DNA from: Candidatus Poribacteria bacterium
Lineage (GTDB): Bacteria > Poribacteria > WGA-4E > WGA-3G
Assembly: GCA_022827185.1 (NCBI GenBank)
Contig: JAJDTM010000013.1
Coordinates: 85,508 to 149,507 of the forward strand
Length of the DNA: 64,000 nt
Direction: 5' to 3'
The translations under genes were made by a program, and so were the position numbers. The notes below the pieces were generated by a model. The model was not told the origin of the DNA. It did not search any database and saw only the letters and a list, made by a program, of their open reading frames with translations. This document shows positions 1 through 64,000 of the stretch, one piece after another (the stretch's first letter is position 1; each line of letters starts with the position of its first letter).

Positions 1-117
1 ATCCATAAACCGAGAGAGTGCCGGCGTGCGGATAGCCGTGTCTCCTTCAATTGGTAGGATATCGGGACGGTGTTCGTCGTTGATGAGGAATAGAATGTGC
101 GGTTTATTTTGTGGCAT
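1..117 (-). CDS. Sulfatase N-terminus (partial, runs off left edge)
   Basis: The 39 visible codons begin MPQNKPHILFLINDEHRPD, which matches the N-terminal strand of the arylsulfatase/alkaline-phosphatase superfamily: a hydrophobic strand followed by a metal-binding Asp in the N-D-E/D-H/Q-R context, then RTPALSRFMD, the usual (R/N)TPxL(D/S)xLxxx segment. The Cys/Ser that becomes formylglycine lies outside the window, so activity cannot be judged. No strong ribosome binding site precedes the ATG. The family hydrolyses sulfate esters, and sulfated polysaccharides would be a natural substrate for a sponge-associated or marine organism (inference). Confidence 0.7.
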   Translation of the reverse strand, partial: MPQNKPHILFLINDEHRPDILPIEGDTAIRTPALSRFMD

Positions 118-166
118 GGCTGCTTTCGGTTACGGCATACGGTTTTTATTTTCTATTTTTGGTTAC

Positions 167-183
167 GGCATACGGCGTATGCC
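167..183. repeat. REP-like palindrome
   Basis: GGCATAC-GGC-GTATGCC is a perfect 7-bp stem with a 3-nt loop, followed by CTACTACTTTTAA. A related copy at 14481-14497 has a different but still fully paired stem and the same downstream CTACTACTTTTAA, so pairing is preserved while sequence changes. The upstream 15-mer GGTTACGGCATACGG is also present twice (129-143 and 162-176). Confidence 0.6.
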
Positions 184-191
184 TACTACTT

Positions 192-950
192 TTAATACGG
201 GGACATCAATTCTTCTGCGCCGGGTATGGGTTTTCGCTCAAATTCGGGTGTAATCCACCTTTCACCTGGGTCTTTACCCGGTTTATAATATCCATAAACG
301 ACTGTCCATCTGGTGTCACTCTCTTGTTTTCTCGGGGTTACGGCATGTGCTGCATGCGTCCACATCAGGACGACCGTTCCTTGAGGGACCGATAACGGTT
401 CAATTTCTAAGGGGTCACCCGTCTCGGGATGAGTTTTCCCTGCCAACCAACCTTCTCGTAATGCATCATCTGTTGCGCCCTGAATTTTGGGATCGCGGTA
501 TAGATGACTTCCGGGAACAGCCTTCAACCCACCATCATCTGCCGCAAATCCGTTGACATAAAAGAAGATACGAACGAAACCGTAGCGCGGATCGTCTTCA
601 GCATATTGGTGGCTATGCCAATGGGCGCCACCATTACCACCTGGACGATTGAGGCTCACACAGTGATCATAACGCACCTCTTCACCAAGCACTTGACGGG
701 CGAGTTTAAGCATTTGCGGATGTGGGATTAGACTTTCGAGATAACTGTCGTATTCCGCAGCGAATCTGTTCGGTTCATACCCTTTTTCGCACCCCGGGAT
801 GAGCGATTCAATCCGAGCCAAGGATTCTGTCAATTGTGCCTGAGCATCAATGGTAAGAAGTTGAGGCAGCACAAAATGGCCGACATGATCTAATTTTTCG
901 CGTTCTTGATCACCGAAGGTGTAATCATGAAAAATTGGGTTTGGTGACAT
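192..950 (-). CDS. Phytanoyl-CoA dioxygenase (PhyH) family protein, copy 1
   Basis: A 252-residue protein of the Fe(II)/2-oxoglutarate-dependent PhyH family. The central GGLKAVPGSHLYRD segment (about residues 140-153) is characteristic, with a distal His in MWTHAAHAV (H199/H202) and a 2OG-binding Arg in DTRWTVVYGYY (R214). The first metal motif reads WHSH (H112, H114), where the family normally has HxD or HxE, so the carboxylate ligand seems replaced by His. The same change is in the adjacent paralog. A GGAG ribosome binding site lies 7 nt before the ATG. The substrate is unknown; family members hydroxylate lipids or small metabolites. Tandem duplicate of the next gene, 32 bp apart. Confidence 0.88.
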   Translation of the reverse strand: MSPNPIFHDYTFGDQEREKLDHVGHFVLPQLLTIDAQAQLTESLARIESLIPGCEKGYEPNRFAAEYDSYLESLIPHPQMLKLARQVLGEEVRYDHCVSLNRPGGNGGAHWHSHQYAEDDPRYGFVRIFFYVNGFAADDGGLKAVPGSHLYRDPKIQGATDDALREGWLAGKTHPETGDPLEIEPLSVPQGTVVLMWTHAAHAVTPRKQESDTRWTVVYGYYKPGKDPGERWITPEFERKPIPGAEELMSPY

Positions 951-982
951 TAAAAACTCCGAAGTTTACGCTTTTCCGACAT

Positions 983-1741
983 TCAATAAAGAGACATTAA
1001 CCCTTCTGCGCCGGGGATCGGTTTTCGTTCAAATTCAGGATTGATCCAGCGGGCTCCGGAGGGTCTGCCGGGGTTCCGATAGGCGTAAACGACACACCAG
1101 CGTGTATCGCTATCCGGTTTTCTCGCGCTCACTGCATGTGCTGCGTGCGTCCACATCAATGCGACTGTGCGCGGGGGCGCAGATAACGCTTCAATCTCTA
1201 AGGGTTGACCTGTCTCTGGGTGCGTTTTTCCCGCCAACCATCCTTCACGTAGATCGTCATCCGTCCGTCCATGGATTCTTGTATCCCGATAAAGGTGGCT
1301 TCCGGGGACTGCTTTTAAACCGCCATCATCGGGTTCAAAGCCGTTGACATAGAAGAAGATGCGGACGAATCCTAAACTCGGATCGTCATCGGAATATCCG
1401 TGGCTATGCCATCCGATACCGCCGTTGCCGCCGGGTCTGTTCAGACTCACACAATGATCGTATCGGATATTATCACCCAATACCTGTCGTGCAAGTTCAA
1501 GCATCTGTGGATGTGCAATTATACTTTCGAGATAACTGTCATATTCTGCGGAAAACCGGTTCGGCTCATGCCCTTCTGTCGACGTGCGTGAGAGTTCAAG
1601 AATGCGCGACAGCGAATGGGTCAGGTTTTCCTGTGCATCGGGTGTAAGCACACCGGGCAAAACAAAATGTCCATCCCGATCTAACTTTTCCCGTTCCCGT
1701 TCACCAAACGAATAGGCATGAAAAATTGGAGATTGTGACAT
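983..1741 (-). CDS. Phytanoyl-CoA dioxygenase (PhyH) family protein, copy 2
   Basis: Also 252 residues and collinear with the next gene downstream on the minus strand, with long identical blocks (NRFSAEYDSYLES, YDHCVSLNRPGGNGG, PGSHLYRD, TMWTHAAHAV-type C-half), so a recent tandem duplication. It keeps the GGLKAVPGSHLYRD core, distal His and Arg, and has the same WHSH in place of WHxD. The start is supported by GGCGGAG seven bases before the ATG. The two genes are likely co-transcribed. Function beyond Fe/2OG-type oxygenase is not evident. Confidence 0.88.
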   Translation of the reverse strand: MSQSPIFHAYSFGEREREKLDRDGHFVLPGVLTPDAQENLTHSLSRILELSRTSTEGHEPNRFSAEYDSYLESIIAHPQMLELARQVLGDNIRYDHCVSLNRPGGNGGIGWHSHGYSDDDPSLGFVRIFFYVNGFEPDDGGLKAVPGSHLYRDTRIHGRTDDDLREGWLAGKTHPETGQPLEIEALSAPPRTVALMWTHAAHAVSARKPDSDTRWCVVYAYRNPGRPSGARWINPEFERKPIPGAEGLMSLY

Positions 1742-1891
1742 AAAAAACTCCGCCCATTTAAGTTAGGACCTACACAACAGACAATAAAAGGACGTGTATT
1801 TTCAAAATCGGTGCGGTTCGTAGGTGCGAAATTCTGAAAATGCGACGTGCATTATTGCGCGTTGCGTAAGTCCTGTAGGTTTGGGAGTAGA

Positions 1892-2689
1892 TCAATCGGC
1901 TTTAATATCAGCCCAGGTCGTTGTGAGTTTACCTGCAGGTTCAATATCAGCGGCTGTTTTTAATCCGTCATTCATGAGAGTTTCAATATCATCATCGTCT
2001 AACGCCACACTGAAGATAGCAACATCGTCAATTATTGCCCCCATGAACGCACCCCACTGACCGTGCTGTCCAGTGGCAAGATAGATACCTATTAAAAAGG
2101 GTTTATCGGTTAACGGATTCCTTCCTAAGTTTGGTGTCGTTACACCATCACCAATCTGATCAGCGTCCAGATATACGCCAAAGGCATCCCCGTCCCAAGT
2201 AACGGCAACGTGATGCCAGTCCGTATCTGGCCCCCAATTGGCATCTATAAAGTGAAGCGTGCCGCCTGGGTCATGTGTGTGATGTCGGATTCTAGTCGCA
2301 TCCCACCAAAATCCGGGTGCCCAATCATCTTTGGTCACAACAGCCATCCCACCCGCGGGAGCCTTATCTAATTTGACCCAAAGGGCAATCGTGTGTTCAC
2401 CACCAACGTTTAAAGAATCATCGTGCGGAATTTCGACGTAATCGTCCGAGCCGTCAAGACTCAAACCCTTACCAAATTTGCCATTAACCCATTTTGCACC
2501 ACCCTCAATCGTGGCATCATTGCCGGTTCCAGAGGAATCTTCGGCTTTGTTCCCATTCCCCTCATCAAAGAGCCACATGCCGACGCAATCTCCGAAGTCA
2601 ATTTTCGCAGAGCTGATCCCTACAAACATCAGACTCATAACCATTAAACTGACACATAATAGGTTTAACCTTGTGACTGTGGTTTTCAT
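1892..2689 (-). CDS. Secreted LamG/concanavalin-fold protein with C-terminal KLTTxW motif
   Basis: Start set at the internal ATG preceded by AAGGAGATAACA, 14 codons after the longest possible start, giving 265 residues with a clean signal peptide (hydrophobic core, then ISSAKID). The mature part is a LamG/concanavalin-like domain: CVGMWLFDEGNGNKAEDSSG, the YVEIPHDDSLN strand, HTIALWVKLD, and WHHVAVTWDGD are the usual landmarks. Such domains bind glycans. The C-terminus is PAGKLTTTWADIKAD, a motif shared with five other secreted proteins here (see findings). Expected location is periplasmic or cell surface. Confidence 0.85.
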   Translation of the reverse strand: MKTTVTRLNLLCVSLMVMSLMFVGISSAKIDFGDCVGMWLFDEGNGNKAEDSSGTGNDATIEGGAKWVNGKFGKGLSLDGSDDYVEIPHDDSLNVGGEHTIALWVKLDKAPAGGMAVVTKDDWAPGFWWDATRIRHHTHDPGGTLHFIDANWGPDTDWHHVAVTWDGDAFGVYLDADQIGDGVTTPNLGRNPLTDKPFLIGIYLATGQHGQWGAFMGAIIDDVAIFSVALDDDDIETLMNDGLKTAADIEPAGKLTTTWADIKAD

Positions 2690-2747
2690 TGTTATCTCCT
2701 TCATCGTTTTCAAAGTCAGTGAATTATCCACTGGCTATTACTGAAAC

Positions 2748-2890
2748 AGGACTTACACAAATTTAGCACGCGATGGTAGATTTTTTTAGTTCTAAACCCC
2801 CTAAATCCCCCTTATCAGGGGGACTTTAAGAGTTTAAACCCCCTAAATCCCCCTTATCAGGGGGACTTTAAGAGAGAGTCCGTAAGTCCT
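2748..2890. repeat. MITE-like element, family 1 (AGGACTTAC ... GTAAGTCCT)
   Basis: This element fills most of the gap between the LamG gene and the third dioxygenase gene. It is bounded by AGGACTTAC and GTAAGTCCT in inverted orientation and contains two direct copies of a CCTAAATCCCCCTTATCAGG-type hairpin block. The same terminal repeats bound elements near 20.4, 35.2, 39.95, 44.4 and 58.2 kb. No coding capacity. Confidence 0.7.
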
Positions 2891-3014
2891 ATGAAAAATG
2901 AATCTCGCCCGATAGGTATTGGTCACTGAGGCAGCAAGAATAATCTGGCTTCCTCTGTATACGATTATACCATTTAGATGTTTCGTTTGTCAAGTAGCAC
3001 TTTCCAATGTTTGA

Positions 3015-3854
3015 CTATTTCAGTTCAGGTCCCGGATTTCGATTCCATTTTAAGGGTTCAACATCGTCTTCACAGATTGGTGCAAGTTCAGCAATGCGCG
3101 CCCAATCCGCATCCGACCACGCTATACTTTGTCGGAGTCTACCGATATGTGCTTGCATTCCGGCTGGTAATAGCGCGAAAAACGGGTGATACCAAAGCGT
3201 AATCACAGTTCGGTGTTCACCCGATTGATTGCCGTGTGAAGCGTGTAACAACCGAGAATCGCCGATAACCAAGTCTCCCGCTTTTACGGATATATCAATT
3301 TCATCTGGAAAGTGTTGATAGGCGGGATGGTCAGCATCATCAACGCGTTGGAGTGCTGCGCCGTGAGCGTCGGGCAGTATGTCATGCAACGGATGCCGAT
3401 TCAGATGCGAACCTTTAATCACACGGAGGCATCCGTTGGACGGGGTTGTGTCAACCAAATAGTACATGAGGAACAGTTGTTGGGGCAATGGCGTGTAGCT
3501 GCACGGATCGTTCCAACCCCACCAATCTTGATGCCAAAATAGGGGTGGACTCTGCGGCGGTTTGCTGATAACATACCCGGACGACCATTTCGGTCTCAAG
3601 AACCCCAAAGCGTCAAGCACCTGTAATGCCCGCGGGTAAACGACGAGTTCCGCGAACAGCGGATGCATATACACGCTAATCATGCTGCCAGATGAACGAT
3701 AGGCATCGCGTTCATCTTCCGTTTGTGCATCAAGCAGTTCGTCAGTCACTGACCGAAGTTGGCTCAACATCTCTTCCTTCAAGACATTTTCAATCACACA
3801 GTAACCGTCAGCGATTAACTGATCATATTTCTCTTTCGGTTTTTCGACTTTCAT
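3015..3854 (-). CDS. Phytanoyl-CoA dioxygenase (PhyH) family protein, canonical facial triad
   Basis: A 279-residue Fe(II)/2-oxoglutarate oxygenase. Unlike the two upstream paralogs it has the standard WHQD (H108, D110), the NGCLRVIKGSHLNRHPLHD core (residues 140-158), a distal His in LLHASHGNQ (H204 or H207) and R215 in EHRTVITLWYHP for 2-oxoglutarate. A GGAG ribosome binding site precedes the ATG. Probable hydroxylation of a lipid-like or small organic substrate, unidentified. It sits 17 bp downstream of a methyltransferase on the same strand, so the two may form a small tailoring operon. Confidence 0.88.
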   Translation of the reverse strand: MKVEKPKEKYDQLIADGYCVIENVLKEEMLSQLRSVTDELLDAQTEDERDAYRSSGSMISVYMHPLFAELVVYPRALQVLDALGFLRPKWSSGYVISKPPQSPPLFWHQDWWGWNDPCSYTPLPQQLFLMYYLVDTTPSNGCLRVIKGSHLNRHPLHDILPDAHGAALQRVDDADHPAYQHFPDEIDISVKAGDLVIGDSRLLHASHGNQSGEHRTVITLWYHPFFALLPAGMQAHIGRLRQSIAWSDADWARIAELAPICEDDVEPLKWNRNPGPELK

Positions 3855-3871
3855 ATTCGCTCCTGCTGCTA

Positions 3872-4645
3872 TTACTTCCTTGCCACTACAGAAAAGTCAT
3901 TATCATTCTTTGGATCAAAGTTTCCTAACCTACGTTTCTTGTGGAAATGGAAATTCATAAATCCTGCTGTCATAAGACAGTCCTTGAGTTCATCTGGGGG
4001 AAGATGCATAACAAAAAAGTCGCACTTGTAATGTTTCTGTGTCTCTAAATCTATTTTAAGCCAAATGCATTTTTCTATACCATCATTTTCGTCATACTCC
4101 GCTTTTTGTAAAACAAACACGTTTTTCTTAGTTTGACTCCAATTAGCGATTGGCCCCCCCTGTTTCCATATTGATGGATTTTTATGCACAAAGTAGACCC
4201 TGCCGTTAGGTGTAAGTGCCTTGTGAATTCGGCTTAAGAGCGACACCAAACCTTCTTTGGATTGATAGAAAAATGAGCCTTCAAAAAAGATAACATTAAA
4301 CCTTTCTTCAAAGTTCATTTCGTTATAGTCACCCAGGATAAACTCAATCTCTAAATTATCATGTTGCGTGATTTTTTTTGCTTCGGATAGGAAGTTAGGC
4401 GATAGGTCCATGCCAACAACATGATAGTCACGCCTGGCAAATGCCCGTGAATAACTTCCAATTCCGCAACCTGCCTCTAATATTTTGTCACTTTTAGAGA
4501 GTTGTAGTGCCTTTTCATAGAAACGGAAATGCCTTTCTACAAACTCTGGTGCCTCAAAATTGTAGCTGCCTTGCTCAAGATACCATTTGTCATATACTTC
4601 GTGCCCGAAATCTGTTCTAAGAAATTCATTAGGGAGCGTGTTCAT
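3872..4645 (-). CDS. SAM-dependent class I methyltransferase
   Basis: 257 residues with the Rossmann methyltransferase landmarks: motif I KILEAGCGIGSYSRAFA (residues 54-70), the acidic end of strand 2 in VVGMDLSPNFL (D80), motif II IEFILGDYNEM, then FNVIFFEGSFFYQ. The N-terminal YDKWYLEQGSY segment fits the Methyltransf_11/25 type acting on small molecules. AGGAGG lies six bases before the ATG. It is first in a likely two-gene minus-strand unit with the dioxygenase. Base composition here is more AT-rich than its neighbours, so it may have been acquired. The substrate is unknown. Confidence 0.85.
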   Translation of the reverse strand: MNTLPNEFLRTDFGHEVYDKWYLEQGSYNFEAPEFVERHFRFYEKALQLSKSDKILEAGCGIGSYSRAFARRDYHVVGMDLSPNFLSEAKKITQHDNLEIEFILGDYNEMNFEERFNVIFFEGSFFYQSKEGLVSLLSRIHKALTPNGRVYFVHKNPSIWKQGGPIANWSQTKKNVFVLQKAEYDENDGIEKCIWLKIDLETQKHYKCDFFVMHLPPDELKDCLMTAGFMNFHFHKKRRLGNFDPKNDNDFSVVARK

Positions 4646-4999
4646 GTTTTCCTCCTAAAACGCGCAGCAAACGATATAAGTTTTCGGTCAGAAACTTTAG
4701 CAAAGTTGTCCACGATAAACAACTATAGGTATTCAGTTAGATAAATTGGATAAGTAAGCGCGATCAATGCAATATGCGCTTCGCGCCGTTGCGTTTGACT
4801 TAATTTTAAGGATTATAAAAAGAGGATGTTTTCGTGCAAGTTCACTCTTGCACCCTATTAATTATACCATATTTATAAACAAATATCAAATGAATTTCAG
4901 AGCACTATATACTCCTAATCTTGACTTTTTTCTTAGATATGCTATCATTGCATCAATACCAATTAAATCAATTATATTGTACACCGATAGGAGAAGAAA
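4646..4999. other. AT-rich intergenic region between divergent genes
   Basis: This stretch separates the methyltransferase (minus) from the oxidoreductase (plus) and must hold both promoters. It is markedly AT-rich in its second half. A possible sigma70-type signal for the rightward gene lies near 4948-4978 (TTGCAT and TATATT, spacing longer than optimal). I see no convincing gene: the 104-codon open frame that crosses it continues out of frame into the oxidoreductase gene and has no ribosome binding site. Confidence 0.4.
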
Positions 5000-5989
5000 A
5001 TGCCGAACATTGTCAGCAGACAAATTCATCTTAAGAACCGGATTGTCGGTATGCCCAAGGAGAGCGATTTTGAACTTGTAGAGGTACCTCTCTCTGAACC
5101 TGGGGAAGGAGAGGTACTCGTCCAAAATCTTTACACGTCAGTAGATCCATATATGCGTGGTGGTATGCGGTCTGCTGAGCTCGGTAAACCCCTGGAGGGT
5201 AGGTGTGTTGGTCAAATTGTGCAATCAAATAGCGATCAGTTTCAGGTTGGGGATTATGTGACGGGAATGTTAGGGTGGCGGGACCATTACATCGCGTCAG
5301 CGGAGAGTGTCACCGCCGTCGATACTTCAATCGCGCCGCTGCAGTCGTTTTTAGGTGCGGTTGGTATGCCCGGACGTACTGCCTACTTCGGTTTTCTGGA
5401 GATCGGTCAACCGAAAGCGGGGGAAACGGTTTTTGTCTCCGCCGCGGCAGGGGCGGTCGGTTCAATTGTGTGTCAGATCGGAAAAATAAAAGGCTGCCGC
5501 GTCGTAGCGAGTGCTGGTTCAGCACAGAAGGTCGCTTGGCTACTGGAAAAGGCAGGTGTTGATGCGGCTTTTAACTATAAACAGATTGACGATTTGGAAG
5601 CCGAACTCAGGAAGCATTGTCCAGATGGGCTTGACATCTATTTTGAAAATGTTGGGGGTAGACATCTGCAAGCCGCACTGGCGGTGATGAATATGCATGG
5701 ACGTATCCCTTTGTGTGGTATGATCTCTCAATATAACGATGTTGAACCGACTCCCGGTCCGACAAACCTCAGTGCTGCTATTGGCAAACGGATTAGATTG
5801 CAAGGATTTATTGTCACTGATTTCATGGCGCGGAATCCTGAATTTTACCGTGATATGGGTCAGTGGATATCCGAAGGCAAGATACAGTGGGAAGAGACAA
5901 TCGTAGAAGGATTAGAAAACGCACCAAAAGCGTTTATCTCGCTTTTTACAGGTGAAAAACTCGGAAAGGTTATCGTTAAAGTCGAGTAG
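5000..5989 (+). CDS. NADP-dependent zinc-free medium-chain oxidoreductase (alkenal reductase / CurA type)
   Basis: 329 residues of the zinc-less MDR family related to 2-alkenal reductases, prostaglandin reductases and CurA. The N-terminal segment NLYTSVDPYMRGGM (residues 43-56) and the cofactor motif AAAGAVGS (148-155) are diagnostic, followed by GGRHLQAALAVMNMHGRIPLCGMISQYN and GFIVTDF. Family members reduce the C=C bond of alpha,beta-unsaturated aldehydes or ketones using NADPH. GATAGGAGAAGAAA is an excellent ribosome binding site. The next gene follows after 62 bp in the same direction. Confidence 0.9.
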   Translation: MPNIVSRQIHLKNRIVGMPKESDFELVEVPLSEPGEGEVLVQNLYTSVDPYMRGGMRSAELGKPLEGRCVGQIVQSNSDQFQVGDYVTGMLGWRDHYIASAESVTAVDTSIAPLQSFLGAVGMPGRTAYFGFLEIGQPKAGETVFVSAAAGAVGSIVCQIGKIKGCRVVASAGSAQKVAWLLEKAGVDAAFNYKQIDDLEAELRKHCPDGLDIYFENVGGRHLQAALAVMNMHGRIPLCGMISQYNDVEPTPGPTNLSAAIGKRIRLQGFIVTDFMARNPEFYRDMGQWISEGKIQWEETIVEGLENAPKAFISLFTGEKLGKVIVKVE

Positions 5990-6051
5990 GACATGGGAAG
6001 TCGCGACCAGAGATCGCTCCTACAGTAAAACAGTAGGAAAGGAATTTTACA

Positions 6052-7104
6052 ATGGCAACCAGAACCGCACGCGCCACTGTGATGAGTGGCAAAGATTTTG
6101 AAGTCCGAGAGTATCCGATTGTTGATCCTGCCCCTGGTACAGTACTCGTACGCCAGGAGTTGGGTGGTATTTGCGGGACCGACCTCCACAATTGGGAATT
6201 TCAGCGTATCAACCACGATATTATCCTCGGTCACGAGAACGTCGGTGTGATTGAGACTTTAGGGGAAGGGGTCGAAACAGATTATCTCGGTAATCCGGTT
6301 AAAGTAGGGGACAGAATCGCGCTCTCTCCGAGCGGCGGTCTCGGTTTTTCGCCGTCGGAGGAAGCACCGTATCTGCGCGGCGGTTTCAGTGAGTACATCT
6401 ACCTATCGAATCCGTCAACAAATATGTTTCTTAAAACCGATCTGCCACCTGAAATTGCTGTGCTCGCGGAGCCTGCTTCGTGTGCTGCGCATTGCATATC
6501 GCGTGGAAAAATTGAATTTGGGGATACGGTTGTGATTCAGGGAACCGGTCCGATTGGGCTGCTTGCGCTTAATTGGGCGAGAGTCTCTGGTGCGGGTAGG
6601 CTTATCGTCGTCGGTGGCCCTCCGGGAAGGCTTGAGATGGCGAAAAGGTTGGGCGCGGACCTCACCATCGACATTGCGGAAGTGCCAGACCCTGAAGAAC
6701 GAAAACGGATTGTCCGAGAAAACACGTCGCAAGGCGAAGGCGCGGATGTCGTCTATGAATGCACTGGTTTCCTTGCTGCTATTCCTGAAGGTTTGGATTA
6801 CATCCGATACGGCGGGACCTATGTTGTATATGGGCATTTCGTGGATGTCGGCAGTTTCGACTGCAATCCGAACCAGATGCTCATGCGCAAAAACCTTCGA
6901 TTGGAAGCCGGATGGGGCTTTGAAAGGAAGCATTTCCTGCGCGCCATCCCGATGCTGGAGAAGCACGCCTCACTCTTTGATGGGTTCGTCAGTCACATTC
7001 TTCCATTAGAGGATGTATCTAAAGGTTTTGACGCACTTCACGGTAGTTATCACTTAGATGGCAGGGATGCAATCAAGATCGCTGTTAAAGGTGGGACTGC
7101 TTAA
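6052..7104 (+). CDS. Zinc-dependent alcohol/polyol dehydrogenase (MDR superfamily)
   Basis: 350 residues. Catalytic zinc ligands are visible in GGICGTDLHNW (C41) and LGHENVGVIE (H61, E62). The nucleotide fold GTGPIGLLALNWARVSGAGR follows at about residues 164-183. The four-Cys structural zinc lobe is absent; that stretch reads PSGGLGFSPSEEAPYLRGG, so this belongs to a subgroup lacking the second zinc. It likely oxidises a sugar alcohol or hydroxy acid. AGGAAAGG precedes the start. Likely co-transcribed with the preceding reductase. Confidence 0.88.
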   Translation: MATRTARATVMSGKDFEVREYPIVDPAPGTVLVRQELGGICGTDLHNWEFQRINHDIILGHENVGVIETLGEGVETDYLGNPVKVGDRIALSPSGGLGFSPSEEAPYLRGGFSEYIYLSNPSTNMFLKTDLPPEIAVLAEPASCAAHCISRGKIEFGDTVVIQGTGPIGLLALNWARVSGAGRLIVVGGPPGRLEMAKRLGADLTIDIAEVPDPEERKRIVRENTSQGEGADVVYECTGFLAAIPEGLDYIRYGGTYVVYGHFVDVGSFDCNPNQMLMRKNLRLEAGWGFERKHFLRAIPMLEKHASLFDGFVSHILPLEDVSKGFDALHGSYHLDGRDAIKIAVKGGTA

Positions 7105-7190
7105 AGCAAGATGCTTTCACTTGAGCAGTGGGCGCGGTTGAAAAAAGGATGTTGTCCTAATGGTTTCGCCTTAGAAGAAACCCCTAAATA

Positions 7191-7228
7191 CCCAACCCCC
7201 CTTTATCCCCCTTATCAGGGGGGTTGGG
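7191..7228. terminator. Strong hairpin between convergent genes
   Basis: CCCAACCCCCC and GGGGGGTTGGG form a perfect 11-bp stem around a 16-nt loop. It sits between two convergent genes and could end transcription from both sides. Its inner part (ATCCCCCTTATCAGGGG) is the same hairpin core found in the family 1 MITE-like elements, so it may derive from one. There is no long T tract, so terminator function is inferred from position and stem strength. Confidence 0.5.
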
Positions 7229-7263
7229 AACTTGTAATGTTTCAACCGCGACTACGACTTTGT

Positions 7264-8244
7264 TTAGCCAAATGCGTCTGCTTCCACATCTGCCAGAAAT
7301 ACGCGTGCATTATTTTGCAAAGCCGATCTATGCACGGCTGCCTCAAACACCAGTTCATTCCACGCGGCTTCACCGTCTGCGGGGAACGCTGTATCGGCAT
7401 GCATCGCTTTGATCACACCATCTGCCATCCGTTTGAAAGACTCTGGCATTTCAGGTTCGCCTTCCTCTGCTTCCCAGACTTCCTCTATTTCAGAGTTATT
7501 CGCTTTTCGGCGGGTGTAAACGCCTTCTAATCCTTTTGCCTCCGCATAAAATTCGTCGCCAATCACTTTAACACGAAGCGGATGATCATCATAGCCCCAA
7601 AGGTTTGTACCGCTCAGGGAACCGATGACCCCGTTTTCCCAACCGATATGAATTAAACGTCCCCATCCGCCGGATTCGCTCGGATCACCAACAACACTCA
7701 CCCACTCCGGTCTGCCGACTGTCCAGAGAATTTGGTCAATGATATGGGACCAGCAGTTGAAATGTGCACGCGCGTGTACCATCCGAATCTCACCCAACCG
7801 CCCCTCGGCGACATCATCGTGCAGTTTGCGAAAATGGTGCATAAACCGATAGTTGAAATCAATTCCGAATTTAAGACCGGAGTCACGCCATGTTCCGATA
7901 GCAGGTGCTGCGATTCCGAGGTCTTCTTCGCGAACGCGATCCTGTCCCTCCAATCCACAGAGCGGTTTCTCTGTGAATACATTTTGCCCAGCTTCGATTA
8001 ACTCTCGTAGCGGTGGAATGCGTCGGGTTTCGTTGACAATGAGAAGTACAAGGTCTGGATCACAGTTCGCTAAGAGTTCTTCAATTGTTGGATACCCCGG
8101 TACGCCGAAGTGTTCCTTTGCGTTCGCGAGGAGTTCAGGGTCCATATCACAGACAGCCACTACCTCCGCATCTGGATGGGCGTGGAAGTTTCCGCCGTGC
8201 ATCATCCCCATACCTCTACCGCTGATCAGTGCACATTTTATCAT
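7264..8244 (-). CDS. Gfo/Idh/MocA family NAD(P)-dependent oxidoreductase
   Basis: Start placed at the internal ATG (MIKCALISGRGMG), since AAAGGAACC lies just before it and homology begins there; the longer reading frame adds 16 residues running into the preceding gene. 326 residues. The N-terminal Rossmann strand continues to VVAVCDMDPELL, and NVFTEKPLCG is the family's EKP motif with the catalytic Lys. Members oxidise or epimerise sugars, inositols or related substrates. It is downstream of a secreted KLTTxW protein on the same strand, which ends 14 bp before this start. Confidence 0.88.
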   Translation of the reverse strand: MIKCALISGRGMGMMHGGNFHAHPDAEVVAVCDMDPELLANAKEHFGVPGYPTIEELLANCDPDLVLLIVNETRRIPPLRELIEAGQNVFTEKPLCGLEGQDRVREEDLGIAAPAIGTWRDSGLKFGIDFNYRFMHHFRKLHDDVAEGRLGEIRMVHARAHFNCWSHIIDQILWTVGRPEWVSVVGDPSESGGWGRLIHIGWENGVIGSLSGTNLWGYDDHPLRVKVIGDEFYAEAKGLEGVYTRRKANNSEIEEVWEAEEGEPEMPESFKRMADGVIKAMHADTAFPADGEAAWNELVFEAAVHRSALQNNARVFLADVEADAFG

Positions 8245-8258
8245 GGTTAGGTTCCTTT

Positions 8259-9017
8259 CTATTGACCAATTTCCAATTTTAGGTGTCCCCACAGCGTCGT
8301 GAGTTTCCCTTCAGATTGAACGGCAAGCCTTGTTGGATCAAAATTATCCGCGAAGATTTCCGCCTCATGTTCAGGTGTAGCAACAATAACATTATCAACA
8401 CCATAAATACCGAATTTCCAGCAGTCAAAACTGATGTTTCCTGACTTGTAAGTATTGTCCTTGACCTCCCACTCGGCGATCTGTATCGGTTTTTTATCGG
8501 TGACATCCCATATATGAATGGTGACGCGCTTTTCCTGTGTCATTAACGCTGCTTTGAGTATAAAATGGTCAGACACCGCCGGATAGTTACTTCTCGCTTG
8601 TCCGCCCTTCACTGGAAAGGGTTGCCAAGCATTAACAGGTCCGTCTTTATTCGTTGTCACTTTGACGTTACTGCGTCCCCACCATCGCATCCAATAAGAA
8701 CCGTTTGGGGTCTGTCGTAACGCGCCGCCGCCGTCTCCCTGTCCACTCCATTCGATGATGAACCATTCGTAATAGATGATGACATCGTTGAAGTGTTGAA
8801 CAGACCGAAGACTCACGTAGTCTCCACCGGATTTCCCCTGGTCCAAATAGAGGATACCGTCCTTTGGGTAGACGAATTTGGGAGTGTTTGTTTGCCATTT
8901 AGTGGTTAAGTTCAAATCATCCTCAAAATCTTCTGTCAACAAGATTTCCGCTGGTGCGTCAAACGCCACAAAAGCGAATATCATTAGAATCAAGGCGCAT
9001 CTAATCGCATGCATCAT
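8259..9017 (-). CDS. Secreted beta-sandwich protein with C-terminal KLTTxW motif
   Basis: 252 residues with a signal peptide (CALILMIFAFVAFDAPAE) and a mature beta-rich domain rich in Trp (YYEWFIIEW, GSYWMRWWGRSN). The early EDFEDDLNLTTKWQTNTPKFVYPKDGIL-type opening resembles concanavalin-like/DUF1080-like domains of carbohydrate-active secreted proteins; this is a fold guess only. The C-terminus is SEGKLTTLWGHLKLEIGQ, carrying the shared terminal motif plus a six-residue tail. It is likely co-transcribed with the Gfo/Idh gene downstream. Confidence 0.75.
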   Translation of the reverse strand: MMHAIRCALILMIFAFVAFDAPAEILLTEDFEDDLNLTTKWQTNTPKFVYPKDGILYLDQGKSGGDYVSLRSVQHFNDVIIYYEWFIIEWSGQGDGGGALRQTPNGSYWMRWWGRSNVKVTTNKDGPVNAWQPFPVKGGQARSNYPAVSDHFILKAALMTQEKRVTIHIWDVTDKKPIQIAEWEVKDNTYKSGNISFDCWKFGIYGVDNVIVATPEHEAEIFADNFDPTRLAVQSEGKLTTLWGHLKLEIGQ

Positions 9018-9181
9018 TTTCTAACTCCTGTGTTAAACGAAAGTTCAGCAAAACGAGGCAAAGTTCACCTGACTGAATGATACTGAAACCAATCATCAGC
9101 AGTATAACAAATGGGATAAAAAACCGCAAGGAAAACTTCACTGCAGATGTATCAAAACAGGTTTAGGCGTTTCGATTTCGC

Positions 9182-9210
9182 TTGTCACTTCTCTGCCAAC
9201 GTGTTATTAT
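9182..9210 (+). promoter_or_regulatory. Sigma70-type promoter for the GH32-like gene
   Basis: TTGTCA (5 of 6 to consensus), a 17-nt spacer and TATTAT (5 of 6) lie 60 nt before the ATG of the glycosidase gene, in the gap between divergent genes. Confidence 0.6.
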
Positions 9211-9269
9211 ACTCTGATCCTGTATGCTACTTTCAGCGCAGCGAAGAATAGGAGGAAAATTCACGGCAA

Positions 9270-10784
9270 ATGGACGCAACAACTACAATCGAAAACCTCC
9301 AAGAATATATTGGAAACGCTCGTGAATTGCGAGAATTGCTTTCAACGGACCCGCATCGTCCACGCTATCACCTGCTCCCACCTGAAGGGTTCTTTAATGA
9401 TGCGAACTGTACCATCTTTTGGAATGGACGGTCCCACGTTTTCTATCTTGGACGGATGCCAAACCCAAACGCGGATGAATGGCTACCAGTGCTTGATCAT
9501 TCTTCCAGCTGCGATTTGGTGCATTGGATACACCATCCACCGGCAATAAAACCGCGCACTGATGGCTCGATGCCGCGCGGGATATACAGTGGCGACGCTA
9601 TCGAGAACGCCCCAGTTCCGACACTCATTTATCACGTACCGAACCAAGGGACTTGTATCGCAACCAGCGACGATGATGATCTGATTCAGTGGACACCTTC
9701 ACCCGCGAATCCGGTCATCCCGATACCGGACGAACCGCAAGAGTACTACGTTTTTGATCCGTGTGCATGGTACGAAAACGGCACTTATTACGCGCTCATA
9801 GGCAACAAAAACAGTCGTGATGGCTATGAAGGCGATGCTACGAGTCTTTTTCGGTCTGATGATTGTCTCCATTGGGAGTACCGGGGTCCGTTCTATCAAT
9901 CTTCACGGCGTTGGACGGATGCGGTTGAGGACTGCGCCTGTCCCGACTTCTTTCCACTTGGTGACAGATATATGCTCCTGATGCACGGGCATCGTCCTTA
10001 CGGTATGGCGCACTACTACTTGGGACGTTATGAAGACGAACAGTTCTATCCAGAAACACACGGCCGTATGAACTGGCAAGGCGGACAACTCTCTGGACCT
10101 GAAACGCTTCTTGATGATATGGAGCGGCGTATCTTCTTCGGTTGGATTCGCGAAGCACGTCCTTGGGAGAAACACGGGTGGGCTTCTGTGATGACGCTGC
10201 CGCGATTGCTATCGTTGAGTGAAGATGGAAATCTCTGTATTGAACCCGTACCGGAACTCGAAAAACTTCGTACCAATCACTACCATCAAGAATCTATGCA
10301 GCTCAAGGCTGACACTGAGATCAATATTGAAGCGGTAAGCGGCGACTGTCTTGAGTTGCAGTTGGAAATTGAACCGCGAGGTGCGACAGAATTCGGTGTG
10401 AAGGTGCGCAGGTCCCCGGATAGCGAAGAGGAAACGGCAATTGCTTTTTCCACAATCGACGAATGCCTCAAAATCGACCTCACGAAATCAACGTTAGATA
10501 AGGAAGTAAAATATCCGCGCCTTACCCCACGAGACGAAGATGGTGGAGAACGTTGGACGAGTTCGCAGGAAACACCCTTCAAATTGGTCGAAGGAGAAGC
10601 CCTGAAACTCCATATCTTCTTAGACCGTTCGGTTATGGAAGTTTTTGCCAACAGGCGACAGTGCCTAACGCAACGCATCTATCCCACGCGAGCCGATAGC
10701 CTCGGTGTTTCAATCTTCACCAGCGGTGGCGAAGCATTCTTAAACAGGTTGGACGCATGGACAATGACACCAACTGTAGGGTGA
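9270..10784 (+). CDS. GH32-like glycosidase (beta-fructosidase family) with altered acid/base position
   Basis: 504 residues, two domains: a five-bladed propeller and a C-terminal beta-sandwich (IFLDRSVMEVFANRRQ and RIYPTRADS are typical of the GH32 C-domain). The nucleophile motif usually WMNDPNG reads FFNDANC with Asp (D44) kept. The RDP motif reads FDP (D163). The EC motif, normally WECPDFF, reads CACPDFF, so the acid/base Glu is Ala at 223, with E220 nearby. It has no signal peptide, so is probably cytoplasmic. Family enzymes cleave sucrose, levan or inulin, but the substitutions make activity on standard fructans uncertain. GGAGG lies about 14 nt upstream. Confidence 0.85.
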   Translation: MDATTTIENLQEYIGNARELRELLSTDPHRPRYHLLPPEGFFNDANCTIFWNGRSHVFYLGRMPNPNADEWLPVLDHSSSCDLVHWIHHPPAIKPRTDGSMPRGIYSGDAIENAPVPTLIYHVPNQGTCIATSDDDDLIQWTPSPANPVIPIPDEPQEYYVFDPCAWYENGTYYALIGNKNSRDGYEGDATSLFRSDDCLHWEYRGPFYQSSRRWTDAVEDCACPDFFPLGDRYMLLMHGHRPYGMAHYYLGRYEDEQFYPETHGRMNWQGGQLSGPETLLDDMERRIFFGWIREARPWEKHGWASVMTLPRLLSLSEDGNLCIEPVPELEKLRTNHYHQESMQLKADTEINIEAVSGDCLELQLEIEPRGATEFGVKVRRSPDSEEETAIAFSTIDECLKIDLTKSTLDKEVKYPRLTPRDEDGGERWTSSQETPFKLVEGEALKLHIFLDRSVMEVFANRRQCLTQRIYPTRADSLGVSIFTSGGEAFLNRLDAWTMTPTVG

Positions 10785-10810
10785 TACAATCAAAGGAATC
10801 GTAGGAAATT

Positions 10811-11701
10811 ATGCAATCTCAAGAACTCCCCACAATCGGTTTTATTGGACTCGGCAATATGGGCGGAAGGATGGCGAAGAATCTCCACAATGCTGGGTAC
10901 CCGCTCATCGGATATGATATTGATGCCGCAAAATGCACGGCACTTGCTGCGATAGGTGCGACAGCAGGTCAGGATACTGCTGAGGTCGTTAAAAATAACG
11001 ATGTCGTTATGACGAGTTTGCGGTCCTCTGATGTTTTTTGCAGTGTCGCAGAACAACACCTTATCCCGAATGCTCGCGACGGTCATGTTTTTATTGACTT
11101 AGGCACAACCGAAGTAGAGAGGACACGGGAATTTGCGACAGCATTTGCCGAAAGAGGTGCTGCACTGATAGACGCACCTGTGAGCGGTGGCCCGCACGGT
11201 TCTGAGACCGGAACACTCCGTATTTTTGTCGGTGGTGATGCTGCAATTGTCGAAAAATGTCGTCTGATCTTGGAAATCCTCGGGGAGCCGAAATATGTAG
11301 TCTACTGTGGTCCGAGTGGTTCTGGTCAGATCGTTAAGGGTGTGAACCAATTGGCAATGGGACTCGGTGCTGCGGCGTATATGGAGGCGATGGCATTTGG
11401 GGTTTGTGCTGGCGTGGACCCGAAGGCAATCCGCGAAGTTGTCGGTATGGGGGACGGTTGGCGTGGCGAATTTGATAGCATCGCGAAACGTATCATTGAC
11501 GGTGGCGGCGAAACGCTTGTCGTTAAATATCCTGAATTGCCGTATTTCCTCGCAGCGGCAGAAGCATCAGGGTTTGAAATCCCGTTGACTAAAGCACTCT
11601 ACGAATTTTGTAAGAACGGAAATTACGAAATGTTTGACAATATGAACCGCCCCTCGCGCTCGTTTTGGAGAACGTTAACGAAAGATTCGGATGCGGAATA
11701 G
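10811..11701 (+). CDS. 3-hydroxyisobutyrate dehydrogenase-type beta-hydroxyacid dehydrogenase
   Basis: 296 residues of the 6-phosphogluconate-dehydrogenase-like family. NAD motif GFIGLGNMGGRMAKNL (residues 9-24); substrate-binding motif DAPVSGGPHGSETGTLRIFVGG; the catalytic Lys lies in GSGQIVKGVNQLAMG. Such enzymes oxidise 3-hydroxyisobutyrate, tartronate semialdehyde, glyoxylate-type or related acids; the precise substrate is not readable. It starts 26 bp after the GH32-like gene with AGGAAA before the ATG, suggesting a shared sugar-use operon. Confidence 0.9.
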   Translation: MQSQELPTIGFIGLGNMGGRMAKNLHNAGYPLIGYDIDAAKCTALAAIGATAGQDTAEVVKNNDVVMTSLRSSDVFCSVAEQHLIPNARDGHVFIDLGTTEVERTREFATAFAERGAALIDAPVSGGPHGSETGTLRIFVGGDAAIVEKCRLILEILGEPKYVVYCGPSGSGQIVKGVNQLAMGLGAAAYMEAMAFGVCAGVDPKAIREVVGMGDGWRGEFDSIAKRIIDGGGETLVVKYPELPYFLAAAEASGFEIPLTKALYEFCKNGNYEMFDNMNRPSRSFWRTLTKDSDAE

Positions 11702-11703
11702 CG

Positions 11704-12474
11704 TTAGTCGGTGTTGAAGACTTGGGACATTTCGACTTGTAATAATTCCAAGAGTTCCCTTTTCAGGTGAATGAGGTCGGTATCCGTGACGTTCCGCGGG
11801 CGGGGTAATGGAACAGGGATCTCTGTCTTCAATGTTGCGGGTCGGGCTGTCAGTACATAGATTTTGTCTGCAAGTAGGAGTGCCTCCTCAACATCGTGGG
11901 TGATGAGGAGAACGGTTTGCCGTCCTTCTGTCCAGATGTCAAGTAGGATAGACTGCATGACGGTGCGCGTCATTGCATCCAATGCCCCGAAGGGTTCATC
12001 TAAAAGTAAGATTTCCTTCCGAAAGAGAAGCGTTCGGACGAGTGCGACACGCTGTCGCATGCCACCGGATAACTGCATCGGGTAACTATTTTCAAAGCCG
12101 CTCAAGCCGAGTTGTGCCAAACGCTGTTGTGCTTTTTCCTTTGCAGTGTCAAGCGGTTCTCGCTGAATTTCGGGACCGACGAGGACGTTCCTGAGGACCG
12201 TCCGCCACGGTAAAAGGAGATCCTTCTGTTGCATGTAGGCGAAACGCCCTGTATTGCCAAAAATCTGCTCGCCGTTGAGGTAGATTTCCCCAGTATCGGG
12301 CGCGAGTATCCCTGAGATGATATTAAAAAGTGTGCTTTTGCCACAGCCGGAAGGCCCCAGCAAAGCGACAAACTCTCCCTCATCAACAGAGAAATTCAAA
12401 GCGTCCAGCACCGGTAATTGCCCCCCGTTCTGAACGAAGGTTTGGGTTAAATTTTTTACCTCAAGTCTGCTCAT
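11704..12474 (-). CDS. ABC transporter ATP-binding protein (nitrate/sulfonate/pyrimidine-precursor importer type)
   Basis: 256 residues with Walker A GPSGCGKST (40-48), Q-loop YMQQKDLLLPWRT, signature LSGGMRQRVAL, Walker B ILLLDEPFGALD and switch His ITHDVEEAL. The DLLLPWRTV.NV segment and short C-terminus place it with the SsuB/TauB/ThiZ group. No permease or binding protein is adjacent: the next minus-strand gene upstream is a DUF58 protein 15 bp away. It may continue with permease genes outside the window or work with distant partners. Convergent with the hydroxyacid dehydrogenase, with only 2 bp between. Confidence 0.9.
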   Translation of the reverse strand: MSRLEVKNLTQTFVQNGGQLPVLDALNFSVDEGEFVALLGPSGCGKSTLFNIISGILAPDTGEIYLNGEQIFGNTGRFAYMQQKDLLLPWRTVLRNVLVGPEIQREPLDTAKEKAQQRLAQLGLSGFENSYPMQLSGGMRQRVALVRTLLFRKEILLLDEPFGALDAMTRTVMQSILLDIWTEGRQTVLLITHDVEEALLLADKIYVLTARPATLKTEIPVPLPRPRNVTDTDLIHLKRELLELLQVEMSQVFNTD

Positions 12475-12489
12475 AAACGCACAAGGACT

Positions 12490-13365
12490 TTAATTTCGGG
12501 TGGCACGTTGGCGGAAAAATTGGATAAGCGGTTTTACATACGGTTCATCTGTTCTGATATGGATAGCATCAATCTGGTTTGCCCGGAAAATCTGCCGACG
12601 TTCTGCATCGGTACGCTGATTCAGCTCTGTGTATAACTGTCGCGCCTCCTCGGAACGTGTGTCAACAACCATTGTTTCTCCGGTCTCGGCATCTTCGAGT
12701 TCTATCAGCCCAACATCCGGCAATTCCAATTCGCGTCTGTCTTGTAGTGTGATAGCGATGAGTGAATGCCGTTTGCTGCTCAAACGTAACTGCTTTTCAT
12801 AGCCTGTATTCTTAAAATCAGAGATAAGAAACACAACGCTGTGCGGTTTAAGCACCTGATCGACAAACGCTAACGCTGTTTCAATATTCGTTCCAGGCTG
12901 CTTCGGTTGAAAATGGAGGATGTCGCGAACGACGCGTAAGACGTGCCGTTTCCCTTTCCGTGGGGCGACGAAGTGTTCAACGGTATCGGTGAAACAGATA
13001 AGCCCGACTTTGTCGTTGTTTTTGATGGCGGAAAAAGCGAGGAGCGCTGCGATCTCGGCGGCGATTTCTGCCTTCGTCTCAGCGATACTACCGAAACTGG
13101 TTGAGGCACTCATATCCACGACTAACATTATCACGAGTTCGCGTTCTTCTACGTATTTCTTGATATAGGCTTGTCCCATCCGCGCGGTGACATTCCAATC
13201 AATGGTCCGGATTTCATCGCCGGCCTGATATTCACGGACTTCATCAAAGGTAATTCCTTGCCCTTTGAAGACACTTTCATATTCACCCGCAAAGACAGTA
13301 TTAACGAGGCGATTGGTAAATATTTCGATGCGTTGGATTTTTTTGAGAATCTCTTTTTCGTTCAC
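12490..13365 (-). CDS. DUF58 / von Willebrand A-like domain protein
   Basis: 291 residues. DUF58 landmarks are EYQAGDEIRTIDWNVTAR followed by GQAYIKKYVEERELVIMLV; the VWA MIDAS motif reads DMSAS, then GLICFTDTVEHFVAPRKGKRH. No membrane segment is seen. DUF58 proteins usually accompany MoxR-type AAA ATPases and help assemble or activate metalloenzymes and membrane complexes; no moxR gene is visible here. The start codon is GTG, supported by GTAGGAAC upstream. Probably co-transcribed with the ABC ATPase gene. Confidence 0.88.
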   Translation of the reverse strand: MNEKEILKKIQRIEIFTNRLVNTVFAGEYESVFKGQGITFDEVREYQAGDEIRTIDWNVTARMGQAYIKKYVEERELVIMLVVDMSASTSFGSIAETKAEIAAEIAALLAFSAIKNNDKVGLICFTDTVEHFVAPRKGKRHVLRVVRDILHFQPKQPGTNIETALAFVDQVLKPHSVVFLISDFKNTGYEKQLRLSSKRHSLIAITLQDRRELELPDVGLIELEDAETGETMVVDTRSEEARQLYTELNQRTDAERRQIFRANQIDAIHIRTDEPYVKPLIQFFRQRATRN

Positions 13366-13597
13366 CAGTTGTGTTCCTACCGTGTTTTTTACAGCGAGTT
13401 CCCGTTCACAAGATACGCCGAAAAGACTTGCTTAACTATCGCAATGCGATTATACTATCACAAAAGAACCGAGGAATTCAAACCTTTTTAATGGCTGTTG
13501 GTGATAACACTCCGTTAGCGTGTAGGCGCGTGAATACGCTAACTTCTGGAAACCGACAGCCGACGGCTGAAAGCCGATAGCCAATTTCAGGATACCC

Positions 13598-14428
13598 ATG
13601 GAACACCTTTTTTTAGACAACACTTCGATTGAAATCCATCGCGAGATTCAAACTGGGAATATCCGCCACGTCGTTTTAGATTTTGATGGTACGATCTCGC
13701 TCATCCGAGACGGTTGGCAGAACGTGATGGTCCCGATGATGGTCGAATGCCTTCAGCAGGAGACGGATACCACCGAGACACAAGCGCAACTTGAGGCACT
13801 TGTGGTTGAATTTGTGGATAGATTGACCGGTAAGCAGACGATCTATCAGATGATTCAACTCAGTGAAGAGATCGAGAAACGCGGTGGGACACCGAAGGCA
13901 CCGCTTGCTTATAAAGACGAATATAATCGCCGATTGCTGCCTGTCGTTGAAGCGCGAATCGCTGGACTTGCGGCGGGGACCTTGACTGCCGAACCGCTCC
14001 GTGTCCCGATGTCTCTTGAATTCCTGAAAAGCCTACGTGAAATGGGAATACACTGCTATCTTGCCAGTGGAACGGATGTTGAATTTGTCAAAAACGAAGC
14101 GTCACTTCTCGGTGTTGCTGAATACCTTGATGGTGGGATTTTCGGTGCGTTGCGGGAATACAAAAAGTTCTCCAAAGCCATGATTATCCAGAAAATTATC
14201 ACAGACTTTGAACTTAGCGGGGATGAATTGCTTATCATCGGAGATGGGTACGTGGAGATCGAAAACGCGAAAGCGGTCGGCGCAATCGCTGTCGGTGTCG
14301 CATCTGTGGAGGCCAATAGGTACAATATGAACGCTGATAAGCGAGAACGTCTTATCCGTGCGGGTGCAGATATTATCATTCCTGATTTTCGGGAGGGCGC
14401 GAAGTTATTAGATTATCTATTCGATTAA
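13598..14428 (+). CDS. HAD-superfamily hydrolase (phosphatase)
   Basis: 276 residues. HAD motif I LDFDGT with nucleophile D28 and acid/base D30; a helical cap with QMIQLSEEIEKRGG; motif II in YLASGTD; Lys motif around KKFSKAMIIQKI; motif III LLIIGDGYVEIENAKAVGAIAVGVAS. It resembles phosphoglycolate-phosphatase-like members, but the GDGYVE variant and the long cap are unlike canonical Gph. The substrate is a phosphorylated small metabolite. GGATA precedes the ATG. Confidence 0.85.
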   Translation: MEHLFLDNTSIEIHREIQTGNIRHVVLDFDGTISLIRDGWQNVMVPMMVECLQQETDTTETQAQLEALVVEFVDRLTGKQTIYQMIQLSEEIEKRGGTPKAPLAYKDEYNRRLLPVVEARIAGLAAGTLTAEPLRVPMSLEFLKSLREMGIHCYLASGTDVEFVKNEASLLGVAEYLDGGIFGALREYKKFSKAMIIQKIITDFELSGDELLIIGDGYVEIENAKAVGAIAVGVASVEANRYNMNADKRERLIRAGADIIIPDFREGAKLLDYLFD

Positions 14429-14480
14429 AGGTGGCACACATTGTTTAGCGTGTTTTATTGCCCTCTTTTAATCTGTTCAC

Positions 14481-14497
14481 GGCACGCGGAGCGTGCC
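14481..14497. repeat. REP-like palindrome, second copy
   Basis: GGCACGC-GGA-GCGTGCC, a perfect 7-bp stem with a 3-nt loop followed by CTACTACTTTTAA, just before the ribosome binding site of the next gene. Compared with the copy at 167-183 both arms differ in a compensating way. Confidence 0.6.
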
Positions 14498-14519
14498 TAC
14501 TACTTTTAAGGAGTTTATT

Positions 14520-15647
14520 ATGACAAACTACGTCAAAGCGTCCGTTCACTCTTCAGAACTACACGAATTTCAAGACGACCAAACGGGCGCGCATATCTAT
14601 CAACTTACAAACGATACCTCTATTAACCATAACCTCTATTTTCTTACATCCTCGTTCACACCTGACCAAGAACACCTCATCTTTACCTCCTACCGTTCAG
14701 GAAAACCGAATTTTTTCAAACTGGGATTCCCTAATGGTGATATTGTGCAGCTGACGGATGCCGAGGACATTCACGGCTACTCTGGCGTGATTTCTAAAGA
14801 TGGCACTGAACTTTTTTACACGCAAGCAGATGCTATAAAGGCGATCCATCTTGACACATTTGAGGAACGCGTGCTTGCAGAATTTCCCGGTGGAGGTCTC
14901 GGCGAGTGTAGTGTCAGCGCGGATGAACGGTTTATCGTGACAGCGATGAAGCGCGACGACAAATCGCACATTACGGTGACTGCCACCGATGGCAGCGGCG
15001 GCGAAGTCATCCATACCTCTCCAGATCAGACGATTATCCATCCACAGTTTCATCCGAGGCATCCTGATCTCATTGCATATTCCGGTGACCCCGCACCCCG
15101 GATGTGGACTATTAAACGGGACGGTACAGAAAACCGTTCGCTCTATCAACACGACAATAACGAATTCCTCGTCCACGAAACCTTCCTCGGTGCATTAGAT
15201 GCACTGATTGTGACGCACTGGCCATACTCGCTTCGGCGGATGTCTCTGGAGACCCTACAGATGCAGACGATTGCCGATTTCAACGCGTGGCACATCGCCA
15301 GCAATCGCGATGGCACGAAAGTCTTGTGCGATACCGTCCACCCAGACATCGGTTTGCGGTTGGTAGATGTAGAAACTGGAGAACATACGCCTATCTGCTA
15401 TCCCCAAAGTTCATCCAGCGGGAGCCAATGGAAAACGGATCGGTATGCGCTCGCCGAAGATTGGGCAGCCGCACAGCAAGCAGGTGATCGAGAGAAATCG
15501 CTGAGTTGGATGGAGATGAAGGTGGACACCGTCTATGGACCGCAGTGGACGCATCCGCATCCGTCTTTCAGTCCTGATGAAGCGGCTGTCGTGTATACAT
15601 CGGATGTTTCGGGGCATTCGCAGGTTTATGTTGCTGTGATTCCATGA
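14520..15647 (+). CDS. Oligogalacturonate lyase-like seven-bladed propeller protein
   Basis: Start set at the ATG following AAGGAGTTTATT, nine codons inside the longest frame; 375 residues. The order of features (GAHIYQLTNDTSINHNLYF, FTPDQEHLIFTSYRSGKPNFF, QLTDAEDIHGYSGVISKDG, HPQFHPRHPDLIAYSG, WDFNAWHIASNRDGTK-type region, HPHPSFSPDEAAVVYTSD) follows the Pectate_lyase_22/oligogalacturonide lyase family. Conserved His residues in these blocks could bind the metal. It has no signal peptide. The family breaks pectin-derived disaccharides in the cytoplasm; an alternative is a general TolB-like propeller. Confidence 0.78.
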   Translation: MTNYVKASVHSSELHEFQDDQTGAHIYQLTNDTSINHNLYFLTSSFTPDQEHLIFTSYRSGKPNFFKLGFPNGDIVQLTDAEDIHGYSGVISKDGTELFYTQADAIKAIHLDTFEERVLAEFPGGGLGECSVSADERFIVTAMKRDDKSHITVTATDGSGGEVIHTSPDQTIIHPQFHPRHPDLIAYSGDPAPRMWTIKRDGTENRSLYQHDNNEFLVHETFLGALDALIVTHWPYSLRRMSLETLQMQTIADFNAWHIASNRDGTKVLCDTVHPDIGLRLVDVETGEHTPICYPQSSSSGSQWKTDRYALAEDWAAAQQAGDREKSLSWMEMKVDTVYGPQWTHPHPSFSPDEAAVVYTSDVSGHSQVYVAVIP

Positions 15648-15676
15648 GGTGGGAATTTTATAAAAATGAATCGACA

Positions 15677-15705
15677 TTGCTATTTCAATATTGGCATGAT
15701 ATAAT
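15677..15705 (+). promoter_or_regulatory. Sigma70-type promoter of the higBA-like operon
   Basis: TTGCTA, a 17-nt spacer and a perfect TATAAT lie 96 nt before the toxin start. Confidence 0.55.
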
Positions 15706-15720
15706 AGACATCGTTGTGAT

Positions 15721-15757
15721 GAAAACTCCTTCACTGTCAAGTGGAAACGAAGTTTTC
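15721..15757 (+). promoter_or_regulatory. Inverted repeat in the toxin-antitoxin leader
   Basis: GAAAACT and AGTTTTC flank an inner CACT-GTCA-AGTG hairpin just downstream of the predicted -10. It could be an operator or a leader RNA hairpin for autoregulation of the toxin-antitoxin pair. Position and symmetry are observed; function is inferred. Confidence 0.4.
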
Positions 15758-15800
15758 TTGCATAATAATAGCCCACCAATGTGCAGCTCATACATAGCCC

Positions 15801-16139
15801 ATGCATATCAGAAATGAAGAAAAACTGACCGAATTTGCCCGGAGACATCCGAATACTCGATCAGCACTGAACAGATGGCGTGCATTGATGGAGCAAGAAA
15901 GTTTTGGTTCAATCGTTGAGTTGCGCGAAAAATTCCCGCACGCTGATCTAATCCAAGTGAACGTGCGAGAAAGGCTGCCGACAGGTTCGTACACCACTGT
16001 AAAGAGAACTTGGACTGCTTTCAATATTGGCGGCAACAAAGTTCGTCTTTTAGTATCTATGCAGTATCAATTCCAACGCGCCACTATTCGTAAAGTATTC
16101 ACACACGCGGAATATGATGCTTGGAACAAACGGAGATAG
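15801..16139 (+). CDS. higB: HigB-type mRNA interferase toxin
   Basis: 112 residues of the HigB_toxin family (RelE superfamily). The C-terminal block carries the landmarks: TWTAFNIGGNKVRLLVSMQY and then IRKVFTHAEYD, matching the family's FNIGGNKYRL and THAEYD signatures. Basic and aromatic residues suit ribosome-dependent or free mRNA cleavage. It precedes its partner gene by 6 bp, the toxin-first order typical of higBA. No strong Shine-Dalgarno is present before the ATG. Confidence 0.87.
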   Translation: MHIRNEEKLTEFARRHPNTRSALNRWRALMEQESFGSIVELREKFPHADLIQVNVRERLPTGSYTTVKRTWTAFNIGGNKVRLLVSMQYQFQRATIRKVFTHAEYDAWNKRR

Positions 16140-16145
16140 AAAATA

Positions 16146-17078
16146 ATGTTAACCGATATACAAACTACCCAAAATGTATCATCTCTATTAGCACCTTTCG
16201 TCCCCGTGGAGCCGGATATGCCTGCACCCGAAAAACAAGATCCTTTTGTAACACAACAGACTCTACTTCAGAAAACTGTGAAGGCTGCTCCTTATTCAGA
16301 AAGTGATTATCGTTGGCTCTCTAGTGTCTTGGAATTATTAATCGATATCGGGAATCGGGAAGAAACCCTCAGTTTCAATATAATATCAAGAAGCGACTAC
16401 CGGCACCTTTCACCCTTACTTGAAGAATTAGTTGACACAGTCGGTGAAAATGCACACCACCCTGCTACCTCCCTGATGATGCTCGTTGGGTTTCTCGTTG
16501 AAAGGTATGAGAAAGAAAACGTTCCAAAGTTATCGGATCTCCCTACAGAGTCGCCAGAGGAAACAGAAGGGACAGAAGAAGCATTGGTCGAATGGAACGA
16601 CGAATGGGAGATCTTGGAGATAAGGGACCTCAATCCCGAAGAGATGAAGGAACTGGAAAAAAAACATCCACCGGCTGCCATCTTAGAATGGACTGAAACA
16701 GAGGTGACAATTCATGCCTTTTTCTCTATCGGTAATATTCTTTCAGAGGGGGGTTGGATACGAGAAGCCATTTCTGCCTACGACATGGTGCTCCGCTTGA
16801 AACCGGATTTCGCTGAAGCCTACTACAACCGCGGCACAGCGAAAACGTTTGTCGCTGAATATCAACTTGCTATTACTGATTTTGATGAAGCCATTCACCT
16901 CAAACCAGAATTTGTAGAAGCTTACTATAACCGCGGTCTAACGAAGTTTACCCTTAACCAGAGCGAAGCGGCGGAACACGATTTACGAACCGCGTTAAAA
17001 TTGGCTAAACAGCAAGAACATAACAATATCAAAGTTAATATCAAGCAACGTCTCCAGGAACTCAATAACATAGAATAA
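16146..17078 (+). CDS. HigA-like antitoxin fused to TPR repeats, no HTH
   Basis: 310 residues. Residues 81-126 (SDYRHLSPLLEELVD ... ATSLMMLVGFLVERYEKENVP) match the toxin-binding N-terminal segment of COG5499-type HigA antitoxins, and 52-72 look like a partial duplicate (SDYRWLSSVLELLID). Where such antitoxins normally have an Xre-type helix-turn-helix, an acidic linker (130-180) leads to three TPR units (about 188-285, YYNRGTAK and YYNRGLTK). Its GGAG lies in the last codons of higB, so translation is coupled. It should neutralise the toxin; autoregulation through an HTH is not possible as in standard HigA. Confidence 0.75.
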   Translation: MLTDIQTTQNVSSLLAPFVPVEPDMPAPEKQDPFVTQQTLLQKTVKAAPYSESDYRWLSSVLELLIDIGNREETLSFNIISRSDYRHLSPLLEELVDTVGENAHHPATSLMMLVGFLVERYEKENVPKLSDLPTESPEETEGTEEALVEWNDEWEILEIRDLNPEEMKELEKKHPPAAILEWTETEVTIHAFFSIGNILSEGGWIREAISAYDMVLRLKPDFAEAYYNRGTAKTFVAEYQLAITDFDEAIHLKPEFVEAYYNRGLTKFTLNQSEAAEHDLRTALKLAKQQEHNNIKVNIKQRLQELNNIE

Positions 17079-17156
17079 TGGGTTGTAGGAGAAGCTTTGT
17101 ATCTTACCGTTTTCGGTCCTGATGAAAACACGTGTTACACGTAAGGAGATTGACTT

Positions 17157-17933
17157 ATGTATCCCCGTCTGTTTGCATGGCTCTGTGTTTTGAATCTCGT
17201 TTTGAGTGTAACGGCTGTAGAAGCTGCTAAAATTGCTGTTGTTGATTTTGCTGATCAGTGGACAAAGGTCGATGCGTTGCGCCAGACCCTGGATGAATTC
17301 AAAGTTGAATACGATGATCTGACAAAGGCATTGGAGGATGGACAACTCCGTTTCAAGGCAGAAAATAAAATTTTCTTAATTGGTAGCATGGTGACCAACA
17401 ACGCTGGATTGCACCAAAACCTCGACAAGAATGCAAAAGTGATTCAGGATTTCGTCGAAAATGGTGGTATCGTCTGGGAACCGACCCAAGCGGATCAGAA
17501 CGAAGCGAACGTGGATTGGTTACCGGCTGGATTGAGTTGTGTTCGGAGTGACCGCGATAGTCCAGATTTTGAGATACTACAAGCGGACCATCAACTCTTT
17601 AACGAACCCAACCGTATGGATCAAAAAACGTTTGAAGGCTGGGGACATCAGGGCTGGCCTACTGTCTGGGAAGTCATCGCTTCTCAAAAGGGCTTTGATG
17701 TGCTGATGGAAAGTTTGGGACAACCTGTTATCATGGAAGCGGAATTCGGGAAAGGTAAGTTTCTAATGATGGCGATTGCTCCTGATAAATACCATATCGC
17801 AGGTAACGATGACCATACGAAAGATATGGCAAAGCTTTTCATGGAGAATTTGCTGCTCCATGTTGAAGAATTTGCTGCTATCGAGGCAGACGGTAAGCTC
17901 ACAACAATGTGGGCAAATCTGAAAATGTGGTAG
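17157..17933 (+). CDS. Secreted ThuA-like/glutamine-amidotransferase-fold protein with KLTTxW terminus
   Basis: 258 residues with a signal peptide ending near VEAAK. The mature part alternates strands and helices like ThuA or class I amidotransferase-fold proteins: KIAVVDFADQW, KIFLIGSMVTNN, VIQDFVENGGIVWEPTQ, then KGKFLMMAIAPDKYHIAG and LFMENLLLHVEE. The nucleophile elbow Cys is not evident, so it is probably non-catalytic. The C-terminus EADGKLTTMWANLKMW carries the shared terminal motif. AAGGAG lies eight bases before the ATG. Confidence 0.75.
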   Translation: MYPRLFAWLCVLNLVLSVTAVEAAKIAVVDFADQWTKVDALRQTLDEFKVEYDDLTKALEDGQLRFKAENKIFLIGSMVTNNAGLHQNLDKNAKVIQDFVENGGIVWEPTQADQNEANVDWLPAGLSCVRSDRDSPDFEILQADHQLFNEPNRMDQKTFEGWGHQGWPTVWEVIASQKGFDVLMESLGQPVIMEAEFGKGKFLMMAIAPDKYHIAGNDDHTKDMAKLFMENLLLHVEEFAAIEADGKLTTMWANLKMW

Positions 17934-18142
17934 ATGGGATATTGAACATTATTGTAACATCCAGGTTTTCGACGGTCTGTCGGACGCTGCAACTATAGTG
18001 AATTTTGTAATTACTTATACACTCGTATGGTAGCGCGAACCGTGAAGTTACGTCCTATACTGCCACAGGCTAACAGCCTATGCTACAAAGTTGATGCGAC
18101 AAGTGTAAATTTATTTTTCGATTTTACTACTGGTTTGAGGGC

Positions 18143-18170
18143 GGGCGGATATGGAGGTCCGCCCTTAAAA
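18143..18170. terminator. Hairpin terminator between convergent genes
   Basis: GGGCGGA and TCCGCCC form a 7-bp stem around an 8-nt loop, followed by TTAAAAATAAAA. It sits between convergent genes and could act in both directions. Confidence 0.55.
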
Positions 18171-18178
18171 ATAAAATC

Positions 18179-19438
18179 CTAACTCCACAATCTATCGTGC
18201 GAACGCTCGGAATCCCATTCAGTTGTCGGTGCGAAGTATGCTGTTTCATTCGGATGGAGATGCTCTCGGATGACCTCTTCGTTGAGATCAATACCTAAGC
18301 CGGGTGCCTCTGGAACAGTGATATAACCGTCTTGAATGATTGGGTTCGGTAAACCCGTTACCATTTCATCCCACCACGGGTTATCGACAGAGTGGTTCTC
18401 CAGGACCATGAAGTTCGATGTCGCTGCGGCGCAGTGGACACTCGCCATTGCACAGATAGGTGTCCCCGCCATGTGGAGTGCCATCGCAATGCCGTGATCC
18501 TCTGCGAGATCACCGATTTTCTTTGTCTCCAAAATCCCGCCAGATGTCGCTATATCGGGGTGCGCTATGGCGATGCCACGACTTTCAAACAGCGGCATAA
18601 AGTCCTCTTTGCAGTAGATGTCCTCTCCTGTGCAGATAGGTGTTGCACATGAATTAGAGAGACGCACATATTGGTCAGTGTATTGCCACGGCACCATATC
18701 CTCCAACCACGCGAGATTGTATTTCTCTAATGCTCTTGCGAGGCGGATACAGTCTTCAATACCGATATGTCCGAAATGATCGACCGCAAGCGGTATCTCA
18801 TAGCCGATACTGTCCCGAACGGTTTCTACGTATTCGCAAAGTATAGCGATGCCCGACTCGGTCAAACGGATGCCGGTAAAGGGATGCATCAGGTTAGAAG
18901 TATCCAAATTTCCCTGCGGTGCCGAGAGTGTACCCGGGGTTCCGCGTAGGAGTCCAACACCGATATCCATTTTCAGGAAAGTGAACCCTCTATCAATGCG
19001 TTCTTGGAGTACCTTCCCCATCTGTTCGGGGTCTCTAAGGGACGGGGTATCGCTATAACATCGGATTTTATCTCGGAATTTACCACCCGCGAGTTGGTAA
19101 CACGGCACGCCGTACGCCTTGCCAGCGAGGTCCATCAATGCCATTTCAATCCCACAAACCCCGCCACCTTGTCGCGCATGGTGCCCGAACTGCTTAATCT
19201 GTCGAAAGATTTTATCAACGTTACACGGATTTTCGCCCAAAATTCGACTTTTGAGCATCAGCGCATAGGTCGGACTCGCGCCATCTCGAACTTCACCGAG
19301 ACCGTGAATGCCTTGGTTCGTGTCGAGTTTCAAAATGGGTCCGCCTGTTTGCGTCCGAACGATACGCATGTCGGTAATTTTCAGTTCCGAAGGCTGAGAA
19401 GCAGTATTGACATTCGATAGCATCTGTTGATCTTCCAT
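18179..19438 (-). CDS. Mandelate racemase/muconate lactonizing enzyme family (enolase superfamily)
   Basis: 419 residues. Metal ligands are visible in order: AVDHFGH (Asp), LAWLEDMVPW (Glu) and ICTGEDIY (Glu). FLKMDIGVG supplies the Lys of the second-strand motif as KxD rather than KxK, and MALHMAGTPI supplies the general-base His at the end of the barrel. This pattern fits acid-sugar dehydratases (galactonate- or mannonate-dehydratase-like), the exact substrate being unknown. GGAAAGGAAG precedes the ATG, and the upstream M14 peptidase gene ends directly at this start, so the two form an operon. Confidence 0.88.
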   Translation of the reverse strand: MEDQQMLSNVNTASQPSELKITDMRIVRTQTGGPILKLDTNQGIHGLGEVRDGASPTYALMLKSRILGENPCNVDKIFRQIKQFGHHARQGGGVCGIEMALMDLAGKAYGVPCYQLAGGKFRDKIRCYSDTPSLRDPEQMGKVLQERIDRGFTFLKMDIGVGLLRGTPGTLSAPQGNLDTSNLMHPFTGIRLTESGIAILCEYVETVRDSIGYEIPLAVDHFGHIGIEDCIRLARALEKYNLAWLEDMVPWQYTDQYVRLSNSCATPICTGEDIYCKEDFMPLFESRGIAIAHPDIATSGGILETKKIGDLAEDHGIAMALHMAGTPICAMASVHCAAATSNFMVLENHSVDNPWWDEMVTGLPNPIIQDGYITVPEAPGLGIDLNEEVIREHLHPNETAYFAPTTEWDSERSHDRLWS

Positions 19439-20179
19439 TTATACTTCCTTTCCCGATACAATGTTAAGCGCGGTATCCAGTATCGTTAGATGGAGTGCTG
19501 TGCGTTGTTCAAGCTGCCAGACTGTTGGTGTTTCAGAGATAATAACATGTTCGCTATGAAAATGCAACAGGTAAGGTGTTAACCCTTGCGTTCCCCATGA
19601 ATTAGCGACTTTGTAGACACCTTCGGCGAGATCTGGGGCATCTTCGCCGGGGTCTTCCGGATCTATTGGACCGATTGCTTTGGCAGCTGCGGCGAGTTTA
19701 GGACCGATATATTTTTCGTCACGCTTGCCTTCATAGAGGTAAAATCCGGTGGCATCGTAGTCTTCGTGGAAGTCTATCGCGAGTGAAAATTGGGTCTGAC
19801 CGAGTGCCTTTTTGATGATAGCGACCTCAGCGACATCATCCGTTTCAAAAGAGCGATTGATGTCTATGCCATCACGGGTCTCACGCGTGTTATGAACATA
19901 GCCGTAAGGGTTGATACACGGGATTATTAGAAATGAAAAATTTTTCAGAAATGCGGTATTGTCACGTTCGAGGAACTGTAAAACAGCCTCAACACCCGCG
20001 GGTTCATCGCCATGCATACCGCCAGTGATAAGCACCTGTTGCGGCTTACGTGCAGATGAATCTAAGCGGATTTGATGGATTGGCAGACTAATATTTTCTT
20101 TGGCGTGGACGCTACCCATCAATTCTATGGGTACTTCCAAATTGTTCAAGCGTTCGGTGACTTTGGTGTAATCTCGCAA
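19439..20179 (-). CDS. M14-family metallocarboxypeptidase / succinylglutamate desuccinylase-like
   Basis: Zinc-site motif GGMHGDEPAG (H and E ligands) and DFHED (third His), plus INPYGYVHNTRETRDGIDINRSF, which carries the Arg and NR of M14 enzymes. Start placed at a TTG codon preceded by AAGGAG with 9-nt spacing; the longest ATG frame would begin 99 nt further upstream (20278) without a ribosome binding site and adds an unconserved segment. About 246 residues. It may remove C-terminal or N-acyl groups from amino acids or peptides. Its stop codon abuts the start of the enolase-superfamily gene. Confidence 0.82.
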   Translation of the reverse strand: MRDYTKVTERLNNLEVPIELMGSVHAKENISLPIHQIRLDSSARKPQQVLITGGMHGDEPAGVEAVLQFLERDNTAFLKNFSFLIIPCINPYGYVHNTRETRDGIDINRSFETDDVAEVAIIKKALGQTQFSLAIDFHEDYDATGFYLYEGKRDEKYIGPKLAAAAKAIGPIDPEDPGEDAPDLAEGVYKVANSWGTQGLTPYLLHFHSEHVIISETPTVWQLEQRTALHLTILDTALNIVSGKEV

Positions 20180-20334
20180 ACTCTGAAACTCCTTAGCAGG
20201 GTTAGCACAGAATGTTATTATAAGATACCTTAAAGCGGGATGACATGCAACTTGTATTTTAAAATAGGTCAGAGCCATTCAGTTTTCAGTGTATTAACCA
20301 TCAGCAATCACAGCGGTTCCATATTTTACTATAT

Positions 20335-20459
20335 AGGACTTATGGAAAATAAAAAACGGTATATTTTGCTGAAAACACCTTACAGTGAGGGTATTTCGTT
20401 GTATTTAACCCCCTAAATCCCCTTATCAGGGGGACTTTAAGAGCAAATACGTAAGTCCT
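20335..20459. repeat. MITE-like element, family 1
   Basis: Bounded by AGGACTTA and GTAAGTCCT in inverted orientation with the CCTAAATCCCCTTATCAGGG hairpin inside. Together with an ECF-type promoter it occupies the gap before the first selN gene. At 20272-20286 the half-repeat AGAGCCATTCAGTTT, also an end of the 48.34 kb element, overlaps the gap edge. Confidence 0.6.
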
Positions 20460-20531
20460 AACTATAGATGAGTGGTTTTGTGTTTTTGCATCAGAATTGT
20501 GTCCGTTTTCTCCGATTTTTTAAAAAATTAG

Positions 20532-20558
20532 GCAACCGTTTTGTCCCTCCCTCGCGTC
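20532..20558 (+). promoter_or_regulatory. ECF-type promoter before the first selN gene
   Basis: GCAACC, 17 nt, CGTC, followed by TTTATATA. It lies 91 nt before the selN ATG. The same arrangement with exactly 17 nt recurs before ECF sigma genes at 36.7, 36.8, 52.2, 55.3 and 58.7 kb. Confidence 0.7.
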
Positions 20559-20648
20559 TTTATATATTGAAACCCGGATTTACGTGAACGCGAACAGAAT
20601 CCACTAAAGCATCGATCGTTACGTATGTTAATTGTCAGGAGATAAAAG

Positions 20649-21911
20649 ATGAAAAGAAGAAATTGGTTAGTTACCACAGTTTTGATGGCATCAATTTTCG
20701 GCTTATGCATAAGCCTTCTAAGTTGTGCCACAAATAAAATAAATCTGCGAAAAACACTGGATACGAAGGAAACCCTACAGGTGCAGGCATATTGGGATCC
20801 AATTGCGGATGCCTCGCTCGGTTTACCCGATCATACGCCAAAACATGCCGCGCTATTTAAAAACCTTTCACCCGCGCACCCCAGTCAAGAATATGACGTA
20901 GACGCTTTCAAAGCCTTTTTTCCGAAAGGATCTGTTCCTGTCGGACACGTGTGGGAACTGGATATGAACGAAGTCCTCCCGTTTCTCCGCCAGTTTCACG
21001 CCGGAGCAACCGCGGAGATGCATATCAACCCAGGTGGAGAAGGTGCCATAGAGGTATTTGGTCGGCGTATAGTTCTGATAAAGGTAGGTTTGGAGTCAGA
21101 GGGTGCGTTCGCATGTCTTCGCGCACTTTCGGCGACTCATGCCGAAATCGTCTTCAGAATTCATGCCGAATTTCTATTGGATGAGGAGGCGCGTGCCTAC
21201 TTTACACCCGCACAATTCACCGGACGGTTGATACTCAATCGGAACAGTGGAACGATTCGCGATTTTTGGCTCCATCTCCCACCGCGTAAGACCAATGTTG
21301 ACATCAACGCCTTTGGCAGTGCGGATATGGTTTACGTGCCGCGCATGGAACTGATCGCACAAAACGCGCATGACCAGAGTGATATTGCCTGGGAGACTGC
21401 CATTACCGAAAACGAGGTGAAAGACCTGTTAGAGGCTTCCTTCTATAAGTTTTCCGAAATTGAGAGGCTCCCTATTGAGGAGGCTGTTGCACAAGCACAG
21501 GCGGAGAACCGCCCTATTCATGTGATTCTCACCTGGGGTGTGTTTGACGACGAATCGTGCTGAGCGAGCGGTAAAACCTTGAGGACAGTTGTCCTCTCCG
21601 ATTCAAAAATCGTAAAATTGCTCAATAAGCACTATGTCAATGTATTCCTTCTGATTCGGGATCTGCGTGAACTTCAGAACGGGACGAAGGACGAGTTAGT
21701 AAGTAAATTCGCAAATACGGTTTCCACAACGTTTGAAGCGGCTGTCGCGCAGGGCGTAGATGGTTCGGTAAACAGTTTTGTACTATCGCCTCAATTGGAG
21801 TTGATAGGTCATTTACCTTATCAGGATCTAACAAAACCAAACGAGGACATTGAGGTCATTAACGAGACATACCGGACATTTCTAAAGGATGCTTTGACCA
21901 AAAATAGGTAG
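20649..21911 (+). CDS. selN: Selenoprotein N (SelN/SELENON) homolog 1, lipoprotein, UGA-encoded Sec305
   Basis: Read through the in-frame TGA at 21561-21563, the gene encodes 420 residues. A lipoprotein signal with lipobox LLSC (C26) predicts a periplasmic lipid-anchored protein. Blocks shared with eukaryotic SELENON: FRIHAEF (169-175), FTPAQFTG (185-192), VPRMEL (230-235), then AQAENRPIHVILTWG and DDESC-U-ASGKTLR, followed by SDSKIVKLLNKHYVNVFL of a thioredoxin-like fold. A GAGGAC-AGTT-GTCCTC hairpin starts 17 nt after the TGA. SELENON is an ER redox protein; a periplasmic thiol/selenol role is inferred. This is the shortest copy, without the C-terminal domain of the other three. Confidence 0.9.
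21564..21596 (+). promoter_or_regulatory. Bacterial SECIS element of selN copy 1
   Basis: After the Sec codon, 17 nt lead to a perfect 6-bp stem GAGGAC/GTCCTC with loop AGTT, G being second in the loop. Spacing and loop G fit the bacterial SECIS rule recognised by SelB. Confidence 0.8.
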
Positions 21912-21967
21912 GTGCGATTTGGAAGGAAACACAGAAGTCACACTTAAGCGAAAGGTAGGAAGCTATC

Positions 21968-23440
21968 ATGTTACTAACACTCATACGCCAACAGTTCCTC
22001 TCTCATCTGATGAGTGCTCGCTTTTTTGCTGCCGTTATCATTACTCTCCTTCTTGTTGTTTTCAATACGCTTGTGCTTATTGATGAATACGAGCGTCGAC
22101 TCGCTGACTACAACATTCAAAAAACAGTTCATCGCCAGAAAGTGGAGGCGGCAGAAACTTATTCAACTTTAGAACTGTTTATTGAACGTCCACCAAATCC
22201 GTTGAGTCTCTTTAGTACAGGATTAGAAAAACAGCTTGGAAGTACGGTTGAAATCTATTATAGCCTTGTCCCGTTGATTTCCAATGCTTCCGCGCGATAC
22301 TTAGCGAACCCGTTTTTAAACCTTTTTTTAAAGATTGATCTTGCCTTTATCTTTCAAGTGGTACTGAGCCTACTTGCCCTGCTTTTTGGCTACGATGCCA
22401 TTTCTGGAGAACGGGAAACTGGCACCTTGCGGCTCCTTGTCTCCCAGCCAGTATCGCGAAGTTCTCTCCTTGTTGGTACATATATCGGTGCTATGATTTG
22501 CCTGTTACTGCCATTGCTTTTGAGCCTGTTGTTGATTCTGATTCTATTATCAACAACCAGTTCAATTCAACTCAGTCCGGATGACTTCCTCCGAATCAGC
22601 GGGATTTTCCTAACGACAATTGCGTATGTCTCCATTTTCTATCTGATTGGACTCTTTATTTCCACCATGTCTCAACGGACCGCCACCTCGGCCATGCTCT
22701 GTATGTTCTCATGGGTAGTTCTGGTCATCCTTTACCCAACCTGGAGTCAATTTACCATGAATCCAGTCGGCGATACGCACGCTGAAAAATCCTCAGTAGA
22801 GCGACAAGTAAATCAGATTTGGGAAGAAGTTGACAGAGAAAAACGCCGGTTCGTAGCAAACAGCCCACTTATGGGCAAGCCACCATGGTTTAATCTCACG
22901 GGAAAAGGCGCGGTCGCTTGGGGAGACGGACGATATAAGGTAAATCTGGAATTGGATCCACAATCAGAGGAACTCGTTCCTCATGTCCAAGAGTATTATA
23001 AGACCATAAGCGCATTGGAAATCCGCTTAGCCAAAAAAACAGCTCTGATCCGAGAACAAAGTTTGGAAAGGACAGATATTCAACAATCAAGGTGGGATGA
23101 ACTTTTGATGAAGCTAAGTCCGGCAAGTCTCTATAGGTTTGCAACAGCCGCTTGGGTGGGAACCGATTTGGATGGCATGCTTGATTTCGCTGAAGCCACA
23201 CAGAAGTACCATCAAGCACTCATTAACTATTTTTACCAAGAGGATGCCTTTGCCAGTCGACTCTGGTTTGCTTCTGACAAGGGTATTGTGGATTGGTCGA
23301 ACTTGCCCCAGTTTCACTTTGATCGTAAAGATGTCTGGGTCAACGCACACCGGGCGATTCCTGAACTTTTTGTATTGTTAGTCATGAATCTGGTTCTCTT
23401 TGGCGGCACAGTTCAGGTTTTTATCAGAATGGATGTATAG
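21968..23440 (+). CDS. ABC-2 type permease (NosY/DUF3526-like) 1
   Basis: 490 residues. One membrane segment near the N-terminus (residues 17-37), a long outer loop, then five to six segments between about 120 and 265 and one at the C-terminus. The motif YDAISGERETGTLRLLVSQPVSRSSLLVGTYIG is diagnostic for ABC-2 permeases of the NosY/gliding-motility type. The large soluble part (about 270-455) fits the DUF3526 pattern. No ATP-binding partner is adjacent. It lies between the first selN and a WD40 gene; AGGAAG precedes the ATG. Confidence 0.87.
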   Translation: MLLTLIRQQFLSHLMSARFFAAVIITLLLVVFNTLVLIDEYERRLADYNIQKTVHRQKVEAAETYSTLELFIERPPNPLSLFSTGLEKQLGSTVEIYYSLVPLISNASARYLANPFLNLFLKIDLAFIFQVVLSLLALLFGYDAISGERETGTLRLLVSQPVSRSSLLVGTYIGAMICLLLPLLLSLLLILILLSTTSSIQLSPDDFLRISGIFLTTIAYVSIFYLIGLFISTMSQRTATSAMLCMFSWVVLVILYPTWSQFTMNPVGDTHAEKSSVERQVNQIWEEVDREKRRFVANSPLMGKPPWFNLTGKGAVAWGDGRYKVNLELDPQSEELVPHVQEYYKTISALEIRLAKKTALIREQSLERTDIQQSRWDELLMKLSPASLYRFATAAWVGTDLDGMLDFAEATQKYHQALINYFYQEDAFASRLWFASDKGIVDWSNLPQFHFDRKDVWVNAHRAIPELFVLLVMNLVLFGGTVQVFIRMDV

Positions 23441-23605
23441 CGTATTAATTTAAATGCTGTAAGAAGGTAAAAGTTTTCACATCTGTAGCAAATCACGTGG
23501 CATCGAAAAAACCACAAAGATTGAATTTGTGAACCATTTTAAAAGCCAAACGCCACTATTTAACTGGCATATCAACTACCTTTTATACAAGAGGAGATAC
23601 GGAAA

Positions 23606-24634
23606 ATGAAGGTACTAAAATTGGCAAGTCTCGTTCTGCTGCTGAGTGTTCCCCTGTTTGAGACAAACAGCGGGGCACAAAGTTTGTCTCAAACGGTTAA
23701 AGCCCGTATTGATGTTCAGCAAGGGGCAATAAATGATATGGTGTTTTCTACGGATGGCAGACATCTCGCGATTGCGAGTACAAAAAGTCTCCAACTCTAT
23801 GATGCCAAAACTTACAAAGAGCTTATCTCGTTTACCGGACATACAGATTCGGTGTTAGCGGTAGCACTCTCTCCCGACGGTAAGCTTCTGATTAGCGGCG
23901 GTCAGGACGAGACGGTCCGGCTGTGGAGAACTGACACCGGTGAACTCGTTCGCACCCGCGAAGAACATTGGGGACACGTCAATGCTCTCGCATTCTCTGC
24001 CGATGGCGAAATGTTTTGGAGTGGGTGTAACAACGACAGAGAGATTCGATCTTGGTTTTCGTATGACGGCGGCAAGAGCAGCAAAAGGCAGGGTACCCTA
24101 CCCTACATGAAGCCTAAAGATGTATACACTGCAACGGTGTTTTCACCCAACGCCGAAATCTTAGTAAGGGCAAGCACCGCCACTGCCCCCGAACTCGGAG
24201 ATGGGTTCCTTATTTTCTTTATTTCCCTGCACGGCACGAGAACTTCAACTATTTTCAGAGCAACGCATGCCGATCCGGTCAATGTCTTAACCCTTCATGC
24301 CGACGGTAATCTCCTCGCCACTGGCAGCGCGGATAAGACAATCCAGTTGTGGAATATAAAAGACACGACGCAACCGAGCCATATCCTCTCTAAACACACC
24401 AGAGGTATCACGGCTATAGCATTTTCAGACCCTGGGAAACTGATTGCCAGTGGAAGTTCGGACAAAACCATTCAGTTGTGGGATGTTGAGACAGGGAAAC
24501 CTCTTGATACGCTTACAGAACATACAAGCATGATTACTGCTGTAACCTTTTTTGGCGATAAAACACTTGCCAGTGGGAGCTCCAACGGCACAGTTATCCT
24601 GTGGAACCTAAAGGGAACCGATTTAACTGAGTAA
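23606..24634 (+). CDS. Secreted WD40 beta-propeller protein 1
   Basis: 342 residues with a signal peptide ending at about NSGAQS. WD40 units are evident: GHTDSVLAVALSPDG ... DETVRLWRTDTGE, NVLTLHADGNLLATGSADKTIQLWN, GITAIAFSDPGKLIASGSSDKTIQLWD and ITAVTFFGDKTLASGSSNGTVILWN, about seven blades. The blade with FSADGEMFWSGCNNDREIRSWFSYDGG is shared with the two other WD40 proteins of the cluster. It is probably a periplasmic scaffold for neighbouring membrane or selN proteins (inference from context). AGAGGAGAT precedes the ATG. Confidence 0.88.
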   Translation: MKVLKLASLVLLLSVPLFETNSGAQSLSQTVKARIDVQQGAINDMVFSTDGRHLAIASTKSLQLYDAKTYKELISFTGHTDSVLAVALSPDGKLLISGGQDETVRLWRTDTGELVRTREEHWGHVNALAFSADGEMFWSGCNNDREIRSWFSYDGGKSSKRQGTLPYMKPKDVYTATVFSPNAEILVRASTATAPELGDGFLIFFISLHGTRTSTIFRATHADPVNVLTLHADGNLLATGSADKTIQLWNIKDTTQPSHILSKHTRGITAIAFSDPGKLIASGSSDKTIQLWDVETGKPLDTLTEHTSMITAVTFFGDKTLASGSSNGTVILWNLKGTDLTE

Positions 24635-24759
24635 CTAAAATGCGGTTTACTGGTCAACAAAATATGCCGATGCTAAAACCTTGGACTTTAGAACACGGAT
24701 ACAGACTCCAGTGGGGACAGCGTATGTCAATACATTCAGACAGATTATAAGGCGGATCA

Positions 24760-26196
24760 ATGATGATTTGGCACATCCTTAAAAGAGAATTATTTGACCA
24801 TATCAATAGTTTGCGCTTCGCATTAACTACGTTCATTATGATTGCATTAATGGTAACCAATGCTATTGTGCACCTCCAGAAACACGCAGACCAAATCCAA
24901 GAGTATTCCAAGAACGTTACTGTATCCATCAACAAGTTGAAAGCGCAGACGCGGCTGTACACGTTGATCCAAAGGGGACCTGGTGAACTGTACAAACGTC
25001 CATCTGCGCTCTCCTTCATTGCCAATGGTGGTGATGCCTTTCTTCCGAAGCTTGTTATAGATGATGATTCTTGGACGGCAGGCGACGTGAAAAGCATAGC
25101 GACTGTAGGTTACCCCGAAACAAAACAGAAATCAAAAAATTTACGGCCGCCGGGCGTACCCTTGGATTGGGTATTTATCATCACGTATTTATTCTCTTTT
25201 ATTCCAATTTTATTTTCCTTTGATGCCCTTTCAGGCGAACGAGAACATGGAACGCTCCGATTGTGTCTTGCCAATCCGATTTCTAGGTCCCTGATAGTGG
25301 TAAGTAAATTCCTGGGGATACTCATCGCCCTCGTTCTTCCATTCACTTTTGCCTTTTTGTTGAACATAACCATTCTTTCTACATCGCCTTGGATTCAATT
25401 TGCTCCTGCAGACTGGGCACGCCTTGCGCTGGTCTTTCTCATTGTTTGTTGCTATGCCTGCATCTTCATTGCGGTCGGGTTGATGGTTTCTGCTCGGTTA
25501 GAGAGACGAATGAGCCTGGTCGTGCTCCTGTTGATTTGGGTAATAGTGGTGGTTTTTATGCCCCTAACGCTGGGGACACTCGCAGTGAAATGGTCAACAC
25601 CCATTCAAACGGTGCATCAGTTTCGCGCGACAAAGAGAGAATTTATAAATAACACCAGAACAGAAAATAGTCGTAAATGGATCCAAATGAAACAACACAT
25701 TGACCGGAATAAAGCTCAGAAAGATGAACTATTGTCTCTCCTGAGGTTCAAGATGGAGTGGGTGAACTTTGATAGAAATATTCGAGAGGATCTAAATCGG
25801 GAGTACTTAATGGCACAAATTAAACAAGTACAGCAAGCACGATTCGTGTGCCGTTTATCTCCAGCAGCGACCGTTCAATACACACTCGAATCAATGGCAG
25901 CCACTGGATTGAATCGACACCGACAATTCGTGGAAAACGTGCAGCTTTATACAAAACGATTTCGACAATTCATCGTCGAAATCGATAGCATTGATTCCGA
26001 AAGTCTCCATCTCATTGGTATTCCCGAAGGCATGTCTAATAAGCCAATCACCCCTGAACAGATTCCGATATTTGAGGATAAACTGACTTTTAGAGACTCG
26101 TTCAACTCAGCCTTAGTAGATATGTCGCTGCTCGTTTTATTTGCCGGTGTGTTTCTTTCAGGAGCATGTCTCTTTTTCTTACGCGCAGACGTATGA
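24760..26196 (+). CDS. ABC-2 type permease (NosY/DUF3526-like) 2
   Basis: 478 residues, paralogous to the permease gene two positions upstream: N-terminal segment, an outer loop, then FSFDALSGEREHGTLRLCLANPISRSLIVVSKFLG as the ABC-2 signature, several membrane spans (to about 275), a soluble region and a final span (LLVLFAGVFLSGACLFFL). Again no ATPase gene is next to it. The two permeases could form a heterodimer around a distant ATPase. The start follows AAGGCGG; a second ATG is adjacent. Confidence 0.87.
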   Translation: MMIWHILKRELFDHINSLRFALTTFIMIALMVTNAIVHLQKHADQIQEYSKNVTVSINKLKAQTRLYTLIQRGPGELYKRPSALSFIANGGDAFLPKLVIDDDSWTAGDVKSIATVGYPETKQKSKNLRPPGVPLDWVFIITYLFSFIPILFSFDALSGEREHGTLRLCLANPISRSLIVVSKFLGILIALVLPFTFAFLLNITILSTSPWIQFAPADWARLALVFLIVCCYACIFIAVGLMVSARLERRMSLVVLLLIWVIVVVFMPLTLGTLAVKWSTPIQTVHQFRATKREFINNTRTENSRKWIQMKQHIDRNKAQKDELLSLLRFKMEWVNFDRNIREDLNREYLMAQIKQVQQARFVCRLSPAATVQYTLESMAATGLNRHRQFVENVQLYTKRFRQFIVEIDSIDSESLHLIGIPEGMSNKPITPEQIPIFEDKLTFRDSFNSALVDMSLLVLFAGVFLSGACLFFLRADV

Positions 26197-26216
26197 ACCG
26201 GTGATTGGACAATTTT

Positions 26217-26358
26217 ACGCCAAGTTGGGAACCGATTGCGGATGCATCGCTCGGAATACCCAGTTACTCACAGAGGCACGAAATTCTTTTTACCGACGCA
26301 CCCGAGTCAAGAATATGAGGTAGACGCTTTCAAAACCTTTCTTCAAACTGAAAACGCA
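26217..26358 (+). pseudogene. Degraded fifth selN copy (N-terminal fragment)
   Basis: The fragment reads WEPIADASLGIP, then after a frame change PSQEYEVDAFKTF, closely matching WDPIADASLGLP and PSQEYDVDAFKAF of selN copy 1 (its residues 49-90). At least one frameshift separates the two parts, and nothing of the Sec region remains. The downstream ECF-type promoter is also like that of selN copy 1, so a larger duplicated block has decayed. Confidence 0.75.
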
Positions 26359-26367
26359 AAAAATTAG

Positions 26368-26394
26368 GCAACCGTTTTCTCAATATAGCGCGTC
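26368..26394 (+). promoter_or_regulatory. ECF-type promoter before the small secreted protein gene
   Basis: GCAACC, 17 nt, CGTC, followed by ACTATATATTGA. It shares the flanking AAAAAATTAG with the promoter before selN copy 1. Distance to the next ATG is about 240 nt. Confidence 0.6.
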
Positions 26395-26482
26395 ACTATA
26401 TATTGAGCGAGTAAATTGTGTTTCCAGCGTTTATTTTCAGCAGCCAGTGCGGGCATATCCAAACCTATTCTGATTGCTGAAA

Positions 26483-26499
26483 GGGTTGCGTAGCAACCC
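26483..26499. repeat. Short palindrome
   Basis: GGGTTGC-GTA-GCAACCC, perfect 7-bp stem with a 3-nt loop in the leader before the small secreted protein gene. Without a T tract it is more likely a REP-like repeat than a terminator. Confidence 0.45.
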
Positions 26500-26634
26500 G
26501 ATCTGATCCGGTCTTAATCGTGATGGGCGAATCACTTAATGTCTATGAAATCCGGCAGCTAATAACAGAATTACATTAAAACCTAAAGAGACTTCAGAAA
26601 TCTCAGTTGAGTTTCACAATAAAAGGAAAATAAA

Positions 26635-27147
26635 ATGAAACGCGTTTTGATACTTTTTCTGCTGATGAGTGGAATGCTAAGCTTTATAGCAATCTCATTA
26701 GAAGGTATACCTGTCCAAGAATCCTCAGAACATCCACAGCGGATCAAAATCCTTCTTGACCTTGCAGGTGAAAGTGAACTTATACCGGTAGCCCAAGAAC
26801 AGCTGCGTGAAGCATTTAGTAAAACCGAAGATATAGATGTCGTTACGGACATTGAAGCAGGCGTATCCTATGTGATCTCCGTTGTTCTCGTGGAAGCACG
26901 CGTTGGCGCAAATAAGCAAAAAACCGGAAATATCGCTGCCTGTATTCAGTATATTGACTATTTTGACAATAGTATTCTCAAACCGGATGTTGCTGTGTCA
27001 AATTGGGAACGTGTTAACCATCTCACAGTAAACTTGATTGAACATTCCCAGACAGGTTTGCACTTATTTCCTAAAAACGATTTAGAAAATATGATGAGCG
27101 GTGTAGTTTCCAAGTTTCAGAAACTATTTTTGGAAAAGGAAGAATAA
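26635..27147 (+). CDS. Small secreted protein, family A copy 1
   Basis: 170 residues with an N-terminal hydrophobic signal (RVLILFLLMSGMLSFIAISLEG). The mature part has alternating segments IKILLDLAGESELIPVAQEQLREAFSKTEDIDVV and VSYVISVVLVEARVG, then ACIQYIDYFDNSILKPDVAVSNWERVNHLTVNLIEHSQTGLHLFPKNDLENM. I do not recognise the family; the pattern resembles periplasmic proteins built from a beta-alpha repeat. A close paralog lies at 48868. Both are preceded by an ECF-type promoter about 240-250 nt upstream. AAAGGAAAATAAA precedes the ATG. Confidence 0.75.
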   Translation: MKRVLILFLLMSGMLSFIAISLEGIPVQESSEHPQRIKILLDLAGESELIPVAQEQLREAFSKTEDIDVVTDIEAGVSYVISVVLVEARVGANKQKTGNIAACIQYIDYFDNSILKPDVAVSNWERVNHLTVNLIEHSQTGLHLFPKNDLENMMSGVVSKFQKLFLEKEE

Positions 27148-27299
27148 AACAAGACTTACGCAAACACTCATGGGTAATTCTAATTTCTCAGGGCCCGGTA
27201 GAATTTGCTTTACATTTGTGATCTGCATTCCTAATCGCACTGGACATTGTTCACAAATTAATGAATTAAATTGTTAATCTTCATTTAAGGAGACAAGAA

Positions 27300-28994
27300 A
27301 TGAAAACCTTTGCTGTTGCTGTCCTTATCCTAATCATGATGAGTGGACAACTCAACGCCGACAACCACTCGGCAGCGAGCAACAAAATTAAACTTAAGCT
27401 TGATGACACTTCTGAGGTGTCTGTCCAGGGCTTTATTGCGCCGATTGGAGATACTGTGTCCAATTCCGGTAGGGACTGGCCCGCTTTGACAAATATGCGG
27501 GTTGTTGCACCGGAAAAGCAGTATCCGGCATCGGTTTTTCACGCTTTTCTGCCAAGCCAATTGGCTTTTCTTCCAAGTAAACGGGTTTCGGTGGGTGAAC
27601 TCTGGAAGGTCAAGCCGGATGGGGTACTGGAATTGCTGCGGCAGCTGCACCCCAATCCGAGTGTGAATATGCATATTAATACGGGAGATTCGTATGGGCT
27701 GTGGGCATGCTTACGTGCTTATAATGATGAGTTTGCCGACATCGCGTTTCGTATCCATGCAGAATTTGTCTTTGAGGATGGTTGGTTCACACCTTCCCAG
27801 TTTGCGGGACATCTTGTGATTGATCGAGCGAAAGGGCGCGTCGCGTTTTTCGTAATGCGCGTTCCGGGGGGTCCGGTCAACTTTGATTTCAATCGGATAA
27901 TAGATGGCAGCCGTGTAGCGGGTGCAGGTTTTTGTTCGCAAGTCGAACTTCGCGCTGGCCCGCAGGAGATTCTGGAAAATGTCGAATTCACAGAAGCGAT
28001 TACCCAAGAAGCTGCGGAACGCGCCTTGATACTCCGCTTCTATAAATCCCAACAAATTAATTGGGTACAACCGGACCAAGTCTTGGAGATGGCACACACC
28101 CAACAGAAACCGATTCACGCTATATCTATAGATGGTCCCTTGGATAATGAGTCGTGCTGAGGGAGCGGCAAAAGCCTGAGGACAGGTGTCCTCAACGATA
28201 ACCGTGTTATTAAATTCTTGAACGAAAACTTCATCAATGTTTGGATATCGAATGTAGAATTAGAGCGCACGCCCTTTAAACAGAAATTCATGGGACTCAG
28301 ACAGCAGCAAGGCTTCAAACCGTTTGACAAAACGCGCCCGTTAGCACAAGCCATCATGAAAGGCTGGAAGAAACACTCACCCGCAGATTCCTTGGTGCTA
28401 TCAACGGAACTTGAACTGATGGGAAGACTTCCCGTCAATGAACGTTCTTCACCCTATAATGGTGCCAAAGGGTATCTTGTATTTCTCCAAGAATCCTTGG
28501 ACAGAAAGCTCCCAGGGTTGGTCGAGAAATCCTCAGAACCGCAACCCAAAGATTGGGATGCTCACCTCGAAACCGCCGTCGAATCAGGTGTTATTGTAGA
28601 CACGGGTTTGAGCGTTGTGCTTACCGGTGAACATTCCGAGAAAGAAATTCTCAGTGTTTTTCGGACATCTGAGACTGAGTCTCAAGGTTACACACTCATT
28701 GAGATTGATGCGACAGCCTTTAAAGAGGGTGGCGTGCTTATGATTGATGTTTGGGTCGGGGAATCTGAAGTTTCAGGGTCGTTTGACCTGTTTGCTGCGG
28801 ATACTACAGAACTTGTGCCTGACAATGCCCTTGTCTCCGTACGGGATATTCCAACGAATCAGAGAGAAGTTATCAAGTATCCTTTTGATCGGGGTGGAGT
28901 CTTTAAGTTAGGTGCTATTGGTAACGCCAGCAAGAAGGGAAAAATTAACGGGTTCCTCGCAAAAATTTCTGTAGAACCGACTGCTGCTAAATGA
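27300..28994 (+). CDS. selN: Selenoprotein N (SelN) homolog 2, secreted, UGA-encoded Sec287, with C-terminal domain
   Basis: 564 residues when the in-frame TGA (28158-28160) is read as Sec. Signal peptide VLILIMMSGQLNA. SelN blocks: CLRAYND...IAFRIHAEF, GWFTPSQFAGHLVIDR, GPLDNESC-U-GSGKSLR, then NRVIKFLNENFINVWI of the thioredoxin-like half. Residues from about 430 form a beta-rich domain (ILSVFRTSETESQGYTLIEID, KGKINGFLAKISVEP) also found in selN copies 3 and 4 and in the ECF sigma factor at 33800. A SECIS hairpin GAGGAC-AGGT-GTCCTC starts 17 nt after TGA. AAGGAGACAAGAA precedes the ATG. Without Sec the gene would look like two separate frames. Confidence 0.92.
28161..28193 (+). promoter_or_regulatory. 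Bacterial SECIS element of selN copy 2
   Basis: 17 nt after the Sec codon, stem GAGGAC/GTCCTC, loop AGGT. The loop resembles the GGU-containing loop of the E. coli fdhF SECIS. Confidence 0.82.
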
Positions 28995-29009
28995 CAACTG
29001 ATAATTGAC

Positions 29010-29060
29010 AGGACTTACGCAGCGTCCTTTGCTGACGAGGTTTTAAACCTCACCAGCGGC
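29010..29060. repeat. Half of a family 1 MITE-like element
   Basis: AGGACTTACGCAGCG followed by an imperfect GAGGTTTTAAACCTC palindrome, without a matching right end. It sits directly before the second WD40 gene, as a complete element does before the third. Confidence 0.45.
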
Positions 29061-29099
29061 GTGTGGGCCGTAGGTACTCAATTGAAAAGGATACGAAAA

Positions 29100-30149
29100 A
29101 TGAAGATGACCAGATTAACAAGTTTTATGCTCCTTTTAACCCTTGCTATGTTTCTCGTGAACGGTTTTGCCGAGGGGTTGCCTAAATACGCTATCACTCA
29201 AATTAATACCGGTCAGGGACCTATTAATGCTATGACATACTCTCAATCCACGAATCAACTTGCGATAGCTGCCGCGAATAATATCCATATCCATGATGCG
29301 GATACCCACAAAGAATTGATGGTGCTTGCTGGACATACGGATTCGGTGCAGGCAGTCGCCTTTTCTTTGAACGGCAAATTGATCGTCAGTGGCAGCTCAG
29401 ACAAGACAGTGCGGTTGTGGGAAGCAGAGACGGGAAAACTCAGACGTGCCCGCGACGAACACACAGCACCTGTTAATATTGTCGCCTTTTCTGCGAAGGG
29501 CGATAAGTTTTGGAGTGCAAGTAGCAAAAACAACATGCTTCGGTCGTGGTACTCGCGTGATGGGGGCCGTTGGAGTTCCAGTACCTCCTCATCAGATATT
29601 GAGAAGTCAATCACGGCAGCGGCGTTCTCACAGTCCGGTAAAATTTTTGCAAAGGCTGTTGAACTGACAATGGCTGTTAAAGACAAGTTTCAATTCGCTG
29701 TTTTCTTATCTGAGATAGACCCTTACAAAGATTTTGAACCTATTCTCACAAAACATAGAGAAAAAATCGTCGCTTTAACGATTTCTCCCTCCAGCGAGTT
29801 TATCGCAACTGGGAGTTCTGACTGGACAATAGAGGTCTGGAAAATTACAGATACGGAGCCACTACGGGCGGATACGGATCTCGGAGATCCGCTGTGGATT
29901 CTCAAAGGACACGCAGGAACAGTCACTACAGTGGCGTTCTCCCCGAACGGCAAAATACTTGTGAGTGGTGGTGCTGACCAAAGGGTCCGATTGTGGGACC
30001 TCACAACTGGACAACACCTTCACACCTTCTCGAACCATACAAGCAAAATCAGTGCTGTCGGATTCGTGAGAGACGATATGCTTGCCAGTGGGAGTTCAGA
30101 TGGCACCGTTTTCATTTGGAATCTGGATAAAATCGTCTCAACGGATTAG
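29100..30149 (+). CDS. Secreted WD40 beta-propeller protein 2
   Basis: Start set at the ATG after AAAAGGATACGAAAA, 13 codons inside the longest frame; 349 residues. Signal peptide SFMLLLTLAMFLVNGFAEG. WD40 blades: GHTDSVQAVAFSLNGKLIVSGSSDKTVRLWE, FSAKGDKFWSASSKNNMLRSW, IVALTISPSSEFIATGSSDWTIEVW, GHAGTVTTVAFSPNGKILVSGGADQRVRLWD and ISAVGFVRDDMLASGSSDGTVFIWN. Paralog of the genes at 23606 and 35338; each follows a selN gene or the ECF gene that shares its domain. Confidence 0.88.
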   Translation: MKMTRLTSFMLLLTLAMFLVNGFAEGLPKYAITQINTGQGPINAMTYSQSTNQLAIAAANNIHIHDADTHKELMVLAGHTDSVQAVAFSLNGKLIVSGSSDKTVRLWEAETGKLRRARDEHTAPVNIVAFSAKGDKFWSASSKNNMLRSWYSRDGGRWSSSTSSSDIEKSITAAAFSQSGKIFAKAVELTMAVKDKFQFAVFLSEIDPYKDFEPILTKHREKIVALTISPSSEFIATGSSDWTIEVWKITDTEPLRADTDLGDPLWILKGHAGTVTTVAFSPNGKILVSGGADQRVRLWDLTTGQHLHTFSNHTSKISAVGFVRDDMLASGSSDGTVFIWNLDKIVSTD

Positions 30150-30288
30150 CGTTTATGTTATAATCTACATACGCAGACGTGCAAGATAACAGACCTACAG
30201 AGTTTTTCACAAACACGACTTTTGTTAGTTAATCTCGCGTGAATCTCTACAATTTTTTCAACGTGTGCTAACTGTAAGGAGATTAAAA

Positions 30289-31995
30289 ATGAAAACCTTA
30301 ACCATTATCTCACTCGTTCTAATAGTGATGAGTGGACAACTCTACGCCGATAAGCACTCGGCAGCGAACGATAAAATTACACTTAAACTTACGGATACTT
30401 CAGAAGTCTCAGTAAAAGGTTACATCGCTCCAATTGAGAATACTGGCTCCGATTTCCATGTGAGATGGGACGCATTAGCAAATCTGCGGGTTGCTGAACC
30501 CGAAAAACAGCACCCGACATCGGTTTTCCAATCTTTTCTCCCAACTAAACCGGTATCGGTGGGTGAACTCTGGGCATTAGATGCAACGGGTGTCCTCGCT
30601 TTGCTCAGGCAACTGCATCCGAACCCCAATTTGTTCATGCACATCAATTCAGGGGATTCGTATGGTTTATGGGGGTGCCTGCGTGCTTACAATGCTCAAT
30701 ACGCCGACATTGTGTTTCGGATTCATGGGGAGTTCAGACTCGAAGATGGGTGGTTTACACCGTCGCAGTTTACCGGACATCTGGTGATTGACCGAACCGA
30801 GGAGAAGGTCGCTTTCTTTGAGATGTACGTCCCTGAAGGTGTCATAAACTTTGATGTTAACTGGAGGCAAGATAAAAACGACTCCCATTTTCATACGACT
30901 ACCGGTTTTTGCTCGAAAATTGAACTCCGCACTGGGAATCAAAATCTACTTGGAAACACCAAATTTACAGATACCATTACCCAAGAAGCAGCGGAACGCG
31001 CCTTGATACATAAATTCTATAGATCGGAACGCATTAACTGGGTGCCGCCGGAACAGGTATTGGAGATGGCAGAAGCACAGCAGAAACCGATTCATGTGAT
31101 CTCTATAGATGGGCCTTTGACAGATGAGTCGTGCTGAGGGAGCGGCAAAAGCCTGAGGGCAGGTGTCCTCTCCGACAACCGTGTTATTAAATTCTTGAAC
31201 GAAAATTTCATCAATGTTTGGGTATCAAACGTCGAATTAGGACGTACCCGGAATAAGCGAGCCTTCATTGCGGCGAGAATCCAGCAAGGCTTTAAACCAT
31301 TCGACAAAACGCATCCATTAGCAGAAGCAATCATCACGGGATGGAAACCGAGATCTCCCGCAGACTCTTTAGTAATCTCGACGGGTCTTGATGTGATGGG
31401 CAGGCTATCGGTCAATGAACGAACTTCGCCATACAACGGCGCGAAAGGTTACCTTTTATTTCTTGAAGAATCCTTAGATGAGAAACGTCCCGGATTGCCT
31501 GAGGTTGCCCGGCAACCGCCATCAATGGATTGGAATACTTTCCTCGAAACTGCCGTCGAATCCGAGGCTATTGCTAATGACGGTTTGCGCGTGGTGCTTA
31601 CCCGTGAGCATCCTGCACAAGAGGTTCTCAGCATTTTTCGTGCAGCCGGACAAGGCTTTCAAGACTATACCGTCGTGGAAATTGATACGACCGCCTTTAA
31701 AGAGGGTGGTGTGCTGACGATTACGATCTCAGTAGGCGATGCTGAATCTGCTGGCTCGTTTGATCTTTATGATGGTGAGACTGAACTCCCCACAGAAGGG
31801 CCACCTCGTGGTGCGCTTACCTCGGCATGGGATGTTCCCGCCAACACGCAGGGTAAAATCGAGTATCCTTTTGAGCAGGGAAAAGTTTTCAAGTTGGGGG
31901 CTACTGGTAGTTGGCTCAGTGAGAAAGGCAAAGTCAACGGTTTCCTCGCTGAATTTTCCGTGGAACCCACACCAGAAACGAGCGACGAAAATTAA
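30289..31995 (+). CDS. selN: Selenoprotein N (SelN) homolog 3, secreted, UGA-encoded Sec283, with C-terminal domain
   Basis: 568 residues with Sec at the in-frame TGA 31135-31137. Start chosen at the ATG after GTAAGGAGATTAAAA; signal peptide LTIISLVLIVMSGQLYA. SelN blocks: CLRAYNAQYADIVFRIHGEF, GWFTPSQFTGHLVIDR, VINFDVNW, AQQKPIHVISIDGPLTDESC-U, then GSGKSLR and FLNENFINVWV. The C-terminal domain starts near residue 430 (VLSIFRAAGQGFQDYTVVEID, KGKVNGFLAEFSVEP). The SECIS stem is GAGGGC/GTCCTC with a G-U pair, preserving the fold. Close neighbour and duplicate of copy 4, 58 bp apart. Confidence 0.92.
31138..31170 (+). promoter_or_regulatory. Bacterial SECIS element of selN copy 3
   Basis: 17 nt spacer, stem GAGGGC/GTCCTC (one G-U wobble), loop AGGT. 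Confidence 0.82.
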
Positions 31996-32053
31996 CCATA
32001 GGTCCGGTAGGTATAGTTTCATAAATATTTTAGATAATTGTGAGGAGATAAGC

Positions 32054-33721
32054 ATGAAAACCTTAAGCATTGCGCTACTCATTCTCATAGCGATGAGTGG
32101 ACACCTTAATGCCGACAACCCCTCGGCAGTAGATAACAAAATTACACTTAACCTTGATGACACCTCAGAAGTCTTAGTGAAAGGCTCCATCGCTCTGGCT
32201 GAGGAGAGTTTGTCCGATACTTTTAAGCAGTGGGACGCGTTGGTGAATCTTCGGGTTGCTGAACCCGAAAAGCAGCATCCCACCTCGGTTTTCCAAGGAT
32301 TTCTTCCAAAACAGCCGGTTTCGGTTGGCGAACTCTGGGTGCCAGATATGATGGGAGTTGTCCCCTTGCTCAAGCAACTGCATCCGAATCCCAATTTCTT
32401 TCTTCATATCAATTTCGGGGATTCGTTCGGTTTGTGGGCGTGTCTGCGGGCTTACAACGACCAATATGCCGACATCGTGTTCCGGATTCACGCCGAATTT
32501 AGACTCGAAGATGGGTGGTTTACACCTTCACAGTTTACTGGACATCTGGTGATTGACCGAATTGCGGAGAAGGTCGCTTTCTTTGAGATGTACGTCCCTA
32601 AAGGTGTCATAAACTTTGATGTTAACTGGAAGCGGGACAAGAATGCCTCCCATCATATTACAAGTACCGGTTTTTGCCCGAAAATGGAACTCCGTGCGGG
32701 GGCACAAGACCTTTTGGAACACATTAAATTCACAGCATCCATTACCTCAGCGGAAGCAGAACGCGCACTGATACTGCGCTTCTACAAGTCGCAACAAATT
32801 AACTGGGTCCCGTTAGCGCAGGTCCTGGAAAGGGCACAAGCAGAACAGAAACCGATGCATGTGATCTCTATAGACGGGCCTTTGACAGATGAATCGTGCT
32901 GAGGGAGCGGCAAAAGCCTGAGGGCAGGTGTCCTCTCCTACGACGAAAATATTGAATTCATGAACGAAAATTTTATCAATGCTTGGGTGTTGAACGGTGA
33001 ATTAGAACCCTCGCCTCGTAAGAAAGCCTCTATGGCACTGCTACGCGAGCACGACTTCAAACCGCTTGACAAAACGATTCCATTAGCGCAAGCAATCAAG
33101 AAAGGATGGAAGGAACACTCGCCTGCGGATTCTTTGGTGTTCTCGCCGGACCTTGAACTGATGGGTAGACTCCCTGTCAATGACCGCCATCCACCATACG
33201 ACGGTGCAAAGGGTTATCTTTTATTTCTCCAAGAATCCTTGGACGGAAAACTCCCTGGGTTACGTGAGGATGCTCCGATACATTGGGATACACTCCTTGA
33301 AACGGCTGTCGAATCCGGTGCGATGGTAGATGACGGTTTGCGGGTTACGCTTACGGATGAACATTCCGAGCAAGAGGTCCTCAGCGTCTTTCGGACATCA
33401 GAGACCGACGCGCAAAATTATACCGTTGTTGAGATTGATGCGACAGCGTTTGAAGATGGCGGCGTGCTTGTTATTGATGTTTGGGTTGGGGAATCCGAAG
33501 TGTCTGGTTCGTTTGACCTGTTTTCCGGTGACGCTACAGAATTCGCGCCTGCCAACGCGCTTGTTTCCGCACGGAATATTCCAACGAACCAGAGGGAAGT
33601 TATCAAGCATTCTTTTGACGGCAGCCAATTCTTTAAGTTAGGGGCTATCGGTAATTCCAGTGAAAATGGAAAAATCAACGGTTTTCTTGCGAAAATCTCC
33701 GTCGAAAGTGATTCAAATTGA
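32054..33721 (+). CDS. selN: Selenoprotein N (SelN) homolog 4, secreted, UGA-encoded Sec283, with C-terminal domain
   Basis: 555 residues with Sec at TGA 32900-32902. Start at the ATG after GAGGAGATAAGC; the longer frame upstream lies inside copy 3 and is not real. Signal peptide IALLILIAMSGHLNA. SelN blocks: CLRAYNDQYADIVFRIHAEF, GWFTPSQFTGHLVIDR, QKPMHVISIDGPLTDESC-U, GSGKSLR and FMNENFINAWV. The C-terminal domain (VLSVFRTSETDAQNYTVVEID, NGKINGFLAKISVE) follows from about residue 427. N-terminal half nearly identical to copy 3, C-terminal half closer to copy 2, suggesting recombination between copies. An ECF sigma gene with the same C-domain starts 78 bp later. Confidence 0.92.
32903..32935 (+). 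promoter_or_regulatory. Bacterial SECIS element of selN copy 4
   Basis: 17 nt spacer, stem GAGGGC/GTCCTC (one G-U wobble), loop AGGT. Confidence 0.82.
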
Positions 33722-33799
33722 GGGTAAAAGTGCAAAAGCACGAATAGACCCACTGTCATTCTTAGAGATTCTCCAGGCTCCATTCTTTGGAGGTAACGA

Positions 33800-35134
33800 A
33801 TGAAAAATGATGATGCCCAACTGATCCAACGCGTCCTTGCAGGCGAGCAAGATGCTTTTGCGAAATTAGTGAAAAAATACCAGAAGCCTGTCCACGCGCT
33901 TGCCTGGCGGAAAGTAGGCGATTTTCACATCGCTGAAGAGATTACGCAGGACACTTTCCTACAAGTCTACAAAAAACTGGGGACCCTGAAGGATCCACAT
34001 CGGTTTGAAGGGTGGCTGTATAGAATCGCTTCGCGCCAATGCCAAGCATGGCTTAGAAAGAAGCGGATGCAAACGCAATCGTTGGATGAAACCGACATCG
34101 ACCTGATAGACAACACGACCTATTCTCAATACATCGCTGAAGAACAGGCGAAAGCCGCAACAGAAGCACAGCGCAGTATCGTCCATAAATTGCTTGCCCG
34201 GCTACGGGAAAGTGAACGTACCGTCGTCACACTCCACTACTTCGGGGAGATGACATGTGAAGAGATTAGCCGATTTTTAGGAGTATCCGCAAGCACGGTT
34301 AAGAGTCGCCTCCGTCGCGCACGATTTCGCCTGAAGAAAGCGGAACCGATGATCCGGGAAGCATTGGAAGGGTTCCAAATTAGGGCGAGTCTCACCGAGA
34401 ATATCATGCAAGAGATCTCACGTATTGAACCGGTAATCCCTTCTGGCGGTAAACCGTTTGTGCCGTGGGCGATCGCCGCTTCAACCCTTGCGCTTGTAGT
34501 GATGGCACTTGGTGTCAGCAATCAGTACCAGAAACGCTTTCAACAGCCCTACAACCTTGATGCTACATCAGAAATGAGGGTAGAACTCGTTGATGCACCG
34601 ATTGTTCTGAATCTTGCATTGAAACCGGATGTGCGAAATCAACTCGGTAGATCCACTACATCTAATAAAGGTAGCGGGTTCACTACAAGCACAAATCAGT
34701 CCGAATACGTGCCAAGATTCCTCACCGCACAGACGAAGAAGGTAACACTCAACGATGAGAACCCATCGCAACAGGTTTTGAGTGTCTTCCGAACCCCAGA
34801 AACCACCTACCAAGATTACACCGTTGTTGAGATTGACACGACAGCGTTTAAAGACGGTGGCACACTCACTATTGATCTCAGGATCGGTCGTGCAGAGGCA
34901 GCAGCGGCTTTCATCCTTTTTGCCAGCGACACGGAACTCAACTCGGACGGGATGCCTAAAGTTATTCTTACCTCAGCATCGGGTATTTCTCCCGGTAAAG
35001 TTGGAAAACTCACGCATAGTTTTGATAGAGGTGCACACTTTAAGGTGGCGGCTACCGGTAATGCATTCAGTGGGAAGGGGAAGGTCAACTCTTTTCTCGC
35101 GACGATCTCCATAGATGCTAAGACTGATAACTGA
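33800..35134 (+). CDS. Membrane-tethered ECF sigma factor with SelN-type C-terminal domain
   Basis: 444 residues. Sigma2 at about 8-75 (DFHIAEEITQDTFLQVYKKL), sigma4 at about 135-180 (TLHYFGEMTCEEISRFLGVSASTVKSRLRRARF). A PSGGKPFVPW linker leads into one membrane span (about 222-241), then a conserved juxtamembrane part (PYNLDATSEMRVELVDAPIVLNL). Residues 313-444 (QQVLSVFRTPETTYQDYTVVEID, KGKVNSFLATISID) are the domain seen at the end of selN copies 2-4. The sigma part should be cytoplasmic and the C-domain outside, so release by proteolysis or signalling through the span is likely. GGAGGTAACGA precedes the ATG. Confidence 0.9.
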   Translation: MKNDDAQLIQRVLAGEQDAFAKLVKKYQKPVHALAWRKVGDFHIAEEITQDTFLQVYKKLGTLKDPHRFEGWLYRIASRQCQAWLRKKRMQTQSLDETDIDLIDNTTYSQYIAEEQAKAATEAQRSIVHKLLARLRESERTVVTLHYFGEMTCEEISRFLGVSASTVKSRLRRARFRLKKAEPMIREALEGFQIRASLTENIMQEISRIEPVIPSGGKPFVPWAIAASTLALVVMALGVSNQYQKRFQQPYNLDATSEMRVELVDAPIVLNLALKPDVRNQLGRSTTSNKGSGFTTSTNQSEYVPRFLTAQTKKVTLNDENPSQQVLSVFRTPETTYQDYTVVEIDTTAFKDGGTLTIDLRIGRAEAAAAFILFASDTELNSDGMPKVILTSASGISPGKVGKLTHSFDRGAHFKVAATGNAFSGKGKVNSFLATISIDAKTDN

Positions 35135-35141
35135 TAAGGAC

Positions 35142-35324
35142 AGGACTTACGCAAATTGGACAAATATCAGACATTTAGACGCAAAGAGCGGTAATTCCTT
35201 TAAACCCCCTAAAGAATCAGAATCAACGGTATGAATGCCTTATGGGCATTCACCGGGTATGAATGCCTTATGGGCATTCCCCGCCCCTTATCAAGGGGAC
35301 TTTAAGAGGAAATGCATAAGTCCT
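35142..35324. repeat. MITE-like element, family 1
   Basis: Bounded by AGGACTTACGCA and TGCATAAGTCCT. It includes two copies of a GGTATGAATGCCTTATGGGC block and the CCCCTTATCAAGGGG hairpin. Its right end lies 13 nt from the ATG of the third WD40 gene, so it supplies most of that gene's leader. Confidence 0.65.
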
Positions 35325-35337
35325 CAAGGATATAAAA

Positions 35338-36360
35338 ATGAAGATAACGAAATTAGGAAGTTTTATCCTATTTCTAACTGTTGCTGTTTTTCTCACAAAT
35401 GGGTTTACTCAGGATTTACCTATGGGTGCCATTGCCCGAATTGATGTCGGTGAGGGACCTGTAAACGCTATCGCATATTCTCGATCCGCAAACCGACTCG
35501 CGATAGCAGCCGCAAACAGTATCCACATCTATGATGCAAGGACCTACAAAGCACTGATAGTACTTGCCGAACATACAGATTCGGTGTTAGCAGTCGCCTT
35601 TTCTCCAGACGGTAAACGGCTCATCAGTGGTGGATTGGACAAAACGGTACGGTTGTGGGACACGGAGACTGGGAGACTCAGACGGGTCCGAGAGGAACAC
35701 ACGGCACCTGTGAACACTGTTGCGTTTTCTGCTAACGGTAAAAGGTTTTGGAGTGCAAGTCGCGAAAACGATGCAATTCGGTCTTGGCATACACGTGATG
35801 CAGGTCGTCGGAGTTCGCAATCGTCTTCAAGGGAGGTGGATCTCATAGCCATCGCGTGTTCCTACAGAGGCGAAGTCAAGGCAAGGGTACTCAGTGGCAC
35901 ACCGCAGCAGTGCTTTGTTCAAGTTCCGAGGCTTGGTGAATGGCGTATTACAACTGGACATAAAGATTCAATTAATGTCCTAACGCTCTATCCAGATGGG
36001 AAAACCCTCGCGACCGGAAGTGCCGACAAAACGATCCAATTATGGAATAATGCGGACACCGACAAGCCGCTTTATACGCTTACAGGGCATACGGAAGGTA
36101 TTACTGCTATAGACTTCGCAGTGGACGCTAAACTTCTTGCCAGCGGGAGTTCCGATAAAACGGTTCGGCTGTGGGACCTCACAACTGGGCAGCCCATCCA
36201 GACACTCACAGGACACACGGGTGAAATTGGTGCGGTGACATTTTTGGAAGATAAGGCACTTGCTGGAATGGCACTCGCTAAAGGCAAGGCAGTTGCGAGT
36301 GGCGATTCAGATGGCACGGTTTTCATCTGGGATTTGAATAAAATCGCCGCAACGGATTAG
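35338..36360 (+). CDS. Secreted WD40 beta-propeller protein 3
   Basis: 340 residues with signal peptide FILFLTVAVFLTNGFTQ. Blades: HTDSVLAVAFSPDGKRLISGGLDKTVRLWD, APVNTVAFSANGKRFWSASREND, NVLTLYPDGKTLATGSADKTIQLWN, GITAIDFAVDAKLLASGSSDKTVRLWD and IGAVTFLEDKALAG ... VASGDSDGTVFIWD. The last blade has an extra GMALAKGKA insertion. Closest to the gene at 29100. Its leader is formed by the MITE-like element ending 13 nt upstream; AAGGATAT serves as ribosome binding site. Confidence 0.88.
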   Translation: MKITKLGSFILFLTVAVFLTNGFTQDLPMGAIARIDVGEGPVNAIAYSRSANRLAIAAANSIHIYDARTYKALIVLAEHTDSVLAVAFSPDGKRLISGGLDKTVRLWDTETGRLRRVREEHTAPVNTVAFSANGKRFWSASRENDAIRSWHTRDAGRRSSQSSSREVDLIAIACSYRGEVKARVLSGTPQQCFVQVPRLGEWRITTGHKDSINVLTLYPDGKTLATGSADKTIQLWNNADTDKPLYTLTGHTEGITAIDFAVDAKLLASGSSDKTVRLWDLTTGQPIQTLTGHTGEIGAVTFLEDKALAGMALAKGKAVASGDSDGTVFIWDLNKIAATD

Positions 36361-36533
36361 CACGCAAAGGTGCTGAAAGGTCATTTTGGCAAACGTCAGT
36401 TGAGGAAATAGTATCAGAACTTATATAGAAGGTTTTATTGTTCGCCGAGGTCTCCGTGCCTCGGCGAAATGCTGCTTGGGCAATCCGTAATCAAACAGTC
36501 CTAATTCATATAGATTACAGAAATGTGGTATCA

Positions 36534-36656
36534 GGGCTATTTAGTTTTAAGAAATTCGCGGGTTTTATGCTTTTTGTTACAGCCCCGGTGCGGTTAGAAA
36601 CCGCACCTACGGGTCCTGAGGGGCTTCAAATTTGGGTAAAAAACGGACAACTAAAT
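36534..36656. repeat. MITE-like element, family 2 (GGGCTATTTAGTT ... AACTAAAT)
   Basis: The gap before the second ECF gene holds this element: TIR GGGCTATTTAGTTTTAAG at the left and AACTAAAT at the right, with GGTGCGGTTAGAAACCGCACC as an inner palindrome. A longer copy is at 48121-48330. The small open frame across it is not a gene. Confidence 0.6.
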
Positions 36657-36709
36657 TACTCTGAATGTGGTATGGGTCTGGATTAAAATCTAATTTTTTT
36701 CGGAATTAT

Positions 36710-36736
36710 GCACCCATTTCGCATCCAGCAAGCGTC
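36710..36736 (+). promoter_or_regulatory. ECF-type promoter, distal of tandem pair
   Basis: GCACCC, 17 nt, CGTC, then ATTATAGG. The surrounding CGGAATTATGCACCCATTTC and AAGCGTCATTATAG are repeated 130 bp downstream in the proximal promoter. Confidence 0.65.
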
Positions 36737-36839
36737 ATTATAGGCAATCGGTCAAAATATCAAATTAAATTCTTAAACTTCATACAGTTTATGCTACAAG
36801 CACATTTAGAAATGGTGTAACATTATAATTCGGAATTAT

Positions 36840-36866
36840 GCACCCATTTCGGACCTAACAAGCGTC
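36840..36866 (+). promoter_or_regulatory. ECF-type promoter, proximal of tandem pair
   Basis: GCACCC, 17 nt, CGTC, then ATTATAG, 26 nt before the ATG of the ECF gene and just before its GGAGG. Confidence 0.72.
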
Positions 36867-36891
36867 ATTATAGAACAATCGGAGGTAATCC

Positions 36892-39800
36892 ATGAAAAAC
36901 ATTGATGTTGAACTCATCCATCGCGTTCTTGATGGCGATGATAACGCCTTTGAAATCCTTGTAAAAAGATACCGAAAGCCGGTTCACGCGCTTGTGTGGC
37001 GTAAAATTGGAGATTTCCACATCGCTGAGGAAATCACACAGGATACATTCCTAAAAGCATATCAGGAATTGGCAAAGTTGAAGAAGCCACAGAGTTTTGC
37101 GAGTTGGCTTTATGTGATTGCTGCGAATCAATGCAGCTCGTGGCTGCGTAAAAAGCGTTTGCAGACGCAGCCGATTGAGGAAACGAGCAGTGCGCAGTTA
37201 GAAAAAGCGACGTATTCGGGATATATTATCGAAGAGAACGAACGAACAGCGGTAGAAACACAACGCGAAGTCGTAAAAAATCTGCTTGCGAAACTTCAAG
37301 AGAGCGATAGAACAGTCATCACGCTGCATTACTTCGGTGATATGTCGGCAGCAGAGATTGGTTCGTTTTTAGGTGTCTCCGTGAATACGATTAAGAGTCG
37401 GCTTCGCCGTGCGCAACAGCGATTAAAAAGAGAGGAACCGATGGTAAGAGCGGCTTTGGAGCATTTCCAAATCACGCCAAATCTCACGGAGAACATCATG
37501 CGCGAGGTTTCACGTATGAGACCTGTTCCGCCATCTGGCGGTAAACCGTTGATCCCAGTGACACTTTCTGCCGCAACAGCAGTTCTTATTTTTCTAATAA
37601 TGGGGGTCGGATCTCAATATCTCGCCCGTTTCCAGAAACCCTACAACATAGACGCGCAATCTGAAATGACCGTTGAGATTATTGATGCCTCGGTTGTCCT
37701 TGACATACAGGCTAAGCCCGACTTACGGAACCAAGCTGGACACTTTGATACCATCGGTAAGCGCGGTAGTACCGGACCACAACTCTCGGAGCCTGTCGCA
37801 CTCGGTGCAGCACGGATAGAGAAGGAAACGCATCCGTCAACACAGCAGCAGTGGATACAAGCAAGCGGTCCTGAAGACGGAACAGTAATATCAGGTTTAA
37901 TGGCAAGTTCTAAAGGCGATATCTATGCGGCTTCGTCGGTCGGTGTTTATAGATTGGCACCAGACGCACCTATGTGGACCCTTGTTAACACCTCTGTGAC
38001 GATCGGGAACACTACACGGATGGCAGAACGAGACGATACCCTCTACCTCGTTGCTACCCGTGAGGTGTTGGCTTCAAGTGATAGCGGTGAAACGTGGAAG
38101 TCACTTGGTGAACGCCCGAAAGGGAGCCCGATTGGACTCGTAACAACGGACGAAGGATTATACCTTGCCCTCGACAATCAGGTTTTTCGTTCCGAAGATG
38201 CGGGTCAGCAGTGGATACCCCTAATTGATGAGAACGCAGCAGGAATTATTCTCGATATTGCTGCTATCGAAAACAGTGTGTTTGTTGGCACAAATCAGGG
38301 ACTTTACCGTGTACATTCAGGTGCATGGGAAAAACTGAGGATTGAAACATCCAAAGCTATCCACTCCTTGACGGTCTCTGAGAACAACCTCTATGTTGGG
38401 ACAGGTTTTGACTTAGCGGAGTTGGAGAGTGCTGATGGTAGAATCGCATACGCCGGACAACTTATGGGACAACTTATGGGGGGCGAAGGTTCAAGTGCCT
38501 GGGAAATTTTCCACTCAACCGATTTAGGAGATTCGTGGACTGAAATAACACCCACGAACATTACACCTATGGACAAAGTATCACCGAGCGTTAAGATCTT
38601 CGCAACTGGTGAGACGCTTTTGGCAATGGGATTGATGACGACCCTCCGCTCAATTGATGGTGGCAAGACATGGGTGAGCTCCGGTTTTAACCCAGACACG
38701 TTCGATGTGAAATCGATGATGGATTCAATGATGCCCACCGGTCTGTTCCCTGCTATAGCTGTGGACGAGAATACGCTTCTCAAATCTGGATTTTTCGGGG
38801 TTACCCGATCAACGGATGACGGAAAATCGTGGCACCCATTTATGAAAGGAATCGTTGGCACCAACGTATCCAACTTAGTGGCATTCAAGAATGCACTCTA
38901 CGCGAATACAATCATGTCTATTGCTAAATCCACTGATGGCGGACAGTCTTGGGAAACACTTCGTCTCAATTCTGGCGAATCTACACCAAAATCGGCAGAA
39001 GAAGTGATGCCTAACGATTTTTTAGTTAGTTCTCAGTTAACAATTTCTGACGATATATTTTATGGGATCGCCCTGAAAACGGAAGATGAATTGATCATTT
39101 TCCGTCTTTCTGCGGATGGTAGCGTCTTAATCCCCATCCCAGGGGTTCCGCTTTTTAGCAGCGGTCCCTCCATAGAGAAACCAAAAGCTGCATCGCAGAA
39201 AGCGTCGAAAAAAGATATAGTAGATAACACTCCCGACAGTGATGAAGAAGCCGATAGGGTAACCGAAATAGCACAGTGGATGGACCCAGCTCAACAGATG
39301 GAAAAATACCCAAGTGGATTTGCAGTCAGCGGTGAAACATTCTACGTGGAATATGGGGGGAGACTTTTCAGATGGAAACGCGGTGAACGTGAATGGTTCA
39401 ATACGGGACTTGTGGCTACAGCAGCTATGACTCTGGAAGATATTGCGGAAGACCTCGCGCTTGCCGTTTCAGGTGAAACCGTCTACGTCGGAAAACGTGA
39501 TGGGCATCTATTTCGATCGCTTGATGGTGGCAACACATGGAAAGACCTGACTTCAAATCTACCGTTTCGCTTCGAGCATTTCAATGCGATAGTTTTCGCA
39601 GATTCAACTGTATTTGTCGCGACAGATTCGGGGGTATTGATGTCAGCAGACGGTGAACACTGGCGCGGAATAACCGACAAGACAGGCGGACACACCGTCA
39701 TAGACCGAATGGCTGTGGCTGGTACAACGGTTTACGGTGTCGGCAAGAGTGGCGCACACCTATTGAATAGCCACGGCGAATGGGAAAAAATTTCACCAGA

Positions 39801-39906
39801 GATACCAGACAGTATCATCTCTGCCACTATTAATGCTGATAGGCTTTATGTGGCTACTAAAAAACGTGGGATGTTTCATATTTCGCTTGAAAACGAAAAC
39901 AATTAA
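36892..39906 (+). CDS. Membrane-tethered ECF sigma factor with Asp-box (BNR/Ycf48-like) propeller
   Basis: 1004 residues. Sigma2 (DFHIAEEITQDTFLKAYQEL) and sigma4 (TLHYFGDMSAAEIGSFLGVSVNTIKSRLRRAQ) in the first 185 residues, a membrane span near 221-243, the conserved NIDAQSEMTVEIIDASVVLDI stretch, then from about 320 a propeller with at least seven Asp-box loops, e.g. SSDSGETWKSL, STDLGDSWTEI, SIDGGKTWVSS, STDDGKSWHPF, STDGGQSWETL, SLDGGNTWKDL. The outer domain probably senses a glycan or protein at the cell surface. Two ECF-type promoters upstream suggest autoregulation. CGGAGGTAATCC precedes the ATG. Confidence 0.92.
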   Translation: MKNIDVELIHRVLDGDDNAFEILVKRYRKPVHALVWRKIGDFHIAEEITQDTFLKAYQELAKLKKPQSFASWLYVIAANQCSSWLRKKRLQTQPIEETSSAQLEKATYSGYIIEENERTAVETQREVVKNLLAKLQESDRTVITLHYFGDMSAAEIGSFLGVSVNTIKSRLRRAQQRLKREEPMVRAALEHFQITPNLTENIMREVSRMRPVPPSGGKPLIPVTLSAATAVLIFLIMGVGSQYLARFQKPYNIDAQSEMTVEIIDASVVLDIQAKPDLRNQAGHFDTIGKRGSTGPQLSEPVALGAARIEKETHPSTQQQWIQASGPEDGTVISGLMASSKGDIYAASSVGVYRLAPDAPMWTLVNTSVTIGNTTRMAERDDTLYLVATREVLASSDSGETWKSLGERPKGSPIGLVTTDEGLYLALDNQVFRSEDAGQQWIPLIDENAAGIILDIAAIENSVFVGTNQGLYRVHSGAWEKLRIETSKAIHSLTVSENNLYVGTGFDLAELESADGRIAYAGQLMGQLMGGEGSSAWEIFHSTDLGDSWTEITPTNITPMDKVSPSVKIFATGETLLAMGLMTTLRSIDGGKTWVSSGFNPDTFDVKSMMDSMMPTGLFPAIAVDENTLLKSGFFGVTRSTDDGKSWHPFMKGIVGTNVSNLVAFKNALYANTIMSIAKSTDGGQSWETLRLNSGESTPKSAEEVMPNDFLVSSQLTISDDIFYGIALKTEDELIIFRLSADGSVLIPIPGVPLFSSGPSIEKPKAASQKASKKDIVDNTPDSDEEADRVTEIAQWMDPAQQMEKYPSGFAVSGETFYVEYGGRLFRWKRGEREWFNTGLVATAAMTLEDIAEDLALAVSGETVYVGKRDGHLFRSLDGGNTWKDLTSNLPFRFEHFNAIVFADSTVFVATDSGVLMSADGEHWRGITDKTGGHTVIDRMAVAGTTVYGVGKSGAHLLNSHGEWEKISPEIPDSIISATINADRLYVATKKRGMFHISLENENN

Positions 39907-39908
39907 TC

Positions 39909-40000
39909 AGGACTTACGCATTTTTCTATGATAACTACGTATTACGCGCACTGCAGGCGGGGTTTCAAACCCCGCCTGCAAGGGGGGCTGCGTAAGTCCT
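39909..40000. repeat. MITE-like element, family 1
   Basis: A compact copy: AGGACTTACGCA ... TGCGTAAGTCCT with the inner palindrome GCGGGGTTTCAAACCCCGC. It begins three bases after the ECF gene stop codon and could act as its terminator. Confidence 0.7.
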
Positions 40001-40052
40001 ATTGCTGTTTCAGAATACCATTTCTGAAAGTCCATCCAATGTGAGGTGAATT

Positions 40053-40385
40053 ATGAAAAGAATATGGGCTATACTCTCTTGTCTTTTGACCCTTGCACTC
40101 CTGTCAGGGTGTGGAATACCGCTCCATCCTGAAGACCCAACAGAAGGCCACACAGAAGACTACAAAGTAGGGTATATGAACGGCTATGAAACAGCAGCCA
40201 ATTCCGCTGAAGCGTTGGCTGCCGGGATGAGGGGCGATCTTTTTTACACACCATCAAAACTACCTAACGATGTGTTAAAAAAAATTCAGGACGAGCCTCT
40301 TGAATACCAACACGGCTTCACCACGGGTTGGAAGGATCGTGTTGAATCTGACACTATAATGTTCTATTACATATATTCAGACTGA
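40053..40385 (+). CDS. Small lipoprotein of unknown function
   Basis: 110 residues. Lipoprotein signal with lipobox LLSGC (C20). The mature part has DYKVGYMNGYETAANSAEAL and YQHGFTTGWKDRV, two copies of a (K/H)xGxxxGxxxx pattern that may be a short repeat, possibly a glycine-zipper-like or metal/ligand segment. I do not recognise the family. GTGAGG precedes the ATG. It stands alone between the ECF-propeller gene and a set of three envelope genes. Confidence 0.7.
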   Translation: MKRIWAILSCLLTLALLSGCGIPLHPEDPTEGHTEDYKVGYMNGYETAANSAEALAAGMRGDLFYTPSKLPNDVLKKIQDEPLEYQHGFTTGWKDRVESDTIMFYYIYSD

Positions 40386-40533
40386 CATTTATCAAAGTTA
40401 TTGTCACACTACTAAATGCATTGTCTCAGAGCGTGTCGTGTCAAGCACACCCATAACTATTGATCCAAACAATGTTTTTAGATATATCCGTCAATTAAAA
40501 ATGGTATAACACTACAAACACTGGAGGTTTCTC

Positions 40534-41661
40534 ATGAAAAATCGTCTGTTTCCGATCATTATAGGCTTATGCTTTGCCTCTCTCGTTGGACTGGCGTTTT
40601 TATGGACACCAACTCCTCAAACCGAGGCACCTATTGAAACGGAATCGGTGCAGGAAAGTGTCACTCCAAGCAAGGTGTCCCAAACTGAGAACGCACCCCC
40701 TTCGCATGGCACAGATGCCACCCCTCAAGCATCCTTGCCAAGCATAGATGACATAGATATGGACGAATACAAAGCGGCACTGCGTTCAAAGGACCCCGAA
40801 CGCATTAAAAAGGCTTTGGGACCAGAGGGGGCAGCCCGAGTTGATGCCGGTATGAAGTTTATGCGGGAAAAAATGGAGGGTTTAGAAGAAGGTGAATTTC
40901 CCGATCTCAACATCAACGAATTAATGAACATTTTCATGGGTGAAGACGGTCCCAAAATTGATCTTGCGGAAATTTCACAAAACGCTTTCCGCAGACATTT
41001 TCCTGAAGGTGAGCCTGAAGATTACGAAGCGGAAATGGCGGAACGCATCCATAAAATCGTTGCCGACACACCCGGCGACTTTCAAAAGGTAATGATGGCA
41101 GTTACGATGGATCTCGCCAGAGAGCAAGATTTCCAATTCTGGGCACTTGCCAACTTTAAAGGTGAGATCGGACAACAGATGAAATGGATGACAGAACAAG
41201 TTTTGGTAGCAGGCGAATTGGAAAATATCCAGTATACTGTTCCGGAGGACATGTCTACACTGCTACCGACGCTTACGGAAGCTGACACGCAAACTACGGG
41301 AACACCGGTACCAAAACCGCAAGCCACGACGTCCGATACGGCATCAATTGAGTCGCCACCCACCCGTTCAAACGAAAACAGCGTAGTTGCAACAGAGAAC
41401 TCTCAAACGGAACTACCGCCATCAATGTCGGTAAAGCGAATAAATTCTATCAGAGAACTCTTATCTCAAGACGGAACAGATGCGGGGCTTTTGAAGCTGC
41501 TTGAAACGGATAAGGAGGCAGCAAACTATCTTTTGGAACGTTTTAACTCACCGACTGAAATAGAAGCGTGGCTTTCTAAACAAGCGACAGAAGTGCCACG
41601 ATCAAGGTCCAATCCACGCGAAACCCGTCCGCAACCACTACCACCGGAGGTGCAACCGTGA
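40534..41661 (+). CDS. Membrane-anchored protein of unknown function
   Basis: 375 residues. One N-terminal membrane span (residues 6-24, IIIGLCFASLVGLAFLW) without a clear cleavage site, then a Pro/Thr/Glu-rich region, an acidic helical part (DEYKAALRSKDPERIKKALGPEGAARV, EISQNAFRRHFPEGEPEDYEAEMAERIHKI), a second Thr/Ser/Pro-rich linker and a C-terminal helical segment LLKLLETDKEAANYLLERFNSPTEIEAWLSK. No known family recognised. The C-terminal segment resembles the end of the next protein. Its stop overlaps the next start by 4 bp, and TGGAGG precedes its ATG, so the genes are translationally coupled. Confidence 0.75.
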   Translation: MKNRLFPIIIGLCFASLVGLAFLWTPTPQTEAPIETESVQESVTPSKVSQTENAPPSHGTDATPQASLPSIDDIDMDEYKAALRSKDPERIKKALGPEGAARVDAGMKFMREKMEGLEEGEFPDLNINELMNIFMGEDGPKIDLAEISQNAFRRHFPEGEPEDYEAEMAERIHKIVADTPGDFQKVMMAVTMDLAREQDFQFWALANFKGEIGQQMKWMTEQVLVAGELENIQYTVPEDMSTLLPTLTEADTQTTGTPVPKPQATTSDTASIESPPTRSNENSVVATENSQTELPPSMSVKRINSIRELLSQDGTDAGLLKLLETDKEAANYLLERFNSPTEIEAWLSKQATEVPRSRSNPRETRPQPLPPEVQP

Positions 41662-42491
41662 GACTCAACACAAATGTCGCTGCCATGAAACACATTACCC
41701 TATTCCTACTGTTTCTCTTTCTCTCTACTTGTCTCAATAATGCCCTTGAGGGGGCGGAAAAAGCTGAACTGGTAGGTGAAATGATGAAGGGTGTGAAAGA
41801 TGTAATTGGGCATTATCAAAAGCGTAAAAAGGTGTTAGAGGCATCGGTCCGAGAACCCTTGACTGAGGTGCAGCAGCAATTGCTGCACCAACTTCTTCAG
41901 CGCACCGGTACACTGGACGAAACTTTATCCAGCGCGCCGTACTTAACCTATCTGAAAGCGGAAGTTGGACAGGCATATAAGGATTTTCCGACTTATGTTG
42001 CGGCGATGCCAACAGCGGAGCGAAAGACCGAGGTGCTATTTTCTTTCAAAAAGGTGTTACCACCAAAGACCACGGTGGAGGCACTCTCAATTTGCGCGGA
42101 TTACTACTTCAAACTCCGTTTGTTGTCCGTAAAGGAGCCGGATATTTTGGATGACAAGAATGCGCTTGTTGAATTCCAAGCCGAACACTTAATGGAACCG
42201 TTAATGGCAATCTCCGCGCCAACAGAATTGCTTTCCCACATGTCAGGACTGATGCAGATGGGGATGGTCACCAATCTTAAAGCACAAATATACACTGAAG
42301 TCTTTCACGATGTATGGCGCGAGTGGCTGGAAGAACACAGTTCCTCAGAAGGGCTTCTGCGGTGTGCAATCGCAACACCCACTGAATTTGCGCTCATGCG
42401 TTCATTTTTTGAAGATACCGCAGCATTTGAAAAATGGATTCAGATACCCTTAAAAACAGAAAACGGGTCTAAAGAAAGAAAAAAGAAATAG
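41658..42491 (+). CDS. Secreted or membrane-anchored helical protein of unknown function
   Basis: 277 residues from a GTG start overlapping the preceding stop codon (GTGA), supported by GGAGG eight bases upstream; an ATG nine codons later is an alternative. N-terminal signal HITLFLLFLFLSTCLNNALEG. The rest is mostly alpha-helical (LTEVQQQLLHQLLQRTGTL, EALSICADYYFKLRLLSV, LLSHMSGLMQMGMVTNLKAQIYTEVF) and ends with a Lys-rich tail. The segment LLRCAIATPTEFALMRSFFEDTAAFEKWIQ resembles the C-terminal part of the upstream protein. Function unknown. Confidence 0.72.
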   Translation: MRLNTNVAAMKHITLFLLFLFLSTCLNNALEGAEKAELVGEMMKGVKDVIGHYQKRKKVLEASVREPLTEVQQQLLHQLLQRTGTLDETLSSAPYLTYLKAEVGQAYKDFPTYVAAMPTAERKTEVLFSFKKVLPPKTTVEALSICADYYFKLRLLSVKEPDILDDKNALVEFQAEHLMEPLMAISAPTELLSHMSGLMQMGMVTNLKAQIYTEVFHDVWREWLEEHSSSEGLLRCAIATPTEFALMRSFFEDTAAFEKWIQIPLKTENGSKERKKK

Positions 42492-42554
42492 GTTGATGAA
42501 ATTCGTGGTGCAAAATATGTCTTTAGACATTTGCACGCCTAAGGAGAAACCGTA

Positions 42555-44342
42555 ATGATAAAGAAAATTTTACTCCCCCCGCTTATGGCGTTAGTGCTTC
42601 TGACAACGCTTCTATTTCCTTGTCTCGGTATAGCAGATACGCCTCGGCAACCGTCTAAAACTACATCAAGTATTGTTCCAGAGGACAGTGTCCTGCATCT
42701 CATCCCCGAAAAAACCTTAGGACTCATTTATTGTCCGAGTTTAGTTGATCTGGATAACAGAATTAATACGTTGCGGACAGCGTTTGGACCTGAAACACAG
42801 GCATCCGATGTGTCTGTGGAAATTTTGTCGGATACTTTCGGGGAGCAATTTGAGGGTTTGGTTGCGCTGGAAGAAATTTTTAATGTGAGTCGGGATTTTG
42901 CAGTCGTCCTTACCCGTTTGAAACCGCTGCAATTCGCTGTTCTTGCGCAACTAAAAGACCCTGAAACAATGAAACAGATCATTGAAAAGGTGACGAAAGC
43001 AGAAGAACGCACGGAATATAAGGACGTAACCTATTGGAACGACCGCGAGGATAGCGAGGTTATAGCGATTTTAGACGATATCCTTATCTTCTCAAAACAT
43101 CGTGACGTTTGTGAAAGCGTTATTGACACCTATATCGGAACAAAACAGGCTGTCGCGCAAAACCCTGATTATCTTGCTTTACTGACCGATATCTCAGAGG
43201 ATACCGATCAATTGGCGGTTTACTTTGACGTTGAAGGTGCTATCGCCACGCTTGACAGATCACTTGTGGAAGAATTGGAATCAATTATGGATAACCTTGA
43301 AGATGATGTAGTCATTCCACTTTTTACGGCTATATCTGAGAATATAGCGTCCATTGAGCAGGTGCGATATGCAAGCCTCCGACTTCACATCGAGGGAACT
43401 GATATACAGATCAAGCCGTTCCTGAAATTCAAAAGTGATAGCGAATTTTTGAAAGTGTTAGAAGCTGCATCCGACGAATTGGCGTTCCTCGGTGAACTTC
43501 CAAATCAGGCATTTATGAATGCTGCCTTTCAAGGGAGCCCAAAACTTCTCACTGAGACAGGCAGGTTGTGGTTTAGTTTTTTTCCAAAAAAGACACCAGA
43601 ACAACGGGCGAAGCAAGCGGCACTGCTCGAACAGACGAAAGGTTTTTATGAATCTTTGGCGACTCGATGGAGTTTCTCTTTCAATTTAGGCGATCCTTCT
43701 GCGCCTGTGTCTATGCCTGTGTTTATCTATGAGTTGAAAGATAAACAGCGTGCGAAAACCTACATGGATGAAGTGTTTCTGGAAAAACTCAACTATACAG
43801 AGGCGTATCCGGGTAAGTCTATAATGCACAACCGTGTTGAGATTAAAAGTTACGTCTTTCCCAATTTTAAAGCAGATGCTCCAGAGGTGGCACCTGAAAC
43901 TTCTGATTTAGTGTCCTCTGAATGGCACTGGTATTACGCCTTTACCGAAGGACAACTTCTTTTCACAATGGGGACAGACCCGACATCTATGCAAATGGTG
44001 CTTGATAGGAGAGCAGGGAGCGAAGAGAAGTTTGCTGACCATCTAAGTTATCAGCAACTCATTGATAACTTAGGGACTGACAACAACGTCCTCCTGGCGA
44101 TTTCTCCAATTACCGCGGTTAAAACCATAATGTCGTTGGAGGAAAATATGGATCCGGATCACGCGGCATCGCTACAACTGTTTTTGGGTATGTTCAGTAC
44201 CTTGCCCGAAAACTATAGTGTTGGTTTCTCTGCTAAAGCACGGGACAATGGCATTGATGCGAACCTGCTTATTAATCTTGGTGACTTCAAGCAGCTCGGG
44301 CATATATTAGCAATAATGGGTCAGATGCTACAGATGCCATAG
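42555..44342 (+). CDS. Secreted DUF3352-like protein
   Basis: 595 residues with a signal peptide (LMALVLLTTLLFPCLGIADT). The opening SVLHLIPEKTLGLIYCPSLVDLDNRINTL, QLKDPETMKQIIEKV and YWNDREDSEVIAILDDILIFSKHRDVCESVIDTY, then YFDVEGAIATLDRSL, follow the DUF3352 pattern of large extracytoplasmic proteins in Planctomycetes-Verrucomicrobia-like groups, function unknown. AAGGAGAAACCGTA precedes the ATG. It probably forms a unit with the two upstream genes. Confidence 0.75.
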   Translation: MIKKILLPPLMALVLLTTLLFPCLGIADTPRQPSKTTSSIVPEDSVLHLIPEKTLGLIYCPSLVDLDNRINTLRTAFGPETQASDVSVEILSDTFGEQFEGLVALEEIFNVSRDFAVVLTRLKPLQFAVLAQLKDPETMKQIIEKVTKAEERTEYKDVTYWNDREDSEVIAILDDILIFSKHRDVCESVIDTYIGTKQAVAQNPDYLALLTDISEDTDQLAVYFDVEGAIATLDRSLVEELESIMDNLEDDVVIPLFTAISENIASIEQVRYASLRLHIEGTDIQIKPFLKFKSDSEFLKVLEAASDELAFLGELPNQAFMNAAFQGSPKLLTETGRLWFSFFPKKTPEQRAKQAALLEQTKGFYESLATRWSFSFNLGDPSAPVSMPVFIYELKDKQRAKTYMDEVFLEKLNYTEAYPGKSIMHNRVEIKSYVFPNFKADAPEVAPETSDLVSSEWHWYYAFTEGQLLFTMGTDPTSMQMVLDRRAGSEEKFADHLSYQQLIDNLGTDNNVLLAISPITAVKTIMSLEENMDPDHAASLQLFLGMFSTLPENYSVGFSAKARDNGIDANLLINLGDFKQLGHILAIMGQMLQMP

Positions 44343-44361
44343 GTTCGTTGCTAACGCAACC

Positions 44362-44580
44362 GGAACTTACGCAGGTATCAGAATTTACGCAAACACTTTT
44401 ACTGGCGAGGTTTCAAACCTCGCCAGTGGCGCGTAATGCGTATGAAAGAAACCCCCTAAAGGAAATCTGCAGAAATACCCAAGCAAAAACACCCGCTTAT
44501 CAGAGACTTCGCGTAATGCTTATGAAAGAAACCCCTAAATCCCCCTTATCAGGGACTTTAAGAAGCAATGCGTAAGTCCT
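44362..44580. repeat. MITE-like element, family 1 (long copy)
   Basis: GGAACTTACGCA at the left and TGCGTAAGTCCT at the right; inside is the palindrome GGCGAGGTTTCAAACCTCGCC and a repeated AAGAAACCCC(C)TAAA block with the CCTTATCAGGG hairpin. The short frame spanning it is not a gene. Confidence 0.6.
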
Positions 44581-44599
44581 ACCTTTTTTACTTCATTAT

Positions 44600-44626
44600 G
44601 CACGTTTCTGCTTAAAAAATCGCGTC
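44600..44626 (+). promoter_or_regulatory. Probable ECF-type promoter before the first TolB-like gene
   Basis: ATTATGCAC at the left, 23 nt from the G of GCAC to CGTC as in the other sites, then TTTAACATA. The last two bases of the -35 hexamer deviate (GCACGT). It lies 138 nt before the ATG. Confidence 0.5.
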
Positions 44627-44763
44627 TTTAACATACGCCAGGTATGACGTGTTCCATTTCACTACCTTAAAGTATTTTTAGATTTTACTATAAATGCCCC
44701 GAAAAAAGAGATAGAATTTAAACCATAGCTGCATTAACATAATAAATGGGAGGTATTCGTGAA

Positions 44764-45765
44764 ATGGAAAATAAATGTGTGTATACAGTCTTCGTAACGC
44801 TGATGTTATTGAGTAGCGTTCTACTTACAATAAATGTCGTAGCACAAGATATAGGTTCCGAGTATATCTCCTTCTCTACTAACAGGAACGGCAACTATGA
44901 TATTTATATGATAGATAGACATGGTGGTAACCTTCAAGCGATCCTTGACAGTCCCGCAGATGAGATTCACGCGAGATGGTCACCGAATGGACGCTACTTG
45001 GCTTATGCGTCCAATGAGAATACCGCCCGTCATGATATTTATGTTATGGATATGCGGACTAAACAACGTTGGCAACTCACCGACCACCCCGCTAACGACA
45101 CGACCCCGACATGGTCACCGGATGGGACAGAAATCGCTTTTATCTCTAATCGAAGAGGAACGTACCGGATCTTCAAAATGGATATAAATGGTGAGAAACT
45201 CAGCCAATTAACTAAAGGTGGGGACGACTGGGGGCCTTCCTGGTCTCCGGATGGCGAATGGATCGCATACAATACACTCCAACCTGACAATAAGGTTTAC
45301 CTCTTTATTGTATCCGCTGATGGCAGAAAGCCGAGACAGTTGGCAAGGGCTGGAGAGAACGGACGCAGTCCGGCATGGTCTCCTGATAGCGAGAAGATTG
45401 CGTTTTCCACTTGGGAGCTCGGGATAGGTCCAAAAATTGCGATCATAGATGTAGAGAGTGGTAACCTCCGTCGCGTGACACTTGGGGGGCGTGTGCCTGC
45501 GGGGCATGTATTCAGGAAGCACAGTCCAGCATGGTCACCGGATGGGAAGTGGATCGTTTATGTTTCGGATAACTTAGAAGTCCAGCACAAGACTTTTCTC
45601 TACGTCGTTGATGCTGCGGGTGAAGAACGCGCAGAATCCATTCAACTCACGACGCATCTGTCAACGAATATATCGCCTGCGTGGGTGCCAGAGTCGTTCT
45701 TCTCTGTTTCACCAAGTGGAGAAAAGATGACAACGCTTTGGAGCAAACTTAAGCAACACGAATAG
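44764..45765 (+). CDS. Secreted TolB-like (PD40) propeller protein 1 with KLTTxW-type terminus
   Basis: Start set at the ATG following GGGAGGTATTCGTGAA; 333 residues. Signal peptide VTLMLLSSVLLTINVVAQ. Six PD40 blades, each with the (A)WSPDGxxIA(F/Y) core: RWSPNGRYLAYAS, TWSPDGTEIAFIS, SWSPDGEWIAYNT, AWSPDSEKIAFST, AWSPDGKWIVYVS, plus FSTNRNGNYDIYMID. The C-terminus is SPSGEKMTTLWSKLKQHE. TolB-like propellers bind proteins or glycans at the cell surface. First of three tandem genes. Confidence 0.87.
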   Translation: MENKCVYTVFVTLMLLSSVLLTINVVAQDIGSEYISFSTNRNGNYDIYMIDRHGGNLQAILDSPADEIHARWSPNGRYLAYASNENTARHDIYVMDMRTKQRWQLTDHPANDTTPTWSPDGTEIAFISNRRGTYRIFKMDINGEKLSQLTKGGDDWGPSWSPDGEWIAYNTLQPDNKVYLFIVSADGRKPRQLARAGENGRSPAWSPDSEKIAFSTWELGIGPKIAIIDVESGNLRRVTLGGRVPAGHVFRKHSPAWSPDGKWIVYVSDNLEVQHKTFLYVVDAAGEERAESIQLTTHLSTNISPAWVPESFFSVSPSGEKMTTLWSKLKQHE

Positions 45766-45779
45766 TTAACGATTCCGAT

Positions 45780-45863
45780 TTATTTGATCCTGCATACACG
45801 TTGCCGGTATCACCGCAACCCGACTTGCTCACGACGACATCGGGAGATGTAAAAAAACAATAG
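45780..45863 (+). pseudogene. C-terminal remnant of a TolB-like gene
   Basis: The 27 codons LFDPAYTLPVSPQPDLLTTT, then SGDVKKQ and a stop, match the ends of the two following genes (ALPVSPQPDLLTTTWGKVKKQ and TLPVSPKPHLLTTIWADVK). The Trp of the terminal motif is Ser here. The rest of the gene is gone; it is the scar of a deletion or unequal crossover between tandem copies, directly after the first TolB-like gene. Confidence 0.85.
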
Positions 45864-45874
45864 AGGAAACGTCT

Positions 45875-46891
45875 ATGAAAACGATACAGCTGTTAGTTTT
45901 TGTCATATTGATCTTGTTGGTGCTGAATCTGAGTGTTTCTCCAATTTCCGCTGAAGCACCGACAACGCCGAAAATACTTTTTACCTCCGCGCGAGATGGC
46001 AATTACGAAATCTATATGATGAACTCGGATGGCACTGAACAGGTGAACCTAACACAACATCGCGGCGTGGATGTTGAAGCTGTCTGGTCCCCAACGGGTG
46101 AGCAGATTCTTTTTGTTTCTGACCGTGATGGCATCCGGGATTTATATTTGATGGACCCAGATGGAGACAATGTTCGACGCGTTTTCAAGAAGGACGCTTA
46201 TAGAAGCAACCCGGCGTGGTCGCCCGATGGCAAACAGATTGCTTACGCGTACGCGGAAGGGTTGGGTAGCCCAGATTTTATTTACATTGCGACCTTAGGG
46301 GACCAGAAAGAGGAACTTGTTGTGAGCGGTTTTTACCCAGCGTGGTCACCCGACGGAACGGAAATCGCCTATATCACCTACGTCCCTATTGGACATGCCC
46401 GCCGGGTTACGTTTGTTGACATCCGCACACGAAAACAGACACGTCTACTCCCGAAGGACGCAATGGATTGGCAAAACTTTCCGTCTTGGTTAGCGACGAG
46501 CGACAAACTTGTCTTTTCTTGGAATAAGCATCCGTTACCACCGGATTTCAATCCGGTGAAAGATCGTTTCCCGCCTGTATGGAGAAACAAAGAGACGATC
46601 TATATTGTGAATCGTGATGGCACCGATCTCCAACAACTCGTGGATGAAGCCGGTGCCTACGCACAGTACCCCGCGTCATCGCCGAATGGAGATAATGTCC
46701 TTTATACACAAGCAATTGATGACCATTTTCAAATCTTCAAAATCAATGTGAACAGTGGCATTCGCACGCAGTTGACACATGTTGCCAGCAGGAATCTTGG
46801 TGGGAATTGGTTTGATCCGGAATATGCGTTGCCGGTATCACCGCAGCCCGATTTGTTAACAACGACGTGGGGAAAAGTCAAAAAACAATAG
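45875..46891 (+). CDS. Secreted TolB-like (PD40) propeller protein 2 with LLTTTW terminus
   Basis: 338 residues with signal peptide LLVFVILILLVLNLSVSPISAE. Blades: FTSARDGNYEIYMMNSDG, VWSPTGEQILFVSDRDG, AWSPDGKQIAYAY, AWSPDGTEIAYIT and ASSPNGDNVLYTQ. The C-terminal LPVSPQPDLLTTTWGKVKKQ carries the shared terminal motif. AGAGGAAACGTCT precedes the ATG. Its 3' part is the source-like match of the remnant just upstream, and the next gene starts 10 bp later, so the tandem pair is co-transcribed. Confidence 0.88.
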   Translation: MKTIQLLVFVILILLVLNLSVSPISAEAPTTPKILFTSARDGNYEIYMMNSDGTEQVNLTQHRGVDVEAVWSPTGEQILFVSDRDGIRDLYLMDPDGDNVRRVFKKDAYRSNPAWSPDGKQIAYAYAEGLGSPDFIYIATLGDQKEELVVSGFYPAWSPDGTEIAYITYVPIGHARRVTFVDIRTRKQTRLLPKDAMDWQNFPSWLATSDKLVFSWNKHPLPPDFNPVKDRFPPVWRNKETIYIVNRDGTDLQQLVDEAGAYAQYPASSPNGDNVLYTQAIDDHFQIFKINVNSGIRTQLTHVASRNLGGNWFDPEYALPVSPQPDLLTTTWGKVKKQ

Positions 46892-46901
46892 AGGAACTCC
46901 T

Positions 46902-47939
46902 ATGAAAACGATGCGGTTGTTAATCTTTGTTATATTGATCCTGTTGGTGCTGAATGTCGGTATTTCTCCGATTTTCGCCAAAGCACCGACAACTCCCAAA
47001 ATCCTGTTCACCTCCGCACGCGATGGCAATTATGAAGTCTATATCATGAACTCGGATGGTAGCGAAAAAGTGAACTTAACCCGACATCGCGCACAAGATC
47101 TGAATGCTGTGTGGTCTCCGACGGGTGAGCAGATTCTCTTCGTTTCGGATCGCCAAGGCACGCGTGTGCGGGACCTGTATGTGATGGACGCGGATGGGTC
47201 TAATGTCCGTCGCGTCTTTAAGAAAAAGATAACGGCTTGGAGAGATAACCCGACATGGTCTCCGGATGGCAAACAGTTTGCTTATCAGTACTGGGACCGC
47301 GACCGGGCAAAATACGGTCTCTATATTGCGACGCTTGGCGAAGAAGATGCCGAATCCCTCCCGTATGGGAGTTCCCCTGTGTGGTCTCCGGATGGTTCAG
47401 AGATTGCCTGCTCTGTCTCTCGCGAATTCGGGGCTCGCCTAACATTTATGGATATTGACACACGCGATCAAGAACAACCGCTCCCCGATAAAGTACTCTT
47501 GTGGCAATACACTCCGTCTTGGTCCGCTGCGGGAGATAGACTTGTGATTGCTGGGAACAGGCATCCGATACCGGTCATCGCGGGACTGGATTTGGACAAC
47601 GCAAGGGCACTGCACAAGGCATGGAAGGATAAACAGACCATCTTCATGGTCAATCGTGATGGCACTGGTCTCCAGCAACTCGTTGAGGAAGTCGGTGAAC
47701 AAGCTTGGGCACCTGAGATAGCACCAAATGGTGAACAAGTCCTTTATACACAGCGAACTAATGGCGAGAACCAGATTTTTAAACTTGATGTCAACAGCGG
47801 TATTCGGACCCAGCTGACGCATGTTTCACGGAATTTTGGTGGTGCCTGGTTTGACCCTGCGTATACGCTACCGGTTTCACCGAAACCACATTTGCTCACG
47901 ACGATATGGGCAGACGTGAAAACCCACAAACTTCATTGA
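46902..47939 (+). CDS. Secreted TolB-like (PD40) propeller protein 3 with LLTTIW terminus
   Basis: 345 residues, a close tandem duplicate of the preceding gene. Signal peptide LLIFVILILLVLNVGISPIFAK. Blades with FTSARDGNYEVYIMNSDG, VWSPTGEQILFVSDRQG, TWSPDGKQFAYQY and VWSPDGSEIACSV. The final part TLPVSPKPHLLTTIWADVK ends in THKLH. AGAGGAACTCCT precedes the ATG. Confidence 0.88.
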   Translation: MKTMRLLIFVILILLVLNVGISPIFAKAPTTPKILFTSARDGNYEVYIMNSDGSEKVNLTRHRAQDLNAVWSPTGEQILFVSDRQGTRVRDLYVMDADGSNVRRVFKKKITAWRDNPTWSPDGKQFAYQYWDRDRAKYGLYIATLGEEDAESLPYGSSPVWSPDGSEIACSVSREFGARLTFMDIDTRDQEQPLPDKVLLWQYTPSWSAAGDRLVIAGNRHPIPVIAGLDLDNARALHKAWKDKQTIFMVNRDGTGLQQLVEEVGEQAWAPEIAPNGEQVLYTQRTNGENQIFKLDVNSGIRTQLTHVSRNFGGAWFDPAYTLPVSPKPHLLTTIWADVKTHKLH

Positions 47940-48120
47940 AAACAGAGACGTATCCTCTCGCTGGTGGGGTTTCTAACCCTGTCTCTTTCCTATACGCGCC
48001 ATTAACTTCGGCATAAATGTCATCTCTTAATACCCTCATTGCTGATGATTGATGGTCCCTCCGATGGCTGCCTACTAACTATTAACAACCTGCAATTGAA
48101 TACTCCCATATTCCCACAGG

Positions 48121-48330
48121 GTGATTTAGTTTTAAGAAATTCGCGGGCTTTATGTTTTCTGTTACAGATCCGGTGCGGTTAGAATGCAGATCGCAAATGT
48201 AAAGCTTTCTCACTGCGAAGCAAAATTTGGTCTCCGCGTATGGGCAAAATTTGGGTGAGTACACCGCAAAACACGCACCTACCGGTCCTGGGGCCAAAAT
48301 TGGACGAAAAAATCGAGAACTAAATAGCCC
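48121..48330. repeat. MITE-like element, family 2 (long copy with internal insertion)
   Basis: GATTTAGTTTTAAGAAATTC at the left and GAACTAAATAGCCC at the right, as in the copy at 36534. Between CGGTTAGAA and CACCTACCGGTCC it has about 90 extra bases compared with that copy, i.e. a nested insertion. Part of the 930-bp gap 47940-48867, which otherwise holds a family 3 element and an ECF-type promoter. Confidence 0.6.
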
Positions 48331-48343
48331 CGCATATTCCCAC

Positions 48344-48490
48344 AGAGCCATTCAGTTTTCGGTTTTTTCAGACATTTTCGCGGACGGATCGCGAGCGACA
48401 AGAAATCCGCAGAAACACCCTATCAAATACCCCAAGCAAAAACACTCGCTCCTACCAAAAATCGAAATTATGTGACAATTGAATGGCTCT
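48344..48490. repeat. MITE-like element, family 3 (AGAGCCATTCAGTT ... AATTGAATGGCTCT)
   Basis: 14-bp near-perfect terminal inverted repeats AGAGCCATTCAGTT and AATTGAATGGCTCT enclose about 120 bp without coding capacity. A single end of the same type occurs at 20272-20286. Confidence 0.6.
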
Positions 48491-48591
48491 GCATATTCTC
48501 ATCTTAGGACTTATATAGCCTGTTAGGATGTGCTATAATATCAATTGTCCTCCCTCGAAAAACGTCCAGCAATTCTGAAATTCATTTTTAT

Positions 48592-48618
48592 GCACCAGTT
48601 TGCCTTATAAGTCGCGTC
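48592..48618 (+). promoter_or_regulatory. ECF-type promoter before the second small secreted protein gene
   Basis: GCACCA, 17 nt, CGTC. It lies 250 nt before the ATG, almost the same distance as for the paralog at 26635. Confidence 0.62.
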
Positions 48619-48867
48619 ACAGTTTTTATAGTAAAACCCACAATTACTTGGACATTACGGGGAGGCGAGGATACTAGAGGAAACACCCCAGCAAAAACAC
48701 CTCACCAGCCGCGGCTGGGGTTGGTTCACTGACCAACTGTCCACATGTTTTCGGGCTTTACTATAATCTCACGCGAAGCAAAAGGGTTGAAGTTAGAACA
48801 ACTCGTAGTAGAGACTCGGAAAAATAAGACGGAAAATGAATAGCCGAAATTGGCAAAGGAAAACAAA

Positions 48868-49380
48868 ATGAAACGGTTTTTGATATTTTTTTTTATCGTT
48901 AGTGTAATACTAAGTTTCATAGCAATCTCATTAGAGGGTATACCTATCTTAGAATCTCAAGAACATCCGCAGGAGATCAAAATCCTTCTGGATATCGCTG
49001 GTAAAACCGAGCTGAAACCCTTAGTGCAGGAATATTTGCTTGAAGCATTTAGTAGAACTGAAAATATAAATGCAGTTTTGGAAATTGAAGAGGGTGTATC
49101 GTATGTAATATCCGTTGTACTTGTGGAAGCACGCGTCGGAGAAAATAGGCAAAAAACCGGTAACTTTGCTGCCTGTATTCAGTACACTGACTACTTTGAC
49201 AATAGTATTCTCAAACCAGATGTTGCTGCGTCAAATTGGGAACGCGTCAACAACCTTACAGTAAACCTGATTGAACATTCTCAAACAGGTTTGCACCTAT
49301 TTCCTAAAGATGATTTAGAAAAAATGACAAGCAGTGTCGTTTCTAAATTTCAGGAACGATTTTTGGAAAAACATAAATAA
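48868..49380 (+). CDS. Small secreted protein, family A copy 2
   Basis: Start placed at the ATG after AAGGAAAACAAA, six codons inside the longest frame; 170 residues, the same length as its paralog at 26635. Signal region FLIFFFIVSVILSFIAISLEG. Conserved blocks: EHPQEIKILLDIAGKTELK, VSYVISVVLVEARVGENRQKTG, ACIQYTDYFDNSILKPDVAASNWERVN and LIEHSQTGLHLFPKDDLEKM. Function unknown; the very high identity of the C-terminal half argues for selection or recent duplication. Confidence 0.77.
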   Translation: MKRFLIFFFIVSVILSFIAISLEGIPILESQEHPQEIKILLDIAGKTELKPLVQEYLLEAFSRTENINAVLEIEEGVSYVISVVLVEARVGENRQKTGNFAACIQYTDYFDNSILKPDVAASNWERVNNLTVNLIEHSQTGLHLFPKDDLEKMTSSVVSKFQERFLEKHK

Positions 49381-49567
49381 AACGTTAGGAAATAATGGAC
49401 TCTATGCACAGTTCTTCAGAGTACAAGCGCAATGGTATGTTTGAAGATATTTTTTCAATCAAACTATTTTTACTAAAGTTTGGACAATTTTAAAAATTGT
49501 AGTGTGAAAAAGCAGAAAAGCAGGTATCCTTTCATAAACATAGGCTTGTTTTGAAAAGAAGATAAAA

Positions 49568-49807
49568 ATGGACATCCTTTTCTGCTTAGAAGGTATTCTA
49601 TCGGATTTTCGGCATTTATTCAATCAACAAAACTTCGCGCTTTTCCAAGTTTTTATTTTCGGATTCATTGCCAATAGAAGCAATGGAACGCTAACGGAAC
49701 TTTATCAATCAAGTGGTTCAGAGACGAAGTATTGGTCATTTCCGAAGTTCCTTCATTATCAACGAAGTCAAGGACGCATTTGCGGAAATCTGATGAATAA
49801 CTCATAA
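49568..49807 (+). pseudogene. Remnant of a transposase N-terminus
   Basis: The frame reads DILFCLEGILSDFRHLFNQQ, then ALFQVFIFGFIANRSNGTLTELYQ and KYWSFPKFLHYQ, the pattern of the N-terminal part of DDE transposases of IS4/IS701-like elements. It ends after 79 codons without the catalytic domain, so only a truncated piece remains. No terminal inverted repeats or target duplication could be recognised. It accounts for the middle of the gap 49381-49904; the rest has no clear feature. Confidence 0.6.
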
Positions 49808-49904
49808 GACTTAGAGGATACCATAAACCTCAAAATCTGTCAAATTATTTGCGGGCTTTACTATAACCCAGAATGATGCATGCACCTTTCCGATGGAACA
49901 ACTG

Positions 49905-51809
49905 ATGAAAAACGACGATGCTAAACTCATCCAACGCGTCCTTGCTGGCGATGATACTGCGTTCTCTGTGCTTGTGAAGAGATACCAAAAACCGGTGCAC
50001 GCGCTTGCGTGGCGGAAGATTGGGGATTTCCACGTCGCTGAGGAGATTACGCAGGATACCTTTCTAAAAGCGTATCAGCGACTCTCTACGCTAAAGGAAC
50101 CACAGCGTTTTGTGAGTTGGCTTTATGTGATAGCGACGAACCACTGCAACGCATGGCTCCGTAAAAAGCGTTTACAGACAGAACCGTTGGAAGACATAAG
50201 CAGTGAGGCGTTAGAAAAAGCGACGTACTCAGGCTACGTTATCGAAGAAAACGAGCGAACGGCGGTAGAAACGCAACGCGAAGTCGTCAAACAACTGCTT
50301 GCGAAGTTACAGGAGAGCGAACGCACAGTCATTACGTTGCATTACTTCAGCGAGATGTCCAGTGCGGAGATCGGCGCGTTCTTAGGCGTATCGGCAAACA
50401 CGGTGAGGAGTCGTTTGCGCCGCGCGCAGGAACGTTTAAAGAGGGAGGAACCGATGATTCGAGAAGCTTTAGAACACTTTCAAATTACGCCAAATCTTAC
50501 AGAGAACATCATGCGAGAAATATCGCATATGAAACCTACTGCGCCGTCTGGTGGTAAACCGTTGGTGCCGTGGGCAATAGGTATTTCCACATTAGCAGTC
50601 GTCCTTTTGATGTTAGGCATCGGCAATCAACAGTTATTGCGCTTCCAGAGACCTTATAGTTTTGATGCGATTTCGGAAATGACAGTAGATCTCATTGAGG
50701 CACCGATTGTCCTGAACCTTGAAGCCGACCCGGATGTTCGGACCCAACATGGAAACATCAATGCATTGAATAGTAGCAATGGGTTAAATCAGCAACCCGA
50801 TCCACCTGAATATATGGCGAGGTTTGCCGCTGCATTGGTAGATGAAACAGAGGATCAAGCCGCACCGATGGGAGGCACGATCATAGGGAATATTAAAGAT
50901 ACAACACTTCTTGAGCTTCCAATGAGTGGGGTTCGGGTTGTATTTGTAAGCACAGAAGGTGAGGAATTTGAAACCCAGTCTGATAAAGATGGCCATTTTG
51001 AACACTCGGGTTTACCCGCCGGTCAATACGTGGTCAATATCTATAAACGGGGATACGAAGATCGTGTAGGAGCACCTGTTTCAGTTATTGACGATGGTCG
51101 CCATTACGTCCCGCTAACGATGAACAAAACCAAGATTTCTGGCGACGATGATAACCGAGGTGGTGTCCTCCGATTCTCGGCACACAATCGCATTAAACCC
51201 AGAGGTCCAATGGAGGGACTTGAGATTATAATTACCGGAGCTGTTGGAATTGATCCACCAGTAGTGACTGGTATTACCGGCGTACACGGACAATATCTAA
51301 GCGACAAATTGTCTCCGGGTACCTACATCGTAACGCTCATCAAAAATGATTATCATGTTGTCTGTCCTATGACTGTTCATCCAGGCAAAATCACTGATGC
51401 CCGTATGTTTTTCTCAATTCCCGAGAAGAACACAGATGCCAACGTTCTGCCAGCACAAGAATCGGATTGGTCAAACGCAAAAAATGTTATCCGCGGCAGG
51501 ATTCTTGCGATGGATCCTTCTCATGCCCCTTTGAGTGATGTTAAAGTTGTGATTGAGGGCGCAAGTCGAGTTGTGTTTAGTGATACAACCAACGCGGATG
51601 GTAAATATGAATATCGGGGTTTGTCAGCAGGTCGCTATCTCATTAGCCTCCATAAAGAGGGATATATAGAAAAAAAAGGGATACCGCTAATTGTTACGAA
51701 CAATGGAAACCATGGTCTGGGGGTTACCGAAGAAGGTATGTTTGTCAGTTATGCCGTGGTTGCCGACAGAAGCCTCTTTAAACTCACACACGGAATGCGG
51801 AAACAATAG
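49905..51809 (+). CDS. Membrane-tethered ECF sigma factor with three Cna-B/carboxypeptidase-regulatory-like domains
   Basis: Start set at MKNDDAK as in the paralogs (a further ATG lies four codons upstream); 634 residues. Sigma2 DFHVAEEITQDTFLKAYQRL, sigma4 TLHYFSEMSSAEIGAFLGVSANTVRSRLRRAQ, span WAIGISTLAVVLLMLGIG, then SFDAISEMTVDLIEAPIVLNL. The outer part has three beta-sandwich repeats with the typical core: MSGVRVVFVSTEG...DKDGHFEHSGLPAGQYVVNIYKRGY; MEGLEIIITGA...GVHGQYLSDKLSPGTYIVTL; LSDVKVVIEGA...NADGKYEYRGLSAGRYLISLHKEGY. A fragment of a different outer domain follows the stop codon, showing a domain swap. Confidence 0.9.
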   Translation: MKNDDAKLIQRVLAGDDTAFSVLVKRYQKPVHALAWRKIGDFHVAEEITQDTFLKAYQRLSTLKEPQRFVSWLYVIATNHCNAWLRKKRLQTEPLEDISSEALEKATYSGYVIEENERTAVETQREVVKQLLAKLQESERTVITLHYFSEMSSAEIGAFLGVSANTVRSRLRRAQERLKREEPMIREALEHFQITPNLTENIMREISHMKPTAPSGGKPLVPWAIGISTLAVVLLMLGIGNQQLLRFQRPYSFDAISEMTVDLIEAPIVLNLEADPDVRTQHGNINALNSSNGLNQQPDPPEYMARFAAALVDETEDQAAPMGGTIIGNIKDTTLLELPMSGVRVVFVSTEGEEFETQSDKDGHFEHSGLPAGQYVVNIYKRGYEDRVGAPVSVIDDGRHYVPLTMNKTKISGDDDNRGGVLRFSAHNRIKPRGPMEGLEIIITGAVGIDPPVVTGITGVHGQYLSDKLSPGTYIVTLIKNDYHVVCPMTVHPGKITDARMFFSIPEKNTDANVLPAQESDWSNAKNVIRGRILAMDPSHAPLSDVKVVIEGASRVVFSDTTNADGKYEYRGLSAGRYLISLHKEGYIEKKGIPLIVTNNGNHGLGVTEEGMFVSYAVVADRSLFKLTHGMRKQ

Positions 51810-51822
51810 AATTGCTTGATGC

Positions 51823-51945
51823 GGCACTTGGGAACAGGTTGTCTCAGAGATGCCGGATCATGTAGAGACCCTCGCCGTTGACGGGAATACCCTATACGTG
51901 AGCACACGGGACGGCAATATGTTTCATTTCAATCTTGAAAAATGA
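51823..51945 (+). pseudogene. C-terminal remnant of an Asp-box ECF protein
   Basis: In one frame the sequence gives GTWEQVVSEMPDHVETLAVD, then GNTLYVSTRDGNMFHFNLEK and stop, a clear match to the last 40 residues of the propeller-type ECF proteins at 36892 and 52229 (e.g. GTWNQIISEIPDDIISLAV and GNTVYIGTKNQGMLHFSLDE). It starts 13 bp after the stop of the Cna-B-type ECF gene. Confidence 0.88.
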
Positions 51946-51956
51946 TGTACCTATCA

Positions 51957-51983
51957 GGGCGGTGCTATAACGACCGCCCTTCT
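51957..51983 (+). terminator. Hairpin terminator
   Basis: GGGCGGT and ACCGCCC with a 9-nt loop followed by TTCTTCG. It lies 11 bp after the remnant stop codon and resembles the hairpin after the 52229 gene, supporting that it belonged to a propeller-type ECF gene. The remaining gap to the next promoter has only low-complexity CTGATAACT/GACTGCTG-like sequence. Confidence 0.5.
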
Positions 51984-52153
51984 TCGTCTTAATCATTCGG
52001 TTAATGTCAATCTTCCACAGACAGACTTTTGCTGTAGGATCCTCACTGCGAAGCACTCCCAATCGCGACACTCACTACTGATAACTCATCGCTATTTTGT
52101 TGACTGCTGACTGCTGGTGGAAACAGGCTCCTGATTGCTAATTGCAGAATTAT

Positions 52154-52180
52154 GCACCAGTTTATCCCCTAAGTCGCGTC
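52154..52180 (+). promoter_or_regulatory. ECF-type promoter
   Basis: GCACCA, 17 nt, CGTC, 48 nt before the ATG of the next ECF gene. It overlaps the upstream extension of that reading frame, which supports the internal start. Confidence 0.68.
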
Positions 52181-52228
52181 ACCAAGTATTTAATCCGAAA
52201 TGCCAACACTCTTTTTTCAAAGGTAACT

Positions 52229-55219
52229 ATGAACAACGATGATGCTCAACTCATCCAACGCGTCCTTGGAGGCGATGATACTGCGTTCTCCACACTCGTG
52301 AGAAAATACCAAAAGCCGGTTCACACGCTTGCGTGGCGGAAGATTGGGGATTTCCACATCGCCGAGGAAATTACGCAGGATACATTCCTAAAGGCATATC
52401 AGGAGTTAGCAACGCTTAAGAAGCCGCAGCGTTTTGCGAGTTGGCTTTATGTCATAGCGACGAACTACTGCAAAGCGTGGCTCCGTAAAAAGCGTTTGCG
52501 GACGCAGCCGCTTGAAAATACGAGTGGCGCACAATTAGTAGAAAAAGCGACCTATTCAGGGTATGTCATCTCGGAAAACGAGCAGACAGCAGTAGAAGCG
52601 CGACGCGAAGTGGTCAAACAACTGCTTGCCAAACTCCAAGAGAGTGAACGCACAATCATCACGTTGCATTACTTCAGCGAGATGTCCAGTGCGGAGATTG
52701 GCGCGTTCTTAGGTGTATCAGCAAATACAGTTCGGAGTCGTTTGCGCCGCGCGCAGCAACGGCTAAAGAGGGAGGAACCCATGATACGAGAGGCTTTAGA
52801 GAATTTCCAAATAACACCGAATCTCACAGAAAATATTATGCGAGAGATTTCGCGTCTGAAACCGGCTGCACCGTCTGGTAGTAAACCGTTGGTGCCGTGG
52901 GCAATCGGCGTTTCCGCATTAGCAGTCGTTCTTTTGATGTTGGGTATCGGAAACTATCAACTTCTGTCGCGTTTCCAAAAGCCTTACAGTTTCGATGCGA
53001 CTTCGGAGATGACAGTAGATATCATTGAGGCACCGGTGATGCTGAACCTTGAAGCCGAACCGGATGTTCGGACCCAACTTGGAAGCTCTACTGTCCCTAA
53101 TAAGAACGATGGTACGGGACAGCGTCCTGATGATGTCTTATTCGCCGCCGCACAAGCAGAGGGAGAAAACGTTTCTGTGCCTAAACAGGAGTGGATACAG
53201 GCTGGACCCGTATTAGGAAGTGACGCAATAGGTTTATTGGCAACCTCTGAGGGCGTACTTTACATTGTTCATAATGCCCATATATACAAATGGGAAAACG
53301 ATAGAACTGGATGGCAACAAGTTAGCGACACGGACATCAGAAACTATCATGACACGCTGTCCAAAACTCATGAGCTAACAAAAACGCCTATGGCAGAGTG
53401 GGACAATACCCTTTATATTGTTTTAAGAAATTTACTATTCGCTTCAAAAGATGGTGGCGAAACGTGGAAATTAGCTTATTCATGGGCAGATGACAGTGGT
53501 ATACCTGATGAATTGGTGTTAACAGAACAAACGTTTTGGGTCATTTTTGACGAGCGTGCTTATCGGTCTGAGGATAAAGGCAAGACATGGAAGGATGTGA
53601 CTGATGAGTTACCCAAAGGTTACGTCTCTTTAGTAGCAATACAAAACACTGTATTTGCTAAATCATTCACCGGGTTGTATCGCTGGAATACCGGCAGCTG
53701 GGAACGTATAGAACTTCCCGTGCCTGAAGCAATAGTGGTTACCCGTGCTGCAGCCACTAAAGATCGCCTGTATGTGAAAGCATCATTAGGTCCAGGCATT
53801 AATGATACTGCAGCACGGGAGGGGCAACAACGAACTTGGTGGATATTCCGCTCAACTGATTTAGGGAATTCGTGGAAAGATATTACACCGACAAATGCCT
53901 GGCCCGTAAAAGGGTATCCACCCGCTACTGAACTTGTTGCTGCGGGTGAAACACTTCTGGTGATGGGATGGGGTATGGTGCGCTCTACCGATGGAGGCGA
54001 GACTTGGATGCCGCGTCAAGATCCGTCCACTTTTCCTATGAAGGTATCGTCTTTTTTACCTCATGTGGCATTAAACGAACATGTTTTTTATCTCCGTGCC
54101 AGAGAAGGTCTTTATCGTTCCATTGATGGCGGCAAATCGTGGGACAATGTAAAATTTGCCCAGGATAAGTGGAGGTTGTATATAGACAACCTAATCGCGT
54201 CCAAACAGAACGAAAAAATGCCAAACATGCAGCCGACGCTCTACGGGAAAGCTGGAAGTCGGATAGTAAAAACGACTGACGCGGGCAAATCGTGGAAGCC
54301 TGTTCGGGTAGAAATACCTATGACCGATCCTGTAAGAGAAGACCCACCATGGATGATGCAGATCATCAAATCCGGCGGTGTTATCTATGCCAAAAGTATA
54401 AGTCATTACCCGATAGGAGAATTGCGTCTCTATCGCGTATCTGAAGATAGCAACACGTTAGTGCCTATTCAAGGCATGCCTACCTTCGACTCACGGGAAT
54501 TAAGAGACCATCTGCGTAAGTCTCAAAATCTCTCTGTTGAAGCATTGCAAGAAGGTTTTTCTGGAGCGACCCAATTTTTTAACTTGTTATTGTTGCTCGG
54601 ACAAGTGCAGCCTCAACAGCAGGAGCATTTTATTCAAAGCGGGCTTCAGGGACCTTTTGCAGTCAGTGATGATACATTCTATCTGGAGTACAATCTTAAA
54701 CTCTTTCGATGGGAACCTGGTGATACAGAATGGCAAGACATCGGACAAGAAGAAACTTCACCCAGAAAATTGGAAGATTTCCAACTTGCCGTGTCAGGAG
54801 ACACAGTCTGCGTTGGGAAACGGGATGGAAATCTTGTTGTATCGTTTGATAGGGGAAATAATTGGAATGATCTCACGCCAGAGTTGCCATCTCCTATTAA
54901 AGCTTTTAAAGATATCGTATTTGTAGGTTCTACCGTGTATGTAGCAACAGACGCGGGTATCACTGCATCAGCTGATGGAAAACCGTGGCGAGTTGTCACC
55001 GATTCTGAGGGTACAAATCTCGTTATGGAGCAATTGGCTGTTGATGGGAACACCCTTTATGGCGTTAACGAGACAGGTATTTATCGCTTGGAAAACGGTA
55101 CTTGGAATCAGATCATCTCAGAGATACCTGATGACATAATCTCCCTCGCTGTTACTGGAAACACGGTATACATAGGCACAAAAAACCAAGGGATGCTTCA
55201 CTTCAGTCTTGACGAATAA
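52229..55219 (+). CDS. Membrane-tethered ECF sigma factor with Asp-box propeller, second type
   Basis: 996 residues from the ATG after AAAGGTAACT; the longest frame starts 87 nt upstream inside the promoter. Sigma2 DFHIAEEITQDTFLKAYQEL, sigma4 TLHYFSEMSSAEIGAFLGVSANTVRSRLRRAQ, span WAIGVSALAVVLLMLGIG, then SFDATSEMTVDIIEAPVMLNL. Seven Asp-box loops: SKDGGETWKLA, SEDKGKTWKDV, STDLGNSWKDI, STDGGETWMPR, SIDGGKSWDNV, TTDAGKSWKPV, SFDRGNNWNDL. Layout and C-terminus parallel the gene at 36892, but loop sequences have diverged strongly while the sigma module is nearly the same. Confidence 0.92.
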   Translation: MNNDDAQLIQRVLGGDDTAFSTLVRKYQKPVHTLAWRKIGDFHIAEEITQDTFLKAYQELATLKKPQRFASWLYVIATNYCKAWLRKKRLRTQPLENTSGAQLVEKATYSGYVISENEQTAVEARREVVKQLLAKLQESERTIITLHYFSEMSSAEIGAFLGVSANTVRSRLRRAQQRLKREEPMIREALENFQITPNLTENIMREISRLKPAAPSGSKPLVPWAIGVSALAVVLLMLGIGNYQLLSRFQKPYSFDATSEMTVDIIEAPVMLNLEAEPDVRTQLGSSTVPNKNDGTGQRPDDVLFAAAQAEGENVSVPKQEWIQAGPVLGSDAIGLLATSEGVLYIVHNAHIYKWENDRTGWQQVSDTDIRNYHDTLSKTHELTKTPMAEWDNTLYIVLRNLLFASKDGGETWKLAYSWADDSGIPDELVLTEQTFWVIFDERAYRSEDKGKTWKDVTDELPKGYVSLVAIQNTVFAKSFTGLYRWNTGSWERIELPVPEAIVVTRAAATKDRLYVKASLGPGINDTAAREGQQRTWWIFRSTDLGNSWKDITPTNAWPVKGYPPATELVAAGETLLVMGWGMVRSTDGGETWMPRQDPSTFPMKVSSFLPHVALNEHVFYLRAREGLYRSIDGGKSWDNVKFAQDKWRLYIDNLIASKQNEKMPNMQPTLYGKAGSRIVKTTDAGKSWKPVRVEIPMTDPVREDPPWMMQIIKSGGVIYAKSISHYPIGELRLYRVSEDSNTLVPIQGMPTFDSRELRDHLRKSQNLSVEALQEGFSGATQFFNLLLLLGQVQPQQQEHFIQSGLQGPFAVSDDTFYLEYNLKLFRWEPGDTEWQDIGQEETSPRKLEDFQLAVSGDTVCVGKRDGNLVVSFDRGNNWNDLTPELPSPIKAFKDIVFVGSTVYVATDAGITASADGKPWRVVTDSEGTNLVMEQLAVDGNTLYGVNETGIYRLENGTWNQIISEIPDDIISLAVTGNTVYIGTKNQGMLHFSLDE

Positions 55220-55227
55220 TTAAACTT

Positions 55228-55254
55228 GGGCGGTGCTAAATGCCGCCCTTTCCT
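55228..55254 (+). terminator. Hairpin terminator of the propeller-type ECF gene
   Basis: GGGCGG and CCGCCC with a 9-nt loop, then TTTCC, 9 bp after the stop codon. Confidence 0.5.
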
Positions 55255-55305
55255 ACCGCTATTCCCCTCTCTTTCCTCCAGAAATTTCTCTTTTTTTCCA
55301 ATTAA

Positions 55306-55332
55306 GCAACCATTTTGCACCTATCTTGCGTC
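55306..55332 (+). promoter_or_regulatory. ECF-type promoter
   Basis: GCAACC, 17 nt, CGTC, then ATTATAATTCG, 51 nt before the ATG of the WD40-type ECF gene. Confidence 0.7.
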
Positions 55333-55382
55333 ATTATAATTCGATAGGTCATTAATCAACTATTGCTTTCTGGAGGCACCTG

Positions 55383-58121
55383 ATGCAAAACAACGACGAT
55401 GTTGCAATTATTCGACGAGTTCTCGCGGGTGATGAAGCCGCTTTTGCTGAACTTGTGAATAAATATCAAAAGCCGGTTCACACGCTCGCTTGGCGAAAAA
55501 TCGGGGATTTCCACATCGCTGAGGACATCACCCAAGACGCTTTTCTGAACGTGTATCAGAAACTCTCAACACTGAAAGATCCGAACCAGTTTTCTGGGTG
55601 GCTCTATGTGATTACGGCAAACCTATGCGCCACGTGGCTCCGCAAAAAACGGATACAGACCCAACCGTTGGAGGACACAGAGACAACAATGATACAGGAA
55701 GATGCTTATTCCCAACACGTCACCGAAGAACGAAGTAAAACCGCCTCGGAATCACAGCGCGAGGTGGTCAAGCAGCTGCTCGCGAAGTTGAAAGAGAGTG
55801 AACGCACAGTAATGACGCTCCACTACCTCGGTGAGATGACAGTTGCAGAAATTAGCCGATTTTTAGGCGTATCGGCGAGCACTATAAAAAGTCGTCTGCG
55901 GCGTGCGCGGAACCGTTTAAAAGAGGAGGAACCGATGATAAGAGAAGCACTCGATCATTTCCAAATTACACCGAATCTCACAGAGAATATTATGCGAGAG
56001 ATTTCGCGTCTGAAGCCGATTGCACCGTCCGGGAGTAAACCCTTGGTGCCGTGGGCAGTCGCTGCCTCCACAGTAGCAGTCGTTCTATTGATGTTAGGTA
56101 TCGGCAGTCAACACTTATCGCGTTTCCAGAAACCCTATAGTTTCGATGCGACTTCAGAAATGACAGTAGAGATTATTGAGGCACCCGTGGTGCTGAATCT
56201 TGAAGCCAAACCTGCTATCCGAACGCAACTCGGAGGTGCCGCGGCATCCGATGAGAACGATGCTTCTGAAAAGCAACCCGATGATACCCCCATACTCCAA
56301 AATAGTCAGACGTGGAGCCTGCCTGAAAACGCAATTGTCCGTTTCGGCAAGGGTGTCATGGGTGGCTCAGACCGAGCAGTTGCTTTCTCACCTGATGGTC
56401 AACGTTTCGCTGTCGCGACCGGTGCTGGTATTTGGCTCTACGACGCACAAACCTACCGTGAAATATTGCTGCTGACGGGACATACCGGCGTTGTTCGGGC
56501 AGTTGCTTTTTCATCAGATGGGAAAACACTTGCATCAGGTGCACGCGATAGAACAATTAAGCTCTGGAATCTTGAAACTGGGGATGTCACCACTTGTATC
56601 GGGCATAGAGGTGGAGTTGAATCAGTAGCGTTTTCCCTTGATGGGAAGATGATCGTCTCCGGTGCGGAAGATAGTACCGTCGAACTATGGGACACAGAAA
56701 CTGGACAAAATCTTGCTACATTTACAGGGCATGCCCCTCGGGTTCGAGTCTTTTCAGTAGCGTTCTCACCTGACGGGAAAACAGTCGCCTCGGGTGCAGA
56801 GGACAATACAATCAAACTCTGGGACATTGAAACAAAACAGAATATTGTCACACTCACTGGGCATAAAAAGGTCATTTTTTCAGTGGCATTTTCGCCAGAT
56901 GGTAAAATACTCGCCTCCGGTTCAGGGGATGACACGGTTAAACTGTGGCATGTTGAGACGGGTCAAAATCTCCATACATTCAGACATTTGGAGAGAGTTT
57001 TCTCGGTAGCGTTTTCGCCAGATGGCAAACTCGTTGCTGGCGGGTCATATCTTGGCATTAAACTCTGGGATATTGAGACCGGTGAAGACCTGAGTGTGCT
57101 TGAGGGGGGTATAAAGATTATAGCTGGATCCATAGCGTTTTCACCTGATGGTGCAACGCTTGTTTCAGCATCAGCTGATCGATTTGGTGGAACGCGCGGA
57201 ACAGTTACGCTCTGGGATGTTGAGACCGGAAAAGACCTTGCTACACTACACGGGCATACCGAAAGAATCCCCGCTGTAGCGTTCTCACCCGATGGCACTA
57301 CTATCGCCTCTGCGTTGAGAGATGGAACGGTCAAACTCTGGAATATCAAAACCGGAGAAAACATCCACACCTATCGCGGGGGCGGCTACTCAGTGGCGTT
57401 CTCACCCGATGCGAAAACACTTGCTTCGGCAGGTTGGCGTGATATTAAACTCTGGGAAGTTGCCACACATAAAAATATCTCTACCATTCCAATACGTGGT
57501 GAGAGGATTAATGGCTTAGCGTTTTCACCCGATAGCAAGGGACTCGCTTGGGGAACGGGAGATCAGGTTCAGCTACGAAAACACGTCTCTAAATCCTTAT
57601 TCGGTTTTATGAACCGAAACGCCACTACACTGAAGGGACATAAGGATGAAATTCGGTCAGTGGCATTTTCACCTGATGGAAAGATCCTCGCCTCTTCGGT
57701 TAGACATGGCACGGTCAAACTCTGGGATACTGAGACAGGCGCGAATATTGCGACACTGGAAGGTGCAGGCGGCCCTGTAGTGTTTTCGCCTGACGGAAAA
57801 TTGCTCGCTTCAAGTGGAGGGGTGCAAGAGATTAAACTCTGGGACCTCGAAACACGAACGGATATCATGGCACTTCGCGGGAACGCAGGTGCTGTTTTCG
57901 ATCTTGCATTCTCACCTGATGGTACGACCCTCGTCTCAGGAGAGGGATTTGGAACAATTAAATTCTGGGATGTCGCAACCGGAGAAAATATTACTACATT
58001 GGAAGGACACACCGGTATTGTCTTTTCTGTCGAGTTCTCACCCGATGGGGAAACGCTTGCGTCTGGTTCTCAAGATGGGACGGTTCTGCTATGGGACCTC
58101 AAACAGGTCGCTGATCGCTAA
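55383..58121 (+). CDS. Membrane-tethered ECF sigma factor with large WD40 propeller
   Basis: 912 residues. Sigma2 DFHIAEDITQDAFLNVYQKL, sigma4 TLHYLGEMTVAEISRFLGVSASTIKSRLRRAR, span WAVAASTVAVVLLMLGIG, then SFDATSEMTVEIIEAPVVLNL. From about residue 320, roughly fourteen WD40 units, e.g. GHTGVVRAVAFSSDGKTLAS, VFSVAFSPDGKILASGSGDD, IPAVAFSPDGTTIASALRDG, IVFSVEFSPDGETLASGSQD, enough for two seven-bladed propellers. Some blades lack the terminal W-D. Likely protein-binding sensor outside the membrane. CTGGAGGCACCTG precedes the ATG. Confidence 0.92.
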   Translation: MQNNDDVAIIRRVLAGDEAAFAELVNKYQKPVHTLAWRKIGDFHIAEDITQDAFLNVYQKLSTLKDPNQFSGWLYVITANLCATWLRKKRIQTQPLEDTETTMIQEDAYSQHVTEERSKTASESQREVVKQLLAKLKESERTVMTLHYLGEMTVAEISRFLGVSASTIKSRLRRARNRLKEEEPMIREALDHFQITPNLTENIMREISRLKPIAPSGSKPLVPWAVAASTVAVVLLMLGIGSQHLSRFQKPYSFDATSEMTVEIIEAPVVLNLEAKPAIRTQLGGAAASDENDASEKQPDDTPILQNSQTWSLPENAIVRFGKGVMGGSDRAVAFSPDGQRFAVATGAGIWLYDAQTYREILLLTGHTGVVRAVAFSSDGKTLASGARDRTIKLWNLETGDVTTCIGHRGGVESVAFSLDGKMIVSGAEDSTVELWDTETGQNLATFTGHAPRVRVFSVAFSPDGKTVASGAEDNTIKLWDIETKQNIVTLTGHKKVIFSVAFSPDGKILASGSGDDTVKLWHVETGQNLHTFRHLERVFSVAFSPDGKLVAGGSYLGIKLWDIETGEDLSVLEGGIKIIAGSIAFSPDGATLVSASADRFGGTRGTVTLWDVETGKDLATLHGHTERIPAVAFSPDGTTIASALRDGTVKLWNIKTGENIHTYRGGGYSVAFSPDAKTLASAGWRDIKLWEVATHKNISTIPIRGERINGLAFSPDSKGLAWGTGDQVQLRKHVSKSLFGFMNRNATTLKGHKDEIRSVAFSPDGKILASSVRHGTVKLWDTETGANIATLEGAGGPVVFSPDGKLLASSGGVQEIKLWDLETRTDIMALRGNAGAVFDLAFSPDGTTLVSGEGFGTIKFWDVATGENITTLEGHTGIVFSVEFSPDGETLASGSQDGTVLLWDLKQVADR

Positions 58122-58163
58122 ACTCTGAAAACAAACATTCAGAAGCAGTTAAATTGATTTATT

Positions 58164-58228
58164 AGGACTTACGTGCTACAGATACTGGGAAGCGCACACT
58201 CTCAAAATTATCTGTTCGCGTAAGTCCT
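58164..58228. repeat. Minimal MITE-like element, family 1
   Basis: Only 65 bp: AGGACTTACG and CGTAAGTCCT around a short unique core. This shows the terminal repeats alone define the family. It lies 42 bp after the WD40-type ECF gene. Confidence 0.65.
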
Positions 58229-58309
58229 ATCCTTTTTTATTTAAAACACGACTTGTGCCAGTTAACTCATTGTTTTTTATTTTCACAGATATCTGATTTT
58301 TGAAATAAA

Positions 58310-58382
58310 CATATCGTCCCTACGGGACTAAAGAGGGTGTGTCCGCCGTTTTTCTATAGACATATCGTCCCTACGGGACTGA
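58310..58382. repeat. Two-copy direct repeat with inner palindrome
   Basis: CATATCGTCCCTACGGGACT occurs twice with a 51-bp period, each containing GTCCC-TAC-GGGAC. Only two units, so not a CRISPR array. Remaining sequence of the gap up to the promoter is AT-rich without a recognised gene. Confidence 0.55.
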
Positions 58383-58606
58383 AGATCGTCGCGACCGATG
58401 AGGAACGGTGCTAAAACGTTCTGCTTATGTGAATCAATATTTTACAAATAGTTATTTAGTACAACTCGTTTAAAACCTAAAAATACCTGGATATTTCAAG
58501 TGCCCAACATTGCCACAAGCACTCTCTTTTTCCTTCGGTAATATTCAGTAAGCTTCGCCATTTTCTGGTATGTGAGTAGTCGCATACTTTATTATCGTTA
58601 GATTTA

Positions 58607-58615
58607 TGGTATAAT
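58607..58615 (+). promoter_or_regulatory. Extended -10 of a possible sigma70 promoter
   Basis: TGG-TATAAT followed by CCCACTAACAGAGAG. The same arrangement (TGA-TATAAT, CCTACTAACAGAAAG) precedes the last ECF gene. A -35 is not obvious. It might give basal expression in addition to the ECF-type promoter. Confidence 0.4.
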
Positions 58616-58680
58616 CCCACTAACAGAGAGTAGAATTTTAACCCTCTTTACACGAACCACTCCCGTTTTTGCAGAATTAT

Positions 58681-58707
58681 GCACCAGTTTGATCCCTAAA
58701 AAGCGTC
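58681..58707 (+). promoter_or_regulatory. ECF-type promoter
   Basis: GCACCA, 17 nt, CGTC, 26 nt before the ATG; same spacing to the start codon as for the gene at 36892. Confidence 0.72.
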
Positions 58708-58733
58708 ACTATGAGGCGATCGGAGGGAATTTC

Positions 58734-61700
58734 ATGAAAACCACTGATGTTGAACTCATCCACCGCGTTCTTAATGGGGATGATACTGCCTTCACGGAAC
58801 TGGTGAAGAAATACCAGAAACCGGTGCACACGCTTGTGTGGCGGAAGATTAGAGATTTCCACATCGCCGAGGAGATTACGCAGGATACATTCCTGACGGC
58901 ATATCAGGAGTTAGCGACGCTTAAGAAACGGCAAAGTTTTGCGAGCTGGCTTTATGTGATTGCTGCAAACAACTGTAGTACGTGGCTACGTAAGAAACGT
59001 TTATGGACCGAACCGCTTGAAGATACACGCTTAGAAAAAGCGACGTATTCCGGGTACGTTGTTGCAGAAAACGAGCGGACGGAAGCGGAGGCACAACGCG
59101 AAGTCGTCAAAAAGTTGCTTGCGAAACTCCAAGAGAGCGAACGCACAGTCATCACACTGCACTACTTCGGCGAGATGTCGAGTTCAGAGATTGGCGCGTT
59201 TTTAGGTGTATCAGCAAACACGGTTAGAAGTCGTTTACGCCGCGCACAGCACCGTTTAAAAAGGGAGGAACCCATGATAAGAGAGGCTTTAGAAAATTTC
59301 CAAATCACACCAAATCTTACTGAAAACATCATGCGCGAGATAGCGCGTCTGAAACCCACTGCGCCATCTGGCGGCAAGCCATTTATACCGTGGGCAATAG
59401 GTATTTCCGCATTAGCAGTTGTTTTATTAATACTCGGTATCGCAAACCACCAATCCTTATCGCGCTTCCAAAAACCGTATAGTTTCGATGCAGCGTCAGA
59501 GATGAAGGTTGAGTTGATTGACGCGCCCGTTGTGCTGAACCTTGAATCCGAGCCAGATAACCGAACGCAACTTGGAAATGCTAACGCGCAAGAAAAAAAC
59601 AATGGCATCGGCAACCAAGTTGATGATGCCGCTCCGCTTGCTTTGGAAACCATTATCACAAAGATGAAGCACTACGATAACGCTGTCACCTCTGTAACCG
59701 GCGATTTCGTTATGGAACACCATCAAGATTCGGGAATCGGAAAAAAAGAATATGCACTGATGTTTGAAGGTGAAAAAGTCCAAATAGAGCAGGAAGAGGG
59801 ATGGCCGATCGTCGGGTATTGGGATGGAGAACGCTCCTGGGAGGGCGCGAAAAATAAAAGGATGATCTTTGAATTTGAAATTGCACCTGGCCAGGAGAAA
59901 ACCGATCTTGAGGCGATTCGACAGGCATTCAAGCACAACGGTATTGACCTCGCAGCCGATGTCCGCATTGTTGATGGCGACGAGCCAGAGAGTTTCACAC
60001 TTGTTGAGAATGAGACGGGGATAAACTATTTTTTCTGGTTGGAGGGAGAGACGACGCTGTTGGTTTATGATCATCATCTCGAATATAGTGTTCGACCGCA
60101 GTGGTTGGTTCCTTCCAGTTATGATCCAAGATTTTGGCTCACCTTTCCGAGTCTCGGTTCAAACGGTTCCTATCTATCCGAACCGCTTTGGCATTTGCTT
60201 GAGAAACATGAGAGTGAAATTATTGGGAGTGAGGTCTTGAACGGTGAAAAGACATCCGTAATTCGTCTAAATATCCCTGCTTGGTCCACGGAAGACTTTA
60301 AAATGCCTGCTGAGTCCTATAAACTCTGGATCTCTCATGATAAAGGCTTTCGACTGGTTAAGTCAGAACAGGCGTTTACCGTAGAGAATCCGACGGAATG
60401 GAGTCTCTACAAACGTGGTGTAACCTATATCAGTACCCGAAAAATTGAACACCACGAATACCAGCCGGAGGTCTGGTTTCCTAAAAGAATTGAAAGAACT
60501 ACTGTTCCAAAAGCATCACCTGAACAACGGCAAGATGAAGCGGATTTCATTTACAAAGATGTCCTTCTCACGAAGCAGTGTCGGATAAACACCGATGTTA
60601 CAGCGTTCCTCAGCCTGCGTCTACCTCCTGATACACCTGTTTTCGATTACGAGGAAGGTCAACAGAGTTTCGTAGGCAATGTGCTAAACCCTAAACCCAA
60701 ACCGGATATTCTGACGCAATATGAATCCGACAAGCAAGTCTATGATCCCGCGCCACATGATTTACAAACCGTCATTGCTCAGATGAAGCACTATGATAGT
60801 GCTATCGTCTCAGCAAGTGGTGACTTCGTCATTGAGCACCATAGGGGTGCAGAGATCGCGAAAACGCAATATGCATTGACGTTTGAAGGTGAGAAAATCC
60901 GGGTAGAACAAGCAAGGGATTTTCCTGCCTTAGATAGGGATTTGCCACTCATAAAAAGATTGTTGCCGCTCGTGAAGATTTACGACGGAGAACAACAATG
61001 GGAAATCTATAGATACAAAAAACTGCTCTTTAGTGTTGCGATTACACCTGACGCAGAAAGTACGGTCAGCAAGACAATTCGACAGGCGTTCAAGCAACAA
61101 GGCACTAAACTTGCTGAGGATGTTCGTATCGTCGCGAGTGCAGAGCCGGATAGTTACACGCTTGTTGAGAACCAGACAGGCAAATCCTATTTTATCTTAT
61201 GGGAAGCAGATACGACCCTGAAGGTCTATGACCTTCATCATCTCGAATATGGGGTTTGGTATCAATGGAATATTCTTTCTGACCTCGATCCGAGGTATTG
61301 GCTCACGTATCCCGGCGAAGGTGAAAGTGCTTATCTCACCGAACCGCTTTGGCAACTCCTTGAAAAGCATGAAAGTAAACTGCTCGGTAGTGCATTACTG
61401 AACGGCGAAGAGACTTCTGTTATCCGACTGAATTTACCGAAGCAGTCCCTTAAACTCTGGATTTCTCACGACAAAGGTTTCCGGTTGGTTCAATTGGATA
61501 GCGCATTTATCGCTAAGATTCCGGTGGAATCAATGGACTTCAAAGTCGGTAATATCTATGTAGAGACACGGAAAATAGAGCATCACGAATATCTGCCGGA
61601 TGTCTGGTTTCCCAAGAAAATTGAAAGGTACTATACCCCACTGACAGATGCGGATCCGCAACGCAAGGATCAAGTCATTCTAAAGAAGACTGTGGTCCAC

Positions 61701-62090
61701 ACGCAGCAATGTCGGTTAAACACGGATGTCGCTGAGTTACTCCATTTAAATCTACCACCCGATACCCATGTTCTCGGTTTAAAGCCAGGAGTTAACGCGC
61801 CAAAAGCGGAAAAAGTCGCATTTTTACGTCAAGAAATCCCTCGAACTCTGAATCTCCGGCTTGACATGCTCAAATTGGTTGAGGAACTTGCCGAATTTCA
61901 CGCGAAAGACCCAGACCTTTCTCTGCTAAGGAATCAAGCCTATGAGGAATCAAGAAAACTCATTTGGATTATCTCTAATTTGGGTCATCGTTATATTCGA
62001 CTCACCAATGATGAATCGGCTTTCGAGTCAGGCGGTGAATTTCACGGTCTCATGAAACAAAACGGCATCGGCATTTCCAGAGGAGAATAG
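58734..62090 (+). CDS. Membrane-tethered ECF sigma factor with two tandem LolA-like domains
   Basis: Start at the ATG after GGAGGGAATTTC; 1118 residues. Sigma2 DFHIAEEITQDTFLTAYQEL, sigma4 TLHYFGEMSSSEIGAFLGVSANTVRSRLRRAQ, span near 219-237, then SFDAASEMKVELIDAPVVLNL. The outer region is a duplicated unit of about 370 residues starting near 304 (LETIITKMKHYDNAVTSVTG) and 677 (LQTVIAQMKHYDSAIVSASG); each continues GDFV(M/I)EHH, FEGEKxxxEQ, YDGE-type strand, LWISHDKGFRLV and a KIEHHEYxPxVWFPKxIER block. The fold resembles LolA/outer-membrane lipoprotein-carrier or DUF2092-like beta-sheets that bind lipids; this is a fold guess. The end is a helical tail. Confidence 0.9.
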   Translation: MKTTDVELIHRVLNGDDTAFTELVKKYQKPVHTLVWRKIRDFHIAEEITQDTFLTAYQELATLKKRQSFASWLYVIAANNCSTWLRKKRLWTEPLEDTRLEKATYSGYVVAENERTEAEAQREVVKKLLAKLQESERTVITLHYFGEMSSSEIGAFLGVSANTVRSRLRRAQHRLKREEPMIREALENFQITPNLTENIMREIARLKPTAPSGGKPFIPWAIGISALAVVLLILGIANHQSLSRFQKPYSFDAASEMKVELIDAPVVLNLESEPDNRTQLGNANAQEKNNGIGNQVDDAAPLALETIITKMKHYDNAVTSVTGDFVMEHHQDSGIGKKEYALMFEGEKVQIEQEEGWPIVGYWDGERSWEGAKNKRMIFEFEIAPGQEKTDLEAIRQAFKHNGIDLAADVRIVDGDEPESFTLVENETGINYFFWLEGETTLLVYDHHLEYSVRPQWLVPSSYDPRFWLTFPSLGSNGSYLSEPLWHLLEKHESEIIGSEVLNGEKTSVIRLNIPAWSTEDFKMPAESYKLWISHDKGFRLVKSEQAFTVENPTEWSLYKRGVTYISTRKIEHHEYQPEVWFPKRIERTTVPKASPEQRQDEADFIYKDVLLTKQCRINTDVTAFLSLRLPPDTPVFDYEEGQQSFVGNVLNPKPKPDILTQYESDKQVYDPAPHDLQTVIAQMKHYDSAIVSASGDFVIEHHRGAEIAKTQYALTFEGEKIRVEQARDFPALDRDLPLIKRLLPLVKIYDGEQQWEIYRYKKLLFSVAITPDAESTVSKTIRQAFKQQGTKLAEDVRIVASAEPDSYTLVENQTGKSYFILWEADTTLKVYDLHHLEYGVWYQWNILSDLDPRYWLTYPGEGESAYLTEPLWQLLEKHESKLLGSALLNGEETSVIRLNLPKQSLKLWISHDKGFRLVQLDSAFIAKIPVESMDFKVGNIYVETRKIEHHEYLPDVWFPKKIERYYTPLTDADPQRKDQVILKKTVVHTQQCRLNTDVAELLHLNLPPDTHVLGLKPGVNAPKAEKVAFLRQEIPRTLNLRLDMLKLVEELAEFHAKDPDLSLLRNQAYEESRKLIWIISNLGHRYIRLTNDESAFESGGEFHGLMKQNGIGISRGE

Positions 62091-62130
62091 GGGAATAAGG
62101 CTGAATCTGAGAAGCACGATGATTTTGTCA

Positions 62131-62162
62131 GGCGAGGCACAAGTGCCTCGCCTTCGTTTTTT
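62131..62162 (+). terminator. Intrinsic terminator
   Basis: GGCGAGGCAC-AA-GTGCCTCGCC, a perfect 10-bp stem, followed by TTCGTTTTTT, 40 bp after the stop codon of the LolA-like ECF gene. Confidence 0.75.
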
Positions 62163-62287
62163 AAATTGAAGTATGCCTCTGTAGGAACGATCTCCGAATC
62201 GCGACTGTTTCGACAAAAACGACGAAAAACCGAATACTGAGCAGTCCTACTATCCTTCCAAAGCACATGCCCTATTAACTGGATTTA

Positions 62288-62296
62288 TGATATAAT
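62288..62296 (+). promoter_or_regulatory. Extended -10 of a possible sigma70 promoter
   Basis: TGA-TATAAT followed by CCTACTAACAGAAAG, near-identical to the site before the gene at 58734. No ECF-type promoter was found before this last ECF gene, so this might be its promoter. Confidence 0.4.
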
Positions 62297-62522
62297 CCTA
62301 CTAACAGAAAGAAGGCAAATAGAGCAACACTTATACAATCCGCCTCCCTCTCATTATCTGTTGCAAAATAGAATTTCAACCGCCTTTACATGTTCCCGTA
62401 TCTATCGGCGAAATTGGCAATCAAGCGTTGACAAAATTGTGAGACTTTTTGATCGCAAGTAGCATCATTAATTATAGACATAGAATTATGACCATTACCT
62501 TTTCCAATGAAAATTAATTTTT

Positions 62523-62617
62523 TAATTCGGTAATATCGGAACGTGCGATGAATCGCACTACTACGAACCTGTCTGTTTGTAGTAGGGCAATTCATTGCCC
62601 GTCGATTACCGAAATAT
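62523..62617. repeat. Nested palindromic repeat
   Basis: Outer arms ATTCGGTAAT and ATTACCGAAAT, inner arms GTGCGATGAATCGCAC and GGGCAATTCATTGCCC, and TACTAC/GTAGTA flanking the centre. It could fold as a branched hairpin and looks like another MITE-like family; it lies directly before the last ECF gene. Confidence 0.5.
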
Positions 62618-62644
62618 TTTATTAAATCTCACCAGAGGTATCCG

Positions 62645-63817
62645 ATGAAACACGACGATGCTGAACTCATCCAACGCGTCCTCGCGGGTGATGATACTGC
62701 GTTCTCCGCACTTGTGAAAAAACACCAAAAACCGGTGCACGCGCTGGCGTGGCGGAAAACTGGAGATTTTCATGTCGCCGAAGAGATTACGCAGGACACT
62801 TTTCTGAAAGCGTATCAGAACCTCTCAACGCTGAAGGAACCACAGAAGTTTGCGGGTTGGCTTTATGTGATAGCGGCGAACTATTGCAAGATGTGGCTGC
62901 GTAAGAAACGTTTATCAACGCAATCGTTGGAAGAGACAAGCAGCGCGGAATTAGAAAAAACGGCGTATTCTGAATATGTTATTGCGGAAAACGAGCAAGT
63001 TGCGCTGGAAACACAGCACGAGGTCGTCAAGAAATTGCTTGCAAAATTACAGGAGAGCGATCGGACAGTCATCACGCTCTATTACCTCGGGGAAATGAGT
63101 TATGAAGAGATTAGCGAGTTTTTAGGCGTATCGGTGGCATCCATAAAAAATCGTCTCTATCGTGCGCGTCGCCGCTTGAAACAGGAGGAACCGATGATAA
63201 GAGCAGCGTTAGGCAATTTCCAAATCACACCAAACCTTACAGAGAATATTATGCGCGAGATAGAGCGTCTGAAACCCGCTGTATCGTCTGGTGGCAAACC
63301 ACTCGCGCCGTGGGCAATAGGTATTTCTGCTGTGACAATAGTGTTACTGATGCTCGGTTTTAGTCATCAGCACTTATCGCTCTTCCAAAAACCTTACAGT
63401 TTCAACGCTGCTTCAGAGATGAAGGTTGAGTTGATTGAGGCACCCGTTGTGCTGAATCTTGAATCCGAACCGGATAACCGAACACAACTCGGAAATGCCA
63501 ACGCACAAGATAAGAAAAATGGAGTGGGTAATCAAGTTAATGATGCTGCTTCGCTTGACTTGGAAACAATTATCACAAAGATGAAGCACTACGATAATGC
63601 CGTCACCTCCGTAACCGGTGATTTCGTCATGGAACGCTATAGCGGTTTCGGATCCAGCAAAACTGAATATACGTTGACGTTTGAGGGAGAGAAAGTTCTT
63701 GTAGAACAGGAAGAAGGGCACTCTCGTGTTGGGTTTTACGATGGGGAACGGACATGGGAAGGAAACCGAAACAGGAGGCTTCTCTTTGAACGTCAAGTAC
63801 CCCCTGCTAAAGCATGA
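62645..63817 (+). pseudogene. ECF sigma factor gene truncated by an IS200/IS605-type insertion
   Basis: 390 codons remain. Sigma2 DFHVAEEITQDTFLKAYQNL, sigma4 TLYYLGEMSYEEISEFLGVSVASIKNRLYRARR, span WAIGISAVTIVLLMLGFS, SFNAASEMKVELIEAPVVLNL, then the first LolA-like unit (LETIITKMKHYDNAVTSVTG ... YDGERTWEGNRNRRLLFE). Homology to the gene at 58734 stops after about VPPAK, where the mobile element begins and supplies the stop codon. The sigma module and span are intact, so a shortened protein could still be made and might act as an unregulated or weakly regulated sigma factor. Confidence 0.85.
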
Positions 63818-64000
63818 GGGCTTGTTAAGAGGTTAACCCCAACAAGCCTGTTTTAGCAACGGATTTCTCGTTTCATAGAGGATGGTATCCCATACCTCTC
63901 CACGAAGGGCGCAAGCCGCCCTGTGTAAGATATTCAAAGCCGCGTTGTGGTCGCGGTCAAGTTTCAAGCCACAAGATGGACAATGGAACACACGCTCGGA
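63812..64000 (-). mobile_element. IS200/IS605-family element, right end (partial)
   Basis: The element's right end contains the hairpin GGCTTGTT ... AACAAGCC (63819-63848), typical of the sub-terminal hairpins recognised by TnpA-type Y1 transposases, and the tnpB 3' end on the minus strand. The rest lies beyond the window. Insertion cut the ECF gene. The exact cleavage point cannot be fixed without the empty site. Confidence 0.8.
63833..64000 (-). CDS. tnpB: TnpB (OrfB) RNA-guided nuclease, C-terminal part (partial)
   Basis: The 55 visible codons read SERVFHCPSCGLKLDRDHNA then ALNIL, HRAACALRGEVWDTILYETR, NPLLKQACWG and stop. CPSCG is the second half of the TnpB zinc finger and LDRDHNAALNIL is the RuvC-III motif with its catalytic Asp. 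TnpB uses an RNA from the element's right end as guide to cut DNA, helping the element persist. The N-terminal two-thirds are outside the window, so completeness cannot be judged. Confidence 0.9.
   Translation of the reverse strand, partial: SERVFHCPSCGLKLDRDHNAALNILHRAACALRGEVWDTILYETRNPLLKQACWG

What the first reader, a model, noticed from the sequence alone, without database searches (positions are those of the whole stretch)
20649..33721. Four selenoprotein genes with in-frame TGA and matching SECIS hairpins
Seen: four separate genes each have a TGA in the context D-(D/N/E)-E-S-C-TGA-(G/A)-S-G-K-(S/T)-L-R. In every case the same frame stays open for 115 to 285 further codons and the downstream protein is homologous among all four. 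Seventeen nucleotides after each TGA comes a 6-bp stem (GAGGAC or GAGGGC with GTCCTC) and a 4-nt loop AGGT or AGTT. In two copies a stem base is changed to a G-U pair, so the fold is kept. Known: bacterial SECIS elements lie shortly after the UGA with a G early in the loop. Inference: these are true Sec codons, not four independent nonsense mutations. Standard gene callers would break each into two frames.
Basis: partly seen in the sequence, partly recalled or inferred. Interest (0 to 1): 0.95.

Follow-up and report, generated by a model that had tools for sequence, protein, structure and literature searches.

The report
Bacterial selenoprotein N gene cluster
Four neighbouring genes of an uncultured Poribacteria-type bacterium, among fifteen such copies in its genome, encode relatives of vertebrate selenoprotein N; each is predicted to insert selenium-containing selenocysteine at an in-frame stop signal, and the proteins likely act as redox enzymes, a family our paper searches did not find described in bacteria.

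Summary
Four ORFs carry one in-frame TGA in (D/N)ESC-U-(G/A)SGK(S/T)LR and, 17 nt later, a 6-bp stem with AGGU or AGUU loop. The same genome has tRNA-Sec(UCA) beside selB, selA, and a selD with its own TGA; TGA is also an ordinary stop here. The hairpin is RNA-selected: 170 of 172 distinct copies form a stem of at least 6 bp, against 18% when synonymous codons are redrawn.

The EF-hand segment of SELENON is absent. The genome has 15 copies, eight in tandem, each with one TGA in the match; 64 of 84 genomes of the phylum have the family (up to 17 copies), as does one deltaproteobacterial MAG. Cys and Gly replacements occur, and in four genomes it is fused, TGA included, to an ECF sigma factor with a hydrophobic segment. 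I commit to an exported selenol-disulfide reductase, possibly wired to ECF signalling. Sec insertion and activity are untested.

The parts
20649..21911 (+). SelN-like gene 1 (420 aa with the TGA read through); N-terminus has a lipobox-like LLSC (my reading); thioredoxin-fold part is residues about 266-420
21561..21563 (+). in-frame TGA, predicted Sec305 of gene 1
21581..21596 (+). SECIS-like hairpin, GAGGAC-AGUU-GUCCUC, 17 nt after the TGA
21968..23440 (+). ABC-2 type transporter permease between the SelN genes
   Evidence: Pfam ABC2_membrane_2
23606..24634 (+). WD40-repeat protein with hydrophobic N-terminus
24760..26196 (+). second ABC-2 type transporter permease
26635..27147 (+). 170-aa protein, no Pfam match
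27300..28994 (+). SelN-like gene 2 (564 aa), signal-peptide-like N-terminus, SelN core plus a C-terminal beta-sandwich domain
28158..28160 (+). in-frame TGA, predicted Sec287 of gene 2
28178..28193 (+). SECIS-like hairpin, GAGGAC-AGGU-GUCCUC
29100..30149 (+). WD40-repeat protein (ATG start; the ORF list gives a GTG at 29061)
30289..31995 (+). SelN-like gene 3 (568 aa)
31135..31137 (+). in-frame TGA, predicted Sec283 of gene 3
31155..31170 (+). SECIS-like hairpin, GAGGGC-AGGU-GUCCUC (one G-U pair)
32054..33721 (+). SelN-like gene 4 (555 aa)
32900..32902 (+). in-frame TGA, predicted Sec283 of gene 4
32920..32935 (+). SECIS-like hairpin, GAGGGC-AGGU-GUCCUC (one G-U pair)
33800..35134 (+). ECF sigma factor with one hydrophobic segment (best window starts at residue 221) and a C-terminal domain 47% identical to that of SelN-like gene 4
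35338..36360 (+). WD40-repeat protein
36892..39906 (+). second ECF sigma factor with a hydrophobic segment, fused to BNR/propeller-type repeats; edge of the neighbourhood

Best explanation
These four genes are bacterial relatives of selenoprotein N whose in-frame UGA is predicted to be read as selenocysteine by the genome's own Sec machinery, through a hairpin 17 nt downstream, likely giving exported selenol-disulfide reductases. Shown: homology to vertebrate SELENON; one TGA per copy at one conserved column; selected hairpins; selA, selB, selC and selD in the assembly. Predicted: a thioredoxin-fold domain (AlphaFold model) in which the UGA residue takes the place of the nucleophilic Cys of CxxC (U-x-x-G-K), with the preceding Cys beside it. 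Inferred: the selenol attacks disulfides of exported or surface proteins and resolves through the neighbouring Cys (C304-U305 in gene 1), a partner reductase then recharging it. Inferred: the shared C-terminal domain, the recurring neighbourhood and direct fusions with ECF sigma factors that have a hydrophobic segment mean that some copies report the outside redox state to transcription. The neighbouring ABC permeases and WD40 proteins are possible clients or partners, with weak evidence.
Against: No selenium or protein data. Pfam sees the thioredoxin domain only below its cut-off (in gene 1) and NCBIfam sees nothing. The second Cys of CxxC is absent. A lineage has Gly codons at the UGA position, so the residue is not indispensable in every copy. 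The eight-gene array on contig C38 lacks signal-peptide-like N-termini (by eye), so export does not hold for all copies. SelB over cut-off is in 75 of 84 genomes against SelN in 64, so SelN is not the only reason why the phylum keeps Sec. Within-column shuffling of synonymous codons still leaves 61.5% of copies with all six pairs against 77.3% observed, since most codons there are nearly fixed. The sigma-factor neighbourhood was seen in regions chosen for having SelN copies, in genomes rich in ECF sigma factors. ABC permeases were seen in only 2 of 10 regions and WD40 in 4 of 10.
Confidence: 0.85

Rival explanations
1. The selenoproteins are real, but their main work is signalling rather than catalysis: a periplasmic SelN domain senses redox state and gates membrane-tethered ECF sigma factors, with the Sec as the sensing residue.
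For: Four of 84 genomes carry an ECF sigma-SelN fusion matching P0160 over its full length with one TGA at the Sec site and a hairpin; 17 of the 120 listed relatives of gene 1 (678 found) carry sigma-70 domains; the sigma factor next to gene 4 shares that gene's C-terminal domain (47%); matching sigma factors lie beside SelN genes in 7 of 10 chosen regions, one of them cut by a contig end.
Against: Fusion was found in 0 of 197 SelN ORFs from the loci fetched up; ECF sigma factors with other C-terminal domains are very common in these genomes (window 36892-39906, 52142-55219, 58689-62090), so fusion may be a promiscuous habit; the signal-less array does not fit an outside sensor.
Confidence: 0.3
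2. The UGA is read through as an ordinary amino acid (Trp, Cys or Gly) by near-cognate tRNA or a recoded code, not as Sec.
For: A related lineage has GGC or GGA at this codon, so Gly can stand there.
Against: Full SelABCD set with UCA tRNA-Sec; TGA used as stop elsewhere in the window; hairpin selected beyond protein constraint in 172 distinct copies; exactly one TGA per copy.
Confidence: 0.03
3. The genes are decaying paralogues or assembly errors with nonsense mutations.
For: High copy number and tandem arrays are typical places for pseudogenes.
Against: TGA at one column in 209 of 209 hits that have a residue there; at least 103 codons open beyond it in the 178 of 197 ORFs whose end lies in the locus; present in 64 of 84 genomes.
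Confidence: 0.01
4. The proteins are calcium sensors like vertebrate SELENON.
For: Homology to SELENON.
Against: The N-terminal stretch of the fish protein that holds the EF-hand-like segment aligns to gaps in the bacterial proteins.
Confidence: 0.04

Closest known systems
Eukaryotic selenoprotein N (SELENON/SEPN1)
   Same: Homologous over most of the luminal part; S-C-U-G motif followed by SGK/R-x-L-R; thioredoxin-like domain around Sec (PMC7474598, passages seen); Sec codon in frame.
   Different: Bacterial proteins lack the EF-hand segment, use a bacterial in-frame hairpin instead of a 3' UTR SECIS, occur in up to 17 copies per genome and as fusions with an ECF sigma factor or, in one own-genome copy, an AhpC-TSA domain.
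Thioredoxin-fold exported oxidoreductases: 1sen (Rp19), AGR2/AGR3, DsbH, C-terminal domain of DsbD
   Same: Fold of residues 266-420.
   Different: U-x-x-G in place of C-x-x-C, with a vicinal Cys-Sec pair; extra N-terminal beta-rich domain that no structure match covered.
Eukaryote-type selenoproteins newly found with Sec in bacteria, such as SelO in the deep-Sep paper (PMC12013277, passages seen)
   Same: A family once thought eukaryotic found with Sec in bacteria.
   Different: Different family; selenoprotein N is not mentioned in that main text.
ECF sigma factors with C-terminal membrane and extracytoplasmic extensions (kind recalled, not searched)
   Same: Sigma regions 2 and 4, one hydrophobic segment, further domain behind it.
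   Different: The further domain is SelN with an in-frame TGA, predicted Sec.

Membership tests
Bacterial selenoprotein gene | in-frame UGA with conserved coding sequence beyond it | tested here: met
Bacterial selenoprotein gene | hairpin a short way after the UGA with unpaired adjacent G and U in the loop (as described in PMC8704476, passages seen) | tested here: met
   170 of 172 stems of at least 6 bp; 172 of 172 with adjacent GU in nt 24-27
Bacterial selenoprotein gene | bulged U in the upper stem (listed in PMC8704476) | tested here: inconclusive
   the 6-bp stem has no bulge; a U directly below it is present in 172 of 172, but it is the second base of a conserved Leu codon
Bacterial selenoprotein gene | SelA, SelB, SelD and tRNA-Sec in the genome | tested here: met
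Bacterial selenoprotein gene | homologues with Cys at the Sec position | tested here: met
   P0160 and P0236; protein records only, their DNA was not seen
Bacterial selenoprotein gene | selenium in the protein | not testable with these tools
   -
Selenoprotein N (SELENON) | sequence homology over the luminal catalytic part | tested here: met
Selenoprotein N (SELENON) | SCUG redox motif | tested here: met
   SCUG in genes 2-4, SCUA in gene 1; motif named in PMC12839072 (passages seen)
Selenoprotein N (SELENON) | thioredoxin-like domain around Sec | tested here: met
   predicted structure
Selenoprotein N (SELENON) | EF-hand calcium sensor near the N-terminus | tested here: not met
   segment absent in alignment A2; Pfam did not recognise it in the fish control either. 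So these are relatives of the catalytic core, not calcium-sensing SELENON proper
Selenoprotein N (SELENON) | N-terminal membrane anchor with the rest in an oxidising compartment | tested here: inconclusive
   window copies have hydrophobic, signal- or lipobox-like N-termini; the C38 array has none; no signal-peptide predictor was available
CxxC thioredoxin/PDI-type oxidoreductases | C-x-x-C active site | tested here: not met
   U-x-x-G-K instead; placement rests on the weak 2kuc alignment

The most novel reading that the evidence does not exclude
Selenoprotein N is a bacterial invention that eukaryotes inherited: bacteria hold the EF-hand-free catalytic core, expanded to 15-17 copies per cell and plugged into membrane-spanning selenocysteine-containing ECF sigma factors, and the disease-linked SRE hairpin just after the UGA of human SELENON mRNA is a living fossil of the bacterial SECIS that still sits over the same codons (LR..VL).
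Probability: 0.25. Interest if true: 0.93.

Novelty: new variant of a known kind. Interest (0 to 1): 0.76.

Why it matters
SELENON loss causes human myopathy, and a 2026 review (PMC12936836, passages seen) still calls its function and the role of its Sec enigmatic. A simpler, EF-hand-free bacterial core, some copies without a membrane anchor, with a tandem array of natural variants and with Cys and Gly replacements, gives a tractable system to find the reaction. It offers a possible origin of the SELENON recoding hairpin that can be tested by comparison: that review already notes that the SRE resembles a bacterial SECIS, but names no bacterial relative of the gene in the passages I saw. It adds a family to the bacterial selenoproteome that automated annotation cuts at the TGA, and it points to a sigma factor that would carry selenocysteine, a direct link between selenium and transcription (I ran no paper search for that link).
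Full report
WHAT IS THERE. The four TGA-interrupted genes exist as described. The motif search finds exactly four places, the frames stay open for 116, 277, 285 and 272 codons after the TGA, and a 6-bp stem with a 4-nt loop starts 17 nt after each TGA.

IS IT SEC? The window's assembly (6.1 Mb, 65 contigs, 92.7% complete) has one tRNA-Sec over the cut-off (77.5 bits; 17 weaker matches are below it), with anticodon UCA, 41 bases from selB; selA; and a selD that itself carries a TGA in CAGUASK. In the 14 control genomes these searches were over cut-off in 5 (tRNA-Sec), 2 (SelB), 1 (SelA) and 2 (SelD), and rang weakly in more; only over-cut-off hits are counted. TGA is not recoded generally: among 43 ORFs of at least 200 aa kept in the window, 15 end in TGA, 4 of them the Sec sites. 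In the phylum, 59 of the 64 SelN-bearing genomes have SelB over cut-off; the other five are 73-83% complete. A sponge metagenome study reports SelA and SelB in most symbiont bins (PMC5649159, passage). Selenium insertion itself cannot be tested here.

THE HAIRPIN IS SELECTED AS RNA. From the loci held at that point, 223 SelN hits were found; 209 have a residue at the site, and all 209 have TGA there and exactly one TGA in the matched core. These reduce to 172 distinct segments (13 from the window and own-genome loci L017-L019, 35 from L035-L064, 124 from genome contigs). Of them 170 have a stem of at least 6 bp in the allowed range, against a mean of 18.2% (maximum 25.0% of 50 draws) when each codon is redrawn from the genes' own synonymous usage, and the mean folding energy is -9.3 against -4.6 kcal/mol. 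In a fixed register 133 of 172 have all six pairs; 27 others have A-G at pair 4, and the best-stem search gives 26 copies a stem one pair longer with loop GGUC, which I take for the same set. A milder control that shuffles codons only within columns gives 61.5% with six pairs against 77.3% observed, so much of the pairing is fixed per column; the codon choice itself is extreme: Arg7 is AGG or AGA in 171 of 172 (129 and 42), while these two make up 328 of 1,800 Arg codons upstream, and Leu11 is CTC in 166 of 172. All 172 keep an adjacent GU in nt 24-27. This is what a SelB-read SECIS needs according to PMC8704476 (passages seen), except that no bulged U lies in the stem.

WHICH FAMILY. A search with gene 2 over 5.8 billion proteins finds, after 103 closer relatives, Selenoprotein N of the fish Salarias fasciatus at E=3.6e-23 (the few closer rows with an organism name are Candidatus Poribacteria). 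The fish record lacks the residues U-G at the site, probably because annotation skipped the UGA. Pairwise, gene 1 and the fish protein are 32% identical over 367 columns. The motif ESC-U-(G/A)SGK-x-LR matches the SCUG site of SELENON (PMC12839072, passages seen). Human SRE disease variants G463V, R466Q and R469W/Q (PMC3541580, passages seen) would fall on positions 306, 309 and 312 of gene 1 by simple counting; R312 is invariant among the 14 rows of A4. That counting is mine.

HOW MANY, WHERE. The own genome has 15 copies: four in the window, eight in tandem on contig C38, two on C44, one on C60, each with exactly one TGA in the matched stretch. Across the phylum 64 of 84 genomes have at least one (45 of 55 of the better ones), up to 17 copies, 445 matches in all by my addition of the table; four genomes had more candidates than were scored, so this is a lower bound. 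Named relatives are Poribacteria in 77 of 78 loci returned, and a Deltaproteobacteria MAG in one (L108; best 80 of 133 kept). That copy also has the TGA and a hairpin, and a search with it found eight relatives, one of them named as deltaproteobacterial. Other phyla were not searched further (one search failed).

REPLACEMENTS. P0236 (408 aa) reads ESCC-GSGK and P0160 reads ESCC-GTGK: Cys at the Sec place (protein records only, DNA not seen). In a lineage close to P0005, the codon is TGA in four, GGC in two and GGA in one of the seven loci read. In the two GGC copies the loop is AACU instead of AGUU while the stem stays; in the GGA copy the hairpin is intact. I read this as loss of the SECIS loop after loss of Sec, a small sample.

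SIGMA FACTORS. The ECF sigma factor after gene 4 has a hydrophobic segment and a C-terminal domain 47% identical over 130 columns to that of gene 4. P0160 is a sigma factor, a hydrophobic segment and a whole SelN; four genomes of 84 carry a full-length match with one TGA at the site and a 6-bp hairpin. In ten regions that I chose because they hold SelN copies, a match to the window's sigma factor lies beside SelN in seven (six of at least 1,300 bases, one cut by a contig end), WD40 genes in four and ABC-2 permeases in two; L205 keeps nearly the whole order of the window. An earlier look at 197 SelN ORFs found no fusion. These genomes are rich in ECF sigma factors, so the neighbourhood is suggestive, not proof.

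FUNCTION. I commit to an exported selenol-disulfide reductase: SELENON acts as a reductase in the ER lumen (PMC7474598, passages seen), the predicted fold is that of such enzymes, and the window copies have export-type N-termini (by eye). Steps shown: homology, TGA, hairpin selection, machinery. Steps predicted: fold and active site. Steps inferred: Sec insertion, reductase activity, export, ECF signalling. Calcium sensing is unlikely, since the EF-hand segment is missing, although Pfam missed it in the fish control as well.

NOVELTY. The paper searches named in Tried and rejected showed no description of selenoprotein N in bacteria; the 2026 review of the prokaryotic selenoproteome names neither selenoprotein N nor Poribacteria in its main text (its one 'selenoprotein n' match is another word). 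Subscription papers and supplements were not searched. An algal survey reports SELENON in algae almost only in Sec form (PMC7539508, passages seen), so the family is not only animal; the direction of any transfer was not tested. The resemblance of the SELENON SRE to bacterial SECIS is already in print (PMC12936836, passage); what is new here is a homologous bacterial gene with a SECIS-like hairpin at that place.

Noticed in passing
L143-L146 (unnamed relatives): ECF sigma factor and SelN domain in one ORF with one in-frame TGA and a 6-bp hairpin: a predicted selenocysteine-containing sigma factor.
   Followed up: partly
L175, L176, L177: Close relatives of TGA-bearing SelN genes with GGC or GGA at the Sec codon; the loop G is lost in the two GGC copies.
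   Followed up: partly
L018 minus strand 1249-3261: SelN core fused to a C-terminal AhpC-TSA/thioredoxin-like domain in the own genome.
   Followed up: no
L017 1733-15105: Eight SelN-like genes in tandem without signal-peptide-like N-termini, two starts overlapping the previous gene; two copies seem to have doubled C-terminal domains (by eye).
   Followed up: partly
36892-39906, 52142-55219, 58689-62090: Further long ORFs that begin with ECF sigma domains and continue into BNR/propeller-type or unassigned regions.
   Followed up: no
1863, 29011, 35143, 39910, 39989, 44569: GGACTTACGCA occurs six times in the window against a mean of 0.00 in shuffles; probably a dispersed repeat.
   Followed up: no
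55383-58121: 912-aa protein made largely of WD40 repeats.
   Followed up: no
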